Source of the DNA: Nitrospira sp. KM1 | GTDB lineage: Bacteria; Nitrospirota; Nitrospiria; Nitrospirales; Nitrospiraceae | Direction of reading: 5' to 3' | Assembly (NCBI RefSeq): GCF_011405515.1 | Contig: NZ_AP022671.1 | Span: forward strand, 1,736,001-1,800,000 | DNA length: 64,000 nt | In this document: positions 1 to 64,000 of the stretch, one piece after another | Layout of the letters: each line of letters begins with the position of its first letter | How positions within the stretch are numbered: the stretch's first letter is position 1 | Made by a program: the position numbers and the translations under genes | Notes under the pieces: model-generated | Databases searched by the model: none | What the model was told of the DNA's origin: nothing | What the model saw: the letters and a program-made list of their open reading frames with translations, nothing else

Positions 1-535
1 GGGAGATCGTAAAGTCGGAAAGACCAATGGTCTTGAGACATTCAATCAAAAGACTGATCACTTCGTGATCGCCGGCGACATCCGAAATTCCAACCAGCTC
101 CGCCCCGATCTGAAAAATTTCTCTTCCTCTGCCGGCATGTTCCGGTTCATAGCGAAAGACGGAGGTACGGTAAGAGAGCCGCTGCGGGAGAGTCGTCCCC
201 GTCAACCCCATCGCCATCGTTCGAGCGACCTGCGCCGTAGCATCCGGCCGCAAGAGCAGCGTTCTACCTGTGGTGCGGTCAACGAACTGGTAGCAGGTCT
301 CCAGGAGTTCGGCCTCTAAACCCGGAGCCAAGACATCGAGATATTCAAATGTCGGAAGAATGATCTCATCGTATCCCCATCGCGCGATCTGGTCGATCAA
401 CCGTGTTTCTAAGCGACGCACCTGTTGCGCCGCATGGGGAAGGATCGTGGCGACTCCGACGGGAACAAGGGATCGCTCACGAAATGAGGCAGAGTGCCCC
501 GACAAGGGGCCGGACTTCGAAGGAGCAGGCACCAT
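1..535 (-). CDS. hisZ: ATP phosphoribosyltransferase regulatory subunit HisZ (3' end outside window)
   Basis: The first 178 codons of a class II aminoacyl-tRNA synthetase-like protein are present; the gene runs off the left edge. Visible motifs are RPDATAQVAR (about residues 83-92) and FRYEPEHAGRGREIFQIGAE (about 117-136), the typical motif 2 region shared by HisS and HisZ. HisZ is catalytically dead as a tRNA synthetase; in the family it binds short-form HisG and is needed for the first step of histidine synthesis. I prefer HisZ to HisS because there is a long poorly conserved N-terminus before the 'GVATILPHAAQQVR' segment and the motif spacing fits HisZ. The start at 535 is the only ATG near the head of the conserved region. 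It lies 29 bases downstream of serA on the same strand, so it may be the last gene of a serine/histidine transcription unit. HisS remains possible without the C-terminus. Confidence 0.8.
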   Translation of the reverse strand, partial: MVPAPSKSGPLSGHSASFRERSLVPVGVATILPHAAQQVRRLETRLIDQIARWGYDEIILPTFEYLDVLAPGLEAELLETCYQFVDRTTGRTLLLRPDATAQVARTMAMGLTGTTLPQRLSYRTSVFRYEPEHAGRGREIFQIGAELVGISDVAGDHEVISLLIECLKTIGLSDFTIS

Positions 536-564
536 AGACAACCGACGACTGGAGGACGATTGAA

Positions 565-2148
565 TCAGGATAAGGCTGCGACTTTTACAGAGAGAATGTC
601 CTTGCTCGACGTGATGGCGTTGAGAACGGCGCTCGGAAACGATTGATCCGATCCGATGATCAAGAGCGCGTTTCCTCCTCGCTTTTCCAGTGCGCATTGC
701 ATCCGAACAATGTTGATGTTGTTGTCGCCCAGAACTTTTCCGACCATGCCGATGACGCCCGGACGATCGATATTGTGAATGAACAGCATATGGCCTTCAG
801 GGACGACTTCCACCTTGAAGCGGTCGATTTCAACGACACGCGGATCTTTCTTATGGTAGAGGGTCCCAGCCACTTGATGCGACTGTTTCCCGGCATCGAC
901 CCGTACCCGGATCAGGCTCATGAAATCGCCGGCATCGGAGCTTCGCACCTCTTTGACCTCGATTCCACGTTCTTTGGCGACGATTGGAGCATTCACATAA
1001 TTGACAGGCGCTTCCATGATGGGTGTCAGGAGTCCCTTGAGTACGGCAATGGTCAAAGGAGAGACTGACAACGCTGCCACCTCTCCGCTGTATTCGACCG
1101 TCAGGTGTTCGATGCCGCCTTCGCATAGTTGAGCCTGCAGCTTTCCGAGTTGTTCGGCCAGGGAAAGATACGGCTGAAGTCGTGGCAGCAACTCAGGGGG
1201 CACGGACGGAATATTCACGGCCCCACGGGCGATCCCTTTCGTAAAATAATCGACGATCTGCTCGGCAATGCCCACAGCGACATTTTCCTGCGCTTCGGTG
1301 GTCTGCGCGCCGATGTGAGGGGTGCAAATAAAATTGTCGAGCGTCAACAATGGATTGTCGGCTTTGACGGGTTCTTCTTCAAAGACATCGAATGCCGCCG
1401 CTCCGACATGTTTGGTTTTCAATGCTTCAAACAAGTCCCCTTCATGAATAATTCCCCCACGGGCACAGTTGACGATCATCACCCCTGATTTCATCGACGC
1501 GATGGTTTTCGCATTGATGATGCCCTTCGTCTCCGGGGTCAATGGCGTGTGAACCGAAATGATGTCGGCCCGGCGAAACAATTCGGCCAACTCCGTCATT
1601 TCGACTCCCATTTTTTCAGCCCGATCCGTCGCGAGATACGGATCATAGGCAATCACCTTCATCCCGATCCCCTGGGCCAACTTCGTCAGATGACTACCGA
1701 TCTGACCCACCCCGACGATGCCGAGCACTTTGTTGTAGAGCTCGACGCCCATAAACTTGTCTTTTTCCCATTTTCCGGCTCTCACGGAGGCGGTGGCTTG
1801 GGGAATACGACGACTCATGGCGCAGATCATGGACATCGTATGTTCGGCGGTTGTCACCGTATTGCCGCCAGGGGTGTTCATCACCACAATCCCCCGGCGT
1901 GTAGCGGCCGGTGTATCGACATTGTCCAGTCCCGACCCAGCGCGTCCAACCACTTTTAGCTTGGGTGCGGCGGCAATGAGTTCTTCGGTGACCTTCGTCC
2001 CGGAACGCACGATCAACCCGTCGGCATCCTTAATCTCCCTGAACAATTCATCCTTAGGCATCTTGGACTTCACGATGACCGTGAAGCCCGCCCGTTCCAG
2101 ATGCTCGACGCCTTGCTTGGAGAGACTGTCGCTGACAAGGATTTTCAT
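565..2148 (-). CDS. serA: D-3-phosphoglycerate dehydrogenase
   Basis: Cytoplasmic NAD-dependent oxidation of 3-phosphoglycerate to 3-phosphohydroxypyruvate, the first step of serine synthesis. The 527 residues match the long (type 1) SerA form. The N-terminal substrate domain is followed by the Rossmann motif GVGQIG (146-151). The catalytic Arg lies in NCARGG (R230), Glu in VFEEEP (about E258) and His in TPHIG (H278). An intervening (ASB) domain precedes a C-terminal ACT domain (about 454-527) with DRPGVIGMVG, the usual site of serine feedback binding. The start ATG at 2148 has an AGGTGG ribosome site, which overlaps the stop codon of the upstream aminotransferase gene, so the two are co-transcribed and probably translationally coupled. 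No disruption is visible. Confidence 0.97.
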   Translation of the reverse strand: MKILVSDSLSKQGVEHLERAGFTVIVKSKMPKDELFREIKDADGLIVRSGTKVTEELIAAAPKLKVVGRAGSGLDNVDTPAATRRGIVVMNTPGGNTVTTAEHTMSMICAMSRRIPQATASVRAGKWEKDKFMGVELYNKVLGIVGVGQIGSHLTKLAQGIGMKVIAYDPYLATDRAEKMGVEMTELAELFRRADIISVHTPLTPETKGIINAKTIASMKSGVMIVNCARGGIIHEGDLFEALKTKHVGAAAFDVFEEEPVKADNPLLTLDNFICTPHIGAQTTEAQENVAVGIAEQIVDYFTKGIARGAVNIPSVPPELLPRLQPYLSLAEQLGKLQAQLCEGGIEHLTVEYSGEVAALSVSPLTIAVLKGLLTPIMEAPVNYVNAPIVAKERGIEVKEVRSSDAGDFMSLIRVRVDAGKQSHQVAGTLYHKKDPRVVEIDRFKVEVVPEGHMLFIHNIDRPGVIGMVGKVLGDNNINIVRMQCALEKRGGNALLIIGSDQSFPSAVLNAITSSKDILSVKVAALS

Positions 2149-2156
2149 AGACCCAC

Positions 2157-3299
2157 CTATTTCGCCATGAGGATTTCTTGGGCCTTGGCAACGCCGCTGC
2201 CGAGTTTAATGGGATGCCCGAGACCTTTAATGACCATCTCGGTCGCCGCCATAGCCACAATCACATCAAACCGGTCCATGTATCCCATATGTGAGAGCCG
2301 GAAGATCTTGCCCTTGAGATGATCCTGCCCACCCGCTGCGGTGATGCCGTACTGCGTGCGCAGATTCTTGTAAATCGCCTGCCCATCGACACCTTCCGGA
2401 GCGGAGATGGCTGTCAGCGCGTCACTAGGCGACTCCTTGGGGAAGAGTGCCAATCCGGCAGCCTGCATACCCTCTCTCATCGCCTTGGCCAGATTGGCCT
2501 GCCGGTTGAAGACCGCGCTCAACCCCTCAGCCTTCAACATCTTTAACACTTCCTGCAAACCGATGATGAGCGAGACAGCGGGGGTATAGGCCGTCTGGTT
2601 CTTCTGTTGATTGTCCCGTTCTCTCTTGAAGTTGAAATAAAACGAGGTGTTCTTGGCCTTGTCCGCCAACTGCCAAGCCTTCTCGCTGACACTGACAAAT
2701 GCGAGCCCAGGCGGCAGCATCAGAGCCTTCTGAGATCCTGTAACGACGACATCGATTCCCCATTCATCGGTCTTGATATCGAAGACTCCGAGCGCCGTAA
2801 TGGCATCTACAACCAGAATGGTTTCACCATGGGCCTTCACGATCTTTGCGAGCGCCTGCACATCATGGGCAACGCCGGTAGAGGTTTCGCTTGCCTGAAC
2901 GTAGACCGCCTTAATGGCCGGATCTTTCTTGAGCGCGTCGGAGACTGCCTGCGGGTCGACTGCCCGCCCCCATTCGACTTTCAGTTCGGTAACCTGAGCG
3001 CCGAATGCCTTACACAATTTCCCCCAGCGTTCTCCGAATTTGCCCCCGTTGACGGTCAATGCCTTATCGCCCGGAGACAGGAAGTTGGAAACGGCACCTT
3101 CCATCCCGCCTGTTCCTGAGGATGCCAGCATCAGAACATCGCTTTGCGTTTGGAACAACCATTTGAGCCCGTCTCTGACTTCCGCAAAGAGCTTATCGAA
3201 CTCCGGTGCGCGATGATGGATCATCGGGCGTGCCATGGCCAGCAGCACTTCCGGCGGGACAGGCGTCGGACCAGGAGCCAACAAATACCGCTTGATCAT
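2157..3299 (-). CDS. Alanine-glyoxylate/serine-pyruvate-type aminotransferase (class V, PLP)
   Basis: Fold-type I PLP enzyme of the alanine:glyoxylate / serine:glyoxylate / phosphoserine aminotransferase group. The N-terminus LLAPGPTPVPPEV is diagnostic for this subgroup. VVDAITALG (Asp165) contacts the PLP pyridine nitrogen, and GSQKALM holds the Schiff-base Lys191. I take the ATG at 3299 (380 residues) because it has a strong GGAGGAGG site 7-8 bases upstream and fits family length; the open frame extends to 3530 but the extra 77 residues have no family counterpart. The position directly upstream of serA suggests that it transaminates 3-phosphohydroxypyruvate in place of a classical SerC, or interconverts serine and hydroxypyruvate/glyoxylate. 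Substrate specificity cannot be read from the sequence. Confidence 0.9.
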   Translation of the reverse strand: MIKRYLLAPGPTPVPPEVLLAMARPMIHHRAPEFDKLFAEVRDGLKWLFQTQSDVLMLASSGTGGMEGAVSNFLSPGDKALTVNGGKFGERWGKLCKAFGAQVTELKVEWGRAVDPQAVSDALKKDPAIKAVYVQASETSTGVAHDVQALAKIVKAHGETILVVDAITALGVFDIKTDEWGIDVVVTGSQKALMLPPGLAFVSVSEKAWQLADKAKNTSFYFNFKRERDNQQKNQTAYTPAVSLIIGLQEVLKMLKAEGLSAVFNRQANLAKAMREGMQAAGLALFPKESPSDALTAISAPEGVDGQAIYKNLRTQYGITAAGGQDHLKGKIFRLSHMGYMDRFDVIVAMAATEMVIKGLGHPIKLGSGVAKAQEILMAK

Positions 3300-3523
3300 T
3301 GACGATTCCTCCTCCGCATGGATGCATCGAACGGGGCCGGTTGAAAGGACGGACGATAGCATTGCCCTCAGAACAGTGTCAAGGCGATGCGCCCATAGTT
3401 CCTTGTAATTTCTCGCACTTGAGAAATTGTTTCCTTCATAAATTTTCTGCGTCTTGGTCGGATGCAGCTCCTTTCGTACGCTTGGCCAATCAAGCAGCAC
3501 GCCCATAAACCTGCCGCAAATTC

Positions 3524-3552
3524 TTGACAAGGAAGGTCTTCATCGATAGTCT
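3524..3552 (+). promoter_or_regulatory. Sigma-70-type promoter candidate for the lytic transglycosylase gene
   Basis: TTGACA (3524-3529), a 17-base spacer and TAGTCT (3547-3552) match a vegetative promoter with a perfect -35. The predicted start of transcription is only a few bases before the ATG at 3565, which would give a nearly leaderless mRNA; no strong ribosome site precedes that ATG. This is inference from the consensus only. Confidence 0.45.
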
Positions 3553-3564
3553 AACCTTCATACC

Positions 3565-4941
3565 ATGATCCGCACGACTGCCCAGACCATTCCATCCATC
3601 GTGTTTCGCTCATTCGGTTTCGTATTTTGCGCATGGCTCGCGTTTGGTATCGACGCACCCCCTGCGTTCGGTGAGGCTGAGCCCAGCGTCGGAGCGGGAC
3701 GAGAGGCGCTGTCATCTGTTCCGGGAACGGAAGACCAAAATGCAGATCCGGCGGATGAACCGGACGCCAATCTGGAACCCGTTGAAGCCGAGGCCGCGAG
3801 CGATGAACCGTCTGTCGCATCAGAGAACACTATCGTTCCGCATGTGGAAGATCTCCTGCACAACAATCCAACGCGAAGCCCTTCCACCGCTCGATTCTCC
3901 GATACCTTGGATCCACCGGCCGAAGTCGGGCTCGTGTGGAAAGAGGCTAGCCAAGATGCTGAGATTCCGGAATATAACGTTCCGATCGTCATGGATTCTT
4001 CCGTTCAATCTCATATGCGGTACTTCAATACATCGATCCGGAACCGGTTCGAGCAATGGCTCGTACGTCTGAGCCGATATCGGCCTTTAGTCGATACGAT
4101 CTTTGCGGAATTTCATTTGCCCAGCGACTTGGTCTATCTGTCTTTGGTGGAGAGCGGCTTCAACCCATACGCATACTCGCGGGCCAAAGCGACCGGCCCT
4201 TGGCAATTCATGAAAGGCACTGCCAAGGTCTACGGTCTCCGTGTGGATTCCTACGTAGATGAGCGGCGCGATCCCATTAAATCGACGATTGCCGCCGCCC
4301 GATACCTGAGAGACCTCTATGACATGTTCGGCACCTGGCCGCTGGCAATGGCCGCCTATAATGCGGGCGAGGGTAAAGTCATGCGCGCTCTCCATAAAGC
4401 CCAAGCTGAAAGCTTTACCGACATTTCCAAAACCCGCTTAATCCGGAGAGAGACCAAGGAATACGTTCCCCGCTTCATGGCCGCCACCATTATTGCCAAA
4501 AATCCCGACAGATATGGATTCCCCCAGGAACCGACCGAGATACACGAGTTCGATGAAGTGGTCGTCAATCGGCCCATGCATTTCCATGCCATCGCCAATG
4601 CAACGGGAATCCGGTTTGATGTCCTTCGGTTGTTGAATCCTGAACTCAGGCGGGACGCAACTCCTCCTGGTGGCGAGTCATACCATCTCAAGGTTCCGGT
4701 GGGTACGAAAGCGCGGGTCGAGCAACTCCTTGCGCGCATTCCCAGCCATAAATTTCCGGCTATAGCATCAAAACCATCCGCCCCCGTGGCAGCGACTTCC
4801 CGTTGGTACAAGGTGCGGGTTGGAGATACTCTCGAAAAGTTGTCGAAACGTTTCCGTATCCCGCTCAAAACCCTCATGTCCAAGAACAGTCTGACGGGAA
4901 ATGTCATCCGTCCCGGAGAACTGCTCGTCATCAGTCGGTAG
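3565..4941 (+). CDS. Membrane-bound/periplasmic lytic murein transglycosylase, MltD-like, with LysM
   Basis: Cleaves the glycan backbone of peptidoglycan between MurNAc and GlcNAc. A hydrophobic export signal (about residues 10-36) is followed by a low-complexity acidic linker (about 37-90). The SLT domain (about 175-300) carries LVESGFNP, with the catalytic Glu at about residue 196, then GPWQFM and MAAYNAGEGKV, all hallmarks of family 1 transglycosylases. A single LysM domain ends the protein (about 412-457, WYKVRVGDTLEKLSKRF), which binds peptidoglycan. Length (458) and domain order agree with MltD, although E. coli MltD has two LysM repeats. No lipobox is evident in the signal. The neighbours are convergent or divergent, so it appears monocistronic. 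Confidence 0.9.
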   Translation: MIRTTAQTIPSIVFRSFGFVFCAWLAFGIDAPPAFGEAEPSVGAGREALSSVPGTEDQNADPADEPDANLEPVEAEAASDEPSVASENTIVPHVEDLLHNNPTRSPSTARFSDTLDPPAEVGLVWKEASQDAEIPEYNVPIVMDSSVQSHMRYFNTSIRNRFEQWLVRLSRYRPLVDTIFAEFHLPSDLVYLSLVESGFNPYAYSRAKATGPWQFMKGTAKVYGLRVDSYVDERRDPIKSTIAAARYLRDLYDMFGTWPLAMAAYNAGEGKVMRALHKAQAESFTDISKTRLIRRETKEYVPRFMAATIIAKNPDRYGFPQEPTEIHEFDEVVVNRPMHFHAIANATGIRFDVLRLLNPELRRDATPPGGESYHLKVPVGTKARVEQLLARIPSHKFPAIASKPSAPVAATSRWYKVRVGDTLEKLSKRFRIPLKTLMSKNSLTGNVIRPGELLVISR

Positions 4942-5053
4942 ATCGGGTCTTCTCTGCCGCCATTTGCTGGCTTCCGAGGCGATCGGCATTCAGCACATCC
5001 GCATGCACCGACCACGCAGTCGTGCACTCACGATTCAGTTCCGCAGGCAGCGT

Positions 5054-5869
5054 TCAGGGTTTTTTGGTGCCGGATTCAGACGCCGGTCGGGTTTTTTTCT
5101 TCGAGGAAGGCGCGGTAGACGAAGCCGGAGGAACAGTCGCCGGAGCGGGTGGCTCGGGAGCTTTTTTCGTATCCAGAATTTTGGTCCGGAACGTCGCTTC
5201 GCTGGTATAGGGAGAATTCGGGTACGATTTGATCAATTCCTGATAATGAGCCAGCGCTCCCTCCGGTCTGGACTGAGACTCTTCCAATCTGGCCAGTTCG
5301 AACAATGCCTGGTCTTTGTTGAGCGCACCCGGTGTCTCGATAATGCCTGTGAGTGATTTCACCGCCTGATCGCGGTCGCCCTTGAGGAGGTACGCATAGG
5401 CCAACCGCTGCTGGATCAGGCCAACCAGAGAGGGATGGGATCCGTACAGAAGTAGGAAGCGCTGATATGCTTCGATTCCACCTGCTAAGTCATTGGCCTG
5501 CACTAAAGCATTTGCCAGATGAAACTGTGCGAGAGGAGCAGCAGGGGTTCTCGGATACTGTGTCACGATTTGACGATACTGCTCAATAGCCTGTTTGAGC
5601 GCGCTGTCCGCTTTTTGAGCGTCACTCACCGATCGGTTCATGAACAATCGAGTGGCCTCGCGCTCAAGACCCTCCGCCTTTTTGGCAGCTTCGTGATCAG
5701 ACCAGAATATCCCGCCGACGATACCCGCGGCGAGGACGAAGACCACCATTGCCACTAACAGTGGTTTACGGTACTCCTGCAGGCGGAACAGCGCATGCTC
5801 CAACCCACTGATCAGATGCGCCTCATCGACTTGAAGCGTTTTTGTAGGAACCTTAATGCGATACGACAT
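5054..5869 (-). CDS. Inner-membrane-anchored TPR protein, YfgM-like
   Basis: 271 residues. A short cytosolic N-terminus is followed by one membrane helix (about residues 36-56, LLVAMVVFVLAAGIVGGIF), then repeated helix pairs typical of tetratricopeptide repeats. These include a motif with TPAAPLAQFHLANALVQANDLAG and another with KDQALFELARLEESQSRPEGALAHY. The tail is low complexity, rich in Pro, Ala and Lys. The architecture matches the TPR_21/YfgM family, whose E. coli member is an ancillary SecYEG subunit that hands proteins to periplasmic chaperones. It is convergent with the transglycosylase gene and divergent from bioF. Assignment to YfgM rather than another membrane TPR protein is inference from architecture. 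Confidence 0.7.
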   Translation of the reverse strand: MSYRIKVPTKTLQVDEAHLISGLEHALFRLQEYRKPLLVAMVVFVLAAGIVGGIFWSDHEAAKKAEGLEREATRLFMNRSVSDAQKADSALKQAIEQYRQIVTQYPRTPAAPLAQFHLANALVQANDLAGGIEAYQRFLLLYGSHPSLVGLIQQRLAYAYLLKGDRDQAVKSLTGIIETPGALNKDQALFELARLEESQSRPEGALAHYQELIKSYPNSPYTSEATFRTKILDTKKAPEPPAPATVPPASSTAPSSKKKTRPASESGTKKP

Positions 5870-5997
5870 GGAACGATTAGGCCTTTGAACCTCGGCCCAT
5901 TCCTCTTTATACCATCGCGCCTTATACTAATGTCCCAACGATTTTGTCAATGAGACGGCGCCAGCTGAACGCGAGCGCCTTTCATAGCGAGAACTGT

Positions 5998-7164
5998 ATG
6001 GGCAAGGTTGAGGAGTATTTAACGAAAGTCGAAGAGCAATTCCGCAGGCGGCGGATCTCGGTTCTGTCTCCTGGCGCCGGGCCGACGGTCGAGATCTCGG
6101 GGAAGCCCGTTATCTCGATGGCCTCAAACGATTATCTCGGTCTCATGCGTCACCCGGAGACGATCGCCGCGGCGGTGGATGCCACGCAGCGCTTTGGAGC
6201 AGGCGCAGGAGCGTCTCGCCTTGTGACAGGATCGCTTCCTCCGCACATGGAAATGGAACAAGCGCTTGCACGCTTCAAAGGCACGGCGGCCGCCCTGAGC
6301 TTTAGTTCGGGTTATCTGGCCAATGTTGGAATCATCCCCGCACTTATCGGCCGTGGAGGCCTGATTTTGGCCGACCGGCTTTGCCACGCCAGTTTGATCG
6401 ATGGATGCCGTCTCAGCGGAGCAGATTTCCGGATTTACCGACACGGCGATATCGAACATCTGACCATGCTTCTTTCACGGAACACGTCGCAACGGAACAC
6501 ACTGATCGTGACCGACGGCGTCTTCAGCATGGACGGTGATCTCGCGCCGCTTCCGGAACTGATGTCGTTGGCCATGACATACGGTGCCGAACTGTACATC
6601 GACGACGCGCATGGTACGGGTGTCATGGGAACTCACGGACGAGGCACGGTGGAACATTTCGGGCTCGAATCGGCTCTTCCCTTCCACATGGGCACTTTGA
6701 GCAAAGCGCTTGGAAGCAGCGGTGGCTATGTGGCCGGGCAGGATTCTTCCATTCAATATTTCCTGAATGCGAGCCGCTCTTTTGCATTTACGACCGCGCC
6801 GACGCCAGGGTCCGCAGCAGCGGTCACTGCCGCTCTGGCCGTAATCATGCGTGAGCCGGAGCGGCGCGCCAGACTCTGGCAGAATCGCGCGCATCTGCAC
6901 GACGGACTTCGCGGGCTTGGCTTTCGTCTGACGTCCAGTATGAGTCCGATCATTCCCATTCTCATCGGAAATGCGGAGACGGCTCTCGCCTTTTCCGCCA
7001 AGTTGTTGGACTTCGGGGTATTCGCGCCTGCTATTCGCCCGCCGACCGTCCCGGAATCCACAAGCAGAATCAGAGTGACTGTCACTTCAGAACATTCGAT
7101 TGCACAAATCGACGAAGCCCTGCACGCCTTCAAACAGACAGGCCGCATGACGCGTGTCCTGTAA
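5998..7164 (+). CDS. bioF: 8-amino-7-oxononanoate synthase
   Basis: PLP-dependent alpha-oxoamine synthase that condenses pimeloyl-ACP/CoA with alanine in biotin synthesis. Visible features are SMASNDYLGL near the N-terminus, the glycine-rich GAGASRLVTGSLPPH, DDAHGTGVMG (Asp contacting PLP) and TLSKALGSSGG with the Schiff-base Lys. The start at 5998 gives 388 residues, the usual BioF length; an in-frame TTG at 5944 or ATG at 5950 would add 16-18 residues without counterpart. The ribosome site is weak. No other bio gene is adjacent. The related KBL or ALAS activities cannot be fully excluded, but the SNDYLGL and GTVEHFG segments favour BioF. Confidence 0.88.
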   Translation: MGKVEEYLTKVEEQFRRRRISVLSPGAGPTVEISGKPVISMASNDYLGLMRHPETIAAAVDATQRFGAGAGASRLVTGSLPPHMEMEQALARFKGTAAALSFSSGYLANVGIIPALIGRGGLILADRLCHASLIDGCRLSGADFRIYRHGDIEHLTMLLSRNTSQRNTLIVTDGVFSMDGDLAPLPELMSLAMTYGAELYIDDAHGTGVMGTHGRGTVEHFGLESALPFHMGTLSKALGSSGGYVAGQDSSIQYFLNASRSFAFTTAPTPGSAAAVTAALAVIMREPERRARLWQNRAHLHDGLRGLGFRLTSSMSPIIPILIGNAETALAFSAKLLDFGVFAPAIRPPTVPESTSRIRVTVTSEHSIAQIDEALHAFKQTGRMTRVL

Positions 7165-7286
7165 CGGCTCCGCCGCGAGATGTTCCTGCAATTTCGTTGC
7201 ATTTCCCGAACGATCTGGCATCATGGCGACCATACGATCTTTATTAGGTTTGCGATCATCTCTTTCCAGAACGAGGAGTCGGTTTC

Positions 7287-8345
7287 ATGGACATATCAAA
7301 ACTGCTGACGTTCTCAGCGAAGGAAGGGGCATCGGATTGTCACATCAGTGCCGGCGAACCTCCGATGATCCGCTTACACGGAGATCTCAAAAAGCTCGAC
7401 CACCCTCCTCTCACGGCGGAAGAGACGCACGCGCTGATTTACGACATGATGAATGATGCGCAGCGAAAGGTATTCGAAGAAAAGCGCGAGTGCGATTTTT
7501 CCTTCGAACTGGGAGATATTGCCAGGTTCCGTGTCAATGTGTTCGTGCAGAACCGCGGATTAGGCGCCGTGTTTCGGAACATCCCCACGGAAATCATCCC
7601 GATGGAGAAACTCGGCATGCCGCCGATCCTGCGCCAGTTGTGCGACAAGGAAAAGGGATTGATTCTAGTCACGGGGCCAACCGGATCGGGTAAATCCACA
7701 ACCCTGGCCTCGATGGTGGACTATCTGAACAATACCTTCGAAGGGCACATCATCACCATCGAAGACCCCATCGAGTTCGTGCACAAATCAAAAAAATGTC
7801 TCGTCAACCAGCGTGAACTGGGCGTGCACACCTTGTCGTTTGCCAATGCCCTACGATCGGCACTCCGCGAAGATCCCGACATTGTGCTCGTGGGAGAAAT
7901 GCGGGACCTGGAAACCATTCAGTTGGCGCTCACAGCGGCCGAAACTGGGCACCTGGTGTTCGGTACCCTTCATACGTCCAGTGCGCCCAAAACCATCGAC
8001 CGCATCATCGACGCGTTCTCCCCCGCACAACAGGCCCAGATCCGAGCGCAGCTGTCCGAAGCGCTGGAAGCCGTCATCACGCAGACGTTGCTCAAGAAAA
8101 AAACGGGGGGTCGTGTCGCGGCGCTCGAACTGATGGTCGCCACAACCGCCATCCGCAACCTCATCAGGGAAGCCAAACTGCACCAGATCCCCGGCATCAT
8201 GCAGGCCAGCCAGAAAGATGGCATGCAGACCATGGATATGGCTTTAGTCGACCTTGCGACGCGAGGCATCGTCACCAAAGGCGAAGCCCAGTCGCGCAGC
8301 ATGAACCCCAATTTGTTCGGCGGCGCCGCGGTCGGCGTCGCCTAA
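7287..8345 (+). CDS. pilT: Type IV pilus retraction ATPase PilT
   Basis: Hexameric secretion-superfamily ATPase that powers pilus retraction and twitching at the inner membrane. The 352-residue length is typical. The N-terminal PAS-like domain begins with ASDCHISAG. The core has Walker A GPTGSGKST (about 131-139), an Asp box (ITIEDPIEFVH), Walker B DIVLVGEMRD and the His box GHLVFGTLHTSSA. The PilT hallmark AIRNLIREAKLHQI and the C-terminal ...QSRSMNP are present. A GAGGAG ribosome site lies about 10 bases before the ATG. pilU follows 33 bases downstream, an operon arrangement common to many Gram-negative bacteria. Confidence 0.96.
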   Translation: MDISKLLTFSAKEGASDCHISAGEPPMIRLHGDLKKLDHPPLTAEETHALIYDMMNDAQRKVFEEKRECDFSFELGDIARFRVNVFVQNRGLGAVFRNIPTEIIPMEKLGMPPILRQLCDKEKGLILVTGPTGSGKSTTLASMVDYLNNTFEGHIITIEDPIEFVHKSKKCLVNQRELGVHTLSFANALRSALREDPDIVLVGEMRDLETIQLALTAAETGHLVFGTLHTSSAPKTIDRIIDAFSPAQQAQIRAQLSEALEAVITQTLLKKKTGGRVAALELMVATTAIRNLIREAKLHQIPGIMQASQKDGMQTMDMALVDLATRGIVTKGEAQSRSMNPNLFGGAAVGVA

Positions 8346-8378
8346 GCCCTTTCGCCGAATACACTTCACGGGAGACCC

Positions 8379-9557
8379 ATGGACGTTCGTACGCTCCTCA
8401 AAGTGATGGTTGATCAAGAAGCTTCGGACATGTATCTGACGGTTGAAGCCCCTCCGACTTATCGAGTCCACGGTTCAACCAAACCCGCAAACATGCCCCC
8501 GTTTACCAACGAACAGCTGGAAGCTCTGGCTCTCGCGCTCATGCGCGGCCAGCAACGTGGGGAATTCGAAGAAAAAATGGAGATGAATCTCGCCCTGTAC
8601 TACAAGGAGCTGGGGCGATTCCGCGTCAATATCTTCAGGCAACGCGGCAACGTGGGACTGGTCTTTCGCCATATCAAAGCCGAGATTCAGACCGTCGACG
8701 AACTGCGGCTCCCGCCGATTATTCGAGACATCGCCATGACCAAACGTGGCTTGGTGCTGGTGGTCGGAGCAACGGGGTCCGGCAAATCGACTACCCTCGC
8801 GGCCATGATCGATCATCGCAACGACGTGCATCCCGGCCACATCGTCACAGTCGAAGACCCCATCGAGTTCGTGCACAACCACAAGAAGTCGCTCATCACG
8901 CAACGGGAAGTCGGCTTTGACACCCTGTCCTTTCAAAACGCGCTCAAAAATACACTCCGTCAGGCGCCTGATGTCATTCTGATCGGAGAAATCAGAGACA
9001 CGGAAACGATGGAAGCGGCGATTACCTTCGCCGAAACCGGCCATCTCTGCATCGGCACGTTGCACTCGAATAATGCGAACCAAGCCATTGAGCGTATCAT
9101 GAACTTCTTCCCCGTCGAGCGGCACGCGCAGATCTACCTGCAACTCTCGTTGAATCTCAGAGCGATTGTGTCACAGCGGCTGGTCCCGTCCGTAGACGGA
9201 AAACGCGTCCCTGCACTCGAAATCATGATGGATACGCCGCGTATTAAGGATCTCGTCAAGAAAGCGGAGATCGATATTCTCAAAGAAGCCATGGAACAGG
9301 GAATCGAAGAAGGCTGTCAAACGTTCGACTACGTGCTGTTGCAGCTTTACAAAGAAGGGAAGATCTCTCTCGAGCAGGCGTTGATCAATGCGGATAGCGC
9401 AAACAACCTTCGACTGAAGATCAAATTGGAGGGATTGAAGGGCGATGACGCGATCAATGCCCTCCTCGACAAGGGTCCGCAGGCCAGCGGGGAAAGCGCG
9501 TTTAAGATTCAGGGCGGTCTGCAGGGAAACGTCGCGCCGATCCGCAAGCGTCCTTAA
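8379..9557 (+). CDS. pilU: Type IV pilus accessory retraction ATPase PilU
   Basis: A PilT paralogue of 392 residues with its own N-terminal domain (ASDMYLTVEAPPTYRVHG), Walker A GATGSGKST, Asp box TVEDPIEFVH, Walker B DVILIGEIRD and His box GHLCIGTLHSNNANQA. The longer C-terminus after EQALINADSANNLRLKIKLEG is typical of PilU. In the family PilU assists PilT-dependent retraction and cannot replace it. A GGGAGA site precedes the ATG. It is almost certainly co-transcribed with pilT. The pilin and assembly genes are not in this window. Confidence 0.93.
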   Translation: MDVRTLLKVMVDQEASDMYLTVEAPPTYRVHGSTKPANMPPFTNEQLEALALALMRGQQRGEFEEKMEMNLALYYKELGRFRVNIFRQRGNVGLVFRHIKAEIQTVDELRLPPIIRDIAMTKRGLVLVVGATGSGKSTTLAAMIDHRNDVHPGHIVTVEDPIEFVHNHKKSLITQREVGFDTLSFQNALKNTLRQAPDVILIGEIRDTETMEAAITFAETGHLCIGTLHSNNANQAIERIMNFFPVERHAQIYLQLSLNLRAIVSQRLVPSVDGKRVPALEIMMDTPRIKDLVKKAEIDILKEAMEQGIEEGCQTFDYVLLQLYKEGKISLEQALINADSANNLRLKIKLEGLKGDDAINALLDKGPQASGESAFKIQGGLQGNVAPIRKRP

Positions 9558-9593
9558 CTCGGGGCTGTTTCTCCACCGCGTCTCCGCCGCACA

Positions 9594-10067
9594 TCAATTG
9601 CTTTTCTGTTTTTCCAGATAAGACGCAATTCTCTCCAACGCGAGCGCGCTCAGCTTCTCTCCGTACCAGACAGGCATTGTATTCGCCGGATAGCCCGCCA
9701 CCACATACGCGCCGGGATCCACTACTGATTCCACAATATAATCATGAGGGGTCTTAGCACGCCCGCGATATGCGGGATCATTCAATCGCTGTACCGCTGT
9801 TGTCCCGAGCATGAGCGGCGGCCCTACCCGGCCGATGGCTGCCTCGACGCCGGGAATCGTATGGCAAACGACACATCCGGCTCGCACAAACATCTCACCG
9901 ATCGGTTCATCGCCGCTGACCAAAGGGATCAATTCCGGAAGCAGCGCCGTGGGAACAGGTCCAACAGGCATATCGACCAGCCAACCGTTTTTCATCGAAA
10001 GGAATGCCCAAAGGAACCCAATGGCGATAGCCGCAATGATGAGAACGGTCACCCCACGTTCAGACAT
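9594..10067 (-). CDS. Membrane-anchored monoheme c-type cytochrome
   Basis: 157 residues with an N-terminal hydrophobic segment (about 6-24, VTVLIIAAIAIGFLWAFL) that acts as an uncleaved anchor or signal. One heme-attachment motif is present, CVVCH (about residues 65-69). A plausible distal Met ligand lies in MPVWYGE (about 131) within the usual class I C-terminal helix context (LALERIASYLEKQ). It probably carries electrons in the periplasm. It is on the same strand as the SUMF1 protein and the sulfite dehydrogenase module further upstream, but gaps of 105 and 236 bases make a single operon uncertain. The electron partner is not identified. Confidence 0.85.
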   Translation of the reverse strand: MSERGVTVLIIAAIAIGFLWAFLSMKNGWLVDMPVGPVPTALLPELIPLVSGDEPIGEMFVRAGCVVCHTIPGVEAAIGRVGPPLMLGTTAVQRLNDPAYRGRAKTPHDYIVESVVDPGAYVVAGYPANTMPVWYGEKLSALALERIASYLEKQKSN

Positions 10068-10172
10068 GACCAGAGCAAGGTATGTGGAATGGCGACATAA
10101 CGGACAGGAGCTGAGGGCGTGGGATAGATGCCGTGGTCACGGCGAGTGGAGAGCTGATGAGACTGTGGGGGT

Positions 10173-11045
10173 TCACTGCTTCTGGTTCATCGCGCAGCGA
10201 AACCCGATCGTCCTGTCTTCAAACTCCGGCTCTGCGGAAAATCGAGCGGTCACACGAAGAGCAGCCGGTAAATCCGACCAGGAGCCACCTCGCAGAACGC
10301 GTTTCTCGCCGTTTTCAGGTCCGCGAGGATTTGATTCCGGAGCTTTCTGATAATATTCACGGTCATACCAATCACTCACCCATTCGGAAGCGTTGCCGGC
10401 CATATGCGTCAAGCCGAAAGGGCTCTTGCCGCCCTCTTTCAGGCCATGTCGAACGCTCATCCCTTCCAGGCCCGCGGTCACGGGCACCAATGTGACCGCT
10501 TCACTGACCCATAGGCCCCGATTGTAATTCGCAATATCCACAAACGGCTGCATGTGTCCCCACGGAAACCGACGCCCATCCGTCCCCCTCGCTGCCTTCT
10601 CCCATTCGGCTTCGGTTGGGAGACGCTTTTCAACCCATTGGCAGTACGCAGCGGCATCTGACCATTTCATCCCGATGGCCGGCCTGTCGCCAACCGTCGT
10701 GGCCGCTTCGTCATCCCAGGTGGAAGGCGAATCATGTTTACCGGACTCAAGAAACTTTCGATACAAACTGAGTGTCACCTCGTATTGGTCGATATAGTAG
10801 GAGTCCAAGGTCACACGGTGTTCAGGGCGCTCATTCGGAAGTCCGTCATTGCTTCCCATCATGAAAGGTCCTGCCGGAATGAGGACCATGGGAGCGCCAT
10901 CCTTGCCTTTTATCACATCAACTGTCACCCCCTGCCTGCTGACCGCCTGATCAGCCTTTCCTGGTTCCGATGGACCGGCACCCAACATCAACATGGCGAC
11001 CGCAGTTGCCATAAGAGACCAGTAGGAGGCAGGCGCCTTCTGCAT
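10173..11045 (-). CDS. Exported SUMF1/FGE-sulfatase-domain protein
   Basis: 290 residues with a cleavable-type signal (about 8-32) and a C-type-lectin-like FGE/SUMF1 domain from about residue 50 to the end. Family markers include MVLIPAGPFMMGSNDGLPNE, RPEHRVTLDSYYIDQYEVT, RLPTEAEWEKAARG, RFPWG, HMAGNASEWVSDWY and RVLRGGSWSD...IGFRC. True formylglycine-generating enzymes use a Cys pair in the RGGSW region; here that stretch reads RGGSWSDLPAALRVTAR with no Cys, so sulfatase activation is unlikely. Non-catalytic SUMF1 proteins act as structural or modifying partners of many enzymes. The location between a cytochrome c and a sulfite dehydrogenase module suggests a periplasmic role with them, but this is inference. 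Confidence 0.85.
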   Translation of the reverse strand: MQKAPASYWSLMATAVAMLMLGAGPSEPGKADQAVSRQGVTVDVIKGKDGAPMVLIPAGPFMMGSNDGLPNERPEHRVTLDSYYIDQYEVTLSLYRKFLESGKHDSPSTWDDEAATTVGDRPAIGMKWSDAAAYCQWVEKRLPTEAEWEKAARGTDGRRFPWGHMQPFVDIANYNRGLWVSEAVTLVPVTAGLEGMSVRHGLKEGGKSPFGLTHMAGNASEWVSDWYDREYYQKAPESNPRGPENGEKRVLRGGSWSDLPAALRVTARFSAEPEFEDRTIGFRCAMNQKQ

Positions 11046-11281
11046 AGATACCTCCGATATGCTCTATCTGCCCAAATAAAAATGAATCATGAATGCGCTC
11101 AGTCTACTCAGACTTATGGTTAAGATCAATCGACCGGATGTGAGTGATCTCGGATACGGTGCGGGGCACGGAAGGGTCATCTGACTCCAAAGGCGTCGGG
11201 CGGATGGTCATTCAAGGCAAAGGCTTACAATCTTTCCACCAATCTCGTTCGGCACAGGGTTCCTGAAGGATTGATGGACGC

Positions 11282-11896
11282 TCATTTCGTCAGTAACCAC
11301 GCATATACATCTGCAATGTCCTGATGGGTTAGAACCGAGCTCCAGCCCGGCATCGGCCCACGCCCATGTAACACGGTCTCCCAAAATAAGTCTTCGTACT
11401 TAAGAATGGGATTCTTGGCCAGTGTGGGTCCAACGCCCCCACCGCCTTGTGCACCATGACAAGCCTGGCAATTATGCTCGAACACATGTGCGCCTCTAGC
11501 GGCCACGCCAGGCAGATTTTCCTCGCGCATGGTGTCCGGCATGGGCAGCTCAGATTGGCCGCTTCCTTCAAACAATGGCGGAAGTCGTAGTGGCGCTGAT
11601 CGGTGATAGCGGGCGGAGAGGTATCGGACGAGCAGACCCATCTCGTCATCGTTCATTTCGGCCCCCCATTGTTTCATTTTTTGGACCGTGGCCGCCCAAC
11701 GATCTTCCGACAACCGTTGTTGCGAAATAAGATCGGGGCTGTGGCACACTGAACACCGCGCCATGATGAGCGCTTCCGCGCGGGGAGCCAGCGCGGCACT
11801 GATCGCGCCCTGATCGTCCTCCTGGGCGACGGTGACAGCGGTCCACGCGCCAAGACCTATTACAAGGCAGAGAATGACGCCGTTCCTTTGGCTCAT
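11282..11896 (-). CDS. Diheme c-type cytochrome subunit paired with the sulfite dehydrogenase (SoxD/SorB-like)
   Basis: 204 residues from the ATG at 11896, which overlaps the stop of the upstream molybdoenzyme as ATGA, so the two are translationally coupled. The signal peptide (about 5-24) ends near VAQ. Two heme motifs are seen: CSVCH (about residue 50) and CQACH (about 142), each followed by a class I cytochrome fold; MPGW near the C-terminus may supply a Met ligand. A diheme cytochrome after a SoxC/SorA-type catalytic subunit parallels SoxCD, where SoxD accepts electrons from the molybdenum centre. The longer upstream frame beginning at 11959 lies inside the neighbouring gene and is unlikely to be used. 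Confidence 0.85.
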   Translation of the reverse strand: MSQRNGVILCLVIGLGAWTAVTVAQEDDQGAISAALAPRAEALIMARCSVCHSPDLISQQRLSEDRWAATVQKMKQWGAEMNDDEMGLLVRYLSARYHRSAPLRLPPLFEGSGQSELPMPDTMREENLPGVAARGAHVFEHNCQACHGAQGGGGVGPTLAKNPILKYEDLFWETVLHGRGPMPGWSSVLTHQDIADVYAWLLTK

Positions 11897-13104
11897 CGTG
11901 CTGATCTCATTCCGGAATTTGACACAACCGTCACCATGACGCGATCCCATCCGTTCCACATGAACCCTCCAGGGTTCCAGGCAGTGACAGCAGGTTGCAT
12001 GGCGCCCATCTCATCCGTCGCGCGGCAGCGGACCGGAAACGTACCGGCAGTGGAAGCCTTCCACACGTATTGCCATTGTCGCCATGCATACGGACGGTCA
12101 TCGCCTACGAATCGCGCACTGTTCCAAGTTAGTCCGTCGTCCATCGACACTTCGACCTTCACGGGCCTCTCTTCGCCGCTCCATGCCACCCCTTGAATCG
12201 TGACCGGTCCGATTGGAATGGTATCGCCCTCTCCCGGTGAGCAGATGAGTGATTTGACTGTCATGGCTTCGACCGGCGTCATGGCTTCACCGCCGGGTGA
12301 TGCACCGGGTTCCAACGGCCGCAACGGCATCCGATAGGCCGTTTGCATGTAATAGCCTTCGGCCTCTTCCTCTTGTACGGTGATATGCGTGAGCCACTTC
12401 GTCCAGGAGTCCGCCATCCAGCCCGGCGTGATGACACGCAAGGGCGCACCGTGCAGCACGGGCAAAGGCCGACCGTTCATCTCATACGCCACAAGGGTGT
12501 CCGGATGAAGCGCCTTCGCCAACGGAATACTTCTGAGAAACAGCGGCACCGAGGATAGCGGAGGGCGGTCGGCTCCGAGAAATTGAACATGCCGCGCACG
12601 TGGGTCCACTCCTGCCTCCGTCAACAGGTCGCGAAGCCGTACGCCGGTCCATTCCGCATTACCCACTGCGCCACGCTCCCACTGCACACCGGTGACTTTT
12701 GGATGATGAAACGCCCTCCCGTTCCCGCTGCATTGCAGCACCGCGGTCACGGTCGCCGGCTGCATCCGTCGGAGATCGTCCAACGCAATAGTCTGCGGCT
12801 TATCGACCGCCCCGGCAACGCGCAATGTCCAGGTCGCTTCGGCGATGGACTCGAGCATCGGCGGACCGAAGTGGCTTCGTACGAAGAATCGATGATTCGG
12901 CGTTAAGTACGCGACGAGCTCGCGGACAGGCGTTTCGGCATCAAATGGCCTAGTGACTCGCGTGATCAACGGCCCTTCGCGGTGACGCCCAGCGTCCAAG
13001 CCGGCCGCTTGCACAGCCAAGCGGGAACGAAGTGTTTCCCCGAGTGCCGTTCCGAGCAACCCTTGCACCATCCGGCCAAACCACACGCGCCGTGAAATTG
13101 CCAT
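11893..13104 (-). CDS. Tat-exported sulfite dehydrogenase/SoxC-like molybdopterin oxidoreductase
   Basis: Periplasmic sulfite-oxidase-family enzyme (403 residues). The start at 13104 is preceded by AAGGGGGG and opens a twin-arginine-like signal (MAISRRVWFG). The molybdopterin domain contains LQCSGNGR with the Mo-ligating Cys (about 125) and GVQWERGAVGNAEWTGVRL, typical of SoxC/SorA proteins, followed by a Mo-co dimerisation domain (about 290-400) with VKVEVSMDDGLTW and WKASTAGTFPVRCRATDEMG. With the coupled diheme cytochrome it should oxidise sulfite, or sulfane sulfur if a Sox system exists, and pass electrons to the respiratory chain. No other sox genes are in the window, so sulfite is the simpler guess. 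Confidence 0.88.
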   Translation of the reverse strand: MAISRRVWFGRMVQGLLGTALGETLRSRLAVQAAGLDAGRHREGPLITRVTRPFDAETPVRELVAYLTPNHRFFVRSHFGPPMLESIAEATWTLRVAGAVDKPQTIALDDLRRMQPATVTAVLQCSGNGRAFHHPKVTGVQWERGAVGNAEWTGVRLRDLLTEAGVDPRARHVQFLGADRPPLSSVPLFLRSIPLAKALHPDTLVAYEMNGRPLPVLHGAPLRVITPGWMADSWTKWLTHITVQEEEAEGYYMQTAYRMPLRPLEPGASPGGEAMTPVEAMTVKSLICSPGEGDTIPIGPVTIQGVAWSGEERPVKVEVSMDDGLTWNSARFVGDDRPYAWRQWQYVWKASTAGTFPVRCRATDEMGAMQPAVTAWNPGGFMWNGWDRVMVTVVSNSGMRSAR

Positions 13105-13334
13105 CCCGTACTGCCCCCCTTTGATAGCCGGCTTATGCCGGCCGACTATGATCATTCATCATCTCGAGATAGACCGCAAGGCACTCCATTTCACGATCGG
13201 CGCAAACATTCGATTTTCCAATTTGTCCGATAAACGCATTCACCGGGACAACTTGTCTCAAAACCAAAATTCTATCAAGCCGCGCTGAATCGATGAGCTT
13301 CAATTTTTCACGTGCTTTTCATTTTTTCCGTGAC

Positions 13335-13350
13335 TGGTACTTTGTTTGCA
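13335..13350 (+). promoter_or_regulatory. Sigma-54 (-24/-12) promoter candidate upstream of the hemerythrin gene
   Basis: TGGTACTTTGTTTGCA matches the consensus TGGCAC-N5-TTGCA with exact GG-to-GC spacing (GG at 13336-13337, GC at 13348-13349) and one mismatch in the -24 element. It lies about 98 bases before the hemerythrin ATG. A sigma-54 activator gene follows that gene, which supports functional use. Confidence 0.6.
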
Positions 13351-13447
13351 CGAAGGCAAATCAATCGGGCGAAACAATTCCAAATCTTTGAATGAGATAC
13401 GTCGAGCAAGACTTGCAAATCATACCGAGAAACCAAGGAGGCCTATC

Positions 13448-14101
13448 ATGTCGCCACGTGCCGCGCGAAAGCACGGAACTCACAAGAACCCCACGACCAC
13501 ACAGAAGCGAAAAAATCGTACCCCAAAGAGTTCCGGCAAAAGACAGAGCATGCCGATGTCCTTATCCAAAGGCAGTGGCGCGATCAGAGCGATTCAAACC
13601 GTCGGCACGATCGTGGGAAGACTCATGGGGACCGGCGGAGGTCAGAAATCGAATGTTTTCTCCATTCTCGAGAACGAACATCGGAAACTGGAAAAGCTCT
13701 TCTCGGAATTTGAGAAAGCCGATACCAAAAGAAGATCAGGGATAGCCCACGAAGCACTCACGACATTGGAGATCCATACGGCTGTCGAAGAAGAAATCGT
13801 CTATCCGGCGATAAATCGGACCATCAAAGACGAGGGCATGATTGACGAGGCGCGTGAAGAGCACCATGTCGTGAAGTTTTTGATTCATGAACTTCATAAG
13901 ATGAGTCCGGGCAGCAAAGCTTACGCACCGAAGTTCAAGGTCTTGGGCGAGCTTGTGCAGCACCACGCCAAAGAAGAAGAACGAGAAATGTTTCCTGAAG
14001 CTGAAAGTCACGGCATCGATTCTCAATCCTTGGCCAAGCAAGTCATCGCGAGACAGGCCAGACTGGAACAAAAATATGGGAAACGCACAAAGGCGGCATA
14101 G
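13448..14101 (+). CDS. Hemerythrin HHE-domain protein with basic N-terminal extension
   Basis: 217 residues from the ATG at 13448, chosen because AAGGAGG lies 7 bases upstream; the frame is open from 13346. The first ~75 residues are rich in Lys, Arg, Ser and Thr and look disordered. Residues about 80-200 form a hemerythrin-like four-helix domain with His/Glu ligand candidates in ENEHRKLEKLF, EIHTAVEEEIVYPAI, EEHHVVKFLIHEL and VQHHAKEEEREMFP. Such proteins bind a di-iron site and O2, NO or iron, often in stress responses. Expression is probably sigma-54 dependent. The basic tail could bind nucleic acid or acidic surfaces, which is speculative. Confidence 0.88.
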   Translation: MSPRAARKHGTHKNPTTTQKRKNRTPKSSGKRQSMPMSLSKGSGAIRAIQTVGTIVGRLMGTGGGQKSNVFSILENEHRKLEKLFSEFEKADTKRRSGIAHEALTTLEIHTAVEEEIVYPAINRTIKDEGMIDEAREEHHVVKFLIHELHKMSPGSKAYAPKFKVLGELVQHHAKEEEREMFPEAESHGIDSQSLAKQVIARQARLEQKYGKRTKAA

Positions 14102-14390
14102 CCAATAGACCGGAAGGCCATTCGCGTTACAGAACGGATGGCCTCGCTTCTCGGCAATGTTGCCTCTTATGGTCTCAAGCACCTGCATTATCGATCCGCT
14201 GTCCTGCTTAACGCGCGTTCCCCCTTGCCTGTCATCTGTCCCTTATGTGGTCCATCCTCTTCTGGTGGCCTGCTCCTCCACTGGTATCGACTCTTCATCC
14301 GGTCAGTGCATAGGATCAAGGCTGCGTGTCCATACTTGAGCCGACCATCGATGTAAGCGCATACTGAGGGCCCCTTTGGAGCTTACGGGC

Positions 14391-16973
14391 ATGACTCAGG
14401 GTAAAGCCTTGGTCAATCAGCACGCCGCACTCCTCGAATTCGCCAAGTCGATCGCAGCCCACCAGAACATATCTGAACTGTTCCAAGACCTGGCCAACAA
14501 ACTGCCTTCCATCACAGGATGTTCGGCTATTGAAATAGCGCTTCATGACCCCGAACGGAACACGATGCGTGTGCATAGTTTGGTGAGTTTCGAGCCGGTA
14601 AGTCTTGTGGAACATGAGTATCCAGTCGAAGATGTTCCTGGCGGTTGGGTCTGGAAGCATCAGGGACCCTTCATCTGCCACAACGTGGCACTAGAGACGC
14701 AATTCCCCAAGATGGTGCCGAAGGTCCAACGGGCAGGAGTTCAGTCCTTCTGCACAGTTCCTCTTACAACCGATCGCCGGCGGTTGGGAGCCATGGTTAT
14801 AGCCGGCATGGTCGTAAATCACTATGAACAGTCGGAAGTCGATTTTCTGCAGCAGGTCGCCAAACACGTCGCCATTGCGGTCGAGGGCGCTCTTCATTGC
14901 ACAAGCGCAGCCTCGGCGCAGGAAGCGATGGCGCGAGAGCGCGACCGCCTAAGGGTCTTGCTCGAGATCAACAATGCCGTCGTGTCGCACCTCGATCTGC
15001 GGAAGCTCTTAGAAGAAATTTCCAACTGTCTGAGGCGCGTCATCCCACACGATGTTGCGGCACTTGCCCTCTATGATCCCGAAAGCTGCCAGTTGCTTGC
15101 TCATGTGCTGGACTTTCCCGGCAAACAGGATTTCGCCGGCCAAGGGACGCCGATTCCGTGGGAAGGAACTCCGGAGGGTCTGGCCTTTACGACTCGTCAA
15201 ACCGTATTGATCAGGAAGCTGGACATCACGGAGTTTGACGCGGATATCGTCAAGCGAGCGGCGGCGGAAGGCCTCAGGTCCGGTTGTGCCGTTCCTCTCA
15301 TCGCACGTGGCTTGCCACTTGGCACCTTGAGCGTGATCAGCTTACGGGAAGGCGCGTTCGACGACGAGGATGCGGATCTTCTCGGTCGTATCGGCGTACA
15401 GGTCGCAATCGCGGTGGAAAACGCGTTGAACTACGCGAGGGCGCGCGCGGCCGAAGGCCGGTTCATGAAAGAGCGCGATCGCCTGCGCTTGCTCATGGAT
15501 GTGACGGGCAACCTCACGTCGAACCTCCAGTTGCACGATCTGCTGCACGCGACAGTGGCGGGCGTCAGACGGGTGATGCAATGCGACATTGTCACCGTAC
15601 ATTTGCCGAACGCCGAAGGTACGCACCTTCGGACCTATGCCTTGGATTTCCCCGATCGGCAATGGCTCGCGGAAGACGCATTGTGGGAACCAGTTGAAGG
15701 CACGCTCCACGGGATGGTGTTCCAATCCGCCAAACCGTATGTCGCGGCTCGTCTCGATCCCACGCGATTTCCCACGGAGGCCGCCTTCCTCGCCACCATC
15801 GACATAGTCGGCGGCTGTATCGTCCCGCTCATACATCGGGGCCGCGTCCTGGGTAATCTCGGCCTGGGGAGGAAACAGGAGGTACCCTACACCGAGGAGG
15901 AGGTCGATTTCCTCATGCAGTTCGGCATTCAACTGGCCATTGCCATTGACAACGCCTTAACGTACGGCCAAGTCACTGGATTGAAGGACAAGCTCACACA
16001 AGAAAAACTCTACCTCGAAGACGAAATCCGCATTGAGCACAATTTCGAAGAAATTATCGGTGATAGTTCCGTCTTGCAGCACGCGCTCAGACAGGTCGAG
16101 ATCGTCGCGCCGACCGATAGCACGGTTCTGATTCTTGGCGAGACCGGTACAGGGAAGGAACTCATCGCCCGAGCCATCCACAACCGCAGCCAGCGGCGCG
16201 AACGGACGTTCGTGAAGATGAATTGCGCGGCCATTCCCACCGGATTACTCGAGAGCGAGTTATTTGGCCATGAACGAGGAGCATTCACCGGCGCGATCGC
16301 GACCAAAGTCGGCCGGTTCGAGCTGGCAAACGGTGGGACCCTGTTTCTCGACGAGGTTGGAGATATTCCTCTCGAACTCCAGTCGAAACTGCTACGGGTG
16401 CTTCAGGAACAAGAGTTCGAACGCTTGGGCGGCACAAAAACGATCCGGGTTAACGTCCGTCTGGTCGCGGCGACCAATCGGAATCTTGGGCAGATGGTGG
16501 CGGAGAAGGACTTTCGCAGCGACTTGTATTATCGTTTGAATGTCTTTCCGCTCTCGATCCCTCCGCTTCGTGAGCGCCGTGAAGATATCCCGACGCTGGT
16601 TCGTTATTTTGTTCAGCAATTTGCCCGCCGCATGAACAAGCGGATTGAGACCATTCCCGCAGCGGCGATCACGGCATTGTCTCGATATAGTTGGCCGGGC
16701 AATGTCCGTGAACTCGAAAACCTGGTTGAACGGGCGGTCATCCTCTCGCAGGGCTCCGTACTCGCCGTCCCATTGACCGAGCTAGAATCCGTAGCGGACG
16801 GCGCACAGCCTCATGCAACCTTGGAAAATACGGAACGGGAACACATTCTGAAGATTCTCAAAGCGACCAAATGGGTCCTCAGTGGACCAACAGGAGCCGC
16901 AGCCCAACTCGGTATGAAGCGAACCACCCTTCAGTCGAAGATGCAACGACTCAGGATCACCCGCCCCATCTAA
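14391..16973 (+). CDS. Sigma-54-dependent transcriptional activator with three GAF domains (FhlA-like)
   Basis: 860 residues from the ATG at 14391, preceded by GGAG; an in-frame TTG at 14376 is the alternative. Three tandem GAF modules (about 25-165, 205-350, 390-535) take the place of a receiver. The AAA+ domain (about 555-790) has Walker A GETGTGKE, the intact sigma-54-contact loop GAFTGA in GHERGAFTGAIATKVGRFE, Walker [12 protein letters not shown] and the Arg finger region RSDLYYRLNVFPLSIPPLRER. A Fis-type helix-turn-helix ends the protein (GAAAQLGMKRTTLQSKMQRL). Ligand-sensing GAF regulators of this layout usually respond to small molecules or redox state. It lies between two sigma-54 promoter candidates (13335 and 17116), its likely targets. 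Confidence 0.93.
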   Translation: MTQGKALVNQHAALLEFAKSIAAHQNISELFQDLANKLPSITGCSAIEIALHDPERNTMRVHSLVSFEPVSLVEHEYPVEDVPGGWVWKHQGPFICHNVALETQFPKMVPKVQRAGVQSFCTVPLTTDRRRLGAMVIAGMVVNHYEQSEVDFLQQVAKHVAIAVEGALHCTSAASAQEAMARERDRLRVLLEINNAVVSHLDLRKLLEEISNCLRRVIPHDVAALALYDPESCQLLAHVLDFPGKQDFAGQGTPIPWEGTPEGLAFTTRQTVLIRKLDITEFDADIVKRAAAEGLRSGCAVPLIARGLPLGTLSVISLREGAFDDEDADLLGRIGVQVAIAVENALNYARARAAEGRFMKERDRLRLLMDVTGNLTSNLQLHDLLHATVAGVRRVMQCDIVTVHLPNAEGTHLRTYALDFPDRQWLAEDALWEPVEGTLHGMVFQSAKPYVAARLDPTRFPTEAAFLATIDIVGGCIVPLIHRGRVLGNLGLGRKQEVPYTEEEVDFLMQFGIQLAIAIDNALTYGQVTGLKDKLTQEKLYLEDEIRIEHNFEEIIGDSSVLQHALRQVEIVAPTDSTVLILGETGTGKELIARAIHNRSQRRERTFVKMNCAAIPTGLLESELFGHERGAFTGAIATKVGRFELANGGTLFLDEVGDIPLELQSKLLRVLQEQEFERLGGTKTIRVNVRLVAATNRNLGQMVAEKDFRSDLYYRLNVFPLSIPPLRERREDIPTLVRYFVQQFARRMNKRIETIPAAAITALSRYSWPGNVRELENLVERAVILSQGSVLAVPLTELESVADGAQPHATLENTEREHILKILKATKWVLSGPTGAAAQLGMKRTTLQSKMQRLRITRPI

Positions 16974-17115
16974 TGCCGATCCTCTCGGCAATTGCCGACA
17001 TGCCGTCGAACGGTTGCCGACAGAGGAACCCCGTGCAATAGCCTCGCTCCATCCTGTTTTGCCAATTCCCCGTTCTAACAATCACTTGTGTCCGATGACT
17101 CGCCGAATGTTTAAC

Positions 17116-17131
17116 CGGCACGCTCTGTGCC
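17116..17131 (+). promoter_or_regulatory. Sigma-54 promoter candidate upstream of the DUF3313 lipoprotein gene
   Basis: CGGCACGCTCTGTGCC has GGCAC (-24) and GC (-12) with exact 12-base GG-to-GC spacing (17117-17118 and 17129-17130), but the -12 element reads GTGC instead of TTGC. The same bases form a small inverted repeat, GGCAC/GTGCC. It lies about 80 bases before the start codon and directly downstream of the sigma-54 activator gene. Confidence 0.45.
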
Positions 17132-17211
17132 ATACGTGACAGCGACATCGCAAGCGCATCACTCAACTACAACCAGTTCCATGCGACGGTGGAACAGCAA
17201 GGAGAATCATC

Positions 17212-17916
17212 ATGATACGCATTCAGACCACAATTTTGATCGTACTGCTGAGCTTTGCCGGAGGTTGTTCCTCGACTTACGAAGCGAAGCATGTCCAGCC
17301 ATCAGGCTTTCTCAAGGCCTATCACGCCCAACTCAATGCCCGTTCGGTCGGCAGCGGGATCCGTGACTACAAGAACCCTGATGTCGATTGGTCAAGCTAC
17401 CGCAAAGTCATCCTGAGGCCCGTGCACATCTGGGAAGGGTTTTCATCACAATTACCCCAGGACCAGCGCGAAGAACTCCAGAAGTTGGCTGACTCCCTGC
17501 ACGATACGCTCTATCTCAAGCTCTTCCGGGACTTTGAAGTGGTGGAGCAACCAGCACCGGACACTATGCTCATCCAGGTCGCCATCACTCACGCGGAAAA
17601 ATCATGGGTTGCTCCGGCGTTGTTGTCCAAAGTAAGTCTGGAACTCCAGGTGTTGAATACGATCTGGACGTATTTCAGCGGAAAGCCTGCATTCGCAGGA
17701 GAGGTCACGGTCGAGTTTACGGCGCAGGATTCACAAACGGGAGCCCTGCTCGTCGCGGGAGCTGACCGGCGTGTCGGGGGACAGAACCTCTTCGACAGGG
17801 AGGTGCTCAACTCCTGGGGCGATGCCAAGAACAGTTTACACTTTTGGTCAGACTTGTCCGCCTATCGCTTCTGTCGGCTCCAGAGTCGGGCGGGCTGTGT
17901 AGAGCCAAAGGCCTGA
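17212..17916 (+). CDS. DUF3313-family lipoprotein
   Basis: 234 residues. The N-terminus MIRIQTTILIVLLSFAGGC is a lipoprotein signal with lipobox FAGG-Cys, so the mature protein should be lipid-anchored, probably in the outer membrane. The body includes VQPSGFLKAYHAQL, DYKNPDVDWSSYRKVILRPV and QLPQDQREELQKLADSLHD, which are typical of DUF3313. No catalytic function is known to me for this family. An AAGGAGA-type site precedes the ATG. Its promoter appears to be of the sigma-54 type, and a 19-bp hairpin lies about 75 bases after the stop, so it is probably monocistronic. Confidence 0.8.
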   Translation: MIRIQTTILIVLLSFAGGCSSTYEAKHVQPSGFLKAYHAQLNARSVGSGIRDYKNPDVDWSSYRKVILRPVHIWEGFSSQLPQDQREELQKLADSLHDTLYLKLFRDFEVVEQPAPDTMLIQVAITHAEKSWVAPALLSKVSLELQVLNTIWTYFSGKPAFAGEVTVEFTAQDSQTGALLVAGADRRVGGQNLFDREVLNSWGDAKNSLHFWSDLSAYRFCRLQSRAGCVEPKA

Positions 17917-17992
17917 CGAACAGTTAGAGACGCGACAACGAACGTCATTTTCAAAGTCATCACATTCGCTCTAGCAGCCGTAAGGTTCTGAC

Positions 17993-18034
17993 GCTCGAAT
18001 CCTGGCTCCAGTTCCCTGGAGCCAGGATTCGAGC
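17993..18034 (+). terminator. Perfect 19-bp hairpin, probable transcription terminator
   Basis: GCTCGAATCCTGGCTCCAG (17993-18011), a TTCC loop and its exact complement (18016-18034) form an uninterrupted 19-bp stem. Only a short CTTTAC follows, so a classical U-tract is weak. It separates the DUF3313 gene from the following substrate-binding protein gene. Confidence 0.65.
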
Positions 18035-18180
18035 CTTTACCAGCATAGTCGAAGAGACTGATCCCTGCCAAACTCGCTCCTCCCCTCCCCAGGAGACAAG
18101 TACAAGACAACGGGCGCCAAATTGGATTAGGATGCTCGCCGAAATCCGGGCTGGGCCTACTCATCAAAGGAGGCATGAGC

Positions 18181-19425
18181 ATGCGAACCATTTCGCGCAG
18201 AAGGTTTTTGCAACTTTCGGCTCTGACTGGCAGCACCCTGCTCATGGGTGATCTGGCCAACCGCATAATTGGGTCAACCCGGAATCAACAATTGGCACAT
18301 GCGGCTGAGCCCATCAAGATCGGGATTATTGATCCCCTTACCGGCCCATACAAGACCTCCTCGATTCATGATGTGCATGGTGCGAACGTCGCTGTCGATC
18401 TTTTCAACAAACGTGGCGGTGTCATAGGGCGCCCGGTTGTCATTCTGGAGGGAGATGATGCGTCGAATCCCGAGCAGGCAGTCCAAGTCGCGACAAAGTT
18501 CATCAAGGAAGATCGGGTCGATGCACTGATGGGGACATTCAACGGAGAATGCGCGCTAGCGGTCAGTGCGTTGGCACAGAAAGAAAACAAATTATTCATG
18601 GTGACCGGCGCGTCTATTCCTGAATTGTCCGGAAGCTCCTGTAACTTACAGACCTTCGTGTTCATGCCGAATGCTCCGATGATGGCGAATGCGGTCGCTC
18701 CCTACCTCGTAAAAGCCTATGGGACTCGCTGGTCTATGATTACCGCCGATAATATGGATGGTAAGGCGATGGCCCAGGCCATGAGCACAGCCTCCCAGGC
18801 TCACAACGTTGAACTCGTCGGAGAGATCATGATGCCGTTCGGCTCAACGGATTTTTCTTCTGTATTGGAAGAAGCCAAGAAAAAAGAGCCCACGGCAATC
18901 ATTCTGAATATATATGGCTGGGACCTCGTGCATGCGCTCAGGGGCTATACGAAGCTGGGCCTCGCGAAGGACAAGATCGGCGTCGGAGGAATGCTCGGCG
19001 GTGAACAGATTGGCCGGCCTCTTGGATATGCCAACAATGCCGGCATCTGGGGACTCATTTGGGATCCCAAAATACAAACTGAAGGATCAAAACGATTCAT
19101 TCAGGCAGTCATCGATAAGTATAACCATACGCCGACCTCCAGATGTTATTTGGGCTATGCGGCCATGACACAAATTCTTGAGGCAATGGAGCGTGCTGGG
19201 AGCACCGACACACCGGCTTTGATCAAGACGTTGGCTGGACATGAGTTTGATGGCCTCAAAACAGGAAAGTCCGTTTTTCAAGCATCAAACCACCAACATG
19301 TCCAAGACGTGCTGGTAGGCGAAGCCTATGGGAAAGAACTGGGTCTTGGTCACTACAAGATCCTCGCAACAGCAGCGGGAGAGAGCGCCCTCGGCACACA
19401 TGCCGATACATCCTGCAAATTGTGA
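18181..19425 (+). CDS. ABC transporter periplasmic substrate-binding protein, branched-chain amino acid/urea/amide type
   Basis: 414 residues from the ATG at 18181; AAAGGAGG sits at ideal distance for this codon rather than for the ATG at 18175. The N-terminus MRTISRRRFLQLSALTGS is a Tat signal. The mature part begins PIKIGIIDPLTGPYKTSSIHDVHG, the usual start of the Peripl_BP_6 family (LivJ, AmiC, UrtA-like), and continues with GRPVVILEGDDASNPEQAVQ and a type I periplasmic-binding fold. No permease or ATPase genes are adjacent, so it is either an orphan binding protein or a ligand sensor. The sigma-54 activator upstream may be relevant but the ligand is unknown. Confidence 0.88.
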   Translation: MRTISRRRFLQLSALTGSTLLMGDLANRIIGSTRNQQLAHAAEPIKIGIIDPLTGPYKTSSIHDVHGANVAVDLFNKRGGVIGRPVVILEGDDASNPEQAVQVATKFIKEDRVDALMGTFNGECALAVSALAQKENKLFMVTGASIPELSGSSCNLQTFVFMPNAPMMANAVAPYLVKAYGTRWSMITADNMDGKAMAQAMSTASQAHNVELVGEIMMPFGSTDFSSVLEEAKKKEPTAIILNIYGWDLVHALRGYTKLGLAKDKIGVGGMLGGEQIGRPLGYANNAGIWGLIWDPKIQTEGSKRFIQAVIDKYNHTPTSRCYLGYAAMTQILEAMERAGSTDTPALIKTLAGHEFDGLKTGKSVFQASNHQHVQDVLVGEAYGKELGLGHYKILATAAGESALGTHADTSCKL

Positions 19426-19635
19426 TTACCGGCCGTTTGATAGCTTCCTACTGCGTTGTCATCCCCCGACAGGCCGCTCGCACTCGGAAATACCATCCGG
19501 CGGCCTTCGACATCAGACGGAAATCGTGTCCTGCCGCTGGCACCAGGGTGATGATGAGCAATTGCTGCTTCCACCGGATTTTGCATGTCTTCGTCCTCTG
19601 CATAGACCGGCAATCCCGCGATGGCGGTATGTGTA

Positions 19636-20181
19636 TCAGGACACCTTTGCCAGAAAGGCCTGGATGTATCCTGAAGGCACAAAAAATATCGACTCTACAG
19701 CTTTACCTCTGACTTTGAGTGTAACCCCACTCGCCTTGTGATGCTCGAGGTATTCACGGCTGATCTCGGCACTGATGGTTTCTATATGAGAACAGATGGC
19801 GCCACCGCAGCCGTCGGGGTTTCTGGCTATCACCGTCGTCGATAGAGGGCTTCCGTCGTCATCATAGATCTGTGAATATAACCGCCATCCCGAGGTGCCT
19901 TGAATCAAATCCGTGTCATAGCGATCCGAAATATAGATCTGATAGGTACTGATGCCGGCACCCTTGACGGCACGTAACTGTACGGTGTCTTCCTTGGGTT
20001 CCAAGGCGCAATTGGGGCCAATGAAAGAAGTAACTTGCTTGATATCGTCGTACTTGACCGCGATGTTTCGAGAAATTTCTGCTTGATCGTACCAATTGAT
20101 TGGATGGCTGCAGCTCGTTGCCACCAATAGACAACCCGTAAGCATTGACGAGTGCCACATCTGCCGGAGTATACGGCTCAT
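19636..20181 (-). CDS. Putative lipoprotein of unknown function
   Basis: 181 residues. The N-terminal hydrophobic segment ends in LLVATSC (Cys at about residue 24), a good lipobox. The mature part contains several aromatic/acidic beta-strand-like segments (STYQIYISDRYDTDL, SGWRLYSQIYDDDGSPL) and two Cys near GCGGAIC that could form a disulfide. I do not recognise a family. It stands alone between the substrate-binding protein (opposite strand) and pseudogene remnants, at the left border of the accessory region. Confidence 0.65.
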   Translation of the reverse strand: MSRILRQMWHSSMLTGCLLVATSCSHPINWYDQAEISRNIAVKYDDIKQVTSFIGPNCALEPKEDTVQLRAVKGAGISTYQIYISDRYDTDLIQGTSGWRLYSQIYDDDGSPLSTTVIARNPDGCGGAICSHIETISAEISREYLEHHKASGVTLKVRGKAVESIFFVPSGYIQAFLAKVS

Positions 20182-20486
20182 TGCGGAATATCCTGACGAA
20201 GCGAACGGCTACCCTCTCTCATTGTTCGTTCAGCTGTTTGCAGGCGATGAACCTGACAACCATCGTCTGATCGAACATCGCTCGCCATCCTAGGGATCTG
20301 TCGGCCAACCATAATGAGACCTTCCATACGACTCCTCATAGCTGAAATGCAAATCTCACGACATGAATAATATGACCATACGGCACTGGATCGCCAGTGG
20401 TCTTATTCATACACCTTATGTCCATACGTCATTTGACGGTTTTCACCCTTCTGAACCGGTTAGAACTGGGAATGTACTTGGTTCCT
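20182..20486. other. Intergenic stretch without a convincing gene
   Basis: About 300 bases between the lipoprotein start and the pirin remnant. Open frames on the plus strand here have no recognisable product or ribosome site. The 5' part of the decayed pirin gene may extend into it but I cannot align it. Confidence 0.5.
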
Positions 20487-20560
20487 GGCAATCCGCTGGG
20501 CGAGCCGGTCGCTCGGTACGGTCCCTTTGTGATGAATACCGAGGCAGAGATCGGGCAGAT
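20487..20560 (+). pseudogene. Pirin C-terminal remnant
   Basis: The frame from 20487 encodes [22 protein letters not shown], closely matching the conserved C-terminal pirin segment (usually [22 protein letters not shown]). Only about 25 codons are recognisable and no cupin core is found upstream, so this is a decayed copy. It lies directly before a decayed rhodanese gene. Confidence 0.6.
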
Positions 20561-20650
20561 TACAGGAACTGCAGTCAGGCAAACAGATGCGCCGTCCAAC
20601 TCACGAGCGCGTACTCTACAAGAGATAATTCAATGAAGGAAGGAAGAACC

Positions 20651-20971
20651 ATGACAACACAAGTTACGATTAACGATCCGGCTAAGGCGAAGACATCTTT
20701 CGAGGCAAGGATGGCGTTTACCACCGGCCTGTGGAACTCGAACGGATGATGAAAGCACAGGGCCACATTCCGGGTGCGATCAATCTGCCCAAGGATCGTT
20801 GGCAGACCTTAAAAGACCTGTGCAAGGACAGATAAATGTCCTGTACTGCTATTCCCAAGTCCGTCATCTCGCTGCAACGGCAGCCATGGAGTCTTCGGAG
20901 AAAGGCTATCCTGTTATGGAATTGGACGGTGGCAGTGGTGGAGGGATGACGATTTTACCGTCGAAAAGTAA
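20651..20971 (+). pseudogene. Rhodanese-domain protein gene broken by three frameshifts
   Basis: Translating across three frames restores one ~107-residue rhodanese. Frame 1 from the ATG at 20651 gives MTTQVTINDPAKAK...FTTG. A shift near 20728 leads into PVELERMMKAQGHIPGAINL. A second near 20824 gives QINVLYCYSQVRHLAATAAM with the catalytic-loop Cys. A third near 20935 gives WWRDDDFTVEK ending at TAA 20969-20971. The order of motifs (GHIPGAINLP, then the active-site CYSQV loop, then GYPVMELDGG) is that of a single-domain sulfurtransferase. Each continuous frame is too short to function, so it is a pseudogene unless all three are sequencing errors. Confidence 0.8.
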
Positions 20972-21023
20972 TATGTTCTCCGAATCGAGGAGCCGGACCG
21001 CTCCTGGCCGGTCATAGGATGGT

Positions 21024-21551
21024 CTAGCCTCTGGCCGGTCCTCGTCCCAGAGGACTCACAGCCACAGGTGACTCAGTTTTTGAGCGAGAGAACTTGAAGA
21101 CTTCTCTGTCTTCCTTGTCATCACGAGGAACTGCCGCTATTGCATTGAACACTGCCTCTCTGAGTTGATCCCCTGTTGTCGTAGGTTTATGCAACCCTGC
21201 TTGAGCGCCGTTCTTCACAGCAAGTTCGGTCAGCATTCGGTTCGGGAGTCTGGTGAGAACGATGACAGGAACAGTCGGATGACGAGCCACAGGAACCAGC
21301 TCAACGAGTACTTCAAATCCGCTCATATCAGGAAGATCCAGTTCAAGGACTACACAGTCGATTCGGTGGGCGTAGAAACATTCGAGGCCGGTCTTCCCTC
21401 TGTCGGTCATGAGCAGGAAATACTCAGGTACAAGACGGTCAGCATAGTACTCTCGATCATTGAGAGTGCCGTCAATGATCAGTACTGATTTCCTGTCATA
21501 GTTTCCGGTGGATGATAATTCAGCAGGAGCGAAAGGTGAGGAGTACGCCAT
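21024..21551 (-). CDS. Stand-alone receiver-like protein with Glu at the phosphoacceptor position
   Basis: 175 residues, one REC-type alpha/beta domain (about 20-140) and a charged C-terminal tail; no output domain. The start has AGGAGG 5 bases upstream. The first acidic motif reads VLIIDG (canonical DD, second acid lost). The phosphoacceptor segment reads VLELDLPDMSG, where the residue four before the conserved Pro is Glu instead of Asp. The switch Thr (VIVLTR) and conserved Lys (GLHKP) are kept. It is closely related to the protein at 43111 (shared YYADRL, LDLPDMSG, LVPVA, NGAQA segments) and more distantly to 22698 and 29740. Glu may mimic the phosphorylated state; partner unknown. Confidence 0.85.
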   Translation of the reverse strand: MAYSSPFAPAELSSTGNYDRKSVLIIDGTLNDREYYADRLVPEYFLLMTDRGKTGLECFYAHRIDCVVLELDLPDMSGFEVLVELVPVARHPTVPVIVLTRLPNRMLTELAVKNGAQAGLHKPTTTGDQLREAVFNAIAAVPRDDKEDREVFKFSRSKTESPVAVSPLGRGPARG

Positions 21552-21683
21552 GGATGACCTCCTGCGTTATATGGGAAGATGCCGTAGTCTGCTCCGGGAG
21601 GGAGCAGCTGGTCAAGAGACCGAAAAGCCAAGCTAGAAGCCGATTCGCTGGTCAGCCAGATCAGGCTTGACCGGGCCGGAATA

Positions 21684-21977
21684 CTATCGATCTGGCTTCT
21701 CTCCTACGTGGAGCACAATCCATTCAAATGCCAACCTTTCATCAAGTTTCTCTGCGGACAATGTGACCCCTTCGATCCGTGCTACACGAAGCGCTTCGAA
21801 TACTTTTGTGCATTTGGTATTAACTTGGAATTTCCATTTCTTGTCACCACGCCATTGGGGTTGGAGTCAGCCGCGTTCGATAAACGGCTTCGCATCGTCC
21901 GGTCGCGCTACCCGGCGGAATCGGTACACTCGATGGACAAGGGCTCCACGTCGGTCAAGCGTCGGCCGATTTGTCAT
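21684..21977 (-). pseudogene. Possible small gene interrupted by one in-frame TGA
   Basis: Reading from an ATG at 21977 gives 36 codons ending in a TGA, and the same frame then continues for 60 codons to TAG at 21684. The second part (QWRGDKKWKFQVNTKCTKVF, then EALRVARIEGVTLSAEKLDE) has a protein-like, amphipathic composition. No family is recognised and no strong ribosome site precedes it. A plus-strand frame of similar size (21708-22001) overlaps it and looks less protein-like. A decayed gene is the cautious reading. Confidence 0.25.
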
Positions 21978-22697
21978 TTCGCCGGACCAACAATGGTGTG
22001 AACGTTGAAGTCATACACGTTGTCTGGGATTCGGATGGCCAAATTGAAAAGGGGAAATAAAATATGCGCATGCCTGCATAACACCCGTGATGCAACCTTT
22101 TGTGAGACTTTTTGTTCTGTAAAGACAACTCGTCTCTGAGCAGTTGAACGGCATATCCTTCCATCCTTTCAGATCGTGCGGATTTCCATCGAGCGCGGTG
22201 AGCGGCCTCGCTCGCTTTCGCACTGTTTGTATGCTCATTTCGGGACCATATCTTTTTCTGCCCGCCTCCGATCTTCAATGGCCAAGGGCTGTGTGGATCT
22301 TCACCACAGACACATTGTTGCCTCTCGCGTTCAATGCAAGCGGGCGAGAAGGCACTCCTACTCGCCGCATCGGCACAACCGATGCAACGGTTTGCTCCAA
22401 CCATTGTTGTTGGGAAGAAAGGAGAAGGTGTACGAATCCGCAGACTCGCTTGGGCGCACGAAATGAATTGTACGCGGCTATCGATTGAACATGGGCTCCA
22501 TGCAGGCTGCGCGTAGGAGACCAAGACCGGGGACAAGATGGTCAAATTTCTAACGACGATCATCGTTATTCAGATGTCCGGCAGGCGGGAGAGGGTTGCG
22601 GAGGATACCGAGAAGGTCACCAATATACGACAGGGTCGCATCAATCTGGTCGAATACTCATCAGGGTAGATCAGCGCGGCCCATGGAGGGATGGGTT
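21978..22697. other. Accessory intergenic stretch with no convincing intact gene
   Basis: About 700 bases. Several open frames exist on both strands but none has a ribosome site plus protein-like composition. A short frame from 22540 (MVKFLTTIIVIQMSGRRERV, 43 codons) is the only one with plausible sequence and could be the start of a decayed gene. Confidence 0.4.
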
Positions 22698-23159
22698 ATG
22701 GATCAGGACGGCTACGATCTTTCAGTCCTCATTGTCGATGCGAGTCACTCGGACCGGCTGGAATACACGTCCCGACTCAATACGTCACGGTCCCGCTACC
22801 GGATCGCCGAAGCAATCGACGGGAAATCCGGGTTGGAGACACTCCGCAAGGCGCACTTCGATTGCGTCATCATGGATCTCACTTTACCTGATATGTCGGG
22901 GTTTGAATTATTGCTCAATATTCTTCCCGATCCTCAGCAACCCAAGGTCGCTGTTATCGTACTGACCGGGCTTGGGAATCGCGCTTTCCATGACGTAGCC
23001 ATCATGAATGGGGCACAGGCCTGCCTCATAAAATCAGAGACGTCTGTCGAGATGTTGGATCAATTCATTCGTGAAGCCGTGGACAAGGTACCCTCCTCTT
23101 TACGGAGCATGACGTGGGAAGATGCGGCTGCAAACGACAGACCCTCGATTCCGACCTAG
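22698..23159 (+). CDS. Stand-alone receiver protein (phosphoacceptor Asp retained)
   Basis: 153 residues from the ATG at 22698, which has GGAGGG 6 bases upstream. A single receiver domain: first motif VLIVDA (only one acidic residue), phosphoacceptor segment VIMDLTLPDMSG with Asp four before the Pro, switch Thr in VIVLTG and Lys in CLIKS. No output domain. It shares the SDRLEYTSRL, FDCVIMDL and NGAQACLIK pattern with the proteins at 21024, 29740 and 43111 and is the only one of the four with the normal Asp. It is therefore the best candidate for a phosphorylatable member of the group. The next gene, a cupredoxin-like lipoprotein, starts 75 bases downstream. Confidence 0.85.
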   Translation: MDQDGYDLSVLIVDASHSDRLEYTSRLNTSRSRYRIAEAIDGKSGLETLRKAHFDCVIMDLTLPDMSGFELLLNILPDPQQPKVAVIVLTGLGNRAFHDVAIMNGAQACLIKSETSVEMLDQFIREAVDKVPSSLRSMTWEDAAANDRPSIPT

Positions 23160-23233
23160 GAGAAATTTGCTCGACGGATTGTCAACTCCAATGGTTCGCT
23201 CGGAGCAACACATTGCAGAGAAAGGAGAACGGT

Positions 23234-23701
23234 ATGCTGTCTTCTCCAAAACACTATTGGACAGGTCTTGTCATCATGCTCACCCTCGTTAATGTGGGAT
23301 GCAGCGGCACTAAGGCATCCACCAAACCGGGTATGGTTCACACGGTCAATGTGGGGCAGCAAATAGATCCTCTCCAAATGAATGCCGCGAAAGGCGACGA
23401 AATTCGATGGGTCAACAACACAACTCAACCGATCTCTGTGATTTTTCCCAAAGCCGAACTGCTACGCACGTCCTGTAGAACCGGCTTCGCAGGCAGCGAT
23501 CAAACCGTGCTCTCTGCGGTACTTCCCCCGGATTCGAGTGCCAGTCTCTGCTTTTCACAGCCGGGCAAGTATGATTATCAGGTTCGGCTGAATGAAAATT
23601 CGCCTGGCGCGCGCATGGATCGCACTGCCAGCGTCTGGGTAGGAGGTAGCGGCCATCGCAACCCCGGCCCCGTTGAACAATTTGAGAACATTGCTCCTTA
23701 G
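23234..23701 (+). CDS. Cupredoxin-like lipoprotein
   Basis: 155 residues from the ATG at 23234 (AAAGGAGAAC ribosome site). The signal ends in LVNVGC, a lipobox. The mature part resembles the small blue-copper/plastocyanin fold: VNVGQQIDPLQMNAAKGDEI, then RWVNNTTQPISVIFPK, and FSQPGKYDYQVRL near the C-terminus. The usual copper ligand set (His, Cys, His, Met) is not clearly conserved: a Cys is present in SLCFSQPG, but the expected downstream His is replaced in GKYDYQV. It may be a metal-free cupredoxin-fold protein. Function unknown. Confidence 0.6.
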   Translation: MLSSPKHYWTGLVIMLTLVNVGCSGTKASTKPGMVHTVNVGQQIDPLQMNAAKGDEIRWVNNTTQPISVIFPKAELLRTSCRTGFAGSDQTVLSAVLPPDSSASLCFSQPGKYDYQVRLNENSPGARMDRTASVWVGGSGHRNPGPVEQFENIAP

Positions 23702-24098
23702 TAAATGTCATACAGTATCGGCAATGAACCGACCGCGGACTCATTGCCGATGCTGTCGATTGATTTAGCCTGTGGCCCACGGCGTAGTTGCGAGTCAATT
23801 CTAAGGCGTCGGAAATTGGAGGTCTGCGATTCTATTGGGATTACAAGGCCATGAAATCCCCGGAAGTGTTTGTGGTGTCATTCCCGCCGTCCGATTTTCT
23901 AGAGTTGGGATTCAATCTTACTGAGGTGAGGTTTTTTCCACCAATACAGCAAAGAAGGAGAATGCCTAGCTGCTTGCCGCAAGACGGATCAGCTCGAAGG
24001 TACCTGCTGTATTCGAAACAAAGGGAAGCCTCATTGCTGCCAACCATCGGAAGATACGGGGGATTGTTGTGGTTAAGGTTAGGAATGTGTGGCAAACT
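23702..24098. other. Intergenic stretch, no gene supported
   Basis: About 400 bases between convergent genes. Open frames on both strands lack ribosome sites and recognisable content. Confidence 0.5.
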
Positions 24099-24275
24099 TC
24101 ATAAACCATTTCGAGATTTCCAGGTTGCATACGTTATTTGGAGGAACTGGATAGTATTTTCGATAAATACCTGATCCATTACGTCTATATTTCCTTTGGG
24201 ATTGTCTTCCATCCACTTCCTCAGTTCTAAGGCATCTTTTCGCAAATCAGTAAGAACGTTATTCAAGTTATGCAT
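24099..24275 (-). CDS. Small helical protein, IENxIQ family (copy 1)
   Basis: 58 residues from the ATG at 24275, preceded by AGGAGAAC. It is predicted all-helical and contains DNPKGNIDVMDQVFIENTIQ followed by FLQITYATWKSR. Copies at 36486 and 49810 share the pattern (I/L)ENx(I/L)QxxQxxYxxWxxR preceded by an acidic stretch, at the same distance from the C-terminus. No known domain is recognised. The gene follows a small membrane protein gene (24352-24645) on the same strand, 76 bases apart, exactly mirroring the arrangement at 36105-36671. The pairing suggests a joint function. Confidence 0.7.
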   Translation of the reverse strand: MHNLNNVLTDLRKDALELRKWMEDNPKGNIDVMDQVFIENTIQFLQITYATWKSRNGL

Positions 24276-24351
24276 GCTGCCCGTTCTCCTGTCGTAAGAG
24301 GATAACTCCCAGGGCAAGGCTCTCTAGAACGCTATGGTGAAAGAATGGGAG

Positions 24352-24645
24352 TTACAGAGAAGCGAGGCTAACGGGCGGATGGAACATCGTGTATGTCGGA
24401 ACAAAGTGGTACATGACAGTGATCTCTATGGAACCGAAGAGGGATTTCAGCCAAGGCAACAGAGAGACGGCAGCTGCGATAATTGTATAGCCCAGCATGA
24501 CTGAAGCCTGGAAGTCATCTTCCGAATCGGCAAAATTGAATAAGGTGCCAGGCACACCGAGTAGCTGAAAGCAGATTGCGAGACATAGAACGAAAATGCC
24601 ACACCACGAAAGAGACGTAATGTGTCTTTTTTCTCTTGGCACCAT
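24352..24645 (-). CDS. Small membrane protein, GVP/FHPP family (copy 1)
   Basis: 97 residues with two or three hydrophobic segments (about 14-34 and 48-70) around a short acidic loop. Sequence: IFVLCLAICFQLLGVPGTLF, then NFADSEDDFQASVMLGY, and a C-terminal FHPPVSLASL. The copy at 36105 shows the same order: a hydrophobic segment ending in IGVP, an acidic DLTCPDDLF loop, a second hydrophobic stretch and a final FHPPLGFSS. Unknown family. A TTGACT/TATTAC promoter-like pair lies just upstream (about 24656-24683), which would give a very short leader. It is paired with the IENxIQ gene downstream. Confidence 0.6.
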   Translation of the reverse strand: MVPREKRHITSLSWCGIFVLCLAICFQLLGVPGTLFNFADSEDDFQASVMLGYTIIAAAVSLLPWLKSLFGSIEITVMYHFVPTYTMFHPPVSLASL

Positions 24646-25335
24646 TGCTCAAACAGTAATACTCGAAACAACGGATAAGTCAAGGAGAGTTTGCAGGAGC
24701 TGCTTCACTGCTTCATCGTTCACCAATATTCGTCCCGTCTCTCCGCTTCACGTGCTCAGCATTGCAGTCTTGTGCCTGGAGAGCTCTGTATAACATCTCC
24801 CCAAGCTGCTGATCCGAGCGACCCCCGCCAGAATTGGCAGAGCTTCATGCCGAATGGCTTGGTGTGATGATTTCGAAATCGATCGGTCAAGTAGCTATTC
24901 GAGTCCGACATGAACAGTTTGTACGGCAAGAGCGCGTGGGTATCAACGGTTGTGGGCATGCGGGCATCTCAACAATGCAGATTGGATGCACACTCTGACT
25001 AGCTCGGTGACCCCACAATCTCATCAGGACCGTTTCGGAAGAAGGAGTCTGGAGAGAGTCTTGCTGAGGCCCCAGGAGAGGGTGGGATATGTGAGCGACG
25101 GATGTGAAGCGGTAGGCGGCGGGGACCCTAATAGGCCGGGGTAGTTACCGCTTGATGCCAAGGGGGGATTCCTGCCGTGACATGGGGAAATTTGTTGAAC
25201 GATTCGATAGAAACCGATATCAACGAGCCGTCTACGACACATGCGGACCGCTACGGCTCTAGGCATCCATGAGCAGACCAACACACGGCTACCCCAAGAC
25301 GATCATCGTTCTGACGTTCACTCTCACCGTAAGAT
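24646..25335. other. Accessory intergenic stretch, no gene supported
   Basis: About 690 bases upstream of copy 1 of the membrane cassette. Short open frames are present on both strands but none has a convincing ribosome site or product. Confidence 0.45.
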
Positions 25336-25443
25336 TCAGCCTACATGGTGATGGCGCTTTTCCGACTCAGCTTCGACGGCCATAGTCCATGTAATCAGCC
25401 CGATGAGTCCACCCATGACAAACACGCCAAGTAATCCAATCAT
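25336..25443 (-). CDS. 35-residue single-span membrane miniprotein with His-rich tail
   Basis: The ATG at 25443 has a strong AAGGAGG site 7 bases upstream. The product starts MIGLLGVFVMGGLIGLITWT, a single transmembrane helix, and continues with a charged tail, MAVEAESEKRHHHVG. Size, helix and ribosome site together support a real gene that falls below usual ORF cut-offs. It resembles in form the small subunits that stabilise respiratory or transport complexes (for example CydX or CcoQ-like proteins), but there is no sequence evidence for a specific family. No partner gene is adjacent. Confidence 0.6.
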   Translation of the reverse strand: MIGLLGVFVMGGLIGLITWTMAVEAESEKRHHHVG

Positions 25444-25979
25444 GTGGTACCTCCTTGTTTCTCCATTCACCTCTGATCCATGCAATCTAAAGTCCTATTT
25501 GACCGCTTCCTTAAGCATTGAATTCTTCAGAGGTATCCGTTGCTCTTATCGCAGGAGGGTGGTGGACGAAGGAGACATACTGGGCTTCGAGGACAGTCTG
25601 TCTGTAGGGTACCGAATGATACGCACCGATGAAGCAAGGTATAGCCTGGGTGAGATCAAGGTTGGTCGGTGGGGTCTATCCGTATCGTCCAAAGATAAGC
25701 CAATGACGATGTTTCAAAGATGCTTCGATTTGATCATTTGGTGGCCACGTACCCATTCGTGAGAGGGATACTAGTATCGATTACGACGACCTCCGGTTGG
25801 TTGGCAGAGGTCAACCGCTCCTGATGACCTTCTCCCCCGTCCTAGAGTTTCTCCGGCACTTCTATGTCGCGATATCCTAAAGGAGGCTTCGCACACAATG
25901 CCGGAGCTTGGCGCTGCCATCGACTAAAAGGACACGTATAGATTTCAGCCCGTCTTTACTATTTGGAGTAATCCTAGAC
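25444..25979. other. Intergenic stretch upstream of the histidine kinase gene
   Basis: About 530 bases. No gene is supported; the last ~70 bases before 26047 hold a promoter candidate. Confidence 0.5.
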
Positions 25980-26008
25980 TTGACACTTACCCCTACCCAC
26001 TCTACCCT
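25980..26008 (+). promoter_or_regulatory. Sigma-70 promoter candidate for the PAS/GAF histidine kinase operon
   Basis: TTGACA (25980-25985), 17-base spacer, TACCCT (26003-26008). The -35 is perfect; the -10 matches 4 of 6. The start codon is 38 bases further on. Confidence 0.45.
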
Positions 26009-26046
26009 CTGACCGCACTGAAAACTTTTCTCCCCGACATGTAGCC

Positions 26047-28593
26047 ATGAACATGTCTCTCTACCTGATCGCCTGGATTGCCATCCTTCTAGCGTTCTAT
26101 ACGTGTCTGCTTTTAGGCGAGCTACTTTTCGGTCAGATAATACGGGAGTATGCGGTGGTCGCGGTCCTAACGATGTCTGCGGTCGCCTTGATACTGATCC
26201 TCGTACTAAACAAGGTGCGTATCCCGACGCGAATCCGGGCCATCCAGGCCCGTCCCCGTGCGAACCAACAATCGTCAGAAGACGCGCTATCAGGAGATCA
26301 TGAGCGCTTGAGCAGCGCATTTCAGCATGCGACGATCGGAATGGCCTTAGTTGGAGTGGATGGACAATGGCTCAAAGTCAATGCTGCCTTGCGCAAGATA
26401 GTCGGATATACAGAAGCTGAATTACTCTCCACCACCTTTCAAGCGATCACACACCCCGATGATCTTGATGCCGATCTCGCGTTTGTTCGTCAAATGCTAA
26501 ACGGTGAAATTTGCTCGTACCAGTTGGAGAAGCGGTACTTTCACAAACAGGGTCATCTCGTGTGGATCCTGCTCAGTGTGTCGCTGGTCCATGACTCGAA
26601 AGGGCGGGCTCGATACTTCATCTCACAAATTCAAGATATTACGGCGCGCAAACATAGTGAAATCGCGCTCCGAGAAAGCGAGCGACATTATCAAGCCTTC
26701 ATGGATAATAGCCCATCCTTGGCCTTTATGAAGGATTCCCAGGGCCGCTATCTGTATGTGAACAAGCGGATGGAAGAACATTTCCAGAAGCCGGCGGAAC
26801 TATGGATTGGAAAGACAGATCATGATTTGTGGTCGGCGGAAGTTGCAGAGCAATTTTGCAGGCATGATCGAGAGTGCCTGACTGCCCTAACGGTGATCGA
26901 TCGTATCGAGACAACGCCGGACGTCCATCTTGGAGTACGAGAATGGGCGGTATGCAAGTTTCCCATTCAAGACGCATCCGGGCAGATTTATCTCGGCGGC
27001 GTCGCTGTAGACATCACTGAAAGAAAGCAAGCAGCGAAAGCACTCTTCGACAGCGAATCGCGTTTACAAGCGATTATGGCTAACACACCGAACATGGTGT
27101 TTCTCAAAGACATTGGCGGACGCTATCTCCTGATCAACCGTCAGTTTGAGAAAACGTTCCATGTGACCGCAGCCGAGGTGGCAGGCAAGACCGATGAGGA
27201 AATCTTTTCTGCCGACCAGGCTGCCGCGTTTCAAGCAAACGACCGACAGGTGCTTGAGATGGGGAAGGCCATGCCGTTCGAAGAGGTGGCGCTTCACGAC
27301 GATGGCCCCCATACAAGCGTGGTGTACAAGTTTCCATTGCATGCCATGGATGGAGCACTCTATGGCATCGGTGGGATTACTGCGGACATTACCGAGCGGA
27401 AACGCGTCGAGAATGAACTACTGGCTGTTAAGGAGGATCTCGCCAACGAACTGATGGCAATGAGTCGCCTGCATGAGTTTAGTACACGGTTGGTAACCAC
27501 TACTGCGCTTCAGCCCCTGCTCCAGGAGGTCCTCACTGCAACCATGTCATTACAAGACGCTCATTTCGGGAATGTCCAGCTCTACAACCCTCAAAGCCGT
27601 GCTTTAGAAATCGTGGCACAACACGGGTTCCAACAGGACTTCCTTCAACACTTTGCCAGCGTTCACGAAGACTGCTCGGCATGCGGGAGGGCTTTGCATC
27701 GGATGCAACGGGTTATTATCGAAGATGTCCTTACCGACCCGGACTTCGAACCTCACCGGCCGATCGCTCTGTCAGCGGGATTTCGTGCTGTTCAGAGTAC
27801 TCCGCTCTTTAGCCGAAATGGCGAACTCCTGGGAGTCATTTCCACACATTTTCGCCATGTGCATCGCCCCTCGGATCGAGAACTCAGAATCACCGATCTG
27901 TACGCCAGGCAGGCAGCCGAAATGATTGAACGTAAAAGGGCTGAGGAAACCCTGCGAAGCAGTGAGGGCCGACTACGTCATGCACTCGAGGCGCGAGAAC
28001 AGTTGTCCCAAGACCTCCATGACCATGTGATTCAGTCGATTTATGCAATTGGAATGACATTGGAGACTTGCCGCTATCTTATCGATCAAGATCCGGCCGG
28101 CGCGTCACAACGAGCTCAGAGGGCGATTGACGGTCTCAATGATGTGATCCGGCAGTTGCGTAACTATATTGAATGGGGGCGCCTGACGACCATTCCCGCT
28201 AAGCGGTTCCACGAAGCTTTCGATGAAGTGATCCTAGCGATGAAGCCGGAACAGCCTCTGAATATACGGCAAACCATCGATTTATCAATTTCGGCGCTCC
28301 TGACCGAGGACGAAACCATGCATGTCCTGCATATTCTGCGCGAGGCCTTAAGCAATACGGTGCGTCATGCGAAAGCGAAGACGGTGGATGTCGTATTGCA
28401 GCAAGAAGTCGGCGGCCTTCGTTTTGAAGTGAAGGATGACGGGGTCGGTTTTGATCCCGCATCTGTCCAGAGCCACGGATGGGGATTGCGCAATATTGCA
28501 TCACGAGCCGGCAAATTGCACGCGGAGCTCAAAATCATTGCAGCGCAGGGGGTGGGAACACAGCTCATCCTTCATATTCCAACGATACGGTAA
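26047..28593 (+). CDS. Membrane PAS-PAS-PAS-GAF sensor histidine kinase, NarX/HisKA_3 type
   Basis: 848 residues. Two N-terminal membrane helices (about 5-27 and 33-55) are followed by three PAS domains (about 95-205, 212-335, 338-455; each ends in a DITERK/DITARK-type PAC motif), a GAF domain (about 490-620), a HisKA_3 dimerisation domain with the phosphorylated His in LSQDLHDHVIQSIYAIG, and an HATPase domain (about 755-848) with EALSNTVRHAKAK and VKDDGVGFD. HisKA_3 kinases normally phosphorylate NarL-type regulators, and one follows 7 bases downstream. The PAS/GAF input suggests cytoplasmic sensing of redox state or small ligands. No haem or flavin site can be assigned. Confidence 0.93.
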   Translation: MNMSLYLIAWIAILLAFYTCLLLGELLFGQIIREYAVVAVLTMSAVALILILVLNKVRIPTRIRAIQARPRANQQSSEDALSGDHERLSSAFQHATIGMALVGVDGQWLKVNAALRKIVGYTEAELLSTTFQAITHPDDLDADLAFVRQMLNGEICSYQLEKRYFHKQGHLVWILLSVSLVHDSKGRARYFISQIQDITARKHSEIALRESERHYQAFMDNSPSLAFMKDSQGRYLYVNKRMEEHFQKPAELWIGKTDHDLWSAEVAEQFCRHDRECLTALTVIDRIETTPDVHLGVREWAVCKFPIQDASGQIYLGGVAVDITERKQAAKALFDSESRLQAIMANTPNMVFLKDIGGRYLLINRQFEKTFHVTAAEVAGKTDEEIFSADQAAAFQANDRQVLEMGKAMPFEEVALHDDGPHTSVVYKFPLHAMDGALYGIGGITADITERKRVENELLAVKEDLANELMAMSRLHEFSTRLVTTTALQPLLQEVLTATMSLQDAHFGNVQLYNPQSRALEIVAQHGFQQDFLQHFASVHEDCSACGRALHRMQRVIIEDVLTDPDFEPHRPIALSAGFRAVQSTPLFSRNGELLGVISTHFRHVHRPSDRELRITDLYARQAAEMIERKRAEETLRSSEGRLRHALEAREQLSQDLHDHVIQSIYAIGMTLETCRYLIDQDPAGASQRAQRAIDGLNDVIRQLRNYIEWGRLTTIPAKRFHEAFDEVILAMKPEQPLNIRQTIDLSISALLTEDETMHVLHILREALSNTVRHAKAKTVDVVLQQEVGGLRFEVKDDGVGFDPASVQSHGWGLRNIASRAGKLHAELKIIAAQGVGTQLILHIPTIR

Positions 28594-28600
28594 TGACATC

Positions 28601-29251
28601 GTGACATTGCCTCGCATCCGATTGTTCCTCGTCGATGACCATGAAGTGGTGCGGTTAGGGTTGCGTGAGCTGTTCAATCGCAGCGAGCACATCATCGTCA
28701 TCGGTGACTGTGCAACAGCCTCTCAAGCGATTACAGATGCCGTCACCCTCAAGCCGGACGTCGTGCTGATGGATCTTCGTCTGCAGGAAGGCAGTGGTGT
28801 TGAAGCCTGCCGAGAAATCCGGGATGCCTGCAGGAACACACGAGTCCTGTTTTTCACCTCTTTCGGCGACGAAGAGGCGGTGCTATCGACGACTTTAGCC
28901 GGCGCAAGCGGTTATCTCATGAAACATATTGACGGGAGCGTCCTCATTGATGCGGTCGAACGCGTTGCAAGGGGGCATTCGATTATCGATCCGAGGATCT
29001 CAGAGACGATACTCACGCGAATAAAATCGCTTGGATCGGAGCGGACTGAGGATGCCATCGAGTCACTCTCTCCGCAAGAACTCCGCATCCTTCCCTTACT
29101 TGCCGAAGGAAGAACCAATAAAGAGATTGCCATTGCGCTCGGTCTAAGCGACACGACGGTGAAAAGTTATCTCCACAGGATGTTTCAAAAACTTCACGTT
29201 TCCCGGAGATCGCAAGCCGCGGTCTTATTTTCTAAGACCACTAGAATGTAG
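28601..29251 (+). CDS. NarL/LuxR-family response regulator
   Basis: 216 residues from a GTG at 28601, 7 bases after the kinase stop. The receiver domain starts LPRIRLFLVDDHEVVRLGLREL with the acidic DD pair; the phosphoacceptor lies in VVLMDLRLQEGSG, the switch Thr/Ser in LFFTS and the Lys in YLMKH. The C-terminal LuxR helix-turn-helix (about 150-210) has LSPQELRILPLLAEGRTNKE and GLSDTTVKSYLHRMFQKLHV. All features are normal. It is the expected partner of the kinase just upstream. An ATG at 28593 leads to an immediate stop and cannot be used. Confidence 0.93.
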   Translation: MTLPRIRLFLVDDHEVVRLGLRELFNRSEHIIVIGDCATASQAITDAVTLKPDVVLMDLRLQEGSGVEACREIRDACRNTRVLFFTSFGDEEAVLSTTLAGASGYLMKHIDGSVLIDAVERVARGHSIIDPRISETILTRIKSLGSERTEDAIESLSPQELRILPLLAEGRTNKEIAIALGLSDTTVKSYLHRMFQKLHVSRRSQAAVLFSKTTRM

Positions 29252-29371
29252 TGACAAGGGCCCTCGGCCTACCTCCAAAAAACATCCGGCATACCTCCGA
29301 TCGGAGGTACCGGATTTCTTCCGTTTCGCTACACTTAAGACATGTCTGAATGCGCAGGGGGTCGAGTCCCC

Positions 29372-29743
29372 ATGACCTGCATCCTCGTCATAGACGACGA
29401 TATACAAACAAGGACATGGATGAGACGTGTGTTGGAAGCAGCAGGGTATGCCGTCACAGAAGCCAGCAATGGCCACATGGCTCTTCAGCGCCTTGAGACT
29501 GCGCCGAGTGATTTGCTGATCCTCGATATTTTCATGCCAGAAAAGGATGGATTGGAACTGCTCCGTCGGCTGCGCAGTCAGCATTCGACCGCGAGGGTCA
29601 TCGCGATTTCAGGAGGCGGGGACCTCGAAGATACGAGTTATCTTGCCGTGGCGGCACGGCTGGGAGCACACCAGATACTTGAAAAGCCATTTGATAGTGC
29701 GACGCTGCTTCGCAGCGTAACGCAACAGTTAACGAATAGATGA
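29372..29743 (+). CDS. Canonical receiver-only response regulator
   Basis: 123 residues from the ATG at 29372, or 133 from the ATG at 29342. All receiver landmarks are present: ILVIDDD, LLILDIFMPEKDG with the phosphoacceptor Asp, a Ser in the switch position (VIAISGG) and Lys in EKPF. No output domain. Its stop overlaps the start of the next gene (ATGA), so it is translationally coupled to a receiver that lacks the phosphoacceptor Asp. It probably belongs to the pathway of the kinase at 26047, perhaps as a phosphate sink or connector. Confidence 0.85.
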   Translation: MTCILVIDDDIQTRTWMRRVLEAAGYAVTEASNGHMALQRLETAPSDLLILDIFMPEKDGLELLRRLRSQHSTARVIAISGGGDLEDTSYLAVAARLGAHQILEKPFDSATLLRSVTQQLTNR

Positions 29744-30165
29744 GCAGCCAGGTACGTGTGACGACATATTCAGAAAGCATTCGCGTGCTAATCATTGATC
29801 CGTATGAGAGCGATCGGCTGTATTGGCATCGGCAACTCACGCAGTTTTCAGGTAGCTATCGAGTGATGGAGGCTGAGAGCGGCGGAATCGGCCTTCAGCG
29901 TCTTAAAGACCATGAGTTCGATTGCATCCTTCTTGAACTTGATCTGCCGGACATGACGGCTCTGGAGGTTTTGACCCATATCAGCGCTCACCTCGAAGGG
30001 CATCTTGGAGTGGTGGTTTTTACTCGGCACATGTTTTTGTCCTTGGCTGACCTTGCCTTGCGAACTGGTGCGCAGTTGAGCTTGTTCAAGTTAGTCACAT
30101 CTATAGAAGACGTGGATCGGGCCATTCGAATGGCGATGAGGCCACGCGTTGAAGAGTCGATCTAA
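29740..30165 (+). CDS. Receiver-like protein with Glu at the phosphoacceptor position
   Basis: 141 residues. The start ATG overlaps the stop of the canonical receiver gene. First motif VLIIDP (second acid lost), phosphoacceptor segment CILLELDLPDMTA with Glu four before the Pro, switch Thr in VVFTR, Lys in LFKLV. The SDRLYWHRQL and FDCILLEL segments align with the proteins at 21024, 22698 and 43111. A coupled pair of normal and Glu-type receivers suggests that they form a heterodimer or work in the same relay. No output domain is present. Confidence 0.85.
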   Translation: MSSQVRVTTYSESIRVLIIDPYESDRLYWHRQLTQFSGSYRVMEAESGGIGLQRLKDHEFDCILLELDLPDMTALEVLTHISAHLEGHLGVVVFTRHMFLSLADLALRTGAQLSLFKLVTSIEDVDRAIRMAMRPRVEESI

Positions 30166-30488
30166 GACAATTGATTTATCAGTTGTAATTCTAATCACGG
30201 ATAGTGTGATCGTTTGCAATCCGCAGAATATTTGACCATGGCATTCACTGTTGAACATTGTGGAGGGGTACATTAGAGCACTCAATATCATGGCTAAGAA
30301 TAACAATGGAGATTTCAAGGCGCTCGGTGGATTTTATCAGTAATGTGACCGCCCGCGTCGCACGGGCAAACCCTCTTGCACGATCGTTTAATTTCGCGCG
30401 ACGCGATTCTTCTATGGAAGAGAATCCGGTCATCGTGACCCAAGCAACGGATGTCTGGTACCGGCGAGACAATGGACTAATTCATTCG
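30166..30488. other. Intergenic stretch between convergent genes
   Basis: About 320 bases between the receiver gene and the truncated CDF gene. No gene is supported; this sequence replaces the missing C-terminal part of the CDF gene. Confidence 0.5.
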
Positions 30489-30785
30489 TCAGCGCGAAGA
30501 CAACATGTGCGTCCGAATCCGCTCGCGAAAGGGTCGTCGCCCTTTGATCGACGGTGCACGCCTTACCATCTTCACGAACGAACTGCCTGCACGAATAATC
30601 TCGACGCTATTTGATAAGAAAGCTGCCCACAGTTGGAACGAGGCCGCTGCCAGTAGGCCAGCAAGCGAGATCTTAAGGGCCGCAATGCCTCGTTGCATGG
30701 TCAGCAAAACTGGGTCCACTGTGCCGTGGGTGTGAGTGTGTGCCCGTGAACAAATTATTTTGCATGATGATGCTCCAAACCTCAT
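30489..30785 (-). pseudogene. Truncated cation diffusion facilitator (CzcD-like) gene
   Basis: The frame starts with an ATG overlapping the czcA stop (ATGA). Residues about 15-65 (HTHTHGTVDPVLLTMQRGIA, then ALKISLAGLLAAASFQLWAA) match the start of CDF transporters: His-rich N-terminus, THGTVDP and the first membrane helix. After LSNSVEIIRAG similarity ends; the remaining ~30 residues are basic and unrelated, and transmembrane helices 2-6 are missing. A HHHAK reading in another frame upstream hints at a further shift at the N-terminus. It was probably once the last gene of the metal-efflux operon. Confidence 0.7.
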
Positions 30786-33700
30786 ACATCTGGAGACGAA
30801 AAGGAGTCGGCAGAAAGTTGAGGGCGACAGAATCTACGATAGAGTGCGGGAATGACCAATAAGGTTAATGCCGTGGAAGTAGCCACCCCCCCAATGACGA
30901 CCGTTGCCAACGGGCGTTGCACTTCGGCCCCCATGCTAGTTGCGAAGGCCATCGGAAGAAAGCCAAAGCCGGCCACTAACGCCGTCATCAGAACAGGGCG
31001 TACCCTGTCCATGGCCCCTTGATTGATTGCCGTTTCGGTTGAAGTGCCTTGGGCCTCAAGGTTTCGAATGTGACTGACGAGCACAACCCCATTGAGGACA
31101 GCGATGCCAAATAATGCGATGAACCCGATTGCAGCTGAAATGCTCAGTGGAAGCCCTCTGATCCAAAGCGCGAGCACTCCGCCGGATAAGGCAAGCGGGA
31201 CGTTGAAGAAGATAAGCCATGCAGGACGAATGCTGCCAAATACGACCGAGAGCATGCTCAGGATCAGCAGAAGAGTCAGCGGGATAACAATCAGCAGTCT
31301 GGATGACGCCTCCTGTAAATGCTGATATTGCCCTCCCCATCTCACGTAATAGTTAACCGGCAGCGAGATTGACCGAGACACCTCCCGCTGGGCTTCCATC
31401 ACAAAGCTCCCAAGGTCTCGTCCTCGGACATTGCATTCAACGAGGATCCGTCGCTGAACATCTTGGCGGCTTATTTGCGCCGGACCGGTATCTGCTTGGA
31501 TTTCTGCCACGCGTGATAATGGGACAAGCTCTCCGTGCATAGTCGGAATCAGCAGCCCACCCAGCCGTTTTGGATCAGCGGAAATATGCTCACTCAAGCG
31601 GACGACGAGATCGAATCGCCGAACTCCCTGGATAACAGTCCCGACGACATGGCCCGTGCGAGACGTTTCAACGACGGTCAGCACGTCCTCAGCGGTGAGC
31701 CCATAGCGCGCGATTTGATCGCGATCAACGATTACGCGTAAAAGGGGAAGACCGGAAATTTGTTCGACTCGCACATCGGCGGCCCCACGAATGCGCTCGA
31801 TGACTTGTGCAATGGCATCGGCTCTCTGACGCAAGATGTCCAGATCGTCGCCGAACAGCTTAATAGCGAGATCGGATCGAGATCCGGCAATCAGCTCGTT
31901 AAAGCGCATTTCGATTGGCTGGGTGAACCCCAGACCGACGCCCGGAACTGTTTCTCTGATCGCCGCCTGCATCTTGGCGATGAGTTCATCACGTGTCTGA
32001 GCTGATTGCCAGTACCGCATGGGCTGGAGAATGGCAAATACATCGGACAGCTCGATGCCCATGACGTCGGTGGCGACTTCAGGACTGCCTGTCCTGGTGA
32101 CCACGTTCACCACCTCTGGAAATGTCCTGAGCACCCTCTCAATTGCGATCGAGGTGGCAACCGATTCACTCAGCGAGACGCTCGGCAGTCTCCAAACATT
32201 GATGGCAAAGTCCCCCTCGTCTAGTCTGGGTACGAATTCAACGCCGAGCGTGGAGGCTATGCCAACACTGACCAGAAAGACGAAGGCGCTTCCGGCGACA
32301 AGTTTAGCCGGATGCTTCATCGCCCGGGTGAGGAGTGGTGTGTAGACGCGTCGCACGAGACGGGTCATATATGTCTCTCCGTCTCTGTGAGTTGGTCGTA
32401 CGCTCCACAAGGCGAGGACAGGTGTCACAGCAACGGCGACGATGACAGAGCCCGCTAAGGCGAAAATGACGGTCAATGCCATCGGTCTGAACAGTTTTCC
32501 TTCAATCCCGGTCAATGCCAGGATTGGTAGATAGACGGCAATAATAATGCCGACCGCGAAGACCATGGGTCGTAGGACTTCCCGTCCCGCCGCCTCAATT
32601 TCCATTTTGCGACCGTAGGCTGACTCGGGTTTCGCTAGGGTCATCCGGCGTAAGATATTGTCGATCATCACGACCGACCCATCGACGAGAAGACCAAAAT
32701 CAATCGCACCGAGACTCATCAGATTTCCTGAAAATCCCGTGGCCACCATACCGGTAAAAGCGAAGAGCATGGAAAGAGGTATGGCGGACGCGACAATCAA
32801 ACCAGCGGCGAGATTTCCCAAGAACAAGAAGAGCACCGCAACGACGAGCAGTCCCCCTTCGAGCAGATTGTTTCGGACCGTGCGAATGACCTGATCGACA
32901 AACCGTGTACGGTCATAATACGGAGTAATTGACACGCCGGCCGGCAGAGTCGCCTGAATTTCCTGGACCCGAATTTTTACACGCTCCACAATTTGTTGAG
33001 CATTTTCTCCCGCGAGCATTTGGACCATACCGATGACGGTTTCGCCATCACCAAGTGCCGTCGCTGCCCCGATTCGTAATGCAGGCCCTTCTTTGACCTG
33101 TGCCACATCGCGAATCAAGATGGGGACACCGTTGGCTCCATGTGCAACGATAATGCGCCCCAGATCGGTAGCAGTTTGAGCCAACGCTTCTCCGCGTATG
33201 AGGACTTGTTCGCGTTCATGCTCGATGTACCCGCCTCCAACAAGCGCGTTGTTGCGTTCTAGCGCGTTGAACACCTGTGGCAAGCTGACTTTGTAGGAAA
33301 GAAGTTTGGCCGGTTCAACGATGACGTGATACTGTTGCTCTTCGCCTCCCCAAATGTTGACTTCGACGACGCCGGGAATGGTCCGGAGGCGCATGCCGAT
33401 GTCCCACTCCAGCATCGTGCGAAGAACCATGGGACTATAGCCGGCCCCCTTTAGGGTAAATTGGTAGACCTCGCCAAGCCCCGTGGTGAGCGGGCCGATG
33501 AGGGGCTTGCCATATTCAGGAGGCACTCGCGCGCGTGTGAGGCGTTCAGTCACAAGTTGCCGTGCACGATAGATATCCGCATGGTCTTCAAAGATTGCGG
33601 TGACGGCGGATAGGCCATAGCGCGAGACGGAACGGAGTTCGTGGAGGCCCGGCAAGCCCGCGAGTGAGGCTTCGATTGGAAATGTCACCAACTGTTCTAT

Positions 33701-33877
33701 TTCGACAGGCCCCAGAGCAGGGGATCGGGTAAGCACCTGTACCTGAACAGGGGTTAAGTCTGGCATCGCATCAATGGTCAGATGCGCAAACGACCATAGC
33801 CCTGTCGTAATGACTAGGAGCATGCAGACAAGGGTAAAAAACCGGTAGCGGAGCGAAAGGAGAAATAAGGAGTCCAT
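30782..33877 (-). CDS. czcA: Heavy-metal efflux RND pump, CzcA/CusA family
   Basis: 1031 residues, the size of HME-RND proteins. The inner-membrane proton antiporter drives metal export through the cell envelope. The N-terminus RYRFFTLVCMLLVITTGLWS is TM1. The proton-relay motif in TM4 reads DFGLLVDGSVVMIDN, matching the D-F-G-x-x-x-D-G pattern of CzcA-type pumps. Large periplasmic loops and two sets of helices are present, and no frameshift is seen. Substrate (Zn/Co/Cd versus Cu/Ag) cannot be fixed without the Met-triad alignment; the truncated CDF neighbour and His-rich protein suggest divalent metals. czcB lies 5 bases upstream. Confidence 0.92.
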   Translation of the reverse strand: MDSLFLLSLRYRFFTLVCMLLVITTGLWSFAHLTIDAMPDLTPVQVQVLTRSPALGPVEIEQLVTFPIEASLAGLPGLHELRSVSRYGLSAVTAIFEDHADIYRARQLVTERLTRARVPPEYGKPLIGPLTTGLGEVYQFTLKGAGYSPMVLRTMLEWDIGMRLRTIPGVVEVNIWGGEEQQYHVIVEPAKLLSYKVSLPQVFNALERNNALVGGGYIEHEREQVLIRGEALAQTATDLGRIIVAHGANGVPILIRDVAQVKEGPALRIGAATALGDGETVIGMVQMLAGENAQQIVERVKIRVQEIQATLPAGVSITPYYDRTRFVDQVIRTVRNNLLEGGLLVVAVLFLFLGNLAAGLIVASAIPLSMLFAFTGMVATGFSGNLMSLGAIDFGLLVDGSVVMIDNILRRMTLAKPESAYGRKMEIEAAGREVLRPMVFAVGIIIAVYLPILALTGIEGKLFRPMALTVIFALAGSVIVAVAVTPVLALWSVRPTHRDGETYMTRLVRRVYTPLLTRAMKHPAKLVAGSAFVFLVSVGIASTLGVEFVPRLDEGDFAINVWRLPSVSLSESVATSIAIERVLRTFPEVVNVVTRTGSPEVATDVMGIELSDVFAILQPMRYWQSAQTRDELIAKMQAAIRETVPGVGLGFTQPIEMRFNELIAGSRSDLAIKLFGDDLDILRQRADAIAQVIERIRGAADVRVEQISGLPLLRVIVDRDQIARYGLTAEDVLTVVETSRTGHVVGTVIQGVRRFDLVVRLSEHISADPKRLGGLLIPTMHGELVPLSRVAEIQADTGPAQISRQDVQRRILVECNVRGRDLGSFVMEAQREVSRSISLPVNYYVRWGGQYQHLQEASSRLLIVIPLTLLLILSMLSVVFGSIRPAWLIFFNVPLALSGGVLALWIRGLPLSISAAIGFIALFGIAVLNGVVLVSHIRNLEAQGTSTETAINQGAMDRVRPVLMTALVAGFGFLPMAFATSMGAEVQRPLATVVIGGVATSTALTLLVIPALYRRFCRPQLSADSFSSPDV

Positions 33878-33882
33878 TGTCC

Positions 33883-35055
33883 TTACTCCCCCGATCCAAT
33901 GTGCTCTTTGAGCAGAACACTTTTGAGATCAAACACCCCTTGTGTCACGACTTGATCCCCGGCCGTGAGACCCTTACTAATTTCTATCCAACCGTCACCT
34001 TCACGGCCCGTGTCTACCACTACGAAATGATAGTTTGCCCCTTCCTGTACAAAGACCCCTCGACTCTTATCGATGGACGCCAGCGCAGAAACAGGAACGG
34101 CCAGGGTTGGGGAGCCTTTGACTGCTAGCTTGACCTCGACGAACTCATGCGGCTTCAGGCGCTCATTCAAATTGGACACTTCAAACCGTACCTTCACGGT
34201 GCGAGTTTGTTCATCGGCCACGGGAGACAAATACGTGAGGGGTGCAACAACGGATTCTCCACCCTTGGGTATGATCGTGGCCTGATCTCCTTCTTTGAAT
34301 TGGCGTGCCTGCTCGATGGGCAGATTGGCGAACACCCATACTCGGTCGGTGTTCACAATCTCAAACAATTCGTTTCCTGGGGCGACCCCCTGTCCCCGTA
34401 CGACATTTTGTTCAATGACCGTCCCCTGAATCGGCGACTTGATAATGTATTTGTGTCCCTCTTGGTGACTGCCATGCTCGAGCTCCCTCAATTCCTGGGA
34501 TGACATTCCCATATTTATGAGTTTTTCACGCACGTGCTGATGCCGTGCGGTCGACTCCAGGAAGACGCCGCGATGTTCGACGAGCTGGCGCTCAGAGACG
34601 ATTCTCTCTTTCCAGAGGTTCTCTGTCCGTCTGTACGTGCTGGCTGCGACATCGGCCTGGGCTTTTGTCACCAAATATTCTTGGACAAGCTCGTCCAGTC
34701 TCAGACTTTCTATCTCCAAGAGCGGTTGGCCAGCTCGAACCCGATCCCCTAATTGCACATGAATAATTTGGACTTGGCCTTCAATGCGTGAAGAAATTTT
34801 CGCGACATGTTTGAGATCAAGTGCGATTTCACCCGGAGCCGTCATGGATTGTGCAACTTTCTGCAAGGAGGCCGGTTCCGTCTTAATGCGGTCAAGCACG
34901 GCCCCGGGCGCTTGAATCTGTCGAAAAATCCCTACTCGATCCGTCGGACGAGAACTGTCATGAGAGGGAGTTGCCGTGGACTCCGCTCCACGCTCATTAC
35001 AGGAGCTTACGGACAGAGAAAGGGCGAAAGCCAACGTAATAGTGCTTCTTCTCAT
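33883..35055 (-). CDS. czcB: RND efflux periplasmic adaptor, CzcB/HlyD family, lipoprotein
   Basis: 390 residues. The signal ends SLSVSSC, a lipobox, so the adaptor is lipid-anchored. The barrel-sandwich/lipoyl domain has VAKISSRIEGQVQIIHVQLG followed by DRVRAGQPLLEIES, the coiled-coil hairpin lies at about residues 125-190, and the beta-barrel has VWVFANLPIEQARQFKEGDQ. It connects CzcA to an outer-membrane factor. The overall order fits CzcB/CusB-like proteins. No outer-membrane channel gene (czcC) is found in the window although it is usually adjacent. Confidence 0.9.
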   Translation of the reverse strand: MRRSTITLAFALSLSVSSCNERGAESTATPSHDSSRPTDRVGIFRQIQAPGAVLDRIKTEPASLQKVAQSMTAPGEIALDLKHVAKISSRIEGQVQIIHVQLGDRVRAGQPLLEIESLRLDELVQEYLVTKAQADVAASTYRRTENLWKERIVSERQLVEHRGVFLESTARHQHVREKLINMGMSSQELRELEHGSHQEGHKYIIKSPIQGTVIEQNVVRGQGVAPGNELFEIVNTDRVWVFANLPIEQARQFKEGDQATIIPKGGESVVAPLTYLSPVADEQTRTVKVRFEVSNLNERLKPHEFVEVKLAVKGSPTLAVPVSALASIDKSRGVFVQEGANYHFVVVDTGREGDGWIEISKGLTAGDQVVTQGVFDLKSVLLKEHIGSGE

Positions 35056-35220
35056 TAGTGCCTCATGCCGTCATGACGACGATGCAACGCCTTAGCGCAT
35101 CATTGAACCGAAATCCTCGACGGTCACCCATTCATGAATTAAAGCTGCAGCAATATGCTGTGCCGCAGGGGCCGGACATACCTGGCCTCATGTGAGCAAT
35201 TCGCGGGTTACGAATTCAAA

Positions 35221-35688
35221 TTACAGAGCACCAGGCGGAGCACGAAGAGGTAAGGCTTTGGAGAGATAGATCGATGTAGGGTGTTTGACGGGTGGAGACG
35301 AAGTTGCAGCAACGATCCGTTGCCGCAAAAGGGAAGAGGCGTCTACGGTTTCTGCCACAACGGTGGACGCAAAGACCGTTGGCCACTCTATCGAAGCAGT
35401 GAGAAGCGAAAAGCTAATTTCTTGCTGGCCAAAGAGGTGAGGAGCATGACCGTACGGATACCGGTCTGAGGAGGGATCGTCGATATCACTCGATGCATGC
35501 TCATGAGCAATGGGTTCATCGTCATGGTCGCTGGAAAACACACTATGAACAACCGCACCATGATCGTGGATAGTATCTCCCCCGTGGTGGTGCAACCCGG
35601 GATGGGCGTGCACCAAAGGGACAACCAATAGCCAGAGTATTGACCAGGCGAGAAGAATCAACCGAGATTTTGATATACGAACAATCAT
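35221..35688 (-). CDS. Exported His-rich protein of the metal-efflux operon
   Basis: 155 residues with a signal peptide (about 9-29, LILLAWSILWLLVVPLVHAH). The mature N-terminal part is dense in His, Asp and Glu (HPGLHHHGGDTIHDHG and SSDHDDEPIAHEHASSDID), a likely metal-binding region. The C-terminus ends LPLRAPPGAL, a tail seen in other small proteins encoded upstream of czcCBA genes. It probably buffers or senses periplasmic metal ions. The ribosome site is weak. It lies 165 bases before czcB on the same strand, where czcC would normally be found. Confidence 0.65.
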   Translation of the reverse strand: MIVRISKSRLILLAWSILWLLVVPLVHAHPGLHHHGGDTIHDHGAVVHSVFSSDHDDEPIAHEHASSDIDDPSSDRYPYGHAPHLFGQQEISFSLLTASIEWPTVFASTVVAETVDASSLLRQRIVAATSSPPVKHPTSIYLSKALPLRAPPGAL

Positions 35689-35974
35689 AGCATTCGTTTG
35701 GCTGATGAAAAGCTAGCATAGACGCCATGAGAGATCAATCAAGACGCCGGCACTGCATTGCCGCGTCAAAAAGGAGACCGCCTCCGGACAAGCCAGAGGC
35801 TTCCTCCCGAAGGCCGGCTATTGCGGCGTACTGCGCGCGGCATCCACGCCTTGGCTTGCGCCATGGCGCTGAATAACCCTCCTCGACATCCTTGACGCTG
35901 AATGCGGCCCCCCCTTGCGCCAAGTGAACTCCTCCTATTCCAAATCAAGACACATAGGTACTGAGCTGCCCTGG
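35689..35974. other. Intergenic stretch upstream of the His-rich gene
   Basis: A minus-strand frame (35735-35923) has a composition rich in Gly, Ala and Arg without a ribosome site, and I do not accept it as a gene. The metal operon promoter should lie at about 35690-35760, but no clear boxes are seen. Confidence 0.35.
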
Positions 35975-36003
35975 TTGTATTACGTAGTTCTATTTTCTAC
36001 AAT
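35975..36003 (+). promoter_or_regulatory. Sigma-70 promoter candidate for membrane cassette copy 2
   Basis: TTGTAT (35975-35980), 17-base spacer, TACAAT (35998-36003), a near-consensus -10. It is about 100 bases upstream of the small membrane protein gene at 36105. Confidence 0.5.
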
Positions 36004-36104
36004 AGTCCGGGCGCTTGCATTTTTTGTCCGGTTGGGCCACAACCACGGTGCATGAGATCTTCAACCACGCCCTGTCGTTTCGTTGCTCATTTCAGAGACC
36101 GCCT

Positions 36105-36407
36105 ATGATCGCACGCCATCGGAGCGGTACACGCGCGGATGTGGCGCCCTTCGCTCTCTACCTGATCGCATTCATCTGCGTCGTCGTATTCATGGACATG
36201 ATCGGGGTCCCGATGTCTCTCTGGGATCTCACATGTCCGGACGATCTCTTTAGTCTGTCCATTCTGGAAGCCTTCGCCGTCGTCGCGGATACTCGTGTGC
36301 TCATTCCCTTCCTCTATCTTGTCGGTAGCGTGATGCTGATCAAACCCAGTTATCAACCGATTCCCTCACGTCCCCTATTTCATCCCCCTCTAGGTTTCTC
36401 CTCCTAG
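36105..36407 (+). CDS. Small membrane protein, GVP/FHPP family (copy 2)
   Basis: 100 residues from the ATG at 36105; the frame is open from 36015 and the ribosome site is weak, so the start is uncertain. Hydrophobic segments at about 14-34 (FALYLIAFICVVVFMDMIGV) and 55-85 flank the loop SLWDLTCPDDLF; the C-terminus ends LFHPPLGFSS. The order of motifs matches the protein at 24352 (GVP, acidic loop, second helix region, FHPP tail). The IENxIQ gene follows 69 bases downstream, as in copy 1. Function unknown. Confidence 0.6.
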   Translation: MIARHRSGTRADVAPFALYLIAFICVVVFMDMIGVPMSLWDLTCPDDLFSLSILEAFAVVADTRVLIPFLYLVGSVMLIKPSYQPIPSRPLFHPPLGFSS

Positions 36408-36485
36408 CCATCTAAGAGCGAAAGCGAGCCTTCTGGAGAGTGCGTATGGCCTCTCTCAAGCCACATCTATGGAGGTATGAAATTT

Positions 36486-36671
36486 ATGGGGAGCATCAAT
36501 GCGCAATTAGTCCATTTTGGAAGATGCATACGCGCCATCACCGAATGGCTGGATCTGAATCCGACTATGAACGCGGAAGATAAACTCATGCTCGAGAATT
36601 ACATCCAGATTCTCCAACTGGCCTATGCGGGCTGGGGCAGACGACAGAGGGAAATGACACCGAGAAAATAG
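36486..36671 (+). CDS. Small helical protein, IENxIQ family (copy 2)
   Basis: 61 residues from the ATG at 36486, which is 9 bases after GGAGGT; the ATG at 36477 directly abuts that site and is less likely. The core is WLDLNPTMNAEDKLMLENYI, then QILQLAYAGWGRRQ. Acidic-pair, ENxIQ, LQxAYxxW and R positions coincide with copies at 24099 and 49810. Probably a soluble helical hairpin or a short dimeric coiled coil. It lies downstream of a GVP/FHPP membrane protein gene. Confidence 0.72.
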   Translation: MGSINAQLVHFGRCIRAITEWLDLNPTMNAEDKLMLENYIQILQLAYAGWGRRQREMTPRK

Positions 36672-36924
36672 GAACCGCCATCGGACGCTATGAAGGTCGC
36701 GTCCTGCTCCGGCCGTATCTGCAGCAGTATCCGGATGCTGGCACGAGCCAGCCCCAAGCCTTATACCTCAAGGGCGCCACGATCACGCCCTTAATTCAGA
36801 CTCATGCGCAAACGGGTGATCAAGCGTGGCGCACCAGCTCGTGACGGGAGAGCATGACCGGTCACGCTTAGCAAAGCGTAAACGAGGATGGAAATTTTAT
36901 CTTCGTCCAAGCTATAAAGAGACC
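36672..36924. other. Short decayed coding stretch of unknown origin
   Basis: Between 36690 and 36842 one plus-strand frame reads AIGRYEGRVLLRPYLQQYPD and GATITPLIQTHAQTGDQAW without start or ribosome site, ending in TGA. It looks like the 3' end of a lost gene that overlaps the end of the IENxIQ gene. Confidence 0.35.
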
Positions 36925-37456
36925 ATGACGGATCACAGTCTCGCGTCAGATGTCAGCGCCATCGCTTCTCTGCGCGGGGAGTTTAGGCTTCGGTCTGGGC
37001 AAATCTCATCACAGTACTTTTGACAAGTATCAGTTTGAGGCCGATCCAAAGCTGCTTCGGCGGATCGCAAAGGAAATGATCATCCTATTGCCTCCAGAAA
37101 GCCAAGTTCTCGCTGGGTTGGAACTGGGTGGCGTGCCGATCGCAACAGCCATGTCACTGGAAACTGGAATGCCTGTTGTCTTTGTGCGGAAGAAAGCCAA
37201 AGACTATGGCACCTGCCAAGCCGTCGAGGGAGGGACTATTCGTGGCAAACGAGTGGTCTTGATCGAGGACGTTATTACTACTGGCGGAGCGGTCGTGGAT
37301 GCAGCGAGACTTGTCCGAGAGGCGGGAGCAGAGATTATTGCGGTAGCCTGCGCTATTTGGCGTGGGCAAGGTGCGGCACGAATTGATGCATTGCCTGACA
37401 TCCCTGTTTTTGCCGCGATGACAAAAGCGGATCTTACAAGAGGTGATAATAGCTAA
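36925..37456 (+). pseudogene. Orotate phosphoribosyltransferase-like gene with one frameshift
   Basis: Frame 1 from the ATG at 36925 encodes SLRGEFRLRSGQISSQYF and then stops. Deleting one T from the TTTT run at 37018-37021 joins it to DKYQFEADPKLLRRIAKEMI and the rest. The joined protein (~176 residues) has the type I PRTase PRPP motif VVLIEDVITTGGAVVDAARL and the flexible-loop region RKKAKDYGTCQAVEGG, as in short PyrE-like enzymes that make OMP from orotate. The frameshift in a homopolymer may be real or a sequencing error. The downstream frame alone lacks the N-terminal substrate segment. Confidence 0.75.
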
Positions 37457-37468
37457 GTTGCTTTCTTT

Positions 37469-37862
37469 CCGGCTGAACCTATACGGCTTCGCCGTACTCC
37501 ACTGCTCCGGGATCAAGGCTATCTGGAGATGTTTCGTGAAGAGATTGCAACGGGGCAGCACCGGCGCCCGCAAAACTGGAACGTGCTCACGACCGCATTT
37601 GTTCACCATCCGACTGGTCTCGCCCAAGAACCGACGGACGTGGGCTTGCACCACATGGTCACCTTAGGAATCCCAGAGTCCGGCGTGGCTCGCGCCGGAC
37701 TTCGAGCAGCACTGGCAGAAAGCGACAAAGCGCGAGATCCTCATGGAAATTGCGCGTCCGATTGAACATGACCCAGTGCGCAGTCCGCACATGGTGGCGG
37801 TAGCGTACAAGACTCAACAATCTTGGCCACAGGAGATTTACTCCCAAAGGGGGAAAAACTAG
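37469..37862 (+). pseudogene. C-terminal remnant of a SAM-dependent methyltransferase
   Basis: One frame from 37469 encodes EMFREEIATGQHRRPQNWNV and LTTAFVHHPTGLAQE, followed by VGLHHMVTLGI. Near 37730 it must shift to reach KREILMEIARPIEHDPVRSP and HMVAVAYKT, ending at TAG 37860-37862. The pattern of FTTAxxHxPxxL, then ExxxAGL, then REALLExARxxExxP and HxxAVA is the usual C-terminal half of class I methyltransferases. The SAM-binding N-terminal half is absent. It is clearly non-functional. Confidence 0.5.
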
Positions 37863-37899
37863 ATGAAGAAGAAACCGGGTGGTCTCGTCCTGCTCGGGT

Positions 37900-38388
37900 T
37901 CAGAGATTCTTCTCCATGACGAAACAGGGCATCGTTCGCCCGGAGCTCAACGTGTGCATCTCCTGCCTCACAACGGCATATCCGTTGCGTTCGTAAAATG
38001 CCTTCGCGTTGACCGACGAATGCGTCCAAAGCCTCTTGCATCCGGCGTTCTTCGCGTCACTTTCCACGGCCCCGAGAAGTTTGGCTCCTAGCCCACGCCG
38101 CCCAAAGTCGGGATCCACATACACCGCACGCAGCTCGTTGGCTTGAGGGATGACTTCACTGAACCCCACGATTTTGCCAGACGCTTCGGCGACGTACATG
38201 ACCTCGCCTTGGCCCTTACTTCCTACAAAACGCCCAACCATCTCGGGAGTAATCGGGAGGGAACCCCATTCCACAATGATGTCCTTAGAATAGAAAGGAG
38301 CGGCAGTGCCATGAATGGCTTTTCTATGTGCCTCGATAATCCCCTTGGCGTCCTGTTCTTCTGTTAGATTCGCACGTCTGATGTTCAT
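37900..38388 (-). CDS. GNAT-family N-acetyltransferase
   Basis: 162 residues from the ATG at 38388 (MNIRRANLTEEQDAKGIIEA). The acetyl-CoA-binding motif A appears as LRAVYVDPDFGRRGLGAKLL (the R/QxxGxG/A pyrophosphate loop is GRRGLG), followed by AFYERNGYAVV (motif B). Upstream open codons to 38571 overlap the neighbouring remnant and are not part of the family. Substrate unknown; may acetylate an amine metabolite, protein N-terminus or antibiotic. It is intact in the middle of a region full of broken genes. Confidence 0.85.
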   Translation of the reverse strand: MNIRRANLTEEQDAKGIIEAHRKAIHGTAAPFYSKDIIVEWGSLPITPEMVGRFVGSKGQGEVMYVAEASGKIVGFSEVIPQANELRAVYVDPDFGRRGLGAKLLGAVESDAKNAGCKRLWTHSSVNAKAFYERNGYAVVRQEMHTLSSGRTMPCFVMEKNL

Positions 38389-38435
38389 GTCATCTTTTTG
38401 GCTTCGAGCAAACTGTCGCTGGATGGTTGAAGCCC

Positions 38436-38717
38436 TTACAAATCCATGAGTTTGCTCCCCTGGCTCGCAATGAGATGCTGAAAAGTCCCTTCCTGATCGC
38501 GCATATCGGCTCCCCTCGCATGACTGCACCGGGATGTATAGGCCACCGAGTATGCGAAGGCTGCCCCACACAATGCACGTTCGGGCCGCGTAAATTTTCT
38601 TCCAGCGGCTCCCTCGTAGTCTGAAACGAACTTTCTGGCCTCTTCGAGCGTCGGCGCCTGCACCGGATCATTGCGTCTCCAGTCGGCGCAGAACATATGG
38701 GCTGTCGTCCCGACAAG
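38436..38717 (-). pseudogene. C-terminal fragment of an APH-like phosphotransferase
   Basis: The frame encodes WRRNDPVQAPTLEEARKFVS, then DYEGAAGRKFTRPERALCGA and AFAYSVAYTSRCSHARG. This resembles the helical C-terminal lobe of aminoglycoside/choline kinase-like proteins, where (V)xxYExARGxPFxxxER and AYxxRCEHA are common. The kinase lobe with the HGDLxxxN motif is not found upstream. No ribosome site or suitable start is present. Probably a deletion remnant. Confidence 0.45.
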
Positions 38718-38779
38718 CGCTGGTTCCTGTTCCTTACAAAGGCTGTCCCAGTATCACTGCTGAGGTAGATCGTCTACTA

Positions 38780-38849
38780 GCACCCTGAGAGAGTCAAATT
38801 CTCGACCACCACGTTCGAGGGTGGCACTCTCTAACCGAACTACGAGGCC
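38780..38849 (-). other. Degenerate tRNA-like sequence
   Basis: Read on the minus strand, 70 bases resemble a tRNA: GGCCTCG, then TAGTTCGGTTAGAG (D-arm like), GCCAC-CCTCGAAC-GTGGT (anticodon arm with an 8-base loop) and GAGA-ATTTGACT-CTCTC (T-arm like). The acceptor stem pairs poorly (about 4 of 7) and the anticodon loop has one base too many, so it cannot be a working tRNA. It may be a pseudo-tRNA left by recombination. Chance similarity is possible. Confidence 0.3.
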
Positions 38850-39008
38850 ATATGCAGATTCTATTTTGCCGCAGTTAGTTCACTCTGTCCTTTTCTCCAA
38901 GTCGAGATACACAAATCTCTGCACCAGTTTCACGCGGGACTGAATCATTTGACATGAGCCCATCTCACGGCTAGGTTGTGCCGCCTGGAGTAATTGGGAA
39001 TGCACGAT

Positions 39009-39101
39009 ATGGAAAGCACTCTATCCGAGAAACTGAAAGACTTCGACAGGGATATGGAGCAACTCCTGAAAGACTGGAATGCGCCAGGCGTCGGGGTGGA
39101 T
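39009..39101 (+). pseudogene. N-terminal fragment of a serine hydrolase (beta-lactamase class C-like)
   Basis: MESTLSEKLKDFDRDMEQLL followed by KDWNAPGVGV matches the typical start of class C beta-lactamase-like serine hydrolases (..DxxxxxLLKDWNVPGxGVGIV). Similarity stops abruptly at GVGV; the SxxK catalytic motif and the rest are absent. The following sequence belongs to the HAD phosphatase gene on the other strand. Confidence 0.5.
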
Positions 39102-39134
39102 TGCGACGGAATCATCGGCTGCAGAGACGGCGCC

Positions 39135-39791
39135 TTAACTTGCAAGGAGGTTATTCAATCTGCGCATGTCGGCAAATACCAGATCAGCGCCGTGGTCTTT
39201 CAGACGTTCCTGATGGTTGGTATTACAATGCGTTCCGCCTGAGAAACCGAAGACCCTCATTCCCGCTGCTTTGGCGGCCTGCACACCCGGCACGCTATCT
39301 TCAATAACTACACACTGTTCCGGTGCATATCCCATTTTCCCGGCAGCGAGTAGAAACAGGTCGGGTGCCGGTTTGCCGCACTCAACCATGCTGGCGCTAA
39401 ATAAATAGCGTGGGTCAAAATACTCTATGAGCCCGGTCGTGGTGAGTCCAAGCCGTATTTTATCAATGTTGCTGCTCGAGGCCACACATCGCGGAAGGCT
39501 CAATGCGGATAGGGTTTCCCTAATGCCATCGATCGGCTGAAGACTTGCGTGAAACTCCTTTAAGATGAGTTCCGTGACGCGCGCGGCATGATTCTCTGGC
39601 AAGAGAAAGCCGTATTCCTTTCGCATCAATTTAGAAGCTTCTTGTTCGGATATCCCCGTAAAGCGGTTTATGATCTCTTCCATGGTGATCGCGTACCCCA
39701 ATCGAGCGAGTTCTTCTGCTTCGATTCTATTTGCGATGATTTCGCTGTCAATGAGGACACCGTCACAATCAAACAGTATGAGTTCACTCAT
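39135..39791 (-). CDS. HAD-superfamily phosphatase, subfamily IA (YieH/phosphoglucomutase-like)
   Basis: 218 residues from the ATG at 39791. Motif I is FDCDGVLIDSE with the nucleophilic Asp, motif II CVASSSN (Ser/Thr), motif III Lys in ECGKPAPDLF and motif IV VVIEDSVPGVQAAKAAGM. A helical cap at about residues 17-90 marks subfamily IA. The DCDGVLIDSE opening and overall length resemble 6-phosphogluconate phosphatase YieH and beta-phosphoglucomutase. It is divergent from the AGE-family isomerase gene 184 bases away, so a joint role in sugar-phosphate metabolism is plausible. Confidence 0.88.
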   Translation of the reverse strand: MSELILFDCDGVLIDSEIIANRIEAEELARLGYAITMEEIINRFTGISEQEASKLMRKEYGFLLPENHAARVTELILKEFHASLQPIDGIRETLSALSLPRCVASSSNIDKIRLGLTTTGLIEYFDPRYLFSASMVECGKPAPDLFLLAAGKMGYAPEQCVVIEDSVPGVQAAKAAGMRVFGFSGGTHCNTNHQERLKDHGADLVFADMRRLNNLLAS

Positions 39792-39975
39792 GGGGCTGGT
39801 CGCATCGAGGAGTGACCGGGCTGTGCCCGGTGCATATACTCCGATTGTACACGAACACATGGGCTCCCGCCCCCACTATTGCCACCTCAATACGACCGTC
39901 TCGTCAAACGTTTGATGGCATGCCGACAGAAATGGTACTTATCCGTCCTCTGTGTTTAGAGGCTTGAGCACGCGC

Positions 39976-41142
39976 ATGGATCAATCCAAAGACATTCTTG
40001 TCGAGAACATTGACTATTATTTACGCCGCATGCTTTCCATCTGTACCTCTCATGGCTGGGACAGACTTAATAAAGGTTTGCACGAAAGATTGACCGCCGA
40101 CCATGTACCTCTTCAGTTTCAGTTCCGCCGACTGACGGTATGTGGGCGTCAGCTGTTTGTATTCAGTCATGCTGCGTGTGAAGGCCTACTGGCCGGCGAT
40201 GCGAAGCAACATGCAGAATACATCTATCGTTACATGCGAGACTATTTTTGGGATCATACCCATGGCGGTTGGTACAACATGCTCGACGTTCATGGCAACG
40301 TATTCGATGACCGAAAGGATTTGTATAGCCACGCGTTTGCCCTGTTTGGTCTCGGCTACTACTATGAACAAAGTGGTGACTCGGGTGTCTTGGAGTTCCT
40401 CACCGCAACAGATCAAGTCATTCAAAACCATTTTGCCTTAGCCCGCGGGTGGTACGCATCAAGATGCTCGCGCGATTGGAGTCAGCCCGATTGCGTATTG
40501 CTTCAGAACCCACACATGCATCTCTTTGAGGGATATGTCGCCGCCTATCGAGCAACACAAAATGTCATATACAGGGAACGAGCCAATGACATTGCAAGGT
40601 TATTTCACGCTCGTATTTTCGAAACCGGTCACGGCGTGATCTTGGAGTATCGCACTGAGCAAGGATTGCCTGACCCGGTTCGAGGTTATATTGTGGAACC
40701 TGGCCACCATTTCGAATGGTGTTGGCTTCTTCAGACTGCGAATCAGACGCTCGGTGGTGAAGAAATCGCCATCGCTTCCCAGCTCTCCTTAGAATTGTTC
40801 GACTGGGGTTTCCGAAACGGTTGGGACCAAGATGAGGGTGGAATATTTGATGAAGTTGGATGGGATGGGACCGTCCTATCTGACACAAAACGCATTTGGC
40901 CGTTTACGGAGTATGTGAAGGCGAGAGCAGTGAGATTTCTCCAGACCGGGCATTCATCTGACCGCACTCACATGATTGCCGGTCTCGAGTTTCTGTTTCG
41001 CTGGTATTTAAAATCAGATGGAAGTTGGAACGAACGCCTGCGTAGAGACCTGTCCTGTTACGATTCGCAACTGCCCGCCACCACCTGCTACCACATTTTA
41101 CTTTCACTTACAGAGGCACGCCGTGCCCTGCTTTTGACCTAG
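39976..41142 (+). CDS. AGE-family sugar epimerase/isomerase
   Basis: 388 residues from the ATG at 39976 (a GTG at 39952 is the alternative). All-helical (alpha/alpha)6-barrel of the N-acylglucosamine 2-epimerase / mannose isomerase group. Markers include DHTHGGWYNMLDVHGNVFDD, KDLYSHAFALFGLGYYY, NPHMHLFEGYVAAY, VEPGHHFEWCWLL (catalytic His pair) and DEVGWDGTVLSDTKRIWPFTEY. These fit mannose/fructose or cellobiose-type isomerases (YihS-like). The divergent HAD phosphatase might act on the same sugar phosphate pool. No membrane or export signal. Confidence 0.88.
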   Translation: MDQSKDILVENIDYYLRRMLSICTSHGWDRLNKGLHERLTADHVPLQFQFRRLTVCGRQLFVFSHAACEGLLAGDAKQHAEYIYRYMRDYFWDHTHGGWYNMLDVHGNVFDDRKDLYSHAFALFGLGYYYEQSGDSGVLEFLTATDQVIQNHFALARGWYASRCSRDWSQPDCVLLQNPHMHLFEGYVAAYRATQNVIYRERANDIARLFHARIFETGHGVILEYRTEQGLPDPVRGYIVEPGHHFEWCWLLQTANQTLGGEEIAIASQLSLELFDWGFRNGWDQDEGGIFDEVGWDGTVLSDTKRIWPFTEYVKARAVRFLQTGHSSDRTHMIAGLEFLFRWYLKSDGSWNERLRRDLSCYDSQLPATTCYHILLSLTEARRALLLT

Positions 41143-41260
41143 GAATACGAACACACCATGCCGACACGAACGCGTCTTCATCAAAGTACGCTCTATTACT
41201 ATGAAACCCACGGCTCTCTGACCGTCAAGGGGCTCGTTCTACTTGATGTCCTTGTCATAC
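41143..41260. other. Short non-coding stretch after the AGE gene
   Basis: Nothing recognisable; it leads into the degenerate minus-strand coding region. Confidence 0.4.
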
Positions 41261-41993
41261 TTACAAATACGGATAGAAACGGAGAGTCTTGGTCATCTTG
41301 TATTCGTAGTACGCCTGGCAGGAGTCATTGCGAGCTTTTAAGTTTCCCTTCACATGACTGGTCGCACCGGTAAGAAGAGGAGTCTGAGGAGAGATCTGAT
41401 CGAAAAAGCCGCGTCCGGCCGGCAGGCAACTCCAAAGCATTTCGGTTACGGCGTTGTCTTCGCCGAAAAACTCTGCTCGCGGGATAAAGAACGTGTGAGA
41501 CCAACTCAGTTCTGAATGGGACCACGCAAACTGCGAAATGGTCGTACGCGCCCCCGCCCGCATGCTGAAGCGGTGTTTGCGTACTGCCTATCCGGCGAGT
41601 ACCATCAAAAGACGATCTCGTTTTCGCCAACTGCGTCGCATTGACTGATTAAATCAAACACAAACGAAGAATGGGCTCGCGAAGCGAGATGCTGATCGAA
41701 ATGCTGCGCGGCTTGCCGTCTCCTTCATTATCGTTGTACAGAAAGCGATTGCCTGTTGTGCGGACGTACGATTGCGTGATGCCATTAGTTCCTGCCGCGG
41801 AGAAATACCCGATACTGATTTCGACAGGTTGCGTGACAGGCAAGTTCGGATCGGCCGTGATGAGCGTCGTCAAGCTCTTGCGTTTCAGTCGTAACGCATT
41901 ACGGTTGGGAACCTGATTCGGCCAGAAATAGTTCCTGCTCCTATTGACTGAAGCCCAGAGTCTGATTCCTTGCTCGCTAGTCGTCTGTTGCAT
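41261..41993 (-). pseudogene. Unrecognised, probably decayed coding region
   Basis: Two minus-strand frames have protein-like composition: 41649-41993 (PVTQPVEISIGYFSAAGTNG, then QSYVRTTGNRFLYNDNEGDG) and 41261-41563 (SHTFFIPRAEFFGEDNAVTE, and RFYPYL at the end). Neither has a ribosome site or a family I recognise. The first reads like a beta-strand-rich extracellular or pilin-like segment. They may be pieces of one or two lost genes. Confidence 0.35.
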
Positions 41994-42713
41994 CCGTATG
42001 GTTCAATTTCTTTTCGTGCCATAGGTGAATTCACAACCACCCAGGGGAGCTCAGAATCTCAACCGCATATTCGTATCGCTTGGGGATGGCTCCAAGGAAG
42101 TGATCGAGCGTCGAGAGAAACTCAGCCGGAGCTATGCCAGTGCGCTGAAACTCGAAGATGAAGGATCCGGTGTGCTCCCGAAAGGCTGCATCGAACGGCG
42201 CAAGGAACCATGTCCTTCCTCAAATGCGTCGCCGCGAGCTCTTCCATGGCCTTCAACGAGGCAATACGCGGGCTGAAAGGATGTTCGATTACCCGAGAGA
42301 CAAAACATCGTGTTGGCAGAGCAGCATTTCCCTTGCCAGAAATGCGGGGGATCCATCACCACTTCACAAGAGACTCCGCGAAACTCTGAGTATTCAAAGG
42401 CATGGGTTCTGCATAATCCCTGACACATCCTGCTAGGTCTCGGGTGATCTTATGACGCGATCCTCCTTCGACATTCTGCCTGTCTGCCTTCGTGAATATC
42501 AACGGAACCACTCCATAGGGAGAGCACTCACGTATTGTCGTTGTTGAGTGTGGACCGTCTTCCTTTTCAACTTGCACATCCCCAATCAGGCGCCGTGCCT
42601 AGGGGGCCGACATCCCCTCAGCTTTTGTGAATGCAATGGCGTTGTAACAAAGAGGGAATCCGTCTGTAACGCGCTGCCGGTACACTATCAGCGTCATGAG
42701 TGAGGAGGCGAAT
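41994..42713. other. Intergenic stretch, no gene supported
   Basis: About 700 bases with open frames on both strands but no recognisable product or ribosome site. It precedes a small three-gene operon. Confidence 0.45.
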
Positions 42714-42884
42714 ATGACGCGACACCATACCTGGGAAGACGAATTGGCGTATCGGCGCACCTTGTTTCCAGCGGCTCTGTTGGGCGATCAAGAGGCTCAA
42801 GTAGAACTGAAGAGAGAGTTTCATGTCCGGATCTCCAGCGGAACCAAGGAGCAGTCGCCGGGACGCGAGGAAGTTGCGTCATGA
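42714..42884 (+). CDS. Small RRTL/LGD/AQ-domain protein
   Basis: 56 residues from the ATG at 42714, 5 bases after GAGGAGG. Core: RRTLFPAALLGDQEAQVELK followed by REFHVRI. The N-terminal 40 residues of the protein at 43812-44378 share RRTL..AA.LGD..AQ..LK.E. Predicted helical; the LGDxxAQ repeat-like spacing resembles a single TPR/Sel1-type helix pair, but this is not a clear match. The stop overlaps the ATG of the next gene (ATGA). Together with the following basic ORF and receiver it forms a compact operon. Confidence 0.6.
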   Translation: MTRHHTWEDELAYRRTLFPAALLGDQEAQVELKREFHVRISSGTKEQSPGREEVAS

Positions 42885-43084
42885 ATGACTACCGACCCAT
42901 TCTCTTGATTGAGCGAACAGTTCGCCACATCAAGCCGGTTCACTATCCTTTTCGGGGCTCTTGGACAAAATCCTTGCGGCGCGCACGGCGCCGGATGAAG
43001 CAGCTCAAGTGGATCAGAAAAGCAACACAACTCTCTCAGTATTCAGACAGGGAAGACCCATTCATTCGGAGGAATCCTTCATGA
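42881..43084 (+). CDS. Short basic protein of unknown function
   Basis: 67 residues; the start overlaps the previous stop and its own stop TGA (43082-43084) overlaps an ATG (43081) in the following frame, a sign of coupled translation. The middle is strongly basic (SWTKSLRRARRRMKQLKWIR), suggesting nucleic-acid or membrane-surface contact. No family is recognised. It begins MNDYRP, and the fused partner in the related locus at 44378-43812 begins MNEFEA at the equivalent junction, although the rest differs. Coding status rests mainly on the overlaps. Confidence 0.45.
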   Translation: MNDYRPILLIERTVRHIKPVHYPFRGSWTKSLRRARRRMKQLKWIRKATQLSQYSDREDPFIRRNPS

Positions 43085-43110
43085 CGAGATGGCGATCAAA
43101 GGAGGTCCCC

Positions 43111-43575
43111 ATGTTGACGAAACACGAGTCTCATTCCATATCAGTCCTGCTCATTGATAGCCACCACAGGGAACGGCGATACTACGCGGACTGTCTCAAG
43201 GCGGCTTTTTCCGACTACCATATTGTTGAAGCAGCGACCGGTCAACGGGGAATTGAGCATTTTCAAAGTTCCCCCCAGACTGATTGTGTGGTAGTAGAAC
43301 TCGATCTCCCGGATATGTCGGGCTATAAGGTGCTCATCGACCTTGTTCCTGTTGCCTCCTCACCCGCTATTCCAGTGATTATCCTCACAAGACTGACGAA
43401 TCCGTTGCTGTTGGAGCTCGCGATGAAAACTGGTGCGCAAGCCGCGTTTCGAAAAGTCTCAACGTCCGGCGAAATAATCGACTCGGCGATACGGACCGCA
43501 GTAGCGGCAGTACCAAGACGGGTCAATTTTTCAGACTTGGGCCAGCGAATTTGCCGGTCTGCGACGTTCACCTGA
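43111..43575 (+). CDS. Stand-alone receiver-like protein with Glu at the phosphoacceptor position
   Basis: 154 residues from the ATG at 43111 (AAAGGAGG 5 bases upstream). First motif VLLIDS, phosphoacceptor segment VVVELDLPDMSG with Glu four before the Pro, switch Thr in VIILTR, Lys in AFRKV. It is the closest relative of the 21024 protein: both have RxYYADxL, LDLPDMSG, LVPVA, PVIxLTRL and GAQA in the same places and a C-terminal AIAAVPR/AVAAVPR. It differs in being the last gene of a small operon with the RRTL and basic proteins. No output domain. Confidence 0.85.
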   Translation: MLTKHESHSISVLLIDSHHRERRYYADCLKAAFSDYHIVEAATGQRGIEHFQSSPQTDCVVVELDLPDMSGYKVLIDLVPVASSPAIPVIILTRLTNPLLLELAMKTGAQAAFRKVSTSGEIIDSAIRTAVAAVPRRVNFSDLGQRICRSATFT

Positions 43576-43811
43576 CGGGCACGGATCCTTTGGTCGTTTA
43601 TGTCGTTTTGGTCGTACGCGTACAGCCTGAGAGAGGCCCCTCCCCTTTTGTCGTGAATGTCGTAACCCCGGTGGGGAGCAAGCTGGGTTCCTGACCACGA
43701 CAGGGCTCCTATTATGAATGAATGTCAGTCGGGAAGGGAGGGGGAACCTATGGGAGCCGTGCCCTAGCGAGAATCCGGACTGAATATGGCTTCGTTGGTG
43801 CAGTGGAAGAA

Positions 43812-44378
43812 TTAATAGGGCGTAAGCGAGAGCGACCCGGATCGATCTCGGAGCAGGCGGTTGAGGAGGGTGAGTACGGGCGTAGCCTTATCTAAATTGA
43901 GGGAACCCTGTGCGGCAGAGTGGCGTAACAATCTGAGCGCCTCCTTGGCATATTCTTTTCGTCTCGTGTGATCAGCTTTGTCCGCGGATTTCAACGATTG
44001 CTCGAGCAGGAACGTAATATCATGCACGTCACGTTGGGTCTGATCACTCTGTGGCTCGATCGCAGCCTGTTTCAACACATTCTCCATATCGTGGAGTCCC
44101 TCTTCACGAGCGGAGGAGACTTCCCCCATCGCATGGGGAGGACATACCAAGAGCACCATCATCACCACGCTAGTAAGCAGTATTTTGGCGATAATGCCGT
44201 CCACGTGGGCCTCAAACTCGTTCATAATCGGGGGATTGACTCGTTCCACGGGTGAATAGTCCTTCGTCTGATACTCAAGTTTCAGCATCTGTTGTGCGAT
44301 CTCGTCTCCCAATGCCGCCGCCTGTAACAGAGTTCTACGAGATTCCCCGGACTCCTGGGGTGTGTCGCGGTGTTTCAT
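43812..44378 (-). CDS. RRTL-domain protein fused to an exported helical domain
   Basis: 188 residues. Residues about 13-40 (SRRTLLQAAALGDEIAQQML) match the small protein at 42714. A hydrophobic segment at about 60-83 (GIIAKILLTSVVMMVLLVCP) then looks like a signal or membrane anchor, followed by a long helical region (QTQRDVHDITFLLEQSLKSA, DKADHTRRKEYAKEALRLLR) and LNLDKATPVLTLLNRLLRDR. If translation starts at 44378, the RRTL part is cytoplasmic and the helical part periplasmic. An internal ATG at 44225 could give a separately exported form. Family unknown. Confidence 0.6.
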   Translation of the reverse strand: MKHRDTPQESGESRRTLLQAAALGDEIAQQMLKLEYQTKDYSPVERVNPPIMNEFEAHVDGIIAKILLTSVVMMVLLVCPPHAMGEVSSAREEGLHDMENVLKQAAIEPQSDQTQRDVHDITFLLEQSLKSADKADHTRRKEYAKEALRLLRHSAAQGSLNLDKATPVLTLLNRLLRDRSGSLSLTPY

Positions 44379-45074
44379 GTAACCCCCATCTCTCAGCGAT
44401 GATTAGCTATCCAGATCCTGCATTTCTCGTATCACGACCGGATTGCCAAGTTGTTAACTGCCGGTTTCCTTTCGGTGCAGCTCCGTCATCCTTGCTGACA
44501 AACCATTGGGCTGTGTTCGTCGATCGTGCTCCAGTTTCTCAGTACGACCTAAGATCTGAAGGCCACCTGTCACCTGGGAAATTACAGATCGGCTGGGTCG
44601 CCTGGCGGGACAACAGTAGTTTCTTGAACTCCGAAGGACGGAGCATCGATGTCTGCTGGTCGAATGACTCCACTTACCAGTAACAGCATGAGCGCCTTCT
44701 GCATGCGCTGGTGCCGTTCACGAAGCAGTCTTCGCCGTGTTATCGGCTCCCCCTCAACCGACGGCTGAACCGGCTGAGCTGAATGTACGGGCATCACCTA
44801 TCGACCATTCTGCCAAATGGAGTCACTGTCTGCAGCTGGTCGGGCGACACACGTCGTGATGAACCTGACGACTGCTGACAAGTTAGCCCCTCATTCGCAC
44901 ATGATTCTTGTTCGCTCCGGCCGTGAAAGGTTCATTCATACTTACCAAAGTACTGGAGAGTCTCAAACTTCTTTCGTTTATTACACCTTGGCCCTTTTAT
45001 CCATGTAACCTGCTGCGTGGATCCACAGCCTGCTCACTGGGCGATTTGGGAAAGAATCTCAGCGGGGAATACCG
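44379..45074. other. Intergenic stretch with no convincing gene
   Basis: About 700 bases. A minus-strand frame (44582-44794) with a short hydrophobic segment is open but has no good ribosome site. Nothing is recognised. Confidence 0.4.
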
Positions 45075-45227
45075 ATGGTGGCAGTGACTGGCGTAGAGGT
45101 TTCTCTGGCCGATTATGTACGCCGAACAACCTCACCTGGTGAGAAGTTATATAAGCAATGGAAGGGTAAAAATATCAATGCTGACCGCTTAGTGTGGGGA
45201 AACCCCCTTACCTCACCGACTATTTAA
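45075..45227 (+). CDS. Possible 50-residue ORF
   Basis: ATG at 45075 with a GGGGAA stretch 5-10 bases before it. The product contains VEVSLADYVRRTTSPGEKLY and KQWKGKNINADRLVW, a protein-like composition. No family and no conserved neighbour support it, so it may equally be chance. A short direct repeat (CTCCTGACTCT twice, about 45233-45255) follows. Confidence 0.3.
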   Translation: MVAVTGVEVSLADYVRRTTSPGEKLYKQWKGKNINADRLVWGNPLTSPTI

Positions 45228-45252
45228 AAGCCTCCTGACTCTCCTCCTGACT

Positions 45253-45804
45253 CTATTGTGAGCCGGGCGCCTTGACGGCTGCGTAGCAAAGACAATCACG
45301 CGGTGATTCGCTCATGCTGGGATGAACCAGCCACCTTCGGAGTCTGCCTTCCAATTGCATTCCTACACTCTCTAGTAAACGTGCAGATGCGATGTTATCC
45401 ACGTCACAAACCGCCCAAATCCGATACACCTCGGGATGACTCATGGCCCACCGCACCAAGCCGCCGACAGCCTCGCCCATGAGACCTCGCCGCCAAAGTC
45501 GCGGCACCAGAACATAGCCAATGTCGACGGAGTGCTGCGTTACGCGCGCCTCGAGCATTCCCGCGAACGAGCCATCGCTCTTGAGCCACAGACTCCATGG
45601 AAACGCTAAGCGCTTCGTCCAAACATCCTCGCAACGGCGAAAAAACTCCTCGGTCTCTGCGACGCTACGGTGAGGCCGCCACATCATGTAACGCGAGACC
45701 TCCGGATTCGCTGTGTAACTCTCGAATGCGGAGGCAGCTTCGGCAACCGTGGCGGGCCGCAAGTAAAGTCGCTCCGTCTCCCAGTTGGCTGGAGGTTCAA
45801 CCAT
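45253..45804 (-). CDS. GNAT acetyltransferase, RimJ/RimL-like
   Basis: 183 residues. Markers are ETERLYLRPATVAEAASAFE near the N-terminus, SVDIGYVLVPRLWRRGLMGE (motif A with the R-x-x-G-x-G/A-type loop RRGLMG) and SARLLESVGMQLEGRLRRW at the C-terminus, the usual RimJ/RimL/Acetyltransf_3 signature. Such enzymes acetylate ribosomal protein N-termini or small amines. Monocistronic. No special regulation is seen. Confidence 0.88.
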   Translation of the reverse strand: MVEPPANWETERLYLRPATVAEAASAFESYTANPEVSRYMMWRPHRSVAETEEFFRRCEDVWTKRLAFPWSLWLKSDGSFAGMLEARVTQHSVDIGYVLVPRLWRRGLMGEAVGGLVRWAMSHPEVYRIWAVCDVDNIASARLLESVGMQLEGRLRRWLVHPSMSESPRDCLCYAAVKAPGSQ

Positions 45805-45956
45805 GGTCGGTTAACACGATGCGGTGCTCAACTTCTCAAAATCCGTAAGACCGATTCGAACATATAGAAACAATAGAATCCTTTAAACGCTTGCCGACCA
45901 GGAAGATCCGACGTGTCCAGCTCCATGATCATGCTCTTCCATGCGGCATTGGGATC

Positions 45957-46340
45957 ATGGATCGCCAGATTGTCTGTTTTGCCGTTCGGTCCTTCGAAGT
46001 AGCGCTTGCACGACTGCAGGATGCCAGCATCCCAAACCGTCCCCTTGCCATTGCCTCGCTCAATTCTCCTCGAGCACTCCTTCGCGAAGTGTCAGCTGAA
46101 GCCGCCCGTGAAGGCTTGTCTGGCTGCCTCTCAGTCGACTTTGCCCGTCGTGTCTGTCCAGGTCTCCTGCCCAAGTCCTCGCAGAATCCCGGAGGATATG
46201 CAGTCACCTCTCAACGTAGTGACTCGGTATGCGCCCATCTGGGAACCTGCCCAACTTGGATCGTTTCTTATGGATGCTCGGGCAGCCCATTCAGACACCG
46301 TTGTTTCCTCGCTCATTCAGCGGCAATCCGCGCTGATACT
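45957..46340 (+). pseudogene. N-terminal remnant of a Y-family DNA polymerase-like gene
   Basis: The frame from about 45957 encodes MDRQIVCFAVRSFEVALARL, then RPLAIASLNSPRALLREVSA and EGLSGCLSVDFARRVCPGL, which fits the start of the UmuC/DinB/ImuB-like catalytic domain. After a shift near 46190 another frame continues with PRRIPEDMQSPLNVVTRYAP and IWEPAQLGSFLMDA. The rest of the polymerase is absent; the histidine kinase gene follows. Because the second frame is the same as that of the kinase, the kinase ORF appears artificially extended by 124 codons. Confidence 0.7.
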
Positions 46341-46377
46341 ACCCGTCCAAACCAATAAGTTTGCGTTGACTGATCTG

Positions 46378-48012
46378 ATGTTGAGGTATAAGACAACCTT
46401 GACATCTACGTTATCTATCCTCAAGCGTAATCGGACGCCAATGCGTTTATTTAATGCGATCGTTGCCTCCACGTTGCTTTCGGCCGTCTTGCTCGTCGCC
46501 TTGGCTCTGATCGCTGTAAAATTCGTGGATCGAATGATAATAGAAGAAGCCGCTGCGCGCCATCGACACGCCGAATTTCTATTGATCGCCAGCGTAGTGA
46601 GCAAAGCCATTAATGAGCCGGTGCAAATCGCAAATAGCGAACGCATGAAACCCATCCTTGAAGAGATACAACAATTGCGGGCAGGAATCCGTGGATTGGA
46701 AATCTTTCAACTCACGCCACATGGCCCTCGATCGCTCGTAAAAACCGGCGCTGACCTGGGAGGATTTATTTCTCAAGAAGAAATAGAATCTATTCGCAGC
46801 AACAATCTCGTTGCGCACTTCGACGATAGCGACACCGATAGGGCTTGGATCCTTACGGCTCCGATCCGCTCTAACGGAACGATCATTGGAGCTCTCCACG
46901 GAAGATTTTCTGTCTCGAAATACGATAGCTTGATCAAATCACAGGAAACAATCGCTAAACTGGTCGCCGTCGGAGCCGTTCTCATCACATCTTTGACAAT
47001 GCTTCTGCTCGTCCGAGTCCATCTCCATCGTCCTCTCGCTCGTTTACTCAACGTCATGGAACAGGTCCGAGCTGGACGTGTTGATCTGCAGGCAGCAGTC
47101 ACTGGTCCTTGGGAGGTTCGCCATCTGGCCGCCAACTTTAACCAGATGATGGCTCAACTTCGCACAGTCATCTCTGAGAGAGAAAACCTGCTTCATGAAA
47201 TCCAATCGCTGAATGCAAGTCTTGAACACAAAGTATACGAAGCCGTTCAACAATTGGATAAAGAGAGGGACAGCGTGGCAGAGGCTAAATTGGCGGCTCA
47301 ACGTAATGGCAATTTAGCCGCTCTGGGCGAAGTCTCGGCGATCATGGCTCATGAATTGGGAAATCCTCTCAATGCCATTTACGGACGGCTCCAATTAATA
47401 AAGGATAGAGACCTGCCGGAAGATAGCCTCCGGCACCTGGGGGTTATCAGGACACAGGTCTCACGCATGACAGACGTTATACAACACATCCTTAAATCAA
47501 CCCACATCGACACAAATCCATCTGCTATCCAGATTAATGAAGTCATCCGGGAGGTGTTAGGCCTACTTCAGGAACCTGGCATCAAGATCGTGACTGAACT
47601 CTCACCCCACCTCCCTCTCATCGCGGCGAATAAAACTGTCTTACATGGAATGCTCTTGAATCTTGTCACGAATGCCGTACAAGCCATGGACCATGAAGGC
47701 CAGCTGAGACTGACTACCAGCATGGGCGAACAAGCGCCACTTGAGGGGGTCATCCTTGTCCAAGCAATGTCGGTCTCTCAGCCAATGGTGCGAATTACCG
47801 TTCAAGATTCTGGAATCGGCATTTCGCAGGATATGCTTACCAAGATTTGTGAACCGTTCTTCACCACTCGTCATGATCAGGGCGGGACTGGTCTTGGCTT
47901 AGCAATTTGTCGACGGGTCGTGGCAACCCTCGGTGGACAAATGACCATAGAGAGTTTGATCGGACAGGGCACCACCGTTACAGTGGATCTTCCCCATTTG
48001 CCGGAGGCATAG
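46378..48012 (+). CDS. NtrB-type membrane sensor histidine kinase
   Basis: 544 residues if the ATG at 46378 is used; an ATG at 46441 would give 523. Upstream open codons derive from the polymerase remnant. Order: TM1 (FNAIVASTLLSAVLLVALAL), periplasmic sensor of ~130 residues, TM2 (LVAVGAVLITSLTMLLLV), HAMP (about 225-280), coiled coil, HisKA with LGEVSAIMAHELGNPLNAIY, then HATPase with GMLLNLVTNAVQAM and GGTGLGLAICRRVVATLGGQ. The HELGNPLN box is typical of NtrB/AtoS/ZraS partners of sigma-54 regulators, one of which follows 6 bases after the stop. Signal unknown. Confidence 0.92.
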   Translation: MLRYKTTLTSTLSILKRNRTPMRLFNAIVASTLLSAVLLVALALIAVKFVDRMIIEEAAARHRHAEFLLIASVVSKAINEPVQIANSERMKPILEEIQQLRAGIRGLEIFQLTPHGPRSLVKTGADLGGFISQEEIESIRSNNLVAHFDDSDTDRAWILTAPIRSNGTIIGALHGRFSVSKYDSLIKSQETIAKLVAVGAVLITSLTMLLLVRVHLHRPLARLLNVMEQVRAGRVDLQAAVTGPWEVRHLAANFNQMMAQLRTVISERENLLHEIQSLNASLEHKVYEAVQQLDKERDSVAEAKLAAQRNGNLAALGEVSAIMAHELGNPLNAIYGRLQLIKDRDLPEDSLRHLGVIRTQVSRMTDVIQHILKSTHIDTNPSAIQINEVIREVLGLLQEPGIKIVTELSPHLPLIAANKTVLHGMLLNLVTNAVQAMDHEGQLRLTTSMGEQAPLEGVILVQAMSVSQPMVRITVQDSGIGISQDMLTKICEPFFTTRHDQGGTGLGLAICRRVVATLGGQMTIESLIGQGTTVTVDLPHLPEA

Positions 48013-48018
48013 CGGACA

Positions 48019-49422
48019 ATGGCATTGAGCGATACGCACATACTGGTAGTCGACGATGATGAGGAGAACAACGCGTTGCTTGCAGAGGCATTATCCCAAC
48101 GGGGTTACAGGACGACAATGGCTTCAAATGGACATGAAGCTTGTCAGAAAGCTAAGCAGGAAAGATTTAGTTTGATCGTGTCGGACATCCAAATGGGGGC
48201 ATTGTCGGGAATTGAACTGCTCAAGTGGCTTCGAACGAACTCCCCCGAAACTCCTGTTATTCTGCTGACCGCCTTTGGTTGTGTGGAGATTGCCATAAAC
48301 GCAATGAAACACGGAGCGTTTGACTATTTGACCAAGCCGATTAATTTGGAAGAATTATTTTTGATCGTGACTCGAGCGCTTGAGCACGAGCGACTAGTTC
48401 GGGAAAACAATACGCGCAAGACGGCGTTGAGTCCGTCTCTCAACGTTAGCCAGCGCGTTCAATTTGGATCGATCGTTGCTCAGAGCCGATCCATGGTTGA
48501 GATATTCAAGACAATTGGAAAAGCCGCACCAACCAGAGCTTCGCTCCTCATTTATGGAGAGACGGGGACTGGGAAGGAACTGATCGCTCGATCTCTCCAT
48601 GAGAACAGTGCACGATTCAAAATGCCTTTTATTGCGTTAAACTGTGCGGCCATACCGGATAACCTCTTAGAAAGTGAACTCTTCGGCCATGTCAAAGGAG
48701 CGTTCACTAATGCGCTGCACATGAGGCGCGGTCTATTGGAAGAGTCAAGTGGAGGCACCCTATTTCTGGATGAAATCAGTGACCTATCTCTTGCCAGTCA
48801 GGCCAAACTGTTACGAGTCTTACAGGAGGGAGAAATCAAACGTTTAGGCAGTAACTTCAATATCAAAGTCGATCTTCGGCTGGTCTCGGCATCCCAACTC
48901 AATTTGGCAGACTTAGTCAAACAGGGACGCTTTCGTGAGGACCTATTCTATCGTCTCAAAACCATTACCGTTACAGTTCCCCCTCTTCGAGAGCGCATAG
49001 ACGATATCCCTTTGTTAGCCGATTTGTTTCTAGCTCGGTATGGATCAGCAAAGAACATTACAGGGTACACTCCTTCGGCTCTCTTGCGGCTTCAGCAATA
49101 TCACTGGCCGGGAAACGTTCGAGAATTAGAACACGTCGTCGAAAGAGTGGTCACACTCGCCCCCGGTCCCATTATCTCTGAAGAGGATCTACCAGTTGAA
49201 CTTCATGATAGCGTAACGCAGATGAAATCAATAGAACATCAACGGCCAGTTGCCTTTGCACGACGCAAAGCCGCCCATATCACTCGAGATGAGTTACTTG
49301 ATACGTTGAAAAAAACCTTCGGCAATAAGGCTCATGCTTCGGAAGTCTTGGGAATCAGCCGTTGGGCTCTTAAGCGTTTGCTGGAGAAACACGCTCTAGA
49401 GGAACGTACTTCTTGGAAGTAA
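48019..49422 (+). CDS. NtrC-family sigma-54 response regulator with altered GAFTGA loop
   Basis: 467 residues: receiver (about 5-120; VVDDDEEN, phosphoacceptor SDIQMG, Thr in LLTAFG, Lys in LTKP), AAA+ domain (about 155-385; Walker A GETGTGKE, Walker [32 protein letters not shown]) and a C-terminal Fis-type helix-turn-helix ([20 protein letters not shown]). The sigma-54-contact loop reads [10 protein letters not shown] where the consensus is GHEKGAFTGA, so Gly-5 is Asn and the preceding Glu is Val. A functional partner of the kinase upstream is likely, but promoter opening by sigma-54 may be altered. Possible targets are the small gene at 49810 or its own operon. Confidence 0.92.
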
Positions 49423-49809
49423 TATCTCTACCACCATTTCACCACTAGATTTCTCTCTACCCCAGCAAACCGCACAATCACGCACTGTGCGTAATGTGAT
49501 TCACACCTGCTTCGCACAAGAGCCAACCTACTCCACAGAAAAATTCTTGAGCTATAGAGGGGCTTTTGCTGGCACAAAATTTGGAATGCTTGAGCAATTT
49601 GTAATGCAAGTATTCCAAACCGTTTCTGAATATTCATGTGTTGAAGTTGTGTCTAATGAGCAGCTCCTTTGTTCACTTGATGCTGAAATTGCGAGGCCCT
49701 CGCAATGACATATCTTGTCTTCCTTCCATGTTTTCCTCGACAACTATTGAAGCCAAAGCCTGCTAACCATTCCTAGCGCTCGTTAATTCGAGAGAAACAG
49801 CAACAATCA
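49423..49809. other. Intergenic stretch with a palindrome
   Basis: About 390 bases between the NtrC-type gene and IENxIQ copy 3. Besides the palindrome at 49480-49492 no gene or promoter can be assigned. Confidence 0.4.
49480..49492. promoter_or_regulatory. 13-bp palindrome, possible regulator binding site
   Basis: ACGCAC-T-GTGCGT is a perfect inverted repeat, flanked by further partial symmetry (CACAAT... ...ATGTG). It lies about 58 bases after the NtrC-type regulator and 318 bases before IENxIQ copy 3. A dimeric regulator could bind it. Evidence is only the symmetry. Confidence 0.3.
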
Positions 49810-50001
49810 ATGGTTAAACATAGTCCTGTGTTAGCCGAGTTTGAGAAAAGCATCAAGGCTCTTGCGCAATTGCTCAACCGCGATCCAGATCTAGATGATG
49901 AGGATCGAGTTTCCATTGAAAATCATCTGCAGATCGTGCAAATGGCATATACCGTCTGGACCCATCGAAAAGCGTCACGAAGCAGAAACCCTCATGGATG
50001 A
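49810..50001 (+). CDS. Small helical protein, IENxIQ family (copy 3)
   Basis: 63 residues. LNRDPDLDDEDRVSIENHLQ, then IVQMAYTVWTHRKA, aligns with the copies at 24099 and 36486 (D/E-rich stretch, IENxxQ, xxQxAYxxW, R). The ribosome site is weak. Unlike the other two copies no GVP/FHPP membrane protein gene is found upstream; the nearest upstream gene is the NtrC-type regulator. It may therefore act alone or with a partner elsewhere. Confidence 0.7.
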   Translation: MVKHSPVLAEFEKSIKALAQLLNRDPDLDDEDRVSIENHLQIVQMAYTVWTHRKASRSRNPHG

Positions 50002-50130
50002 TTCGAAGTGCCCACACTAAGATTGATCAGTATCTGTGAGGTAGTATGAAACTCACGAGTACGGTATCTCATACGGGCAGCGATTGATTGATGAGCAAAA
50101 TACCCCAACATCATCCTGAAATAAGCGATC

Positions 50131-50310
50131 ATGGCTTCATCGAGACCATCGTGCGTCGTATGTAACGGATCGAAGGTTGTTAGACAGGCTTTCATCGCGA
50201 TCAGGTCCAAAGACAACGATCGAACTCCAGTGTTGTTGCAAAGAATTGAACCTCTCAAGTGGATCTGCCAGGAATGTGGGCACAAATGGCTCGATGAGCC
50301 GATCCAGTAG
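50131..50310 (+). CDS. 59-residue zinc-ribbon miniprotein
   Basis: The product starts MASSRPSCVVCNGSKVV and ends LKWICQECGHKWLDEPIQ: two CxxC knuckles (CVVC and CQEC) 35 residues apart, the second followed by GHKW as in many zinc ribbons. This argues for a true gene despite a weak ribosome site and small size. It probably binds one Zn ion and may contact nucleic acid or protein. A longer minus-strand frame on the same bases has no recognisable features. Confidence 0.55.
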   Translation: MASSRPSCVVCNGSKVVRQAFIAIRSKDNDRTPVLLQRIEPLKWICQECGHKWLDEPIQ

Positions 50311-50677
50311 CATTCGGCCGTACCAATCATGTCAAAAGAAAATGGTCCTCATTGATGCACTGTAGCCCGAAGGCGGGTGTTGGTGCAGCTATTGAAGTGC
50401 CACGTTACTCAGAGACGGAACTCTGAATGATCAAGCCGTATCACTTGAATCGATGCCTGGATCTTCTAAATCAACCGCTTACCCTGCTGACTGAGCATGC
50501 GATGGCCGAATGTCTGAGACCAGGTTTGAATTTGGCGGTCTCTGCGCTTGACCTACCGAAAGGTGCCATCTCTTTTTTCCCACACAGGTACGCCCAGGGA
50601 CTGAGACTGCCAGAATAGTTCCAGTCCTTAGTTTAGCGTTCATTCATCATTCTCCCCGATCGTCGTCGTCTCCATCC
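50311..50677. other. Intergenic stretch, no gene supported
   Basis: About 370 bases. A 63-codon plus-strand frame (50427-50618) is open but unremarkable and lacks a ribosome site. Confidence 0.4.
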
Positions 50678-51599
50678 TTATCCTGTGATGTCGATTCGGA
50701 AGAGCTTCTTATTCGGCGGCGAAAATTCTGCACCAACACCGACGCCCCGATTGTTGCGCTCCCGAACGAGAAATTCATGGTCATTGATTGCCATGAGCGT
50801 GGAAATCACGCGCCCCTGGCTTGAGCCTTCCATCTGGTAAGCATATTGGGCCACGGCAGTGCCGGATTCGGTGCTGAATTTAACAATACGATTGCACACA
50901 CCGTTGCCTCCCCCTCGTCCAGCATGGCACTTTGCAGCATGGCATAGATGAAGGCGCCATCTGGGCTGATCGCTAGGCCTTCGAAGCCGCGGTTAGTCCG
51001 CTTTCCTTTCATGTTCCCGGTACCATTCGCGAAATTTAGCATATTTGAGTCGCTGCGAGGGATGAGATTGGCAGGAGTTAAGAAAGTTCGAAGTCTTTTC
51101 CCGTTTTCTTTAAATTCATAAACGATGGGGCCATACTCATCCGAAACAAAAAATGGTGGTTCTTGGGTCCGATGACCAACCCTTCAGGATCGAAGGCATT
51201 GCCTAACACATTGGTGGGGCTCGGAGCGATTCCATCCAGAGGATTGCCGAATTCATCTTTAAAGATGATCGTGTCGAGAATCTTGAATTTACCAATGGCT
51301 CCTGTTTTCTTGTCCACTTTCAATCGAAAACGCTGCACTCTTGTTTCATAGTTGAGGAAGCCTCCTCCTGGTCCACGGCCGGAAAGGCCCCACCATTCCT
51401 CGCGCTGAGGGTCGTAATAAATATCGGAAAAGAAGCCAACGCGACCTGTGTTTGGAGTCTTACCTCCACTTCGGTCGAGCATGGCCCCGTCAAGGGTGAA
51501 ACCGTTGACGAATTCCGGCGTGGCTCCGACAGGGGCGGGCATTGTTGCGAGGACCGCGGCTATGGCCATGCCAATTGTCACTTTACGAAGACATCTCAT
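50678..51599 (-). pseudogene. Phytase-like esterase gene with two frameshifts and a truncated end
   Basis: A signal peptide and the frame from 51599 encode GATPEFVNGFTLDGAMLDRS, DIYYDPQREEWWGLSGRGPG and LGNAFDPEGLVIGPKNHH, features of the 'esterase-like activity of phytase' family. A shift in the T-run near 51150 continues with VSDEYGPIVYEFKENGKRLR and GFEGLAISPDGAFIYAMLQS. A second shift near 50912 gives CNRIVKFSTESGTAVAQYAY and stops at 50678, about 100 residues short of the family end. GGAGGTG precedes the original start. It would have been an exported beta-propeller protein. Confidence 0.75.
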
Positions 51600-52024
51600 C
51601 ATCACCTCCGATGCTCGATCTGAGTTTAGGTTCTCAAAAAATCTGCTGAGAGGCATGGCACGCACCTGCACTGTGTAAATTTACACGTAAATTTGATCCG
51701 TAAATTGCCAATACTCTCGTGAATGCGTCTCGCGGTAACCTCACCGCTTGGCGTGAGAACGAGTTGCATGGATCGCTGATCGTTACTAACTGATTGTCTC
51801 TTGAGGAGTCGTTTCCTCTCCAGATCATCTCATCTACGACGTCTGTACGCGTGGCAGCAACAATCTCAAAAGCCTTAGCGATTTTACCCATTAGGGTCTT
51901 GGTATTTTGCTCGATTCTCGCCAGTACCACGTCAAACATCGCCTGGCAATTTTGACAGTGTTCTTCACCGATCGCCTTCACGCATACTATTGCCCATATT
52001 CCATACCTTCCAGGAGGTTCCGAT
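51600..52024. other. Intergenic stretch between divergent genes
   Basis: About 420 bases that hold the promoters of the phytase-like pseudogene and the GH1 gene. A minus-strand frame (51634-52098) is open but overlaps the GH1 start and has no ribosome site. Confidence 0.4.
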
Positions 52025-53527
52025 ATGGGTACTCCGTTTACTCGACGAGATTTTGTGAAACTGACCACTGCAGGCATGCTCGGCGTGCTGGCAGCCAACC
52101 ACGCCTCAGCCGCTCAGCGGAGCGCCACAAGAAGTCCTCAGTCCCCCTCCGTGCGACCGTTTCCCAAAGGATTCTTATGGGGGACTGCCACGGCGGCGTA
52201 TCAAATCGAGGGTGCATGGGCTGAGGACGCGAAAGGCCCATCGATCTGGGACACATACGCCCACACTCCTGGGAAGATCAAGAACAATGAGAATGCAGAT
52301 GTGGCCAACGATCACTATCATCGCTACCAAGAAGACGTGCAATTAATGAAGGCTCTCGGGGCAAAGGCATACCGTTTTTCGATCGCCTGGCCACGGATTT
52401 ACCCAGAGGGAACGGGCCCAGCGAATCCGAAAGGCTTGGATTTCTACAATCGGCTGGTGGATGAGCTCCTCACACATGGGATCCAGCCGTATGCGACGCT
52501 TTATCATTGGGACTTGCCCCAAGCGTTGCAGGACAAAGGAGGCTGGCAGAACCGGGATACGGCCAAGGCGTTCGGAGACTATGCCGGCTACATGGCCGAG
52601 AAGCTCAGCGACCGGATCACACACTTCTTCACGATCAATGAATTCCATTCGTTCGTCGATATGGGCCACCGAGGTCTCGAAATGGCAGTGGGCGGGAAGA
52701 CGGTCTCGATTGAACTCGCGCCCGGCATGAAACTCTCACCGGCCGAACTGAACCAGGTACGGCACCATGCAGTACTCGCCCATGGTCTGGCGGTGAATGC
52801 GATCCGAGCGAAGGGGAAAAAGGGAACCAAGTGTGGGCCTGCAGAAAACATTACGATCCCCGTCCCACTGATCGAATCACCAGAGCACATTCAAGCGGCG
52901 GAGAGGGCTACGCGCGAAATGAACGCGGGTTATTTGACTGTGATGTTAGAGGGTCAATATCTCGATGCGTACCTGAACGCTGCCGGTAAAGACGCTCCGA
53001 AGGTCACGGCAGACGACCTGAAGATCATCGGCACACCGGTGGATTTTGTGGGAATCAATGTGTACCGGCCGAGCATCTACGTACTGGCCTCCGATAATGC
53101 CCCGGGGTATCGCGAGATCCCGTTTAACGCCTCACACCCGAAGATGTTGTCCTCCTGGCATGTCCTTGGGCCTGAGGCAATGTATTGGGCTCCTCGGTTT
53201 GTGCACTCTCTCTGGAAAGCCAAGGAGATTTACATTACCGAGAATGGCTGCGCCGCCGATGATACGTTGGCTGAGGACGGTCAGGTGTACGACACTGACC
53301 GGGTCATGTTCCTCCGGAACTGCCTCACTCAGCTTCAGCGGGCGACCGCCGATGGGGTGCCTGTTAGGGGCTACTTCTTGTGGAGCATGATGGACAACTT
53401 CGAATGGAGTGCTGGATATGGGAATCGGTTTGGGCTGATCTATGTGGACTTCAAGACCCAGAAACGGACACCGAAACTGAGCGCATCATTTTTCCGAGAG
53501 GTCAGCGTTCGAAATGCACTAGCGTAG
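52025..53527 (+). CDS. Tat-exported glycoside hydrolase family 1 beta-glucosidase-like protein
   Basis: 500 residues. AGGAGG lies 8 bases before the ATG. The N-terminus TPFTRRDFVKLTTAGMLGVL is a Tat signal, so the enzyme acts in the periplasm. The GH1 barrel starts FPKGFLWGTATAAYQIEGAW; the acid/base Glu is in FFTINEFHSF (about E207; the usual NEP is NEF) and the nucleophile Glu in IYITENGCA (about E406). FLWSMMDNFEWSAGYGNRFG near the C-terminus forms the aglycone/glycone site. Periplasmic GH1 enzymes are uncommon; substrate may be cellobiose-like or a plant glycoside. Confidence 0.92.
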   Translation: MGTPFTRRDFVKLTTAGMLGVLAANHASAAQRSATRSPQSPSVRPFPKGFLWGTATAAYQIEGAWAEDAKGPSIWDTYAHTPGKIKNNENADVANDHYHRYQEDVQLMKALGAKAYRFSIAWPRIYPEGTGPANPKGLDFYNRLVDELLTHGIQPYATLYHWDLPQALQDKGGWQNRDTAKAFGDYAGYMAEKLSDRITHFFTINEFHSFVDMGHRGLEMAVGGKTVSIELAPGMKLSPAELNQVRHHAVLAHGLAVNAIRAKGKKGTKCGPAENITIPVPLIESPEHIQAAERATREMNAGYLTVMLEGQYLDAYLNAAGKDAPKVTADDLKIIGTPVDFVGINVYRPSIYVLASDNAPGYREIPFNASHPKMLSSWHVLGPEAMYWAPRFVHSLWKAKEIYITENGCAADDTLAEDGQVYDTDRVMFLRNCLTQLQRATADGVPVRGYFLWSMMDNFEWSAGYGNRFGLIYVDFKTQKRTPKLSASFFREVSVRNALA

Positions 53528-54116
53528 CCTATTCGACCAGTTGCCGACGCAGGTGTGGAGTAATGGATTGCACGGTGGAAAGCCTAGATTCGATGATTCA
53601 ACATACCGCTAACGGCATGTTGGGGGCCGTGATCGTCGAATCTCGGTAAGTGTTTATTGAGCCTGATCCTCATCCAGAGCTTTTATAAGCTGGCACTACG
53701 CCACGGAGCCCGGGTTATCCACGGATAGCCTTGAGAATCTTGTATCGACACATAAAACATATTGTAACCTCTGATGAACCAGGGAACGAGGGGTAACCGA
53801 ACTCCTCAAATGTCGTCCAGATTGGACAAAGGATGGTCGCAGTCTGGTTTATAAGCCGAGAGTCTTAGCAGCTCAAAGGAGTCTATGGCCGATCAGGTCT
53901 ATAAGCTTGACTGGCCAAACCACCTTGGAGCCTGGTCACAATCCACTTGTGACATACCCGCCCTAGGCTTCGTGATGCAGAAAGCGTCACGAAGTGTCGT
54001 ATTGTGACGATCCTAGCGTCACGCTGATTCGCATTACCTCTAACCAGAGTCCTCGGCCAGGTGAGTGTTTCAGCGAACGCAGGGACTCGTCCAGAGACAG
54101 AAAGATAGTCTATTCT
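53528..54116. other. Intergenic stretch, no gene supported
   Basis: About 590 bases after the GH1 gene. No terminator, repeat or gene can be assigned with confidence. Confidence 0.4.
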
Positions 54117-54359
54117 ATGGCTATGACAGATAAGGAACGAGCCCAACGCTATCGAGAGAAACAGAAAGCAGCCTTAGCCGCGATCCGAGCAGCCGACAGA
54201 GAGGCCGAAGTGCTCAAACGAGTCTTGGAGTCGGAACAGAATCCCCTCTTAGTCCAGGTTAAGAAATACTTCCTAACCAGTGAGATCTTTGCAGAAGAGG
54301 TTAAAGGACTGGTGCGGAAAGAGAGGTCTAAGAGGGAAGCGGCAAGTCGAGTCCGTTGA
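54117..54359 (+). CDS. Small basic helical protein of unknown function
   Basis: 80 residues from the ATG at 54117 (or 78 from 54123). KERAQRYREKQKAALAAIRA, DREAEVLKRVLESEQNPLL and VKKYFLTSEIFAEEVKGLVR suggest two charged helices. The N-terminal (K/R)ERxxRYREKQK pattern is common among small phage or plasmid-borne proteins, hinting at mobile origin. The ribosome site is weak. Two hairpins (54380-54412 and 54469-54486) follow the stop. Confidence 0.5.
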   Translation: MAMTDKERAQRYREKQKAALAAIRAADREAEVLKRVLESEQNPLLVQVKKYFLTSEIFAEEVKGLVRKERSKREAASRVR

Positions 54360-54379
54360 GATGAACGGGTCTATTGGCC

Positions 54380-54412
54380 GGTCGGGGAAGAGGGTCTATC
54401 CTCTGACCGACC
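54380..54412 (+). repeat. Compound hairpin downstream of the small basic gene
   Basis: GGTCGG (54380-54385) pairs with CCGACC (54407-54412), and inside AGAGG (54389-54393) pairs with CCTCT (54400-54404) around a GTCTAT loop. No U-tract follows. It may assist termination or protect the mRNA end. Confidence 0.4.
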
Positions 54413-54468
54413 AACCCGCCCTACCTCACCCATGATTCCGTAGGCAACCCAATGAGGAGACGCATGTA

Positions 54469-54501
54469 AGGCACGGGGCCGTGCCTCTATTTCTCTTATT
54501 C
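54469..54501 (+). terminator. Rho-independent terminator
   Basis: AGGCACG-GGGC-CGTGCCT (54469-54486) is a 7-bp stem followed by the pyrimidine-rich CTATTTCTCTTATTC. The orientation serves the plus-strand gene at 54117. Confidence 0.6.
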
Positions 54502-54521
54502 TCTTTTAATAGCTTGCTGTG

Positions 54522-54872
54522 TTAACCCACTTTGTTTGAAACCTGTCCGAAAAGCTTTCTCCCGAAGAATTCAGAGAACAGCGTCGATCCCACCAGGCCT
54601 AAGAAACTGATGGCACCCCGTCCGCGCCATAAGCCATACAGCGTCCAGCCAAGACCAAAAGCGCTGATCAGAGACCGGAGGGCAGGAGGCAAAGAGCCTG
54701 CTATCGAATCGGGTGGTATAGATGGTGCGAGGGACGTCATGGCTTCTTTGGCCTGAACGGACGATTTCTTTACGGCATCCTGCACCGGAGACAGACTTCG
54801 CTCAGGATAGTTGCGATAAATAAGATAGGCGCCAATGCCTGCTGCAGCGAGGATCGCGGTCGAAGGTTTCAT
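54522..54872 (-). CDS. Small membrane-associated protein of unknown function
   Basis: 116 residues; GAGGAGGAACC before the ATG is a strong ribosome site. The N-terminus KPSTAILAAAGIGAYLIY is hydrophobic and glycine-rich; a second hydrophobic region lies at about 66-100 (ALRSLISAFGLGWTLYGLWR, ISFLGLVGSTLFSEFF). Between them is a Ser/Pro/Lys-rich linker (about 28-60). The topology suggests two membrane segments. I recognise no family. It is a strongly expressed-looking orphan next to a short-chain dehydrogenase remnant. Confidence 0.65.
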   Translation of the reverse strand: MKPSTAILAAAGIGAYLIYRNYPERSLSPVQDAVKKSSVQAKEAMTSLAPSIPPDSIAGSLPPALRSLISAFGLGWTLYGLWRGRGAISFLGLVGSTLFSEFFGRKLFGQVSNKVG

Positions 54873-54890
54873 GGTTCCTCCTCATACACG

Positions 54891-55133
54891 TTACGCATTT
54901 ACAATTGTGCCCCCATTCGGATGGAGATCTTGTCCGGTCAGATGGGACGAATCCTCTGATGCGAGAAAGACATAACTGGGTGCCACCTCTTCCTGGCTCA
55001 TCGGGCCTGTCCAACGGGACGTTGGTTCCAAAAGACTTCACTTTGTCCGGCGGAATGTGGCCGGAATCAGTGGAGTCCATATAGGTCCAGGTGCAACGGC
55101 ATTTACACGAATGCCTTTTGTCTGTATTGCCTG
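54891..55133 (-). pseudogene. C-terminal remnant of a short-chain dehydrogenase (SDR)
   Basis: Across three frames the strand reads KGIRVNAVAPGPIWTPLIPA, then PPDKVKSFGTNVPLDRP, then EEVAPSYVFLASEDSSHLTG and QDLHPNGGTIVNA with a stop at 54893-54891. This is the usual C-terminal third of classical SDRs (IRVNAVAPGPIxTP, PxEVAPxxVFLAS, YxTGQxLHxNGG). Frameshifts lie near 55060 and 54990. The NAD(P) site and the YxxxK motif are absent. Confidence 0.8.
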
Positions 55134-55529
55134 CGAAGTCCCATGCGCTCCTCCTTCTATTTTTCATTGCGCGCAGTGCGCAGGCAGTCCAGTGCAAACG
55201 GAGAGCCAAGTGAGAAAGGGCTCAAAATGAGTTCAATTCGTCGTGTCGCCAGTGGCTAAGTTGTCTTGTCCGGACAGGCTGTCCGGATTTTGAAGTACGC
55301 CGAAAATGAAATAGCAACATAAATGAATACTATTGCGAGCGAGGTCGCCTTGGCGATTTAATGAGGCCGTATTAATACTTATTTTCTTCCTCGTCTCTCA
55401 TTCGGACCTTGACCAGTAGAGATCTCGTACTATCTTCGATCTCTGTAAGTTGCAGTCACCTCGCTCCGTCCACTTTCAACACAATAGAGGCACTAGGCCT
55501 ATCTACCTGATGACAGGAGGATGTATCCA
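55134..55529. other. Intergenic stretch with a palindromic motif
   Basis: TGTCCGGACAGGCTGTCCGGAT (about 55267-55288) is a pair of overlapping inverted repeats, and the preceding CTAAGTTGTCTT is repeated at about 57540, upstream of another receiver gene. It may be an operator shared by two loci. No gene is supported. Confidence 0.35.
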
Positions 55530-55838
55530 ATGACTCCACCGAGCCTTTCGAAGATGCAATTGCGGGTATCGGACACGGCGATTGAAGTCTCCTTTCGTTG
55601 GAAAATCGCACCTCCCTATTGCAGGGTGCGACTGTATCGCACGCCAACAGATCCTCACCCTGTTCTCGTCAACACGCCGATGGGATACGGCACCATAACC
55701 TTGCAGGAGCCTCGGACGTTATATTTTGAATTCATCAATGATCCTGGAAATATCACTGTCTATACGGAAAGCTGGCGAGAACCCCAGACCACTGAACCTT
55801 CTCCGGATGAAGATTCCCGGGAGGCATTGCCCCAATAA
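55530..55838 (+). CDS. Small beta-rich protein of unknown function
   Basis: 102 residues from the ATG at 55530, 9 bases after AGGAGG. No signal peptide. The middle has alternating hydrophobic and polar residues (DTAIEVSFRWKIAPPYCRVR, TITLQEPRTLYFEFINDPG, ITVYTESW) that suggest a beta-sandwich of fibronectin or Ig type. The C-terminus is acidic and probably disordered. Family not recognised. The next gene, a receiver protein, is 255 bases downstream. Confidence 0.55.
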   Translation: MTPPSLSKMQLRVSDTAIEVSFRWKIAPPYCRVRLYRTPTDPHPVLVNTPMGYGTITLQEPRTLYFEFINDPGNITVYTESWREPQTTEPSPDEDSREALPQ

Positions 55839-56093
55839 TTCTGGTGATGCTGCTCATCGCGTTACCTGGTGACGGATCATAGGCTTCGAACAGAACGCTG
55901 AGAGGAACTCTGAATTGAATTAGGATTCGAGAAGGACGGATCTATGTGCTGGCGAACAATCGACAGGAAGGGGAAATGCCATCCAGACTACTCGTGTCAT
56001 GTACGTAACATTTCTCGGCATGGACAGTTCACGCCCTCCTCGCTGGACTGCAACCCCTGACGTCAGTATAGCTGGAAGGAAGAAGGCCTGACG

Positions 56094-56516
56094 ATGCTTC
56101 CCCGGGTTTTGATCATCGATGATGATGAGGACACGCTTCAATTACTGACCGAGTTGATTGCGCGTGAAGGCTGCGAAATCAGCACGGCTCTCGATGCGGA
56201 ATCTGCGCTATGGGAAATTGGCGTTGCGCGCCCTCATCTCCTCCTCATCGATATTCATCTGCCAGACATGAACGGTGTCGCCTTGTTACAAGAATTACGA
56301 GCGGCGGGGATTCAAGAACCCGTGGTTCTGCTGACGGCAGGGGGGTCAACAAGCTTGGCGCTGGAAGGCATGCAGGCCGGCGCATTTGATCTCCTCAACA
56401 AACCGTTTCTCATCAGTGATCTTCGCTTAGTGGTGCGCAGAGCGCTTTCCCTTCCGCGTGAACCGCCACCACCAATGTCTTCCCCATCTGATCCTTTCAT
56501 CTCCGGCGCGGCATGA
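56094..56516 (+). CDS. Canonical receiver-only response regulator
   Basis: 140 residues with all receiver landmarks: VLIIDDDED, phosphoacceptor Asp in LLIDIHLPDMNG, Thr in VVLLTAGG, Lys in LLNKPF. A Pro/Ser-rich tail of ~20 residues follows and no output domain is present. It is a close paralogue of the truncated protein at 57668 (both have TLxLLTELIxxEGCEIxTA). Partner kinase unknown; it may work with the exported proteins nearby. Confidence 0.87.
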   Translation: MLPRVLIIDDDEDTLQLLTELIAREGCEISTALDAESALWEIGVARPHLLLIDIHLPDMNGVALLQELRAAGIQEPVVLLTAGGSTSLALEGMQAGAFDLLNKPFLISDLRLVVRRALSLPREPPPPMSSPSDPFISGAA

Positions 56517-56596
56517 TCGTGCATCCGTTTCCATCGCAGCGCGCTTGAGATGGAATGAGCATCTCCCTACTAATTAGTTTGGCATTTCATCTGAAC

Positions 56597-57043
56597 CTAT
56601 GACGGATTCGGCGTAGCACACAAGAATGCCCACAGTGCATGTAGGGGAGAATTGGGCTGCACGGCTGCCCACTCCTGTGTGCTTGAGTTGGCGAGCTGCG
56701 TCTGCCCACTTCCCATGTTTCCGGAAAATTGAGCGAGTTGAAGCCTGCGGCTTTGGAGTCGTGCACAGTGGAATTCTGTTTCCATCATCACTGATAAGTA
56801 GGGTTTGCCTCCCGTGAGTTGCGTCGTCTTAAAATCCAACAACTGCCAGACCGTTACGAATTCACCGGAACGACTGATCGTCTCCGGATTGGCGTAAATG
56901 GTCAGTCTCTCGCTGTCAGCACTGGCCACCTTGACCCAGTCAGCGAAGACGGGAGAGCTACTCAACCAGACAGCGCCGATCAGCATGAAAAGGATCCGGG
57001 GAAGGTGAAAAAGGAACAGTATTTCCTTCCTTGCCGTCATCAT
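56597..57043 (-). CDS. Exported protein of the surface-adhesin protein E-like family
   Basis: 148 residues. The start overlaps the stop of the receiver gene upstream (ATGA). The signal peptide (about 8-35) ends near VFA, and the mature part begins DWVKVASADSERLTIYANPE, followed by GEFVTVWQLLDFKTTQ and a C-terminal CATPN. The pattern W-V...Y-(A/D)-P-(E/S)-T/S-I-R...V-W-L...C...P-x-S...C matches small secreted proteins annotated as adhesin E or CNP1-like. Two Cys may form a disulfide. Function is not established. Coupling to a receiver gene suggests regulated expression. Confidence 0.6.
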   Translation of the reverse strand: MMTARKEILFLFHLPRILFMLIGAVWLSSSPVFADWVKVASADSERLTIYANPETISRSGEFVTVWQLLDFKTTQLTGGKPYLSVMMETEFHCARLQSRRLQLAQFSGNMGSGQTQLANSSTQEWAAVQPNSPLHALWAFLCATPNPS

Positions 57044-57417
57044 CGCGACCTGTGCTTCGCTATGGCTTTCAGGATCTCAAGCTCCAAGTGCTCAGCCACC
57101 GCCCCTTTCAGCACAAAGGCATCCGCGCCGGCCTTGCGCATCGCCGGCTCGGCAAGCGGGTCTTCATCTGCGGTCAGACCAATGACAATCATCTCGGGAT
57201 ACGCTTGTTTGACCATTCTGGTCGCCTCGACACCGCCGCACACTGGCATATGGACATCCATGAGAATGACATCAGGACGCTTCGTATGGGCCAACTCCCA
57301 CGCCTCAAGGCCCTGATTCCCTTCTCCGACGACCTCAAAATCGGGATAGGTCTGAAGCACCTCAATTAGGGTTTTCCTCATTGGCGCGAAATTATCGACA
57401 ACGAGCACTCGGATCAT
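57040..57417 (-). CDS. Receiver-only response regulator (NarL-type receiver)
   Basis: 125 residues. Features: VLVVDNFAPMRKTLIEVL (one acidic residue plus Asn), phosphoacceptor Asp in VILMDVHMPVCGG, Thr in VIGLTAD and Lys in AFVLKGA. The sequence resembles receivers of NarL/FixJ regulators but the DNA-binding half is absent. The stop overlaps the start of the exported protein gene. A strong separate ribosome site is not seen. Confidence 0.83.
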   Translation of the reverse strand: MIRVLVVDNFAPMRKTLIEVLQTYPDFEVVGEGNQGLEAWELAHTKRPDVILMDVHMPVCGGVEATRMVKQAYPEMIVIGLTADEDPLAEPAMRKAGADAFVLKGAVAEHLELEILKAIAKHRSR

Positions 57418-57667
57418 CGAGAACGCTTACCCAGTTTCCATTAGTTGGCTTCAGTGAGAAGTAGTGCAAAGGGAAGACCAGCAATGGGATCTATGAATAT
57501 TCAGAGCGATCCATGTGTCCGGCGGTTTTTGGCAGAGTGCTAAGTTGTCTTCAATCGGACAATCTGTCTGTTGTATTAGTATTTAGTGAGATTGTTGATG
57601 TGTCCAGGGCATTTCGTAAGAGGGATCTCGTTATCCTTGTCCATCACTCACTCACCCTGGGTGGGTA
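57418..57667. other. Divergent intergenic region
   Basis: 250 bases between two divergent receiver genes. It contains CTAAGTTGTCTTCAATCGGACA (in parts, 57540-57561), which resembles the motif at about 55256. No gene. Confidence 0.35.
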
Positions 57668-58129
57668 ATGTCGGCTCTTCCCGAGGTCATACTGGTGGAC
57701 GATGATGACGACACATTGCCCCTGCTCACCGAGCTTATTTCCAACGAAGGATGTGAGATCACGACGGCCACCACCGCAGAGGCTGCGCTTCGCCACTTTG
57801 CGACACGGCACCCGCACGTGTTGACCGGAGATGTTCATCTGCCGGGAATGAATGGATGGGCGCTTCTGAAGAAGATACGAGCGGTGCAACCCGATGTGCC
57901 CATCATCCTATTGACTGCCGCGGGCCCTCGACTGCTCGAGGCAAGAGCAACAGGCACGGCCGTCAGCCCCTACCTCCTGATCCAATCGTGCCAGGTTCGG
58001 CTTAGCCACAGGACACGATGGCAGCTAAACCGATCCGCCCTGGGGCGCACTGAGCAACTGCAGTTTGACCAGGCGCTCTGCCTCAAGCCAATCGTCCACC
58101 TCGGTCAGTGCGCGACGGCTTTCATATAA
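57668..58129 (+). pseudogene. Receiver protein gene with a damaged C-terminal half
   Basis: The first ~90 residues are a good receiver (VILVDDDDD, Asp in VLTGDVHLPGMNG, Thr in IILLTAAG) and parallel the protein at 56094. After RLLEARATG the expected Lys loop (NKPF) and last helix are missing, and the frame runs on into sequence that overlaps the 3' end of the DUF2934 gene on the other strand. A frameshift or replaced end is likely. It may still be expressed but should fold poorly. Confidence 0.6.
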
Positions 58130-58807
58130 TTCATAGGCTTTTTGTGCGACACGCGCTCTGAATTCTTCGTGCGTGAATACTGAGCCTATTGAAGGACTCC
58201 CCTGCTCGGCTAAGTTGGCTTGAGCAGGAAGTGGGTAGTGCTTGGGCAATTTCTTGACTGGCTGTCCGGCCAATTTCTCGTCTTTTGAACTTGGTGACCT
58301 CACCACATTGGTCTTCCCAACCGCACGCTTGGCTGTCTCACTGTTCTTCGGCTTTTTCATTTGTAGTCCTTGTGTGTGATTATTTGTTGGCCATCCGGGC
58401 GTAACACATCCCCGTTTGGTAATATCGCTATTCATTGAGCACAGCTCAAGATTGTAACCCTTCGCTTTGAGATTCTTCTCGCCGTCCAGGCGATAGTAGG
58501 CAACGCCCTTTTTCCCGTCTGTCAGCACGATGGTGGCCTCGCAATATCGTGAACGATCGTAATAGTCTGGTGAGGGGGTATATTGATTGACTCTTACCGG
58601 AGCGACGGTAGTTCCGACTTCGTGAGGATTCTCGATCGAAAAGGCCTGCGGTATTTTGGCCATGTTCAAGTGGAGCGAGTACCACTCTTTGAGTTTATTC
58701 AACACAGACTTCTTGTCACATTCCGGCAACGGTCCCGCTATCGAGATGCCTGGGGTAGCCGCAACAGTCAGGAGGATCGCTCCTATGATTAGTCTCAATG
58801 CCATCAT
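58025..58807 (-). CDS. Exported protein with a C-terminal DUF2934-like segment
   Basis: 260 residues. The signal peptide (about 3-24) ends near IAG. The mature N-terminal domain (about 25-130) has Cys residues that may pair and segments such as KLKEWYSLHLNMAKIPQAFS and RYCEATIVLTDGKKGVAYYR. A Lys/Pro/Ser-rich linker follows, and the C-terminus RVAQKAYELYESRRALTEVD DWLEAERLV resembles DUF2934 (RAYEIxxxRxxxxxxxDWLxAE), normally found in small cytoplasmic proteins. Export of a DUF2934 domain is unusual. Function unknown. Confidence 0.65.
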   Translation of the reverse strand: MMALRLIIGAILLTVAATPGISIAGPLPECDKKSVLNKLKEWYSLHLNMAKIPQAFSIENPHEVGTTVAPVRVNQYTPSPDYYDRSRYCEATIVLTDGKKGVAYYRLDGEKNLKAKGYNLELCSMNSDITKRGCVTPGWPTNNHTQGLQMKKPKNSETAKRAVGKTNVVRSPSSKDEKLAGQPVKKLPKHYPLPAQANLAEQGSPSIGSVFTHEEFRARVAQKAYELYESRRALTEVDDWLEAERLVKLQLLSAPQGGSV

Positions 58808-58975
58808 GGCTATTCTCTAGAAAAAGATCCCTCAACTGTTGCCGTTCGGAAGGACGATCCTGAAGAAACGAGAAATTGAAGTCAAGACAGTGGGAATGGA
58901 TGCACACAAAGCCCATTGGTTGGAGGGTCACACCCCCTATCTATCTTCAATTTCGGCCAAAAAAACCGAGTTCAG

Positions 58976-60097
58976 CTATGTCGTAGTTGAAATCGACTCT
59001 GCTTCCGCTAGAAAGACATCAATTGATAAGTACCACTTCTTCCACCATAAAGAAAGTCCAGTGATCAGCACCACAATCGTAATTCCATCAAGAATCGCCC
59101 AGATGATTTTGAGCGGCATCCCGCCATAGTCACCGAAGTGTAGCGGTTGAGATACGACCAACGCGGTTAGATACCATGGCAGCGACCGTTGGTCCGTCAG
59201 TTTTGCGATCCGTGCATCGATGAGCAGTGGAGTCAGAATACGAGAAGTCAATGGAGTTTGGCCACGCATGAAAACCATATAGTGGTACGGAGTGGCGATG
59301 ACCGTACCGGGAAACCCGACGAATCGAACGACCATGTTAGGCTCTGCCGCTTGGGCTGTATCCACAACAGAATCTACAGATGCGAACGACGTTGGAGCGG
59401 GCTTACCGGTCCAGGGTGCAAGCATTCCTGCAAGTTCTGTTTGTTGCCAATAGGCCAGGAGCGGACGCTCTAACGTGTTGATCACGCCGGTTGCGCCGAC
59501 TACGAGAACCCACAGCACGGTCGCGATACCGAACAGATTATGAAGATCGAGCCAGACCAATCGTGAACGTCTCTCCTGCCGAATCCCGCCAAACGGCAGT
59601 TTACGCATAAACGGTCCATAGATGATGATGCCGGAGAGGACCGAAGCGAGGAAGACTACGCCCATTGTGCCGAGCAACAACGTGCCCGCGAGACCGGCAA
59701 AGAGCTCGACATGAAGCTTGAAGAATAAATTGGTGAGGCCCTCATTGGCAGGGGGTGCATGAAGAAACGCCCCTGTACGCGCATCGTACATGTAAATCCC
59801 GGTGGTATCGACTGAGGCTGGTGTGGCTGCCAGCGAGACAAACCAGGCCGGATGCTCGTCATCCAAGGTCAGGAATTGAACTGCATCATCGGGCCGCCGG
59901 GCGTGCGCATCATCAACTAGAGTCTGTAGAGTCACACGTGTTGCGTCCATTATCTGCTCGGGCGGCACCACGGCTTCCCCCAGCCACGCGGCAAGTTCAT
60001 CACGAAAGATCAGTGGTAGCCCAGTGAGACAGAGAATGAACAGAAAGACGGTGCTGATGAGACTGGTCCATTTGTGGACAAAGTACCAGTTTTTCAT
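58976..60097 (-). CDS. PepSY-associated transmembrane protein (iron-siderophore reductase-like)
   Basis: 373 residues with four membrane helices: about 13-33 (TSLISTVFLFILCLTGLPLI), 143-165, 190-212 and 335-357. The PepSY domains lie between helices in the periplasm (ARRPDDAVQFLTLDDEHPAW and VDTAQAAEPNMVVRFVGFPG). The layout matches PiuB/FpvG-type proteins that reduce ferric siderophores in the periplasm. It follows the TonB receptor gene by 37 bases on the same strand and is probably co-transcribed. Confidence 0.85.
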   Translation of the reverse strand: MKNWYFVHKWTSLISTVFLFILCLTGLPLIFRDELAAWLGEAVVPPEQIMDATRVTLQTLVDDAHARRPDDAVQFLTLDDEHPAWFVSLAATPASVDTTGIYMYDARTGAFLHAPPANEGLTNLFFKLHVELFAGLAGTLLLGTMGVVFLASVLSGIIIYGPFMRKLPFGGIRQERRSRLVWLDLHNLFGIATVLWVLVVGATGVINTLERPLLAYWQQTELAGMLAPWTGKPAPTSFASVDSVVDTAQAAEPNMVVRFVGFPGTVIATPYHYMVFMRGQTPLTSRILTPLLIDARIAKLTDQRSLPWYLTALVVSQPLHFGDYGGMPLKIIWAILDGITIVVLITGLSLWWKKWYLSIDVFLAEAESISTTT

Positions 60098-60134
60098 AAC
60101 AAAGCGGACATCACTGGTTCGTGCTCCCCCAATC

Positions 60135-62651
60135 CTAAAAGAATTCCAACTTCAAGGAGCCCAGTACGCTTAGCGGAGCACCAGGAAATGCAGACGCGCC
60201 GCGAGATTGCTGGCCTCCATAAAAATACTCTTGATTAAGGAGATTCAAAAAGTTCAGTTGAGCCACGAGATTGGTATGAGGGAAGACCTCTTGTTTGCGG
60301 TAATACAACGCGGCATCCGTACGCACATAGCCAGGAAGATAAAACGAGTTGGTGACATCTCCCGCTCGTTGGCCAACCGCAAAGAAGCCTATCCCGGCCC
60401 CAACTCCCTGCAATAGCCCACTCTGAATGTCGTACGTGGTCCAAAAGCTTCCCGTATTCCTGGCCACGAGCGGCAATCGATTTCCGACGGCGATCGTCGT
60501 ATCCTCAGTAATCCGCGCATCCGTATAGGCATAGGTGGCAATGACTTTCCATCCCGGCACTAATTGCGCCGCGATGTCGAATTCTACACCCTGGCTTCGC
60601 TGTCCCCCCGTCTGAACGAGGAGGAACGGATTTGAAGGATCGACGACCGGCACATCTTGCTTATTGATGCGGTACACGGCGAGCGTCGAAGTTAAACGAT
60701 CAGGTAGGATCACCGTTTTAATCCCGGCCTCGTACTGAGTCGCGGTCGTGGGTTTAAAGACGTTGGAGACGGCGGAAAAGGGACTAAAGGTCGGTTGAAA
60801 CGAGCGCGTGACATTGGCATACAACGAAATCGGCGCAATCGGTTGATAGGCCACACCGATGCGTGGGCTAAAGCCAAAGTTCTCTGCTTTGGTGACATCG
60901 GTTCCCACGGTGCTGTTCTGATAGAAATAATCTCCTCGCGCACCGACCAAAACTTGAAAGTTATCCAGGATGGAAACCTGATCTTGAATGTAAACCCCCG
61001 CGGCATTCGCGAACATTCTCGAGTTCGGGAGGAAAAACGGATCATTCGGCTCAGGCGACTGATTGTAGATGGGATTGAAGATATCGAGAGAGTTAATTGG
61101 CGCGAAGCCGAATCCGAGGGACGCTGACTGCCGACCGAGTTCGACACCGCCCAAGAGTTCGTGCTTGATGGAGCCGATGATCACCTTACCGATGACGTCG
61201 TTTCGCCAGTAATAGCTTGAGACATCGGGTGTGAGCGCAAAGTAGGAGCGAGCCAGTGTTTGATTGTCGGCTAACAGCCCGTCTGAAAACGCGAAATTCC
61301 CGTGAATACTACTCTCGTCTGCTCGGAATTGGCTCTCAATGCGCCAATTGTCGTTAAATCGATGGGCCAGCAAGAGGCTGACCCTCCCCTCCTTGGTCTT
61401 TGACAGGTTATAGGACTCTCCGAGGAACCGACTGCGCGGTAATGGTGCGATCCCCTCGCCGAGTGCAGGCAGGCCAGCGTCGAACGTTGATCGATCATGG
61501 ATATATTCGCCTTCGAGCGTGATTGTCGTATTGTTGCTCGCCTTCCACTGGAATACCGGAGCGATGAAATATCGCTGACCTTCCACGAAATCGCGATAGC
61601 TCTCTCTATTCTCGTAGGCACCATTGATGCGAAAGAGCAGTGTCTTGCTCTCATTCATTGGTCCGGTCACATCGACCATCGTGCGATAGTAATTGAAGCT
61701 GCCGATGATTTGGTCAATGGAGGCATACCGGTCAGCCTGTGGCTGCTTCGTCATGATGTTGATAATGCCGCCGGGTTCGCTTCTGCCATAGAGCACAGAT
61801 GCTGGCCCTTTCAGAACTTCCAGACGTTGAACGTTGGCGATATCGCGGAAGGTCAGTACCTGGTTCGTGTCTTCATTGCGGAGGTTGTTCTTGAAAAAGG
61901 CACAGGGGAAGCCGCGACAAAACATCTTATCGTTGTTGGCTTCTCCTTCATTCGATTGAGCAATGGCGATGCCGCTCACGTTGCGGAGCACTTGGTCCAT
62001 TCGAATGGCACGTTGATCCTGAATTACTTTCTGCGTCACGACGCCAACTGACTGAGGGATCTGAATGAATGGAGTATCGGTCCTCGTGGCTGTGCTGGAT
62101 TCTTCCGCCACGTACGACCTGGTGTCGTCGTCTCGGCTCACAGTATCCTTCACCACGACCTCTGGAACCTTGACTGGCTTCTGAGCATTTTGGCCAGTGG
62201 TCCCATTCTCTACTGCTGCTCCGGTCGCTGCTCCAGCGGCTCCTCCCCCAATCACACCAGGCGCAACGACACCGGTGTTCCCATCAGACTTAACGATCAT
62301 CACCGTTCGGGGATTTGTGAATTTATACGTTAAACCTGTATGCGCCAGGAGGAGTTCCAGGGCATCCTTCGTCGCATGAGTGCCTGATACCCCCTGTGTC
62401 TCTACCCCTTCTGTCAACTTCGAATCGACTAGCATTTCTAATTGCGTCACTTCTGAAAATTGCAAAAGGGCTGAGGAGAGGGATTGCGGAGGGATGTTGA
62501 ATGATCGTTCCGCTTGCGCAGATGCTAAAGATTCACGAGGTTGGGCGAGTGAATGGGGCGGGACAACCGCCACAACTGCAATGGTTGCGGTTAAGCATGC
62601 AACAAGTAACGAGCATTGAATAGCCCATGGCATTCCAGTGGGTCCGCCCAT
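60135..62651 (-). CDS. TonB-dependent siderophore receptor with N-terminal STN domain (FecA/FpvA-like)
   Basis: 838 residues from the ATG at 62651, which has GAGGG upstream. The signal peptide (about 8-35) is followed by an STN domain (about 48-115, FNIPPQSLSSALLQFSEVTQ) that signals to FecR, a plug (PFIQIPQSVGVVTQKVIQDQ, VLKGPASVLYGRSEPGGIIN) and a 22-strand barrel (about 320-838) ending in LKLEFF with the C-terminal Phe needed for BAM. It imports a ferric siderophore through the outer membrane. STN plus FecR next door implies surface signalling control by an ECF sigma factor. Ligand unknown. Confidence 0.93.
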   Translation of the reverse strand: MGGPTGMPWAIQCSLLVACLTATIAVVAVVPPHSLAQPRESLASAQAERSFNIPPQSLSSALLQFSEVTQLEMLVDSKLTEGVETQGVSGTHATKDALELLLAHTGLTYKFTNPRTVMIVKSDGNTGVVAPGVIGGGAAGAATGAAVENGTTGQNAQKPVKVPEVVVKDTVSRDDDTRSYVAEESSTATRTDTPFIQIPQSVGVVTQKVIQDQRAIRMDQVLRNVSGIAIAQSNEGEANNDKMFCRGFPCAFFKNNLRNEDTNQVLTFRDIANVQRLEVLKGPASVLYGRSEPGGIINIMTKQPQADRYASIDQIIGSFNYYRTMVDVTGPMNESKTLLFRINGAYENRESYRDFVEGQRYFIAPVFQWKASNNTTITLEGEYIHDRSTFDAGLPALGEGIAPLPRSRFLGESYNLSKTKEGRVSLLLAHRFNDNWRIESQFRADESSIHGNFAFSDGLLADNQTLARSYFALTPDVSSYYWRNDVIGKVIIGSIKHELLGGVELGRQSASLGFGFAPINSLDIFNPIYNQSPEPNDPFFLPNSRMFANAAGVYIQDQVSILDNFQVLVGARGDYFYQNSTVGTDVTKAENFGFSPRIGVAYQPIAPISLYANVTRSFQPTFSPFSAVSNVFKPTTATQYEAGIKTVILPDRLTSTLAVYRINKQDVPVVDPSNPFLLVQTGGQRSQGVEFDIAAQLVPGWKVIATYAYTDARITEDTTIAVGNRLPLVARNTGSFWTTYDIQSGLLQGVGAGIGFFAVGQRAGDVTNSFYLPGYVRTDAALYYRKQEVFPHTNLVAQLNFLNLLNQEYFYGGQQSRGASAFPGAPLSVLGSLKLEFF

Positions 62652-62764
62652 CCTTTTTCCCTCCCAATGAGAGTTCTTCTCAATCTCAATTACACAACGC
62701 AGAAAAAGAGGGAGACACCCACTCAGAGGGAAAATATATTTTGCCGATCGAATAGGGCTACGGA

Positions 62765-63736
62765 CTAAGGTGGGGAGAACAAAAGAACGAGCCGATCAGT
62801 GATGCGTATAAGTTTCACATGAAGACCTGATTCAATCGTGTTCAATGCCTCATCTATGCGAGTCGTGTCAAATACACCCGTAATAGTCTCCTCGGAAAGC
62901 TTGTTATCCATTGGAATGATGAAACCCTGACGATACCTGCTCATTTCGGCAAGCACTTCGGTGAGCGGTTGATGCTCAAAGATCAAACGGTGACGTCTCC
63001 ATGCGAGGTCTCGCTGCTCATTGTAGGGTTCAACCGCGCTAATCTTTCCATCATCCCCCATTCGCACGCGGTTGCCTTGAGAAAGCTCTCGTGAATTGCT
63101 CTGTCCTGCCGAGGTGACTTGTACGGAATGCTCCGAGACGGATATCGTCGTCTGGTGAGCATCGACCCGCACATTAAATGCCGTCCCCAGCGCTTGAATT
63201 GTGCCCTGGCCAACAATCACTTGGAATGGTCTCTGTGGATCAGGTGCTACCGCAAAGAATGCTTCCCCGGCAAGAAGAGTGATTTGACGCTTTTCAGGTG
63301 TCAATGCGATTTTGATAGCACTGTTCGTATTGAGTTCTACCGTTGAGCCGTCGGTCAAGGAGACGGCGCGGGTTTCTCCTGTGCGGGAAGCGTAATCGGC
63401 TCCCCAGTGCAGCGCGTCAGACAAATACCAGGCTCCCAATATCAATCCGCAAACCGCTGCCACCATGGCTAGGCCGGTTGGCCATCGCGACGACAGGTTT
63501 CTGTGATGTTTGAGTGCAATCAGTTGCTGAAGTTGTCGATGGTTAAGGCGGTCCATCGAACTGGTGAAGGCCTCAACCTCCCGAAGCGATTGCCTATTTT
63601 GAGCGGAGTGCTCCGTCCAGTCCTGCATGTCTCGCTGGTCTTTTGGCCCAAACGAACTGCCGTGAGACTGAATATGCCACTTAATGGCTTCTGCCGTTGA
63701 TTTCTGGAGCATCGCTTTATCTGAGGACTTTGGCAT
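62765..63736 (-). CDS. fecR: FecR-family anti-sigma factor/transmembrane sensor
   Basis: 323 residues from the ATG at 63736 (an in-frame TTG lies 15 bases upstream). Order: cytoplasmic DUF4880 domain (about 10-65, EAIKWHIQSHGSSFGPKDQR), one membrane helix (about 88-108, GLAMVAAVCGLILGAWYLSD), FecR domain (about 115-215, RAVSLTDGSTVELNTNSAIK and FQVIVGQGTIQALGTAFNVR), and a C-terminal STN-like domain (about 240-323) that contacts the receptor. It should transmit the ferric-siderophore signal to an ECF sigma factor, which is not found directly upstream within the window. Confidence 0.92.
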   Translation of the reverse strand: MPKSSDKAMLQKSTAEAIKWHIQSHGSSFGPKDQRDMQDWTEHSAQNRQSLREVEAFTSSMDRLNHRQLQQLIALKHHRNLSSRWPTGLAMVAAVCGLILGAWYLSDALHWGADYASRTGETRAVSLTDGSTVELNTNSAIKIALTPEKRQITLLAGEAFFAVAPDPQRPFQVIVGQGTIQALGTAFNVRVDAHQTTISVSEHSVQVTSAGQSNSRELSQGNRVRMGDDGKISAVEPYNEQRDLAWRRHRLIFEHQPLTEVLAEMSRYRQGFIIPMDNKLSEETITGVFDTTRIDEALNTIESGLHVKLIRITDRLVLLFSPP

Positions 63737-63906
63737 GGTCGTGAGTCTCAATGGTTCGTCATCTATGGATTAGACCTAGTGTGGCGTCCCACAAATTTCG
63801 TTCATAACCCGTTCGCCTTGAACCCGTCGAAGCGCATGCAGTTTCAATGACTTCCGTTCATGATTCAACAAGCTCACCACAAAGGAATTTCTGGGACAGC
63901 ACACTA

Positions 63907-64000
63907 GCAGGATGTTGAAAAAGTCCTCCGGCTGCGTTCTCGCATCGTTCAGAGGCTCAGCGTACGGCAGAGAGTACGATTCGCCTCTTCGCTCGCTGCG
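63907..64000. repeat. Partial interspersed repeat (MITE/REP-like), continues past the window
   Basis: GCAGGATGTTGAAAAAGTCC starts the element, followed by a GC-rich stretch with GCGTTCTCGCATCGTTCAGA and CGCCTCTTCGCTCGCTGCG. In Nitrospira-type genomes elements with these words occur in many copies as inverted-repeat modules whose other end reads as the complement of the start; this is from memory, and no second copy is visible here. It is cut by the right edge. Confidence 0.55.

Follow-up and report, generated by a model that had tools for sequence, protein, structure and literature searches.

The genome of Nitrospira sp. KM1 carries a two-gene unit in four copies, in which a member of a Nitrospiraceae-wide family of small membrane proteins ending around FHPP (MP) was joined to a member of an independent family of small two-helix proteins (SP) and then duplicated within this lineage. 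Two of the pairs lie in the 64-kb window, by which we mean the whole stretch of DNA analysed, along with a third SP copy that is unpaired. The open reading frames of both pairs were confirmed, and the gaps of roughly 70 bases reported for them in the initial annotation measure 76 and 78 nt. The features of the window are these:

24099-24275, minus strand: SP1, two-helix protein of 58 aa, sequence IENTIQFLQITYATWKSR
24276-24351, minus strand: 76-nt spacer between the MP1 stop and the SP1 start
24352-24645, minus strand: MP1, bitopic membrane miniprotein of 97 aa with an N-terminal transmembrane (TM) helix, an acidic loop and the C-terminus FHPPVSLASL
24373-24384, minus strand: MP1 FHPP codons TTC CAT CCG CCC, with the stop six codons later
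36105-36407, plus strand: MP2, bitopic membrane miniprotein of 100 aa with the C-terminus FHPPLGFSS
36378-36389, plus strand: MP2 FHPP codons TTT CAT CCC CCT
36408-36485, plus strand: 78-nt spacer between the MP2 stop and the SP2 start, with a Shine-Dalgarno-like GGAGG at ~36471
36486-36671, plus strand: SP2, two-helix protein of 61 aa, sequence LENYIQILQLAYAGWGRR
48019-49422, plus strand: sigma-54-type response regulator gene, upstream of SP3
49810-50001, plus strand: SP3, unpaired copy of 63 aa, 388 nt downstream of the response regulator gene

We favoured 36486 over 36477 as the SP2 start because GGAGG lies shortly upstream. Judged by sequence comparison, MP1 and MP2 (26% identity over 77 aa, E=4e-12) and SP1 and SP2 (33% identity over 55 aa, E=3e-10) are true paralogues. 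Neither terminator-like nor promoter-like sites were found in the 76-nt MP1-SP1 spacer, an Rfam RNA search of 20-51 kb of the window gave no match, and we looked for an MP or MP relic upstream of SP3 and found none.

Profile searches of the genome recovered five clear SPs and five MPs. Both pairs in the window are real, but the cassette had been undercounted at two; the remaining loci are the following:

Genome 1,143.0-1,143.6 kb: third MP-SP pair, gap 48 nt
Genome 3,329.5-3,330.1 kb: fourth MP-SP pair, gap 76 nt
Genome 365.0 kb: lone MP without SP

MP stands upstream of SP in each of the four pairs, with gaps of 48-78 nt. The paired MPs, four in all, fall into a single clade (support 96/88; monophyletic in 98% of bootstrap trees), so the pair was duplicated within this lineage; the simplest account of the shared order and spacing is descent from one ancestral pair that was then copied. 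The adjacency is thus not chance, but it is a single event rather than repeated evidence of selection on the pair. Among relatives' genomes, MP was found in 72 of 175 and SP in 16 of 175, and many MP-bearing genomes have no detectable SP. Outside KM1, 26 SP genes were counted, none of them next to an MP; the smallest separation was 1.7 kb, with the two genes on opposite strands. Strict pairing is known only from the Nitrospira sp. KM1 genome. Outside it the pair fails the synteny test set in the initial annotation, and the pair as a general, selected cassette is not supported.

Both families evolve under purifying selection. Median dN/dS across related genomes is about 0.32 for MP and 0.30 for SP, which marks both as coding genes. 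The selection acts along the whole MP protein, with pN lower in the last eight residues (0.10) than elsewhere (0.21). For neither product was a described family found: Pfam, NCBIfam, PHROGs and PADLOC held no relatives of MP or SP, PDB held none of MP, and no fold in PDB matched the SP hairpin at E<=0.001. A weak PDB match of the SP profile to a dynein regulatory complex protein was set aside as helix coincidence. A virus origin was considered, and viral contigs contained no relatives. Peptide-pattern searches of genome contigs matched MP only in Nitrospira-like records and confirmed no SP in other species; among Nitrospira relatives, MP reaches up to eleven copies per genome.

MP is built around a single predicted TM helix (residues 13-33, high confidence in AF2; confidence is low outside it). 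Most of the 85 members compared have a net positive N-terminus, and by this charge MP is predicted to be N-in. Conserved elements in and near the TM helix (CxC within it, then QMLG, VPVTLL, D and SVxEGFS) suggest a functional protein. The stretch from the conserved TM-end Gly to F[HR]PP measures 57-59 residues (10th-90th percentile; range 56-76), although the linker leading up to the motif is poorly conserved in sequence. This motif occurs in 104 of 108 members, the others having LRPP (2), DHPP (1) or FQPP (1), and it ends exactly two residues before the stop in 72 of 108. By position, F is 98%, H 77% and each P 100% conserved.

The gene 3′ of MP lies on the same strand in 92 of 108 cases against a 70% background (P=3e-4, a statistic that ignores kinship), beyond a spacer with a median of 181 nt. 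MP precedes many unrelated gene families, and almost all orthologue groups have a neighbour of their own. In most relatives these are transport, metal, redox or stress genes. Judged from sequence, the neighbours of MP include a P-type ATPase, SulP, NhaA-like and Na/H antiporters, RND pumps and MscS. For 16 of 108 MPs (15%) the gene that follows is convergent, and F[HR]PP is mostly kept there; the motif therefore cannot serve the downstream gene alone. At the RNA level, pairing of the downstream Shine-Dalgarno sequence with the MP 3′ end stood at 0.26 versus 0.15 in control gaps (P=0.002; length-matched P=0.012), and masking by a ribosome footprint freed this sequence hardly more than in control gaps. 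One MP orthologue group has a consensus RNA fold, and a second, more diverse group has no single one; as a whole, the signs of an RNA switch are weak. Rho-type C-over-G bias in MP spacers does not differ from that in controls, terminators within them are rare and equally so in controls, and the short spacers of the four KM1 pairs are not unusual in structure.

SP is predicted to form a two-helix hairpin (helices 6-24 and 30-58; AF2, pLDDT 79). Its most constant residues, N and Q, with E/D before N and W after, all fall in helix 2. A receiver gene lies within 1.5 kb of 11 of 33 SPs versus 6 of 109 MPs; the other 22 SPs have none within that distance. The KM1 genome shows the same association, with four of its five SPs near a receiver gene versus 8.7% of the genome. 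Three SPs either overlap a NarL-type regulator gene or lie right beside one (-7, -3 and +21 nt), and in one MP-SP pair SP stands 110 nt before the gene of a receiver-only protein. On predicted fold and gene neighbourhood, SP is possibly a receiver-binding adaptor. Spo0E-like aspartyl-phosphate phosphatases, whose motif is SQxxD, are likewise 50-60-residue two-helix proteins linked with response regulators. However, 22 SP members gave no Spo0E Pfam match, and SP differs from the SQxxD motif in its constant N/Q with E/D and W in helix 2.

We hold with moderate confidence that MP is a leader or sensor gene that is independent of SP and was joined to it and duplicated here. The best explanation of the whole, which we advance tentatively, casts MP as a cis-acting leader that pauses ribosomes and SP as a receiver-binding hairpin. 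The ribosome would first make the signal-anchor helix (N-in, C-out) and then the spacer of near-constant length, slowing at Phe-His/Arg-Pro-Pro right before the MP stop. Pausing would depend on how the nascent chain is inserted or on what that chain binds, and would set the expression level of whatever gene follows, which here is SP and in most relatives has a transport, metal, redox or stress function. SP itself, as a small helical hairpin in the cytoplasm, would bind response-regulator receiver domains or modulate their activity. A bolder version, which we regard as unlikely, makes MP a new class of nascent-chain sensor: ~100 Nitrospiraceae leaders with a CxC TM helix, a fixed 57-59-residue ruler and a terminal F[HR]PP stall would make the expression of many unrelated stress and transport genes depend on membrane or redox/metal state, and one of these leaders, joined here to a two-helix response-regulator adaptor, would have spread as a pair.

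MP bears a resemblance to known leader genes. RAPP/RGPP leaders (SecM, ApdA, ApdP, the RQH family and Bordetella CruR) are, as MP is, small exported or membrane proteins with no known domain. Both have an N-terminal localization signal, a long spacer and a conserved di-proline motif shortly ahead of the stop, and in both a same-strand gene usually follows beyond a spacer, the kinds of downstream gene being similar (metal, PepSY, thioredoxin-like); RAPP/RGPP leaders stand before metal, PepSY and thioredoxin genes (PMC12992588). Unlike them, MP keeps an almost constant TM-to-motif spacing and in 15% of cases has no same-strand downstream gene, and F[HR]PP falls outside the RAPP-like list (R/H/Q-A/G-P-P, RAGP, RAPG). 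The window too holds a RAPP leader, separated by a 165-nt spacer from the Czc-like genes that follow it. Arrest peptides have been screened for by an N-terminal TM, a conserved C-terminus and a spacer >30 aa (PMC10987492), and MP has all of these, with a spacer of 56-76, mostly 57-59; the arrest-peptide literature examined yielded no mention of FHPP or HPP. In MifM, the YidC-monitoring leader of Bacillus, one TM is likewise followed by a near-fixed distance, and the MifM-type TM-to-arrest-site median of 54 (against 57-59 from Gly to Phe in MP) is attributed to N-out topology (PMC10987492). MP is predicted N-in, for which a fixed distance is unexpected. DUF2946/CzcI-like proteins, small exported proteins of metal-efflux operons, resemble MP in a signal or TM, a variable middle, xPP near the C-terminus and metal-efflux neighbours. 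MP differs in giving no Pfam match at E up to 1 and in a middle that is not Cys/His-rich. The MP family looks like a set of short leader genes, spread across the lineage, that may pause ribosomes.

A somewhat unlikely alternative is that MP, like the small membrane proteins AcrZ, KdpF and MgtS, acts in trans as a regulator or subunit, its TM and periplasmic tail binding neighbouring transporters or envelope proteins and its adjacency to SP reflecting co-expression. Conservation of CxC, QMLG-VPVTLL and SVxEGFS, selection on the whole protein, transporter-type neighbours (P-type ATPase, SulP, antiporters, RND, MscS) and a motif kept where no same-strand gene follows would all suit such a role. 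It sits poorly with neighbours that belong to no single partner family and change in almost every orthologue group, with low AF2 confidence outside the TM, and with a near-universal motif position just before the stop that the model does not need.

The remaining alternatives concern the pair. Unrelated genes may have become neighbours once and been copied together, their order inherited and their products working separately. The monophyly of the paired MPs, the absence of pairing in other genomes and the persistence of SP3 alone agree with this, but the four copies have diverged to 26% protein identity while keeping adjacency and spacing, the genes are close enough for co-transcription, and only one clear SP is unpaired; we consider a purely historical adjacency rather unlikely. 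More improbable still is a membrane-anchored complex in KM1, with SP as, for example, a cytoplasmic arm relaying an MP signal to a response regulator. Four pairs that stay together at 48-78 nt, and SPs near receiver genes, one of them 110 nt before a receiver-only protein, could be read this way; yet a predicted N-in MP offers SP only ~12-20 cytoplasmic residues to hold, each family usually occurs without the other, and SP3 has no MP. A toxin-antitoxin or immunity-like pair, with MP membrane-active and SP as antidote, would fit the sizes, the membrane and helical partners and the multiple copies, but it is very improbable: most MP carriers lack SP (72/175 vs 16/175), PADLOC, PHROGs, Pfam and NCBIfam gave no toxin, antitoxin or defence-family match, and MP neighbourhoods are transport and stress genes, not defence-gene islands. 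Since MP and SP genes mostly occur apart, we reject an obligate complex or toxin-antitoxin system as their general function.

Both families are new to every library searched, and SP could be a minimal response-regulator adaptor. Should F[HR]PP prove to be a stall motif, regulated translation arrest would extend to a new motif and a whole gene set in a major nitrifier lineage; if it is not, MP would remain a membrane protein that is abundant and unstudied and whose tail is unusually strict.

Two pairs of genes in the window, each a small membrane protein gene (MP) with an FHPP-type tail followed by the gene of a small two-helix protein (SP), were reported in the initial annotation, and both are present, together with a lone SP without an MP:

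24352-24645, minus strand, MP1
24099-24275, minus strand, SP1
36105-36407, plus strand, MP2
36486-36671, plus strand, SP2
49810-50001, plus strand, SP3 (lone)

The two window MPs are paralogues (E=4e-12), as are the paired SPs (E=3e-10). Profile searches of the 4.51-Mb KM1 genome identified five MPs and five clear SPs, with two further, weaker SP-like matches. Four of each form MP-SP pairs with gaps of 48-78 nt; the MP without an SP lies at 365 kb. Neither protein had a meaningful match in Pfam, NCBIfam, PHROGs, PADLOC or PDB sequences.

Using one genome per species, and our own codon-based gene caller outside the window, we found MP relatives in 72 of 175 Nitrospiraceae genomes (≤11 per genome, frequently in loose clusters) and SP relatives in 16 of 175, with a wider profile bringing in a divergent branch. 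Purifying selection acts on both families (median dN/dS 0.32 for MP, 0.30 for SP). Among 33 distinct SPs, none of the 26 from other genomes is adjacent to an MP; the nearest MP is 1.7 kb off, on the opposite strand. All four paired MPs fall into a single clade of the 103-member MP tree (support 96/88; recovered together in 98% of bootstrap trees). The SP tree groups the lone SP with two paired SPs and does not resolve the placement of the other two. The simplest history is that MP and SP were joined once and then duplicated in the KM1 lineage, one SP later standing alone. On this history the adjacency is not chance, yet it amounts to a single event; the earlier proposal that the pair is under selection as a unit has support only in part.

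SP is predicted to be a two-helix hairpin (AF2, three-sequence alignment, pLDDT 79). Conservation is highest at N and Q in helix 2; E or D precedes the N in most members, and W comes after. A receiver-domain gene lies within 1.5 kb of four of five KM1 SPs versus 8.7% of the genome (P about 3e-4), this limit being one of four tried; 0.5 and 1 kb give 2/5 (P 0.02-0.04). Across the whole families, the 1.5-kb figures are 11/33 SPs versus 6/109 MPs. Three SPs in three genomes overlap or abut a NarL-type regulator, and one of these loci has a second SP 152 nt past the regulator (positions after a colon are within the locus):

L091:2888-3702, L097:3662-4452 and L053:1838-2669, SP overlapping or abutting a NarL-type regulator

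We infer that SP may be a receiver-binding adaptor; a Spo0E-like phosphatase role would be only an analogy. Separately, short response regulators made of a receiver domain alone form a family, several members of which are encoded near SP genes; Glu appears to replace the phospho-acceptor Asp (E[LR][DR]LPD-like), which makes them apparent pseudo-receivers:

21024-21551 (minus), 29740-30165 (plus) and 43111-43575 (plus), in the window
L081:3723-4187, L174:3150-3446 and L068:640-1059, in other loci

AF2 predicts one TM helix in MP (residues 13-33) and nothing confident after it. The N-terminus is net positive and an acidic loop follows the TM helix, so the predicted topology is N-in/C-out. Family-wide, MPs share conserved residues around the TM end (C, CxC, Q, G, P, T, D, E) and an almost unchanging F[HR]PP tail (104/108 MPs), followed by exactly two residues in 72/108, but the linker between these parts is not conserved. 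The TM-end glycine and the tail phenylalanine are spaced by 57-59 residues in most MPs. The KM1 paired clade mostly lacks the second cysteine and has a longer tail beyond PP (4-11 residues). MP is essentially limited to Nitrospiraceae: across 84,980 species, the QMLG[VA]PVTL core found relatives in Nitrospira-like records only, including one titled Nitrosospira that we take for a mislabel. Of four marginal matches outside the family, two retain SIFHPP, which suggests that the tail motif may predate Nitrospiraceae:

L167:2318-2581 and L168:2731-3036, other Nitrospirota families, tail SIFHPPxxxS, upstream of a TlpA-like redoxin gene

The next gene is on the same strand for 92 of 108 MPs, against 70% for other genes of the same loci (P=3e-4, counting related loci as independent), after a spacer of 144-248 nt (30th to 80th percentiles). 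By sequence, these genes are diverse: lipoproteins, cupredoxin-like lipoproteins, SulP transporters, PepSY-like, Gfo/Idh, OtsB-like, PilZ and TlpA-like proteins and, in KM1, SP. For 16 MPs the next gene is convergent, and most of these retain the tail motif. A repeated, unannotated lipoprotein-like family of ~200 aa (GCTTVxxP...HGLLxGxxxL) follows MP in 11 loci; the one member checked had no Pfam match:

Loci L085, L092, L082 and L084, for example L085:6794-7402, 8427-9038 and 9244-9840

With its free change of partner, same-strand upstream position and strict di-proline end, MP resembles a leader acting in cis more than it does a subunit. Arrest-peptide candidates have been screened for by small size, an N-terminal localization signal, a conserved C-terminus and a spacer >30 residues (PMC10987492), and MP has all four. 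Upstream of metal, PepSY and thioredoxin genes, many phyla encode small proteins whose C-terminus carries RAPP or RGPP (PMC12992588), and the window holds a strong candidate for a member of this RAPP arrest-leader class for metal efflux:

35221-35688, minus strand, RAPP leader, His-rich signal-peptide protein ending LPLRAPPGAL
33883-35055 and 30782-33877, CusB/CzcA-like efflux genes after the leader

The gap to the CusB-like gene is 165 nt. Relatives of this leader occur in 116/172 Nitrospiraceae genomes; RAPP and a same-strand downstream gene, CusB- or CusC-like as judged by its N-terminal sequence, are retained in 12/12 loci inspected (called gap 134-321 nt). This provides a local precedent in which the spacer is about as long as that after MP.

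Evidence on a possible RNA switch points both ways. The downstream Shine-Dalgarno (SD) pairs with the MP end more than controls (0.26 vs 0.15, P=0.002; length-matched P=0.012), footprint masking released it little, and a consensus RNA fold after MP was found in one of two orthologue groups only. The spacer in one orthologue group is conserved and structured:

L083:3362-3520, L092:318-475, L125:5770-5928 and orthologues

In its outer stem, bases just past the MP stop pair with the downstream SD region; 7/29 predicted pairs show compensatory change, and the covariation term was not favourable. We therefore keep the reading of MP as a leader or arrest gene as a tentative one, well short of an even chance; that MP instead acts in trans as a small membrane regulator is about equally probable.
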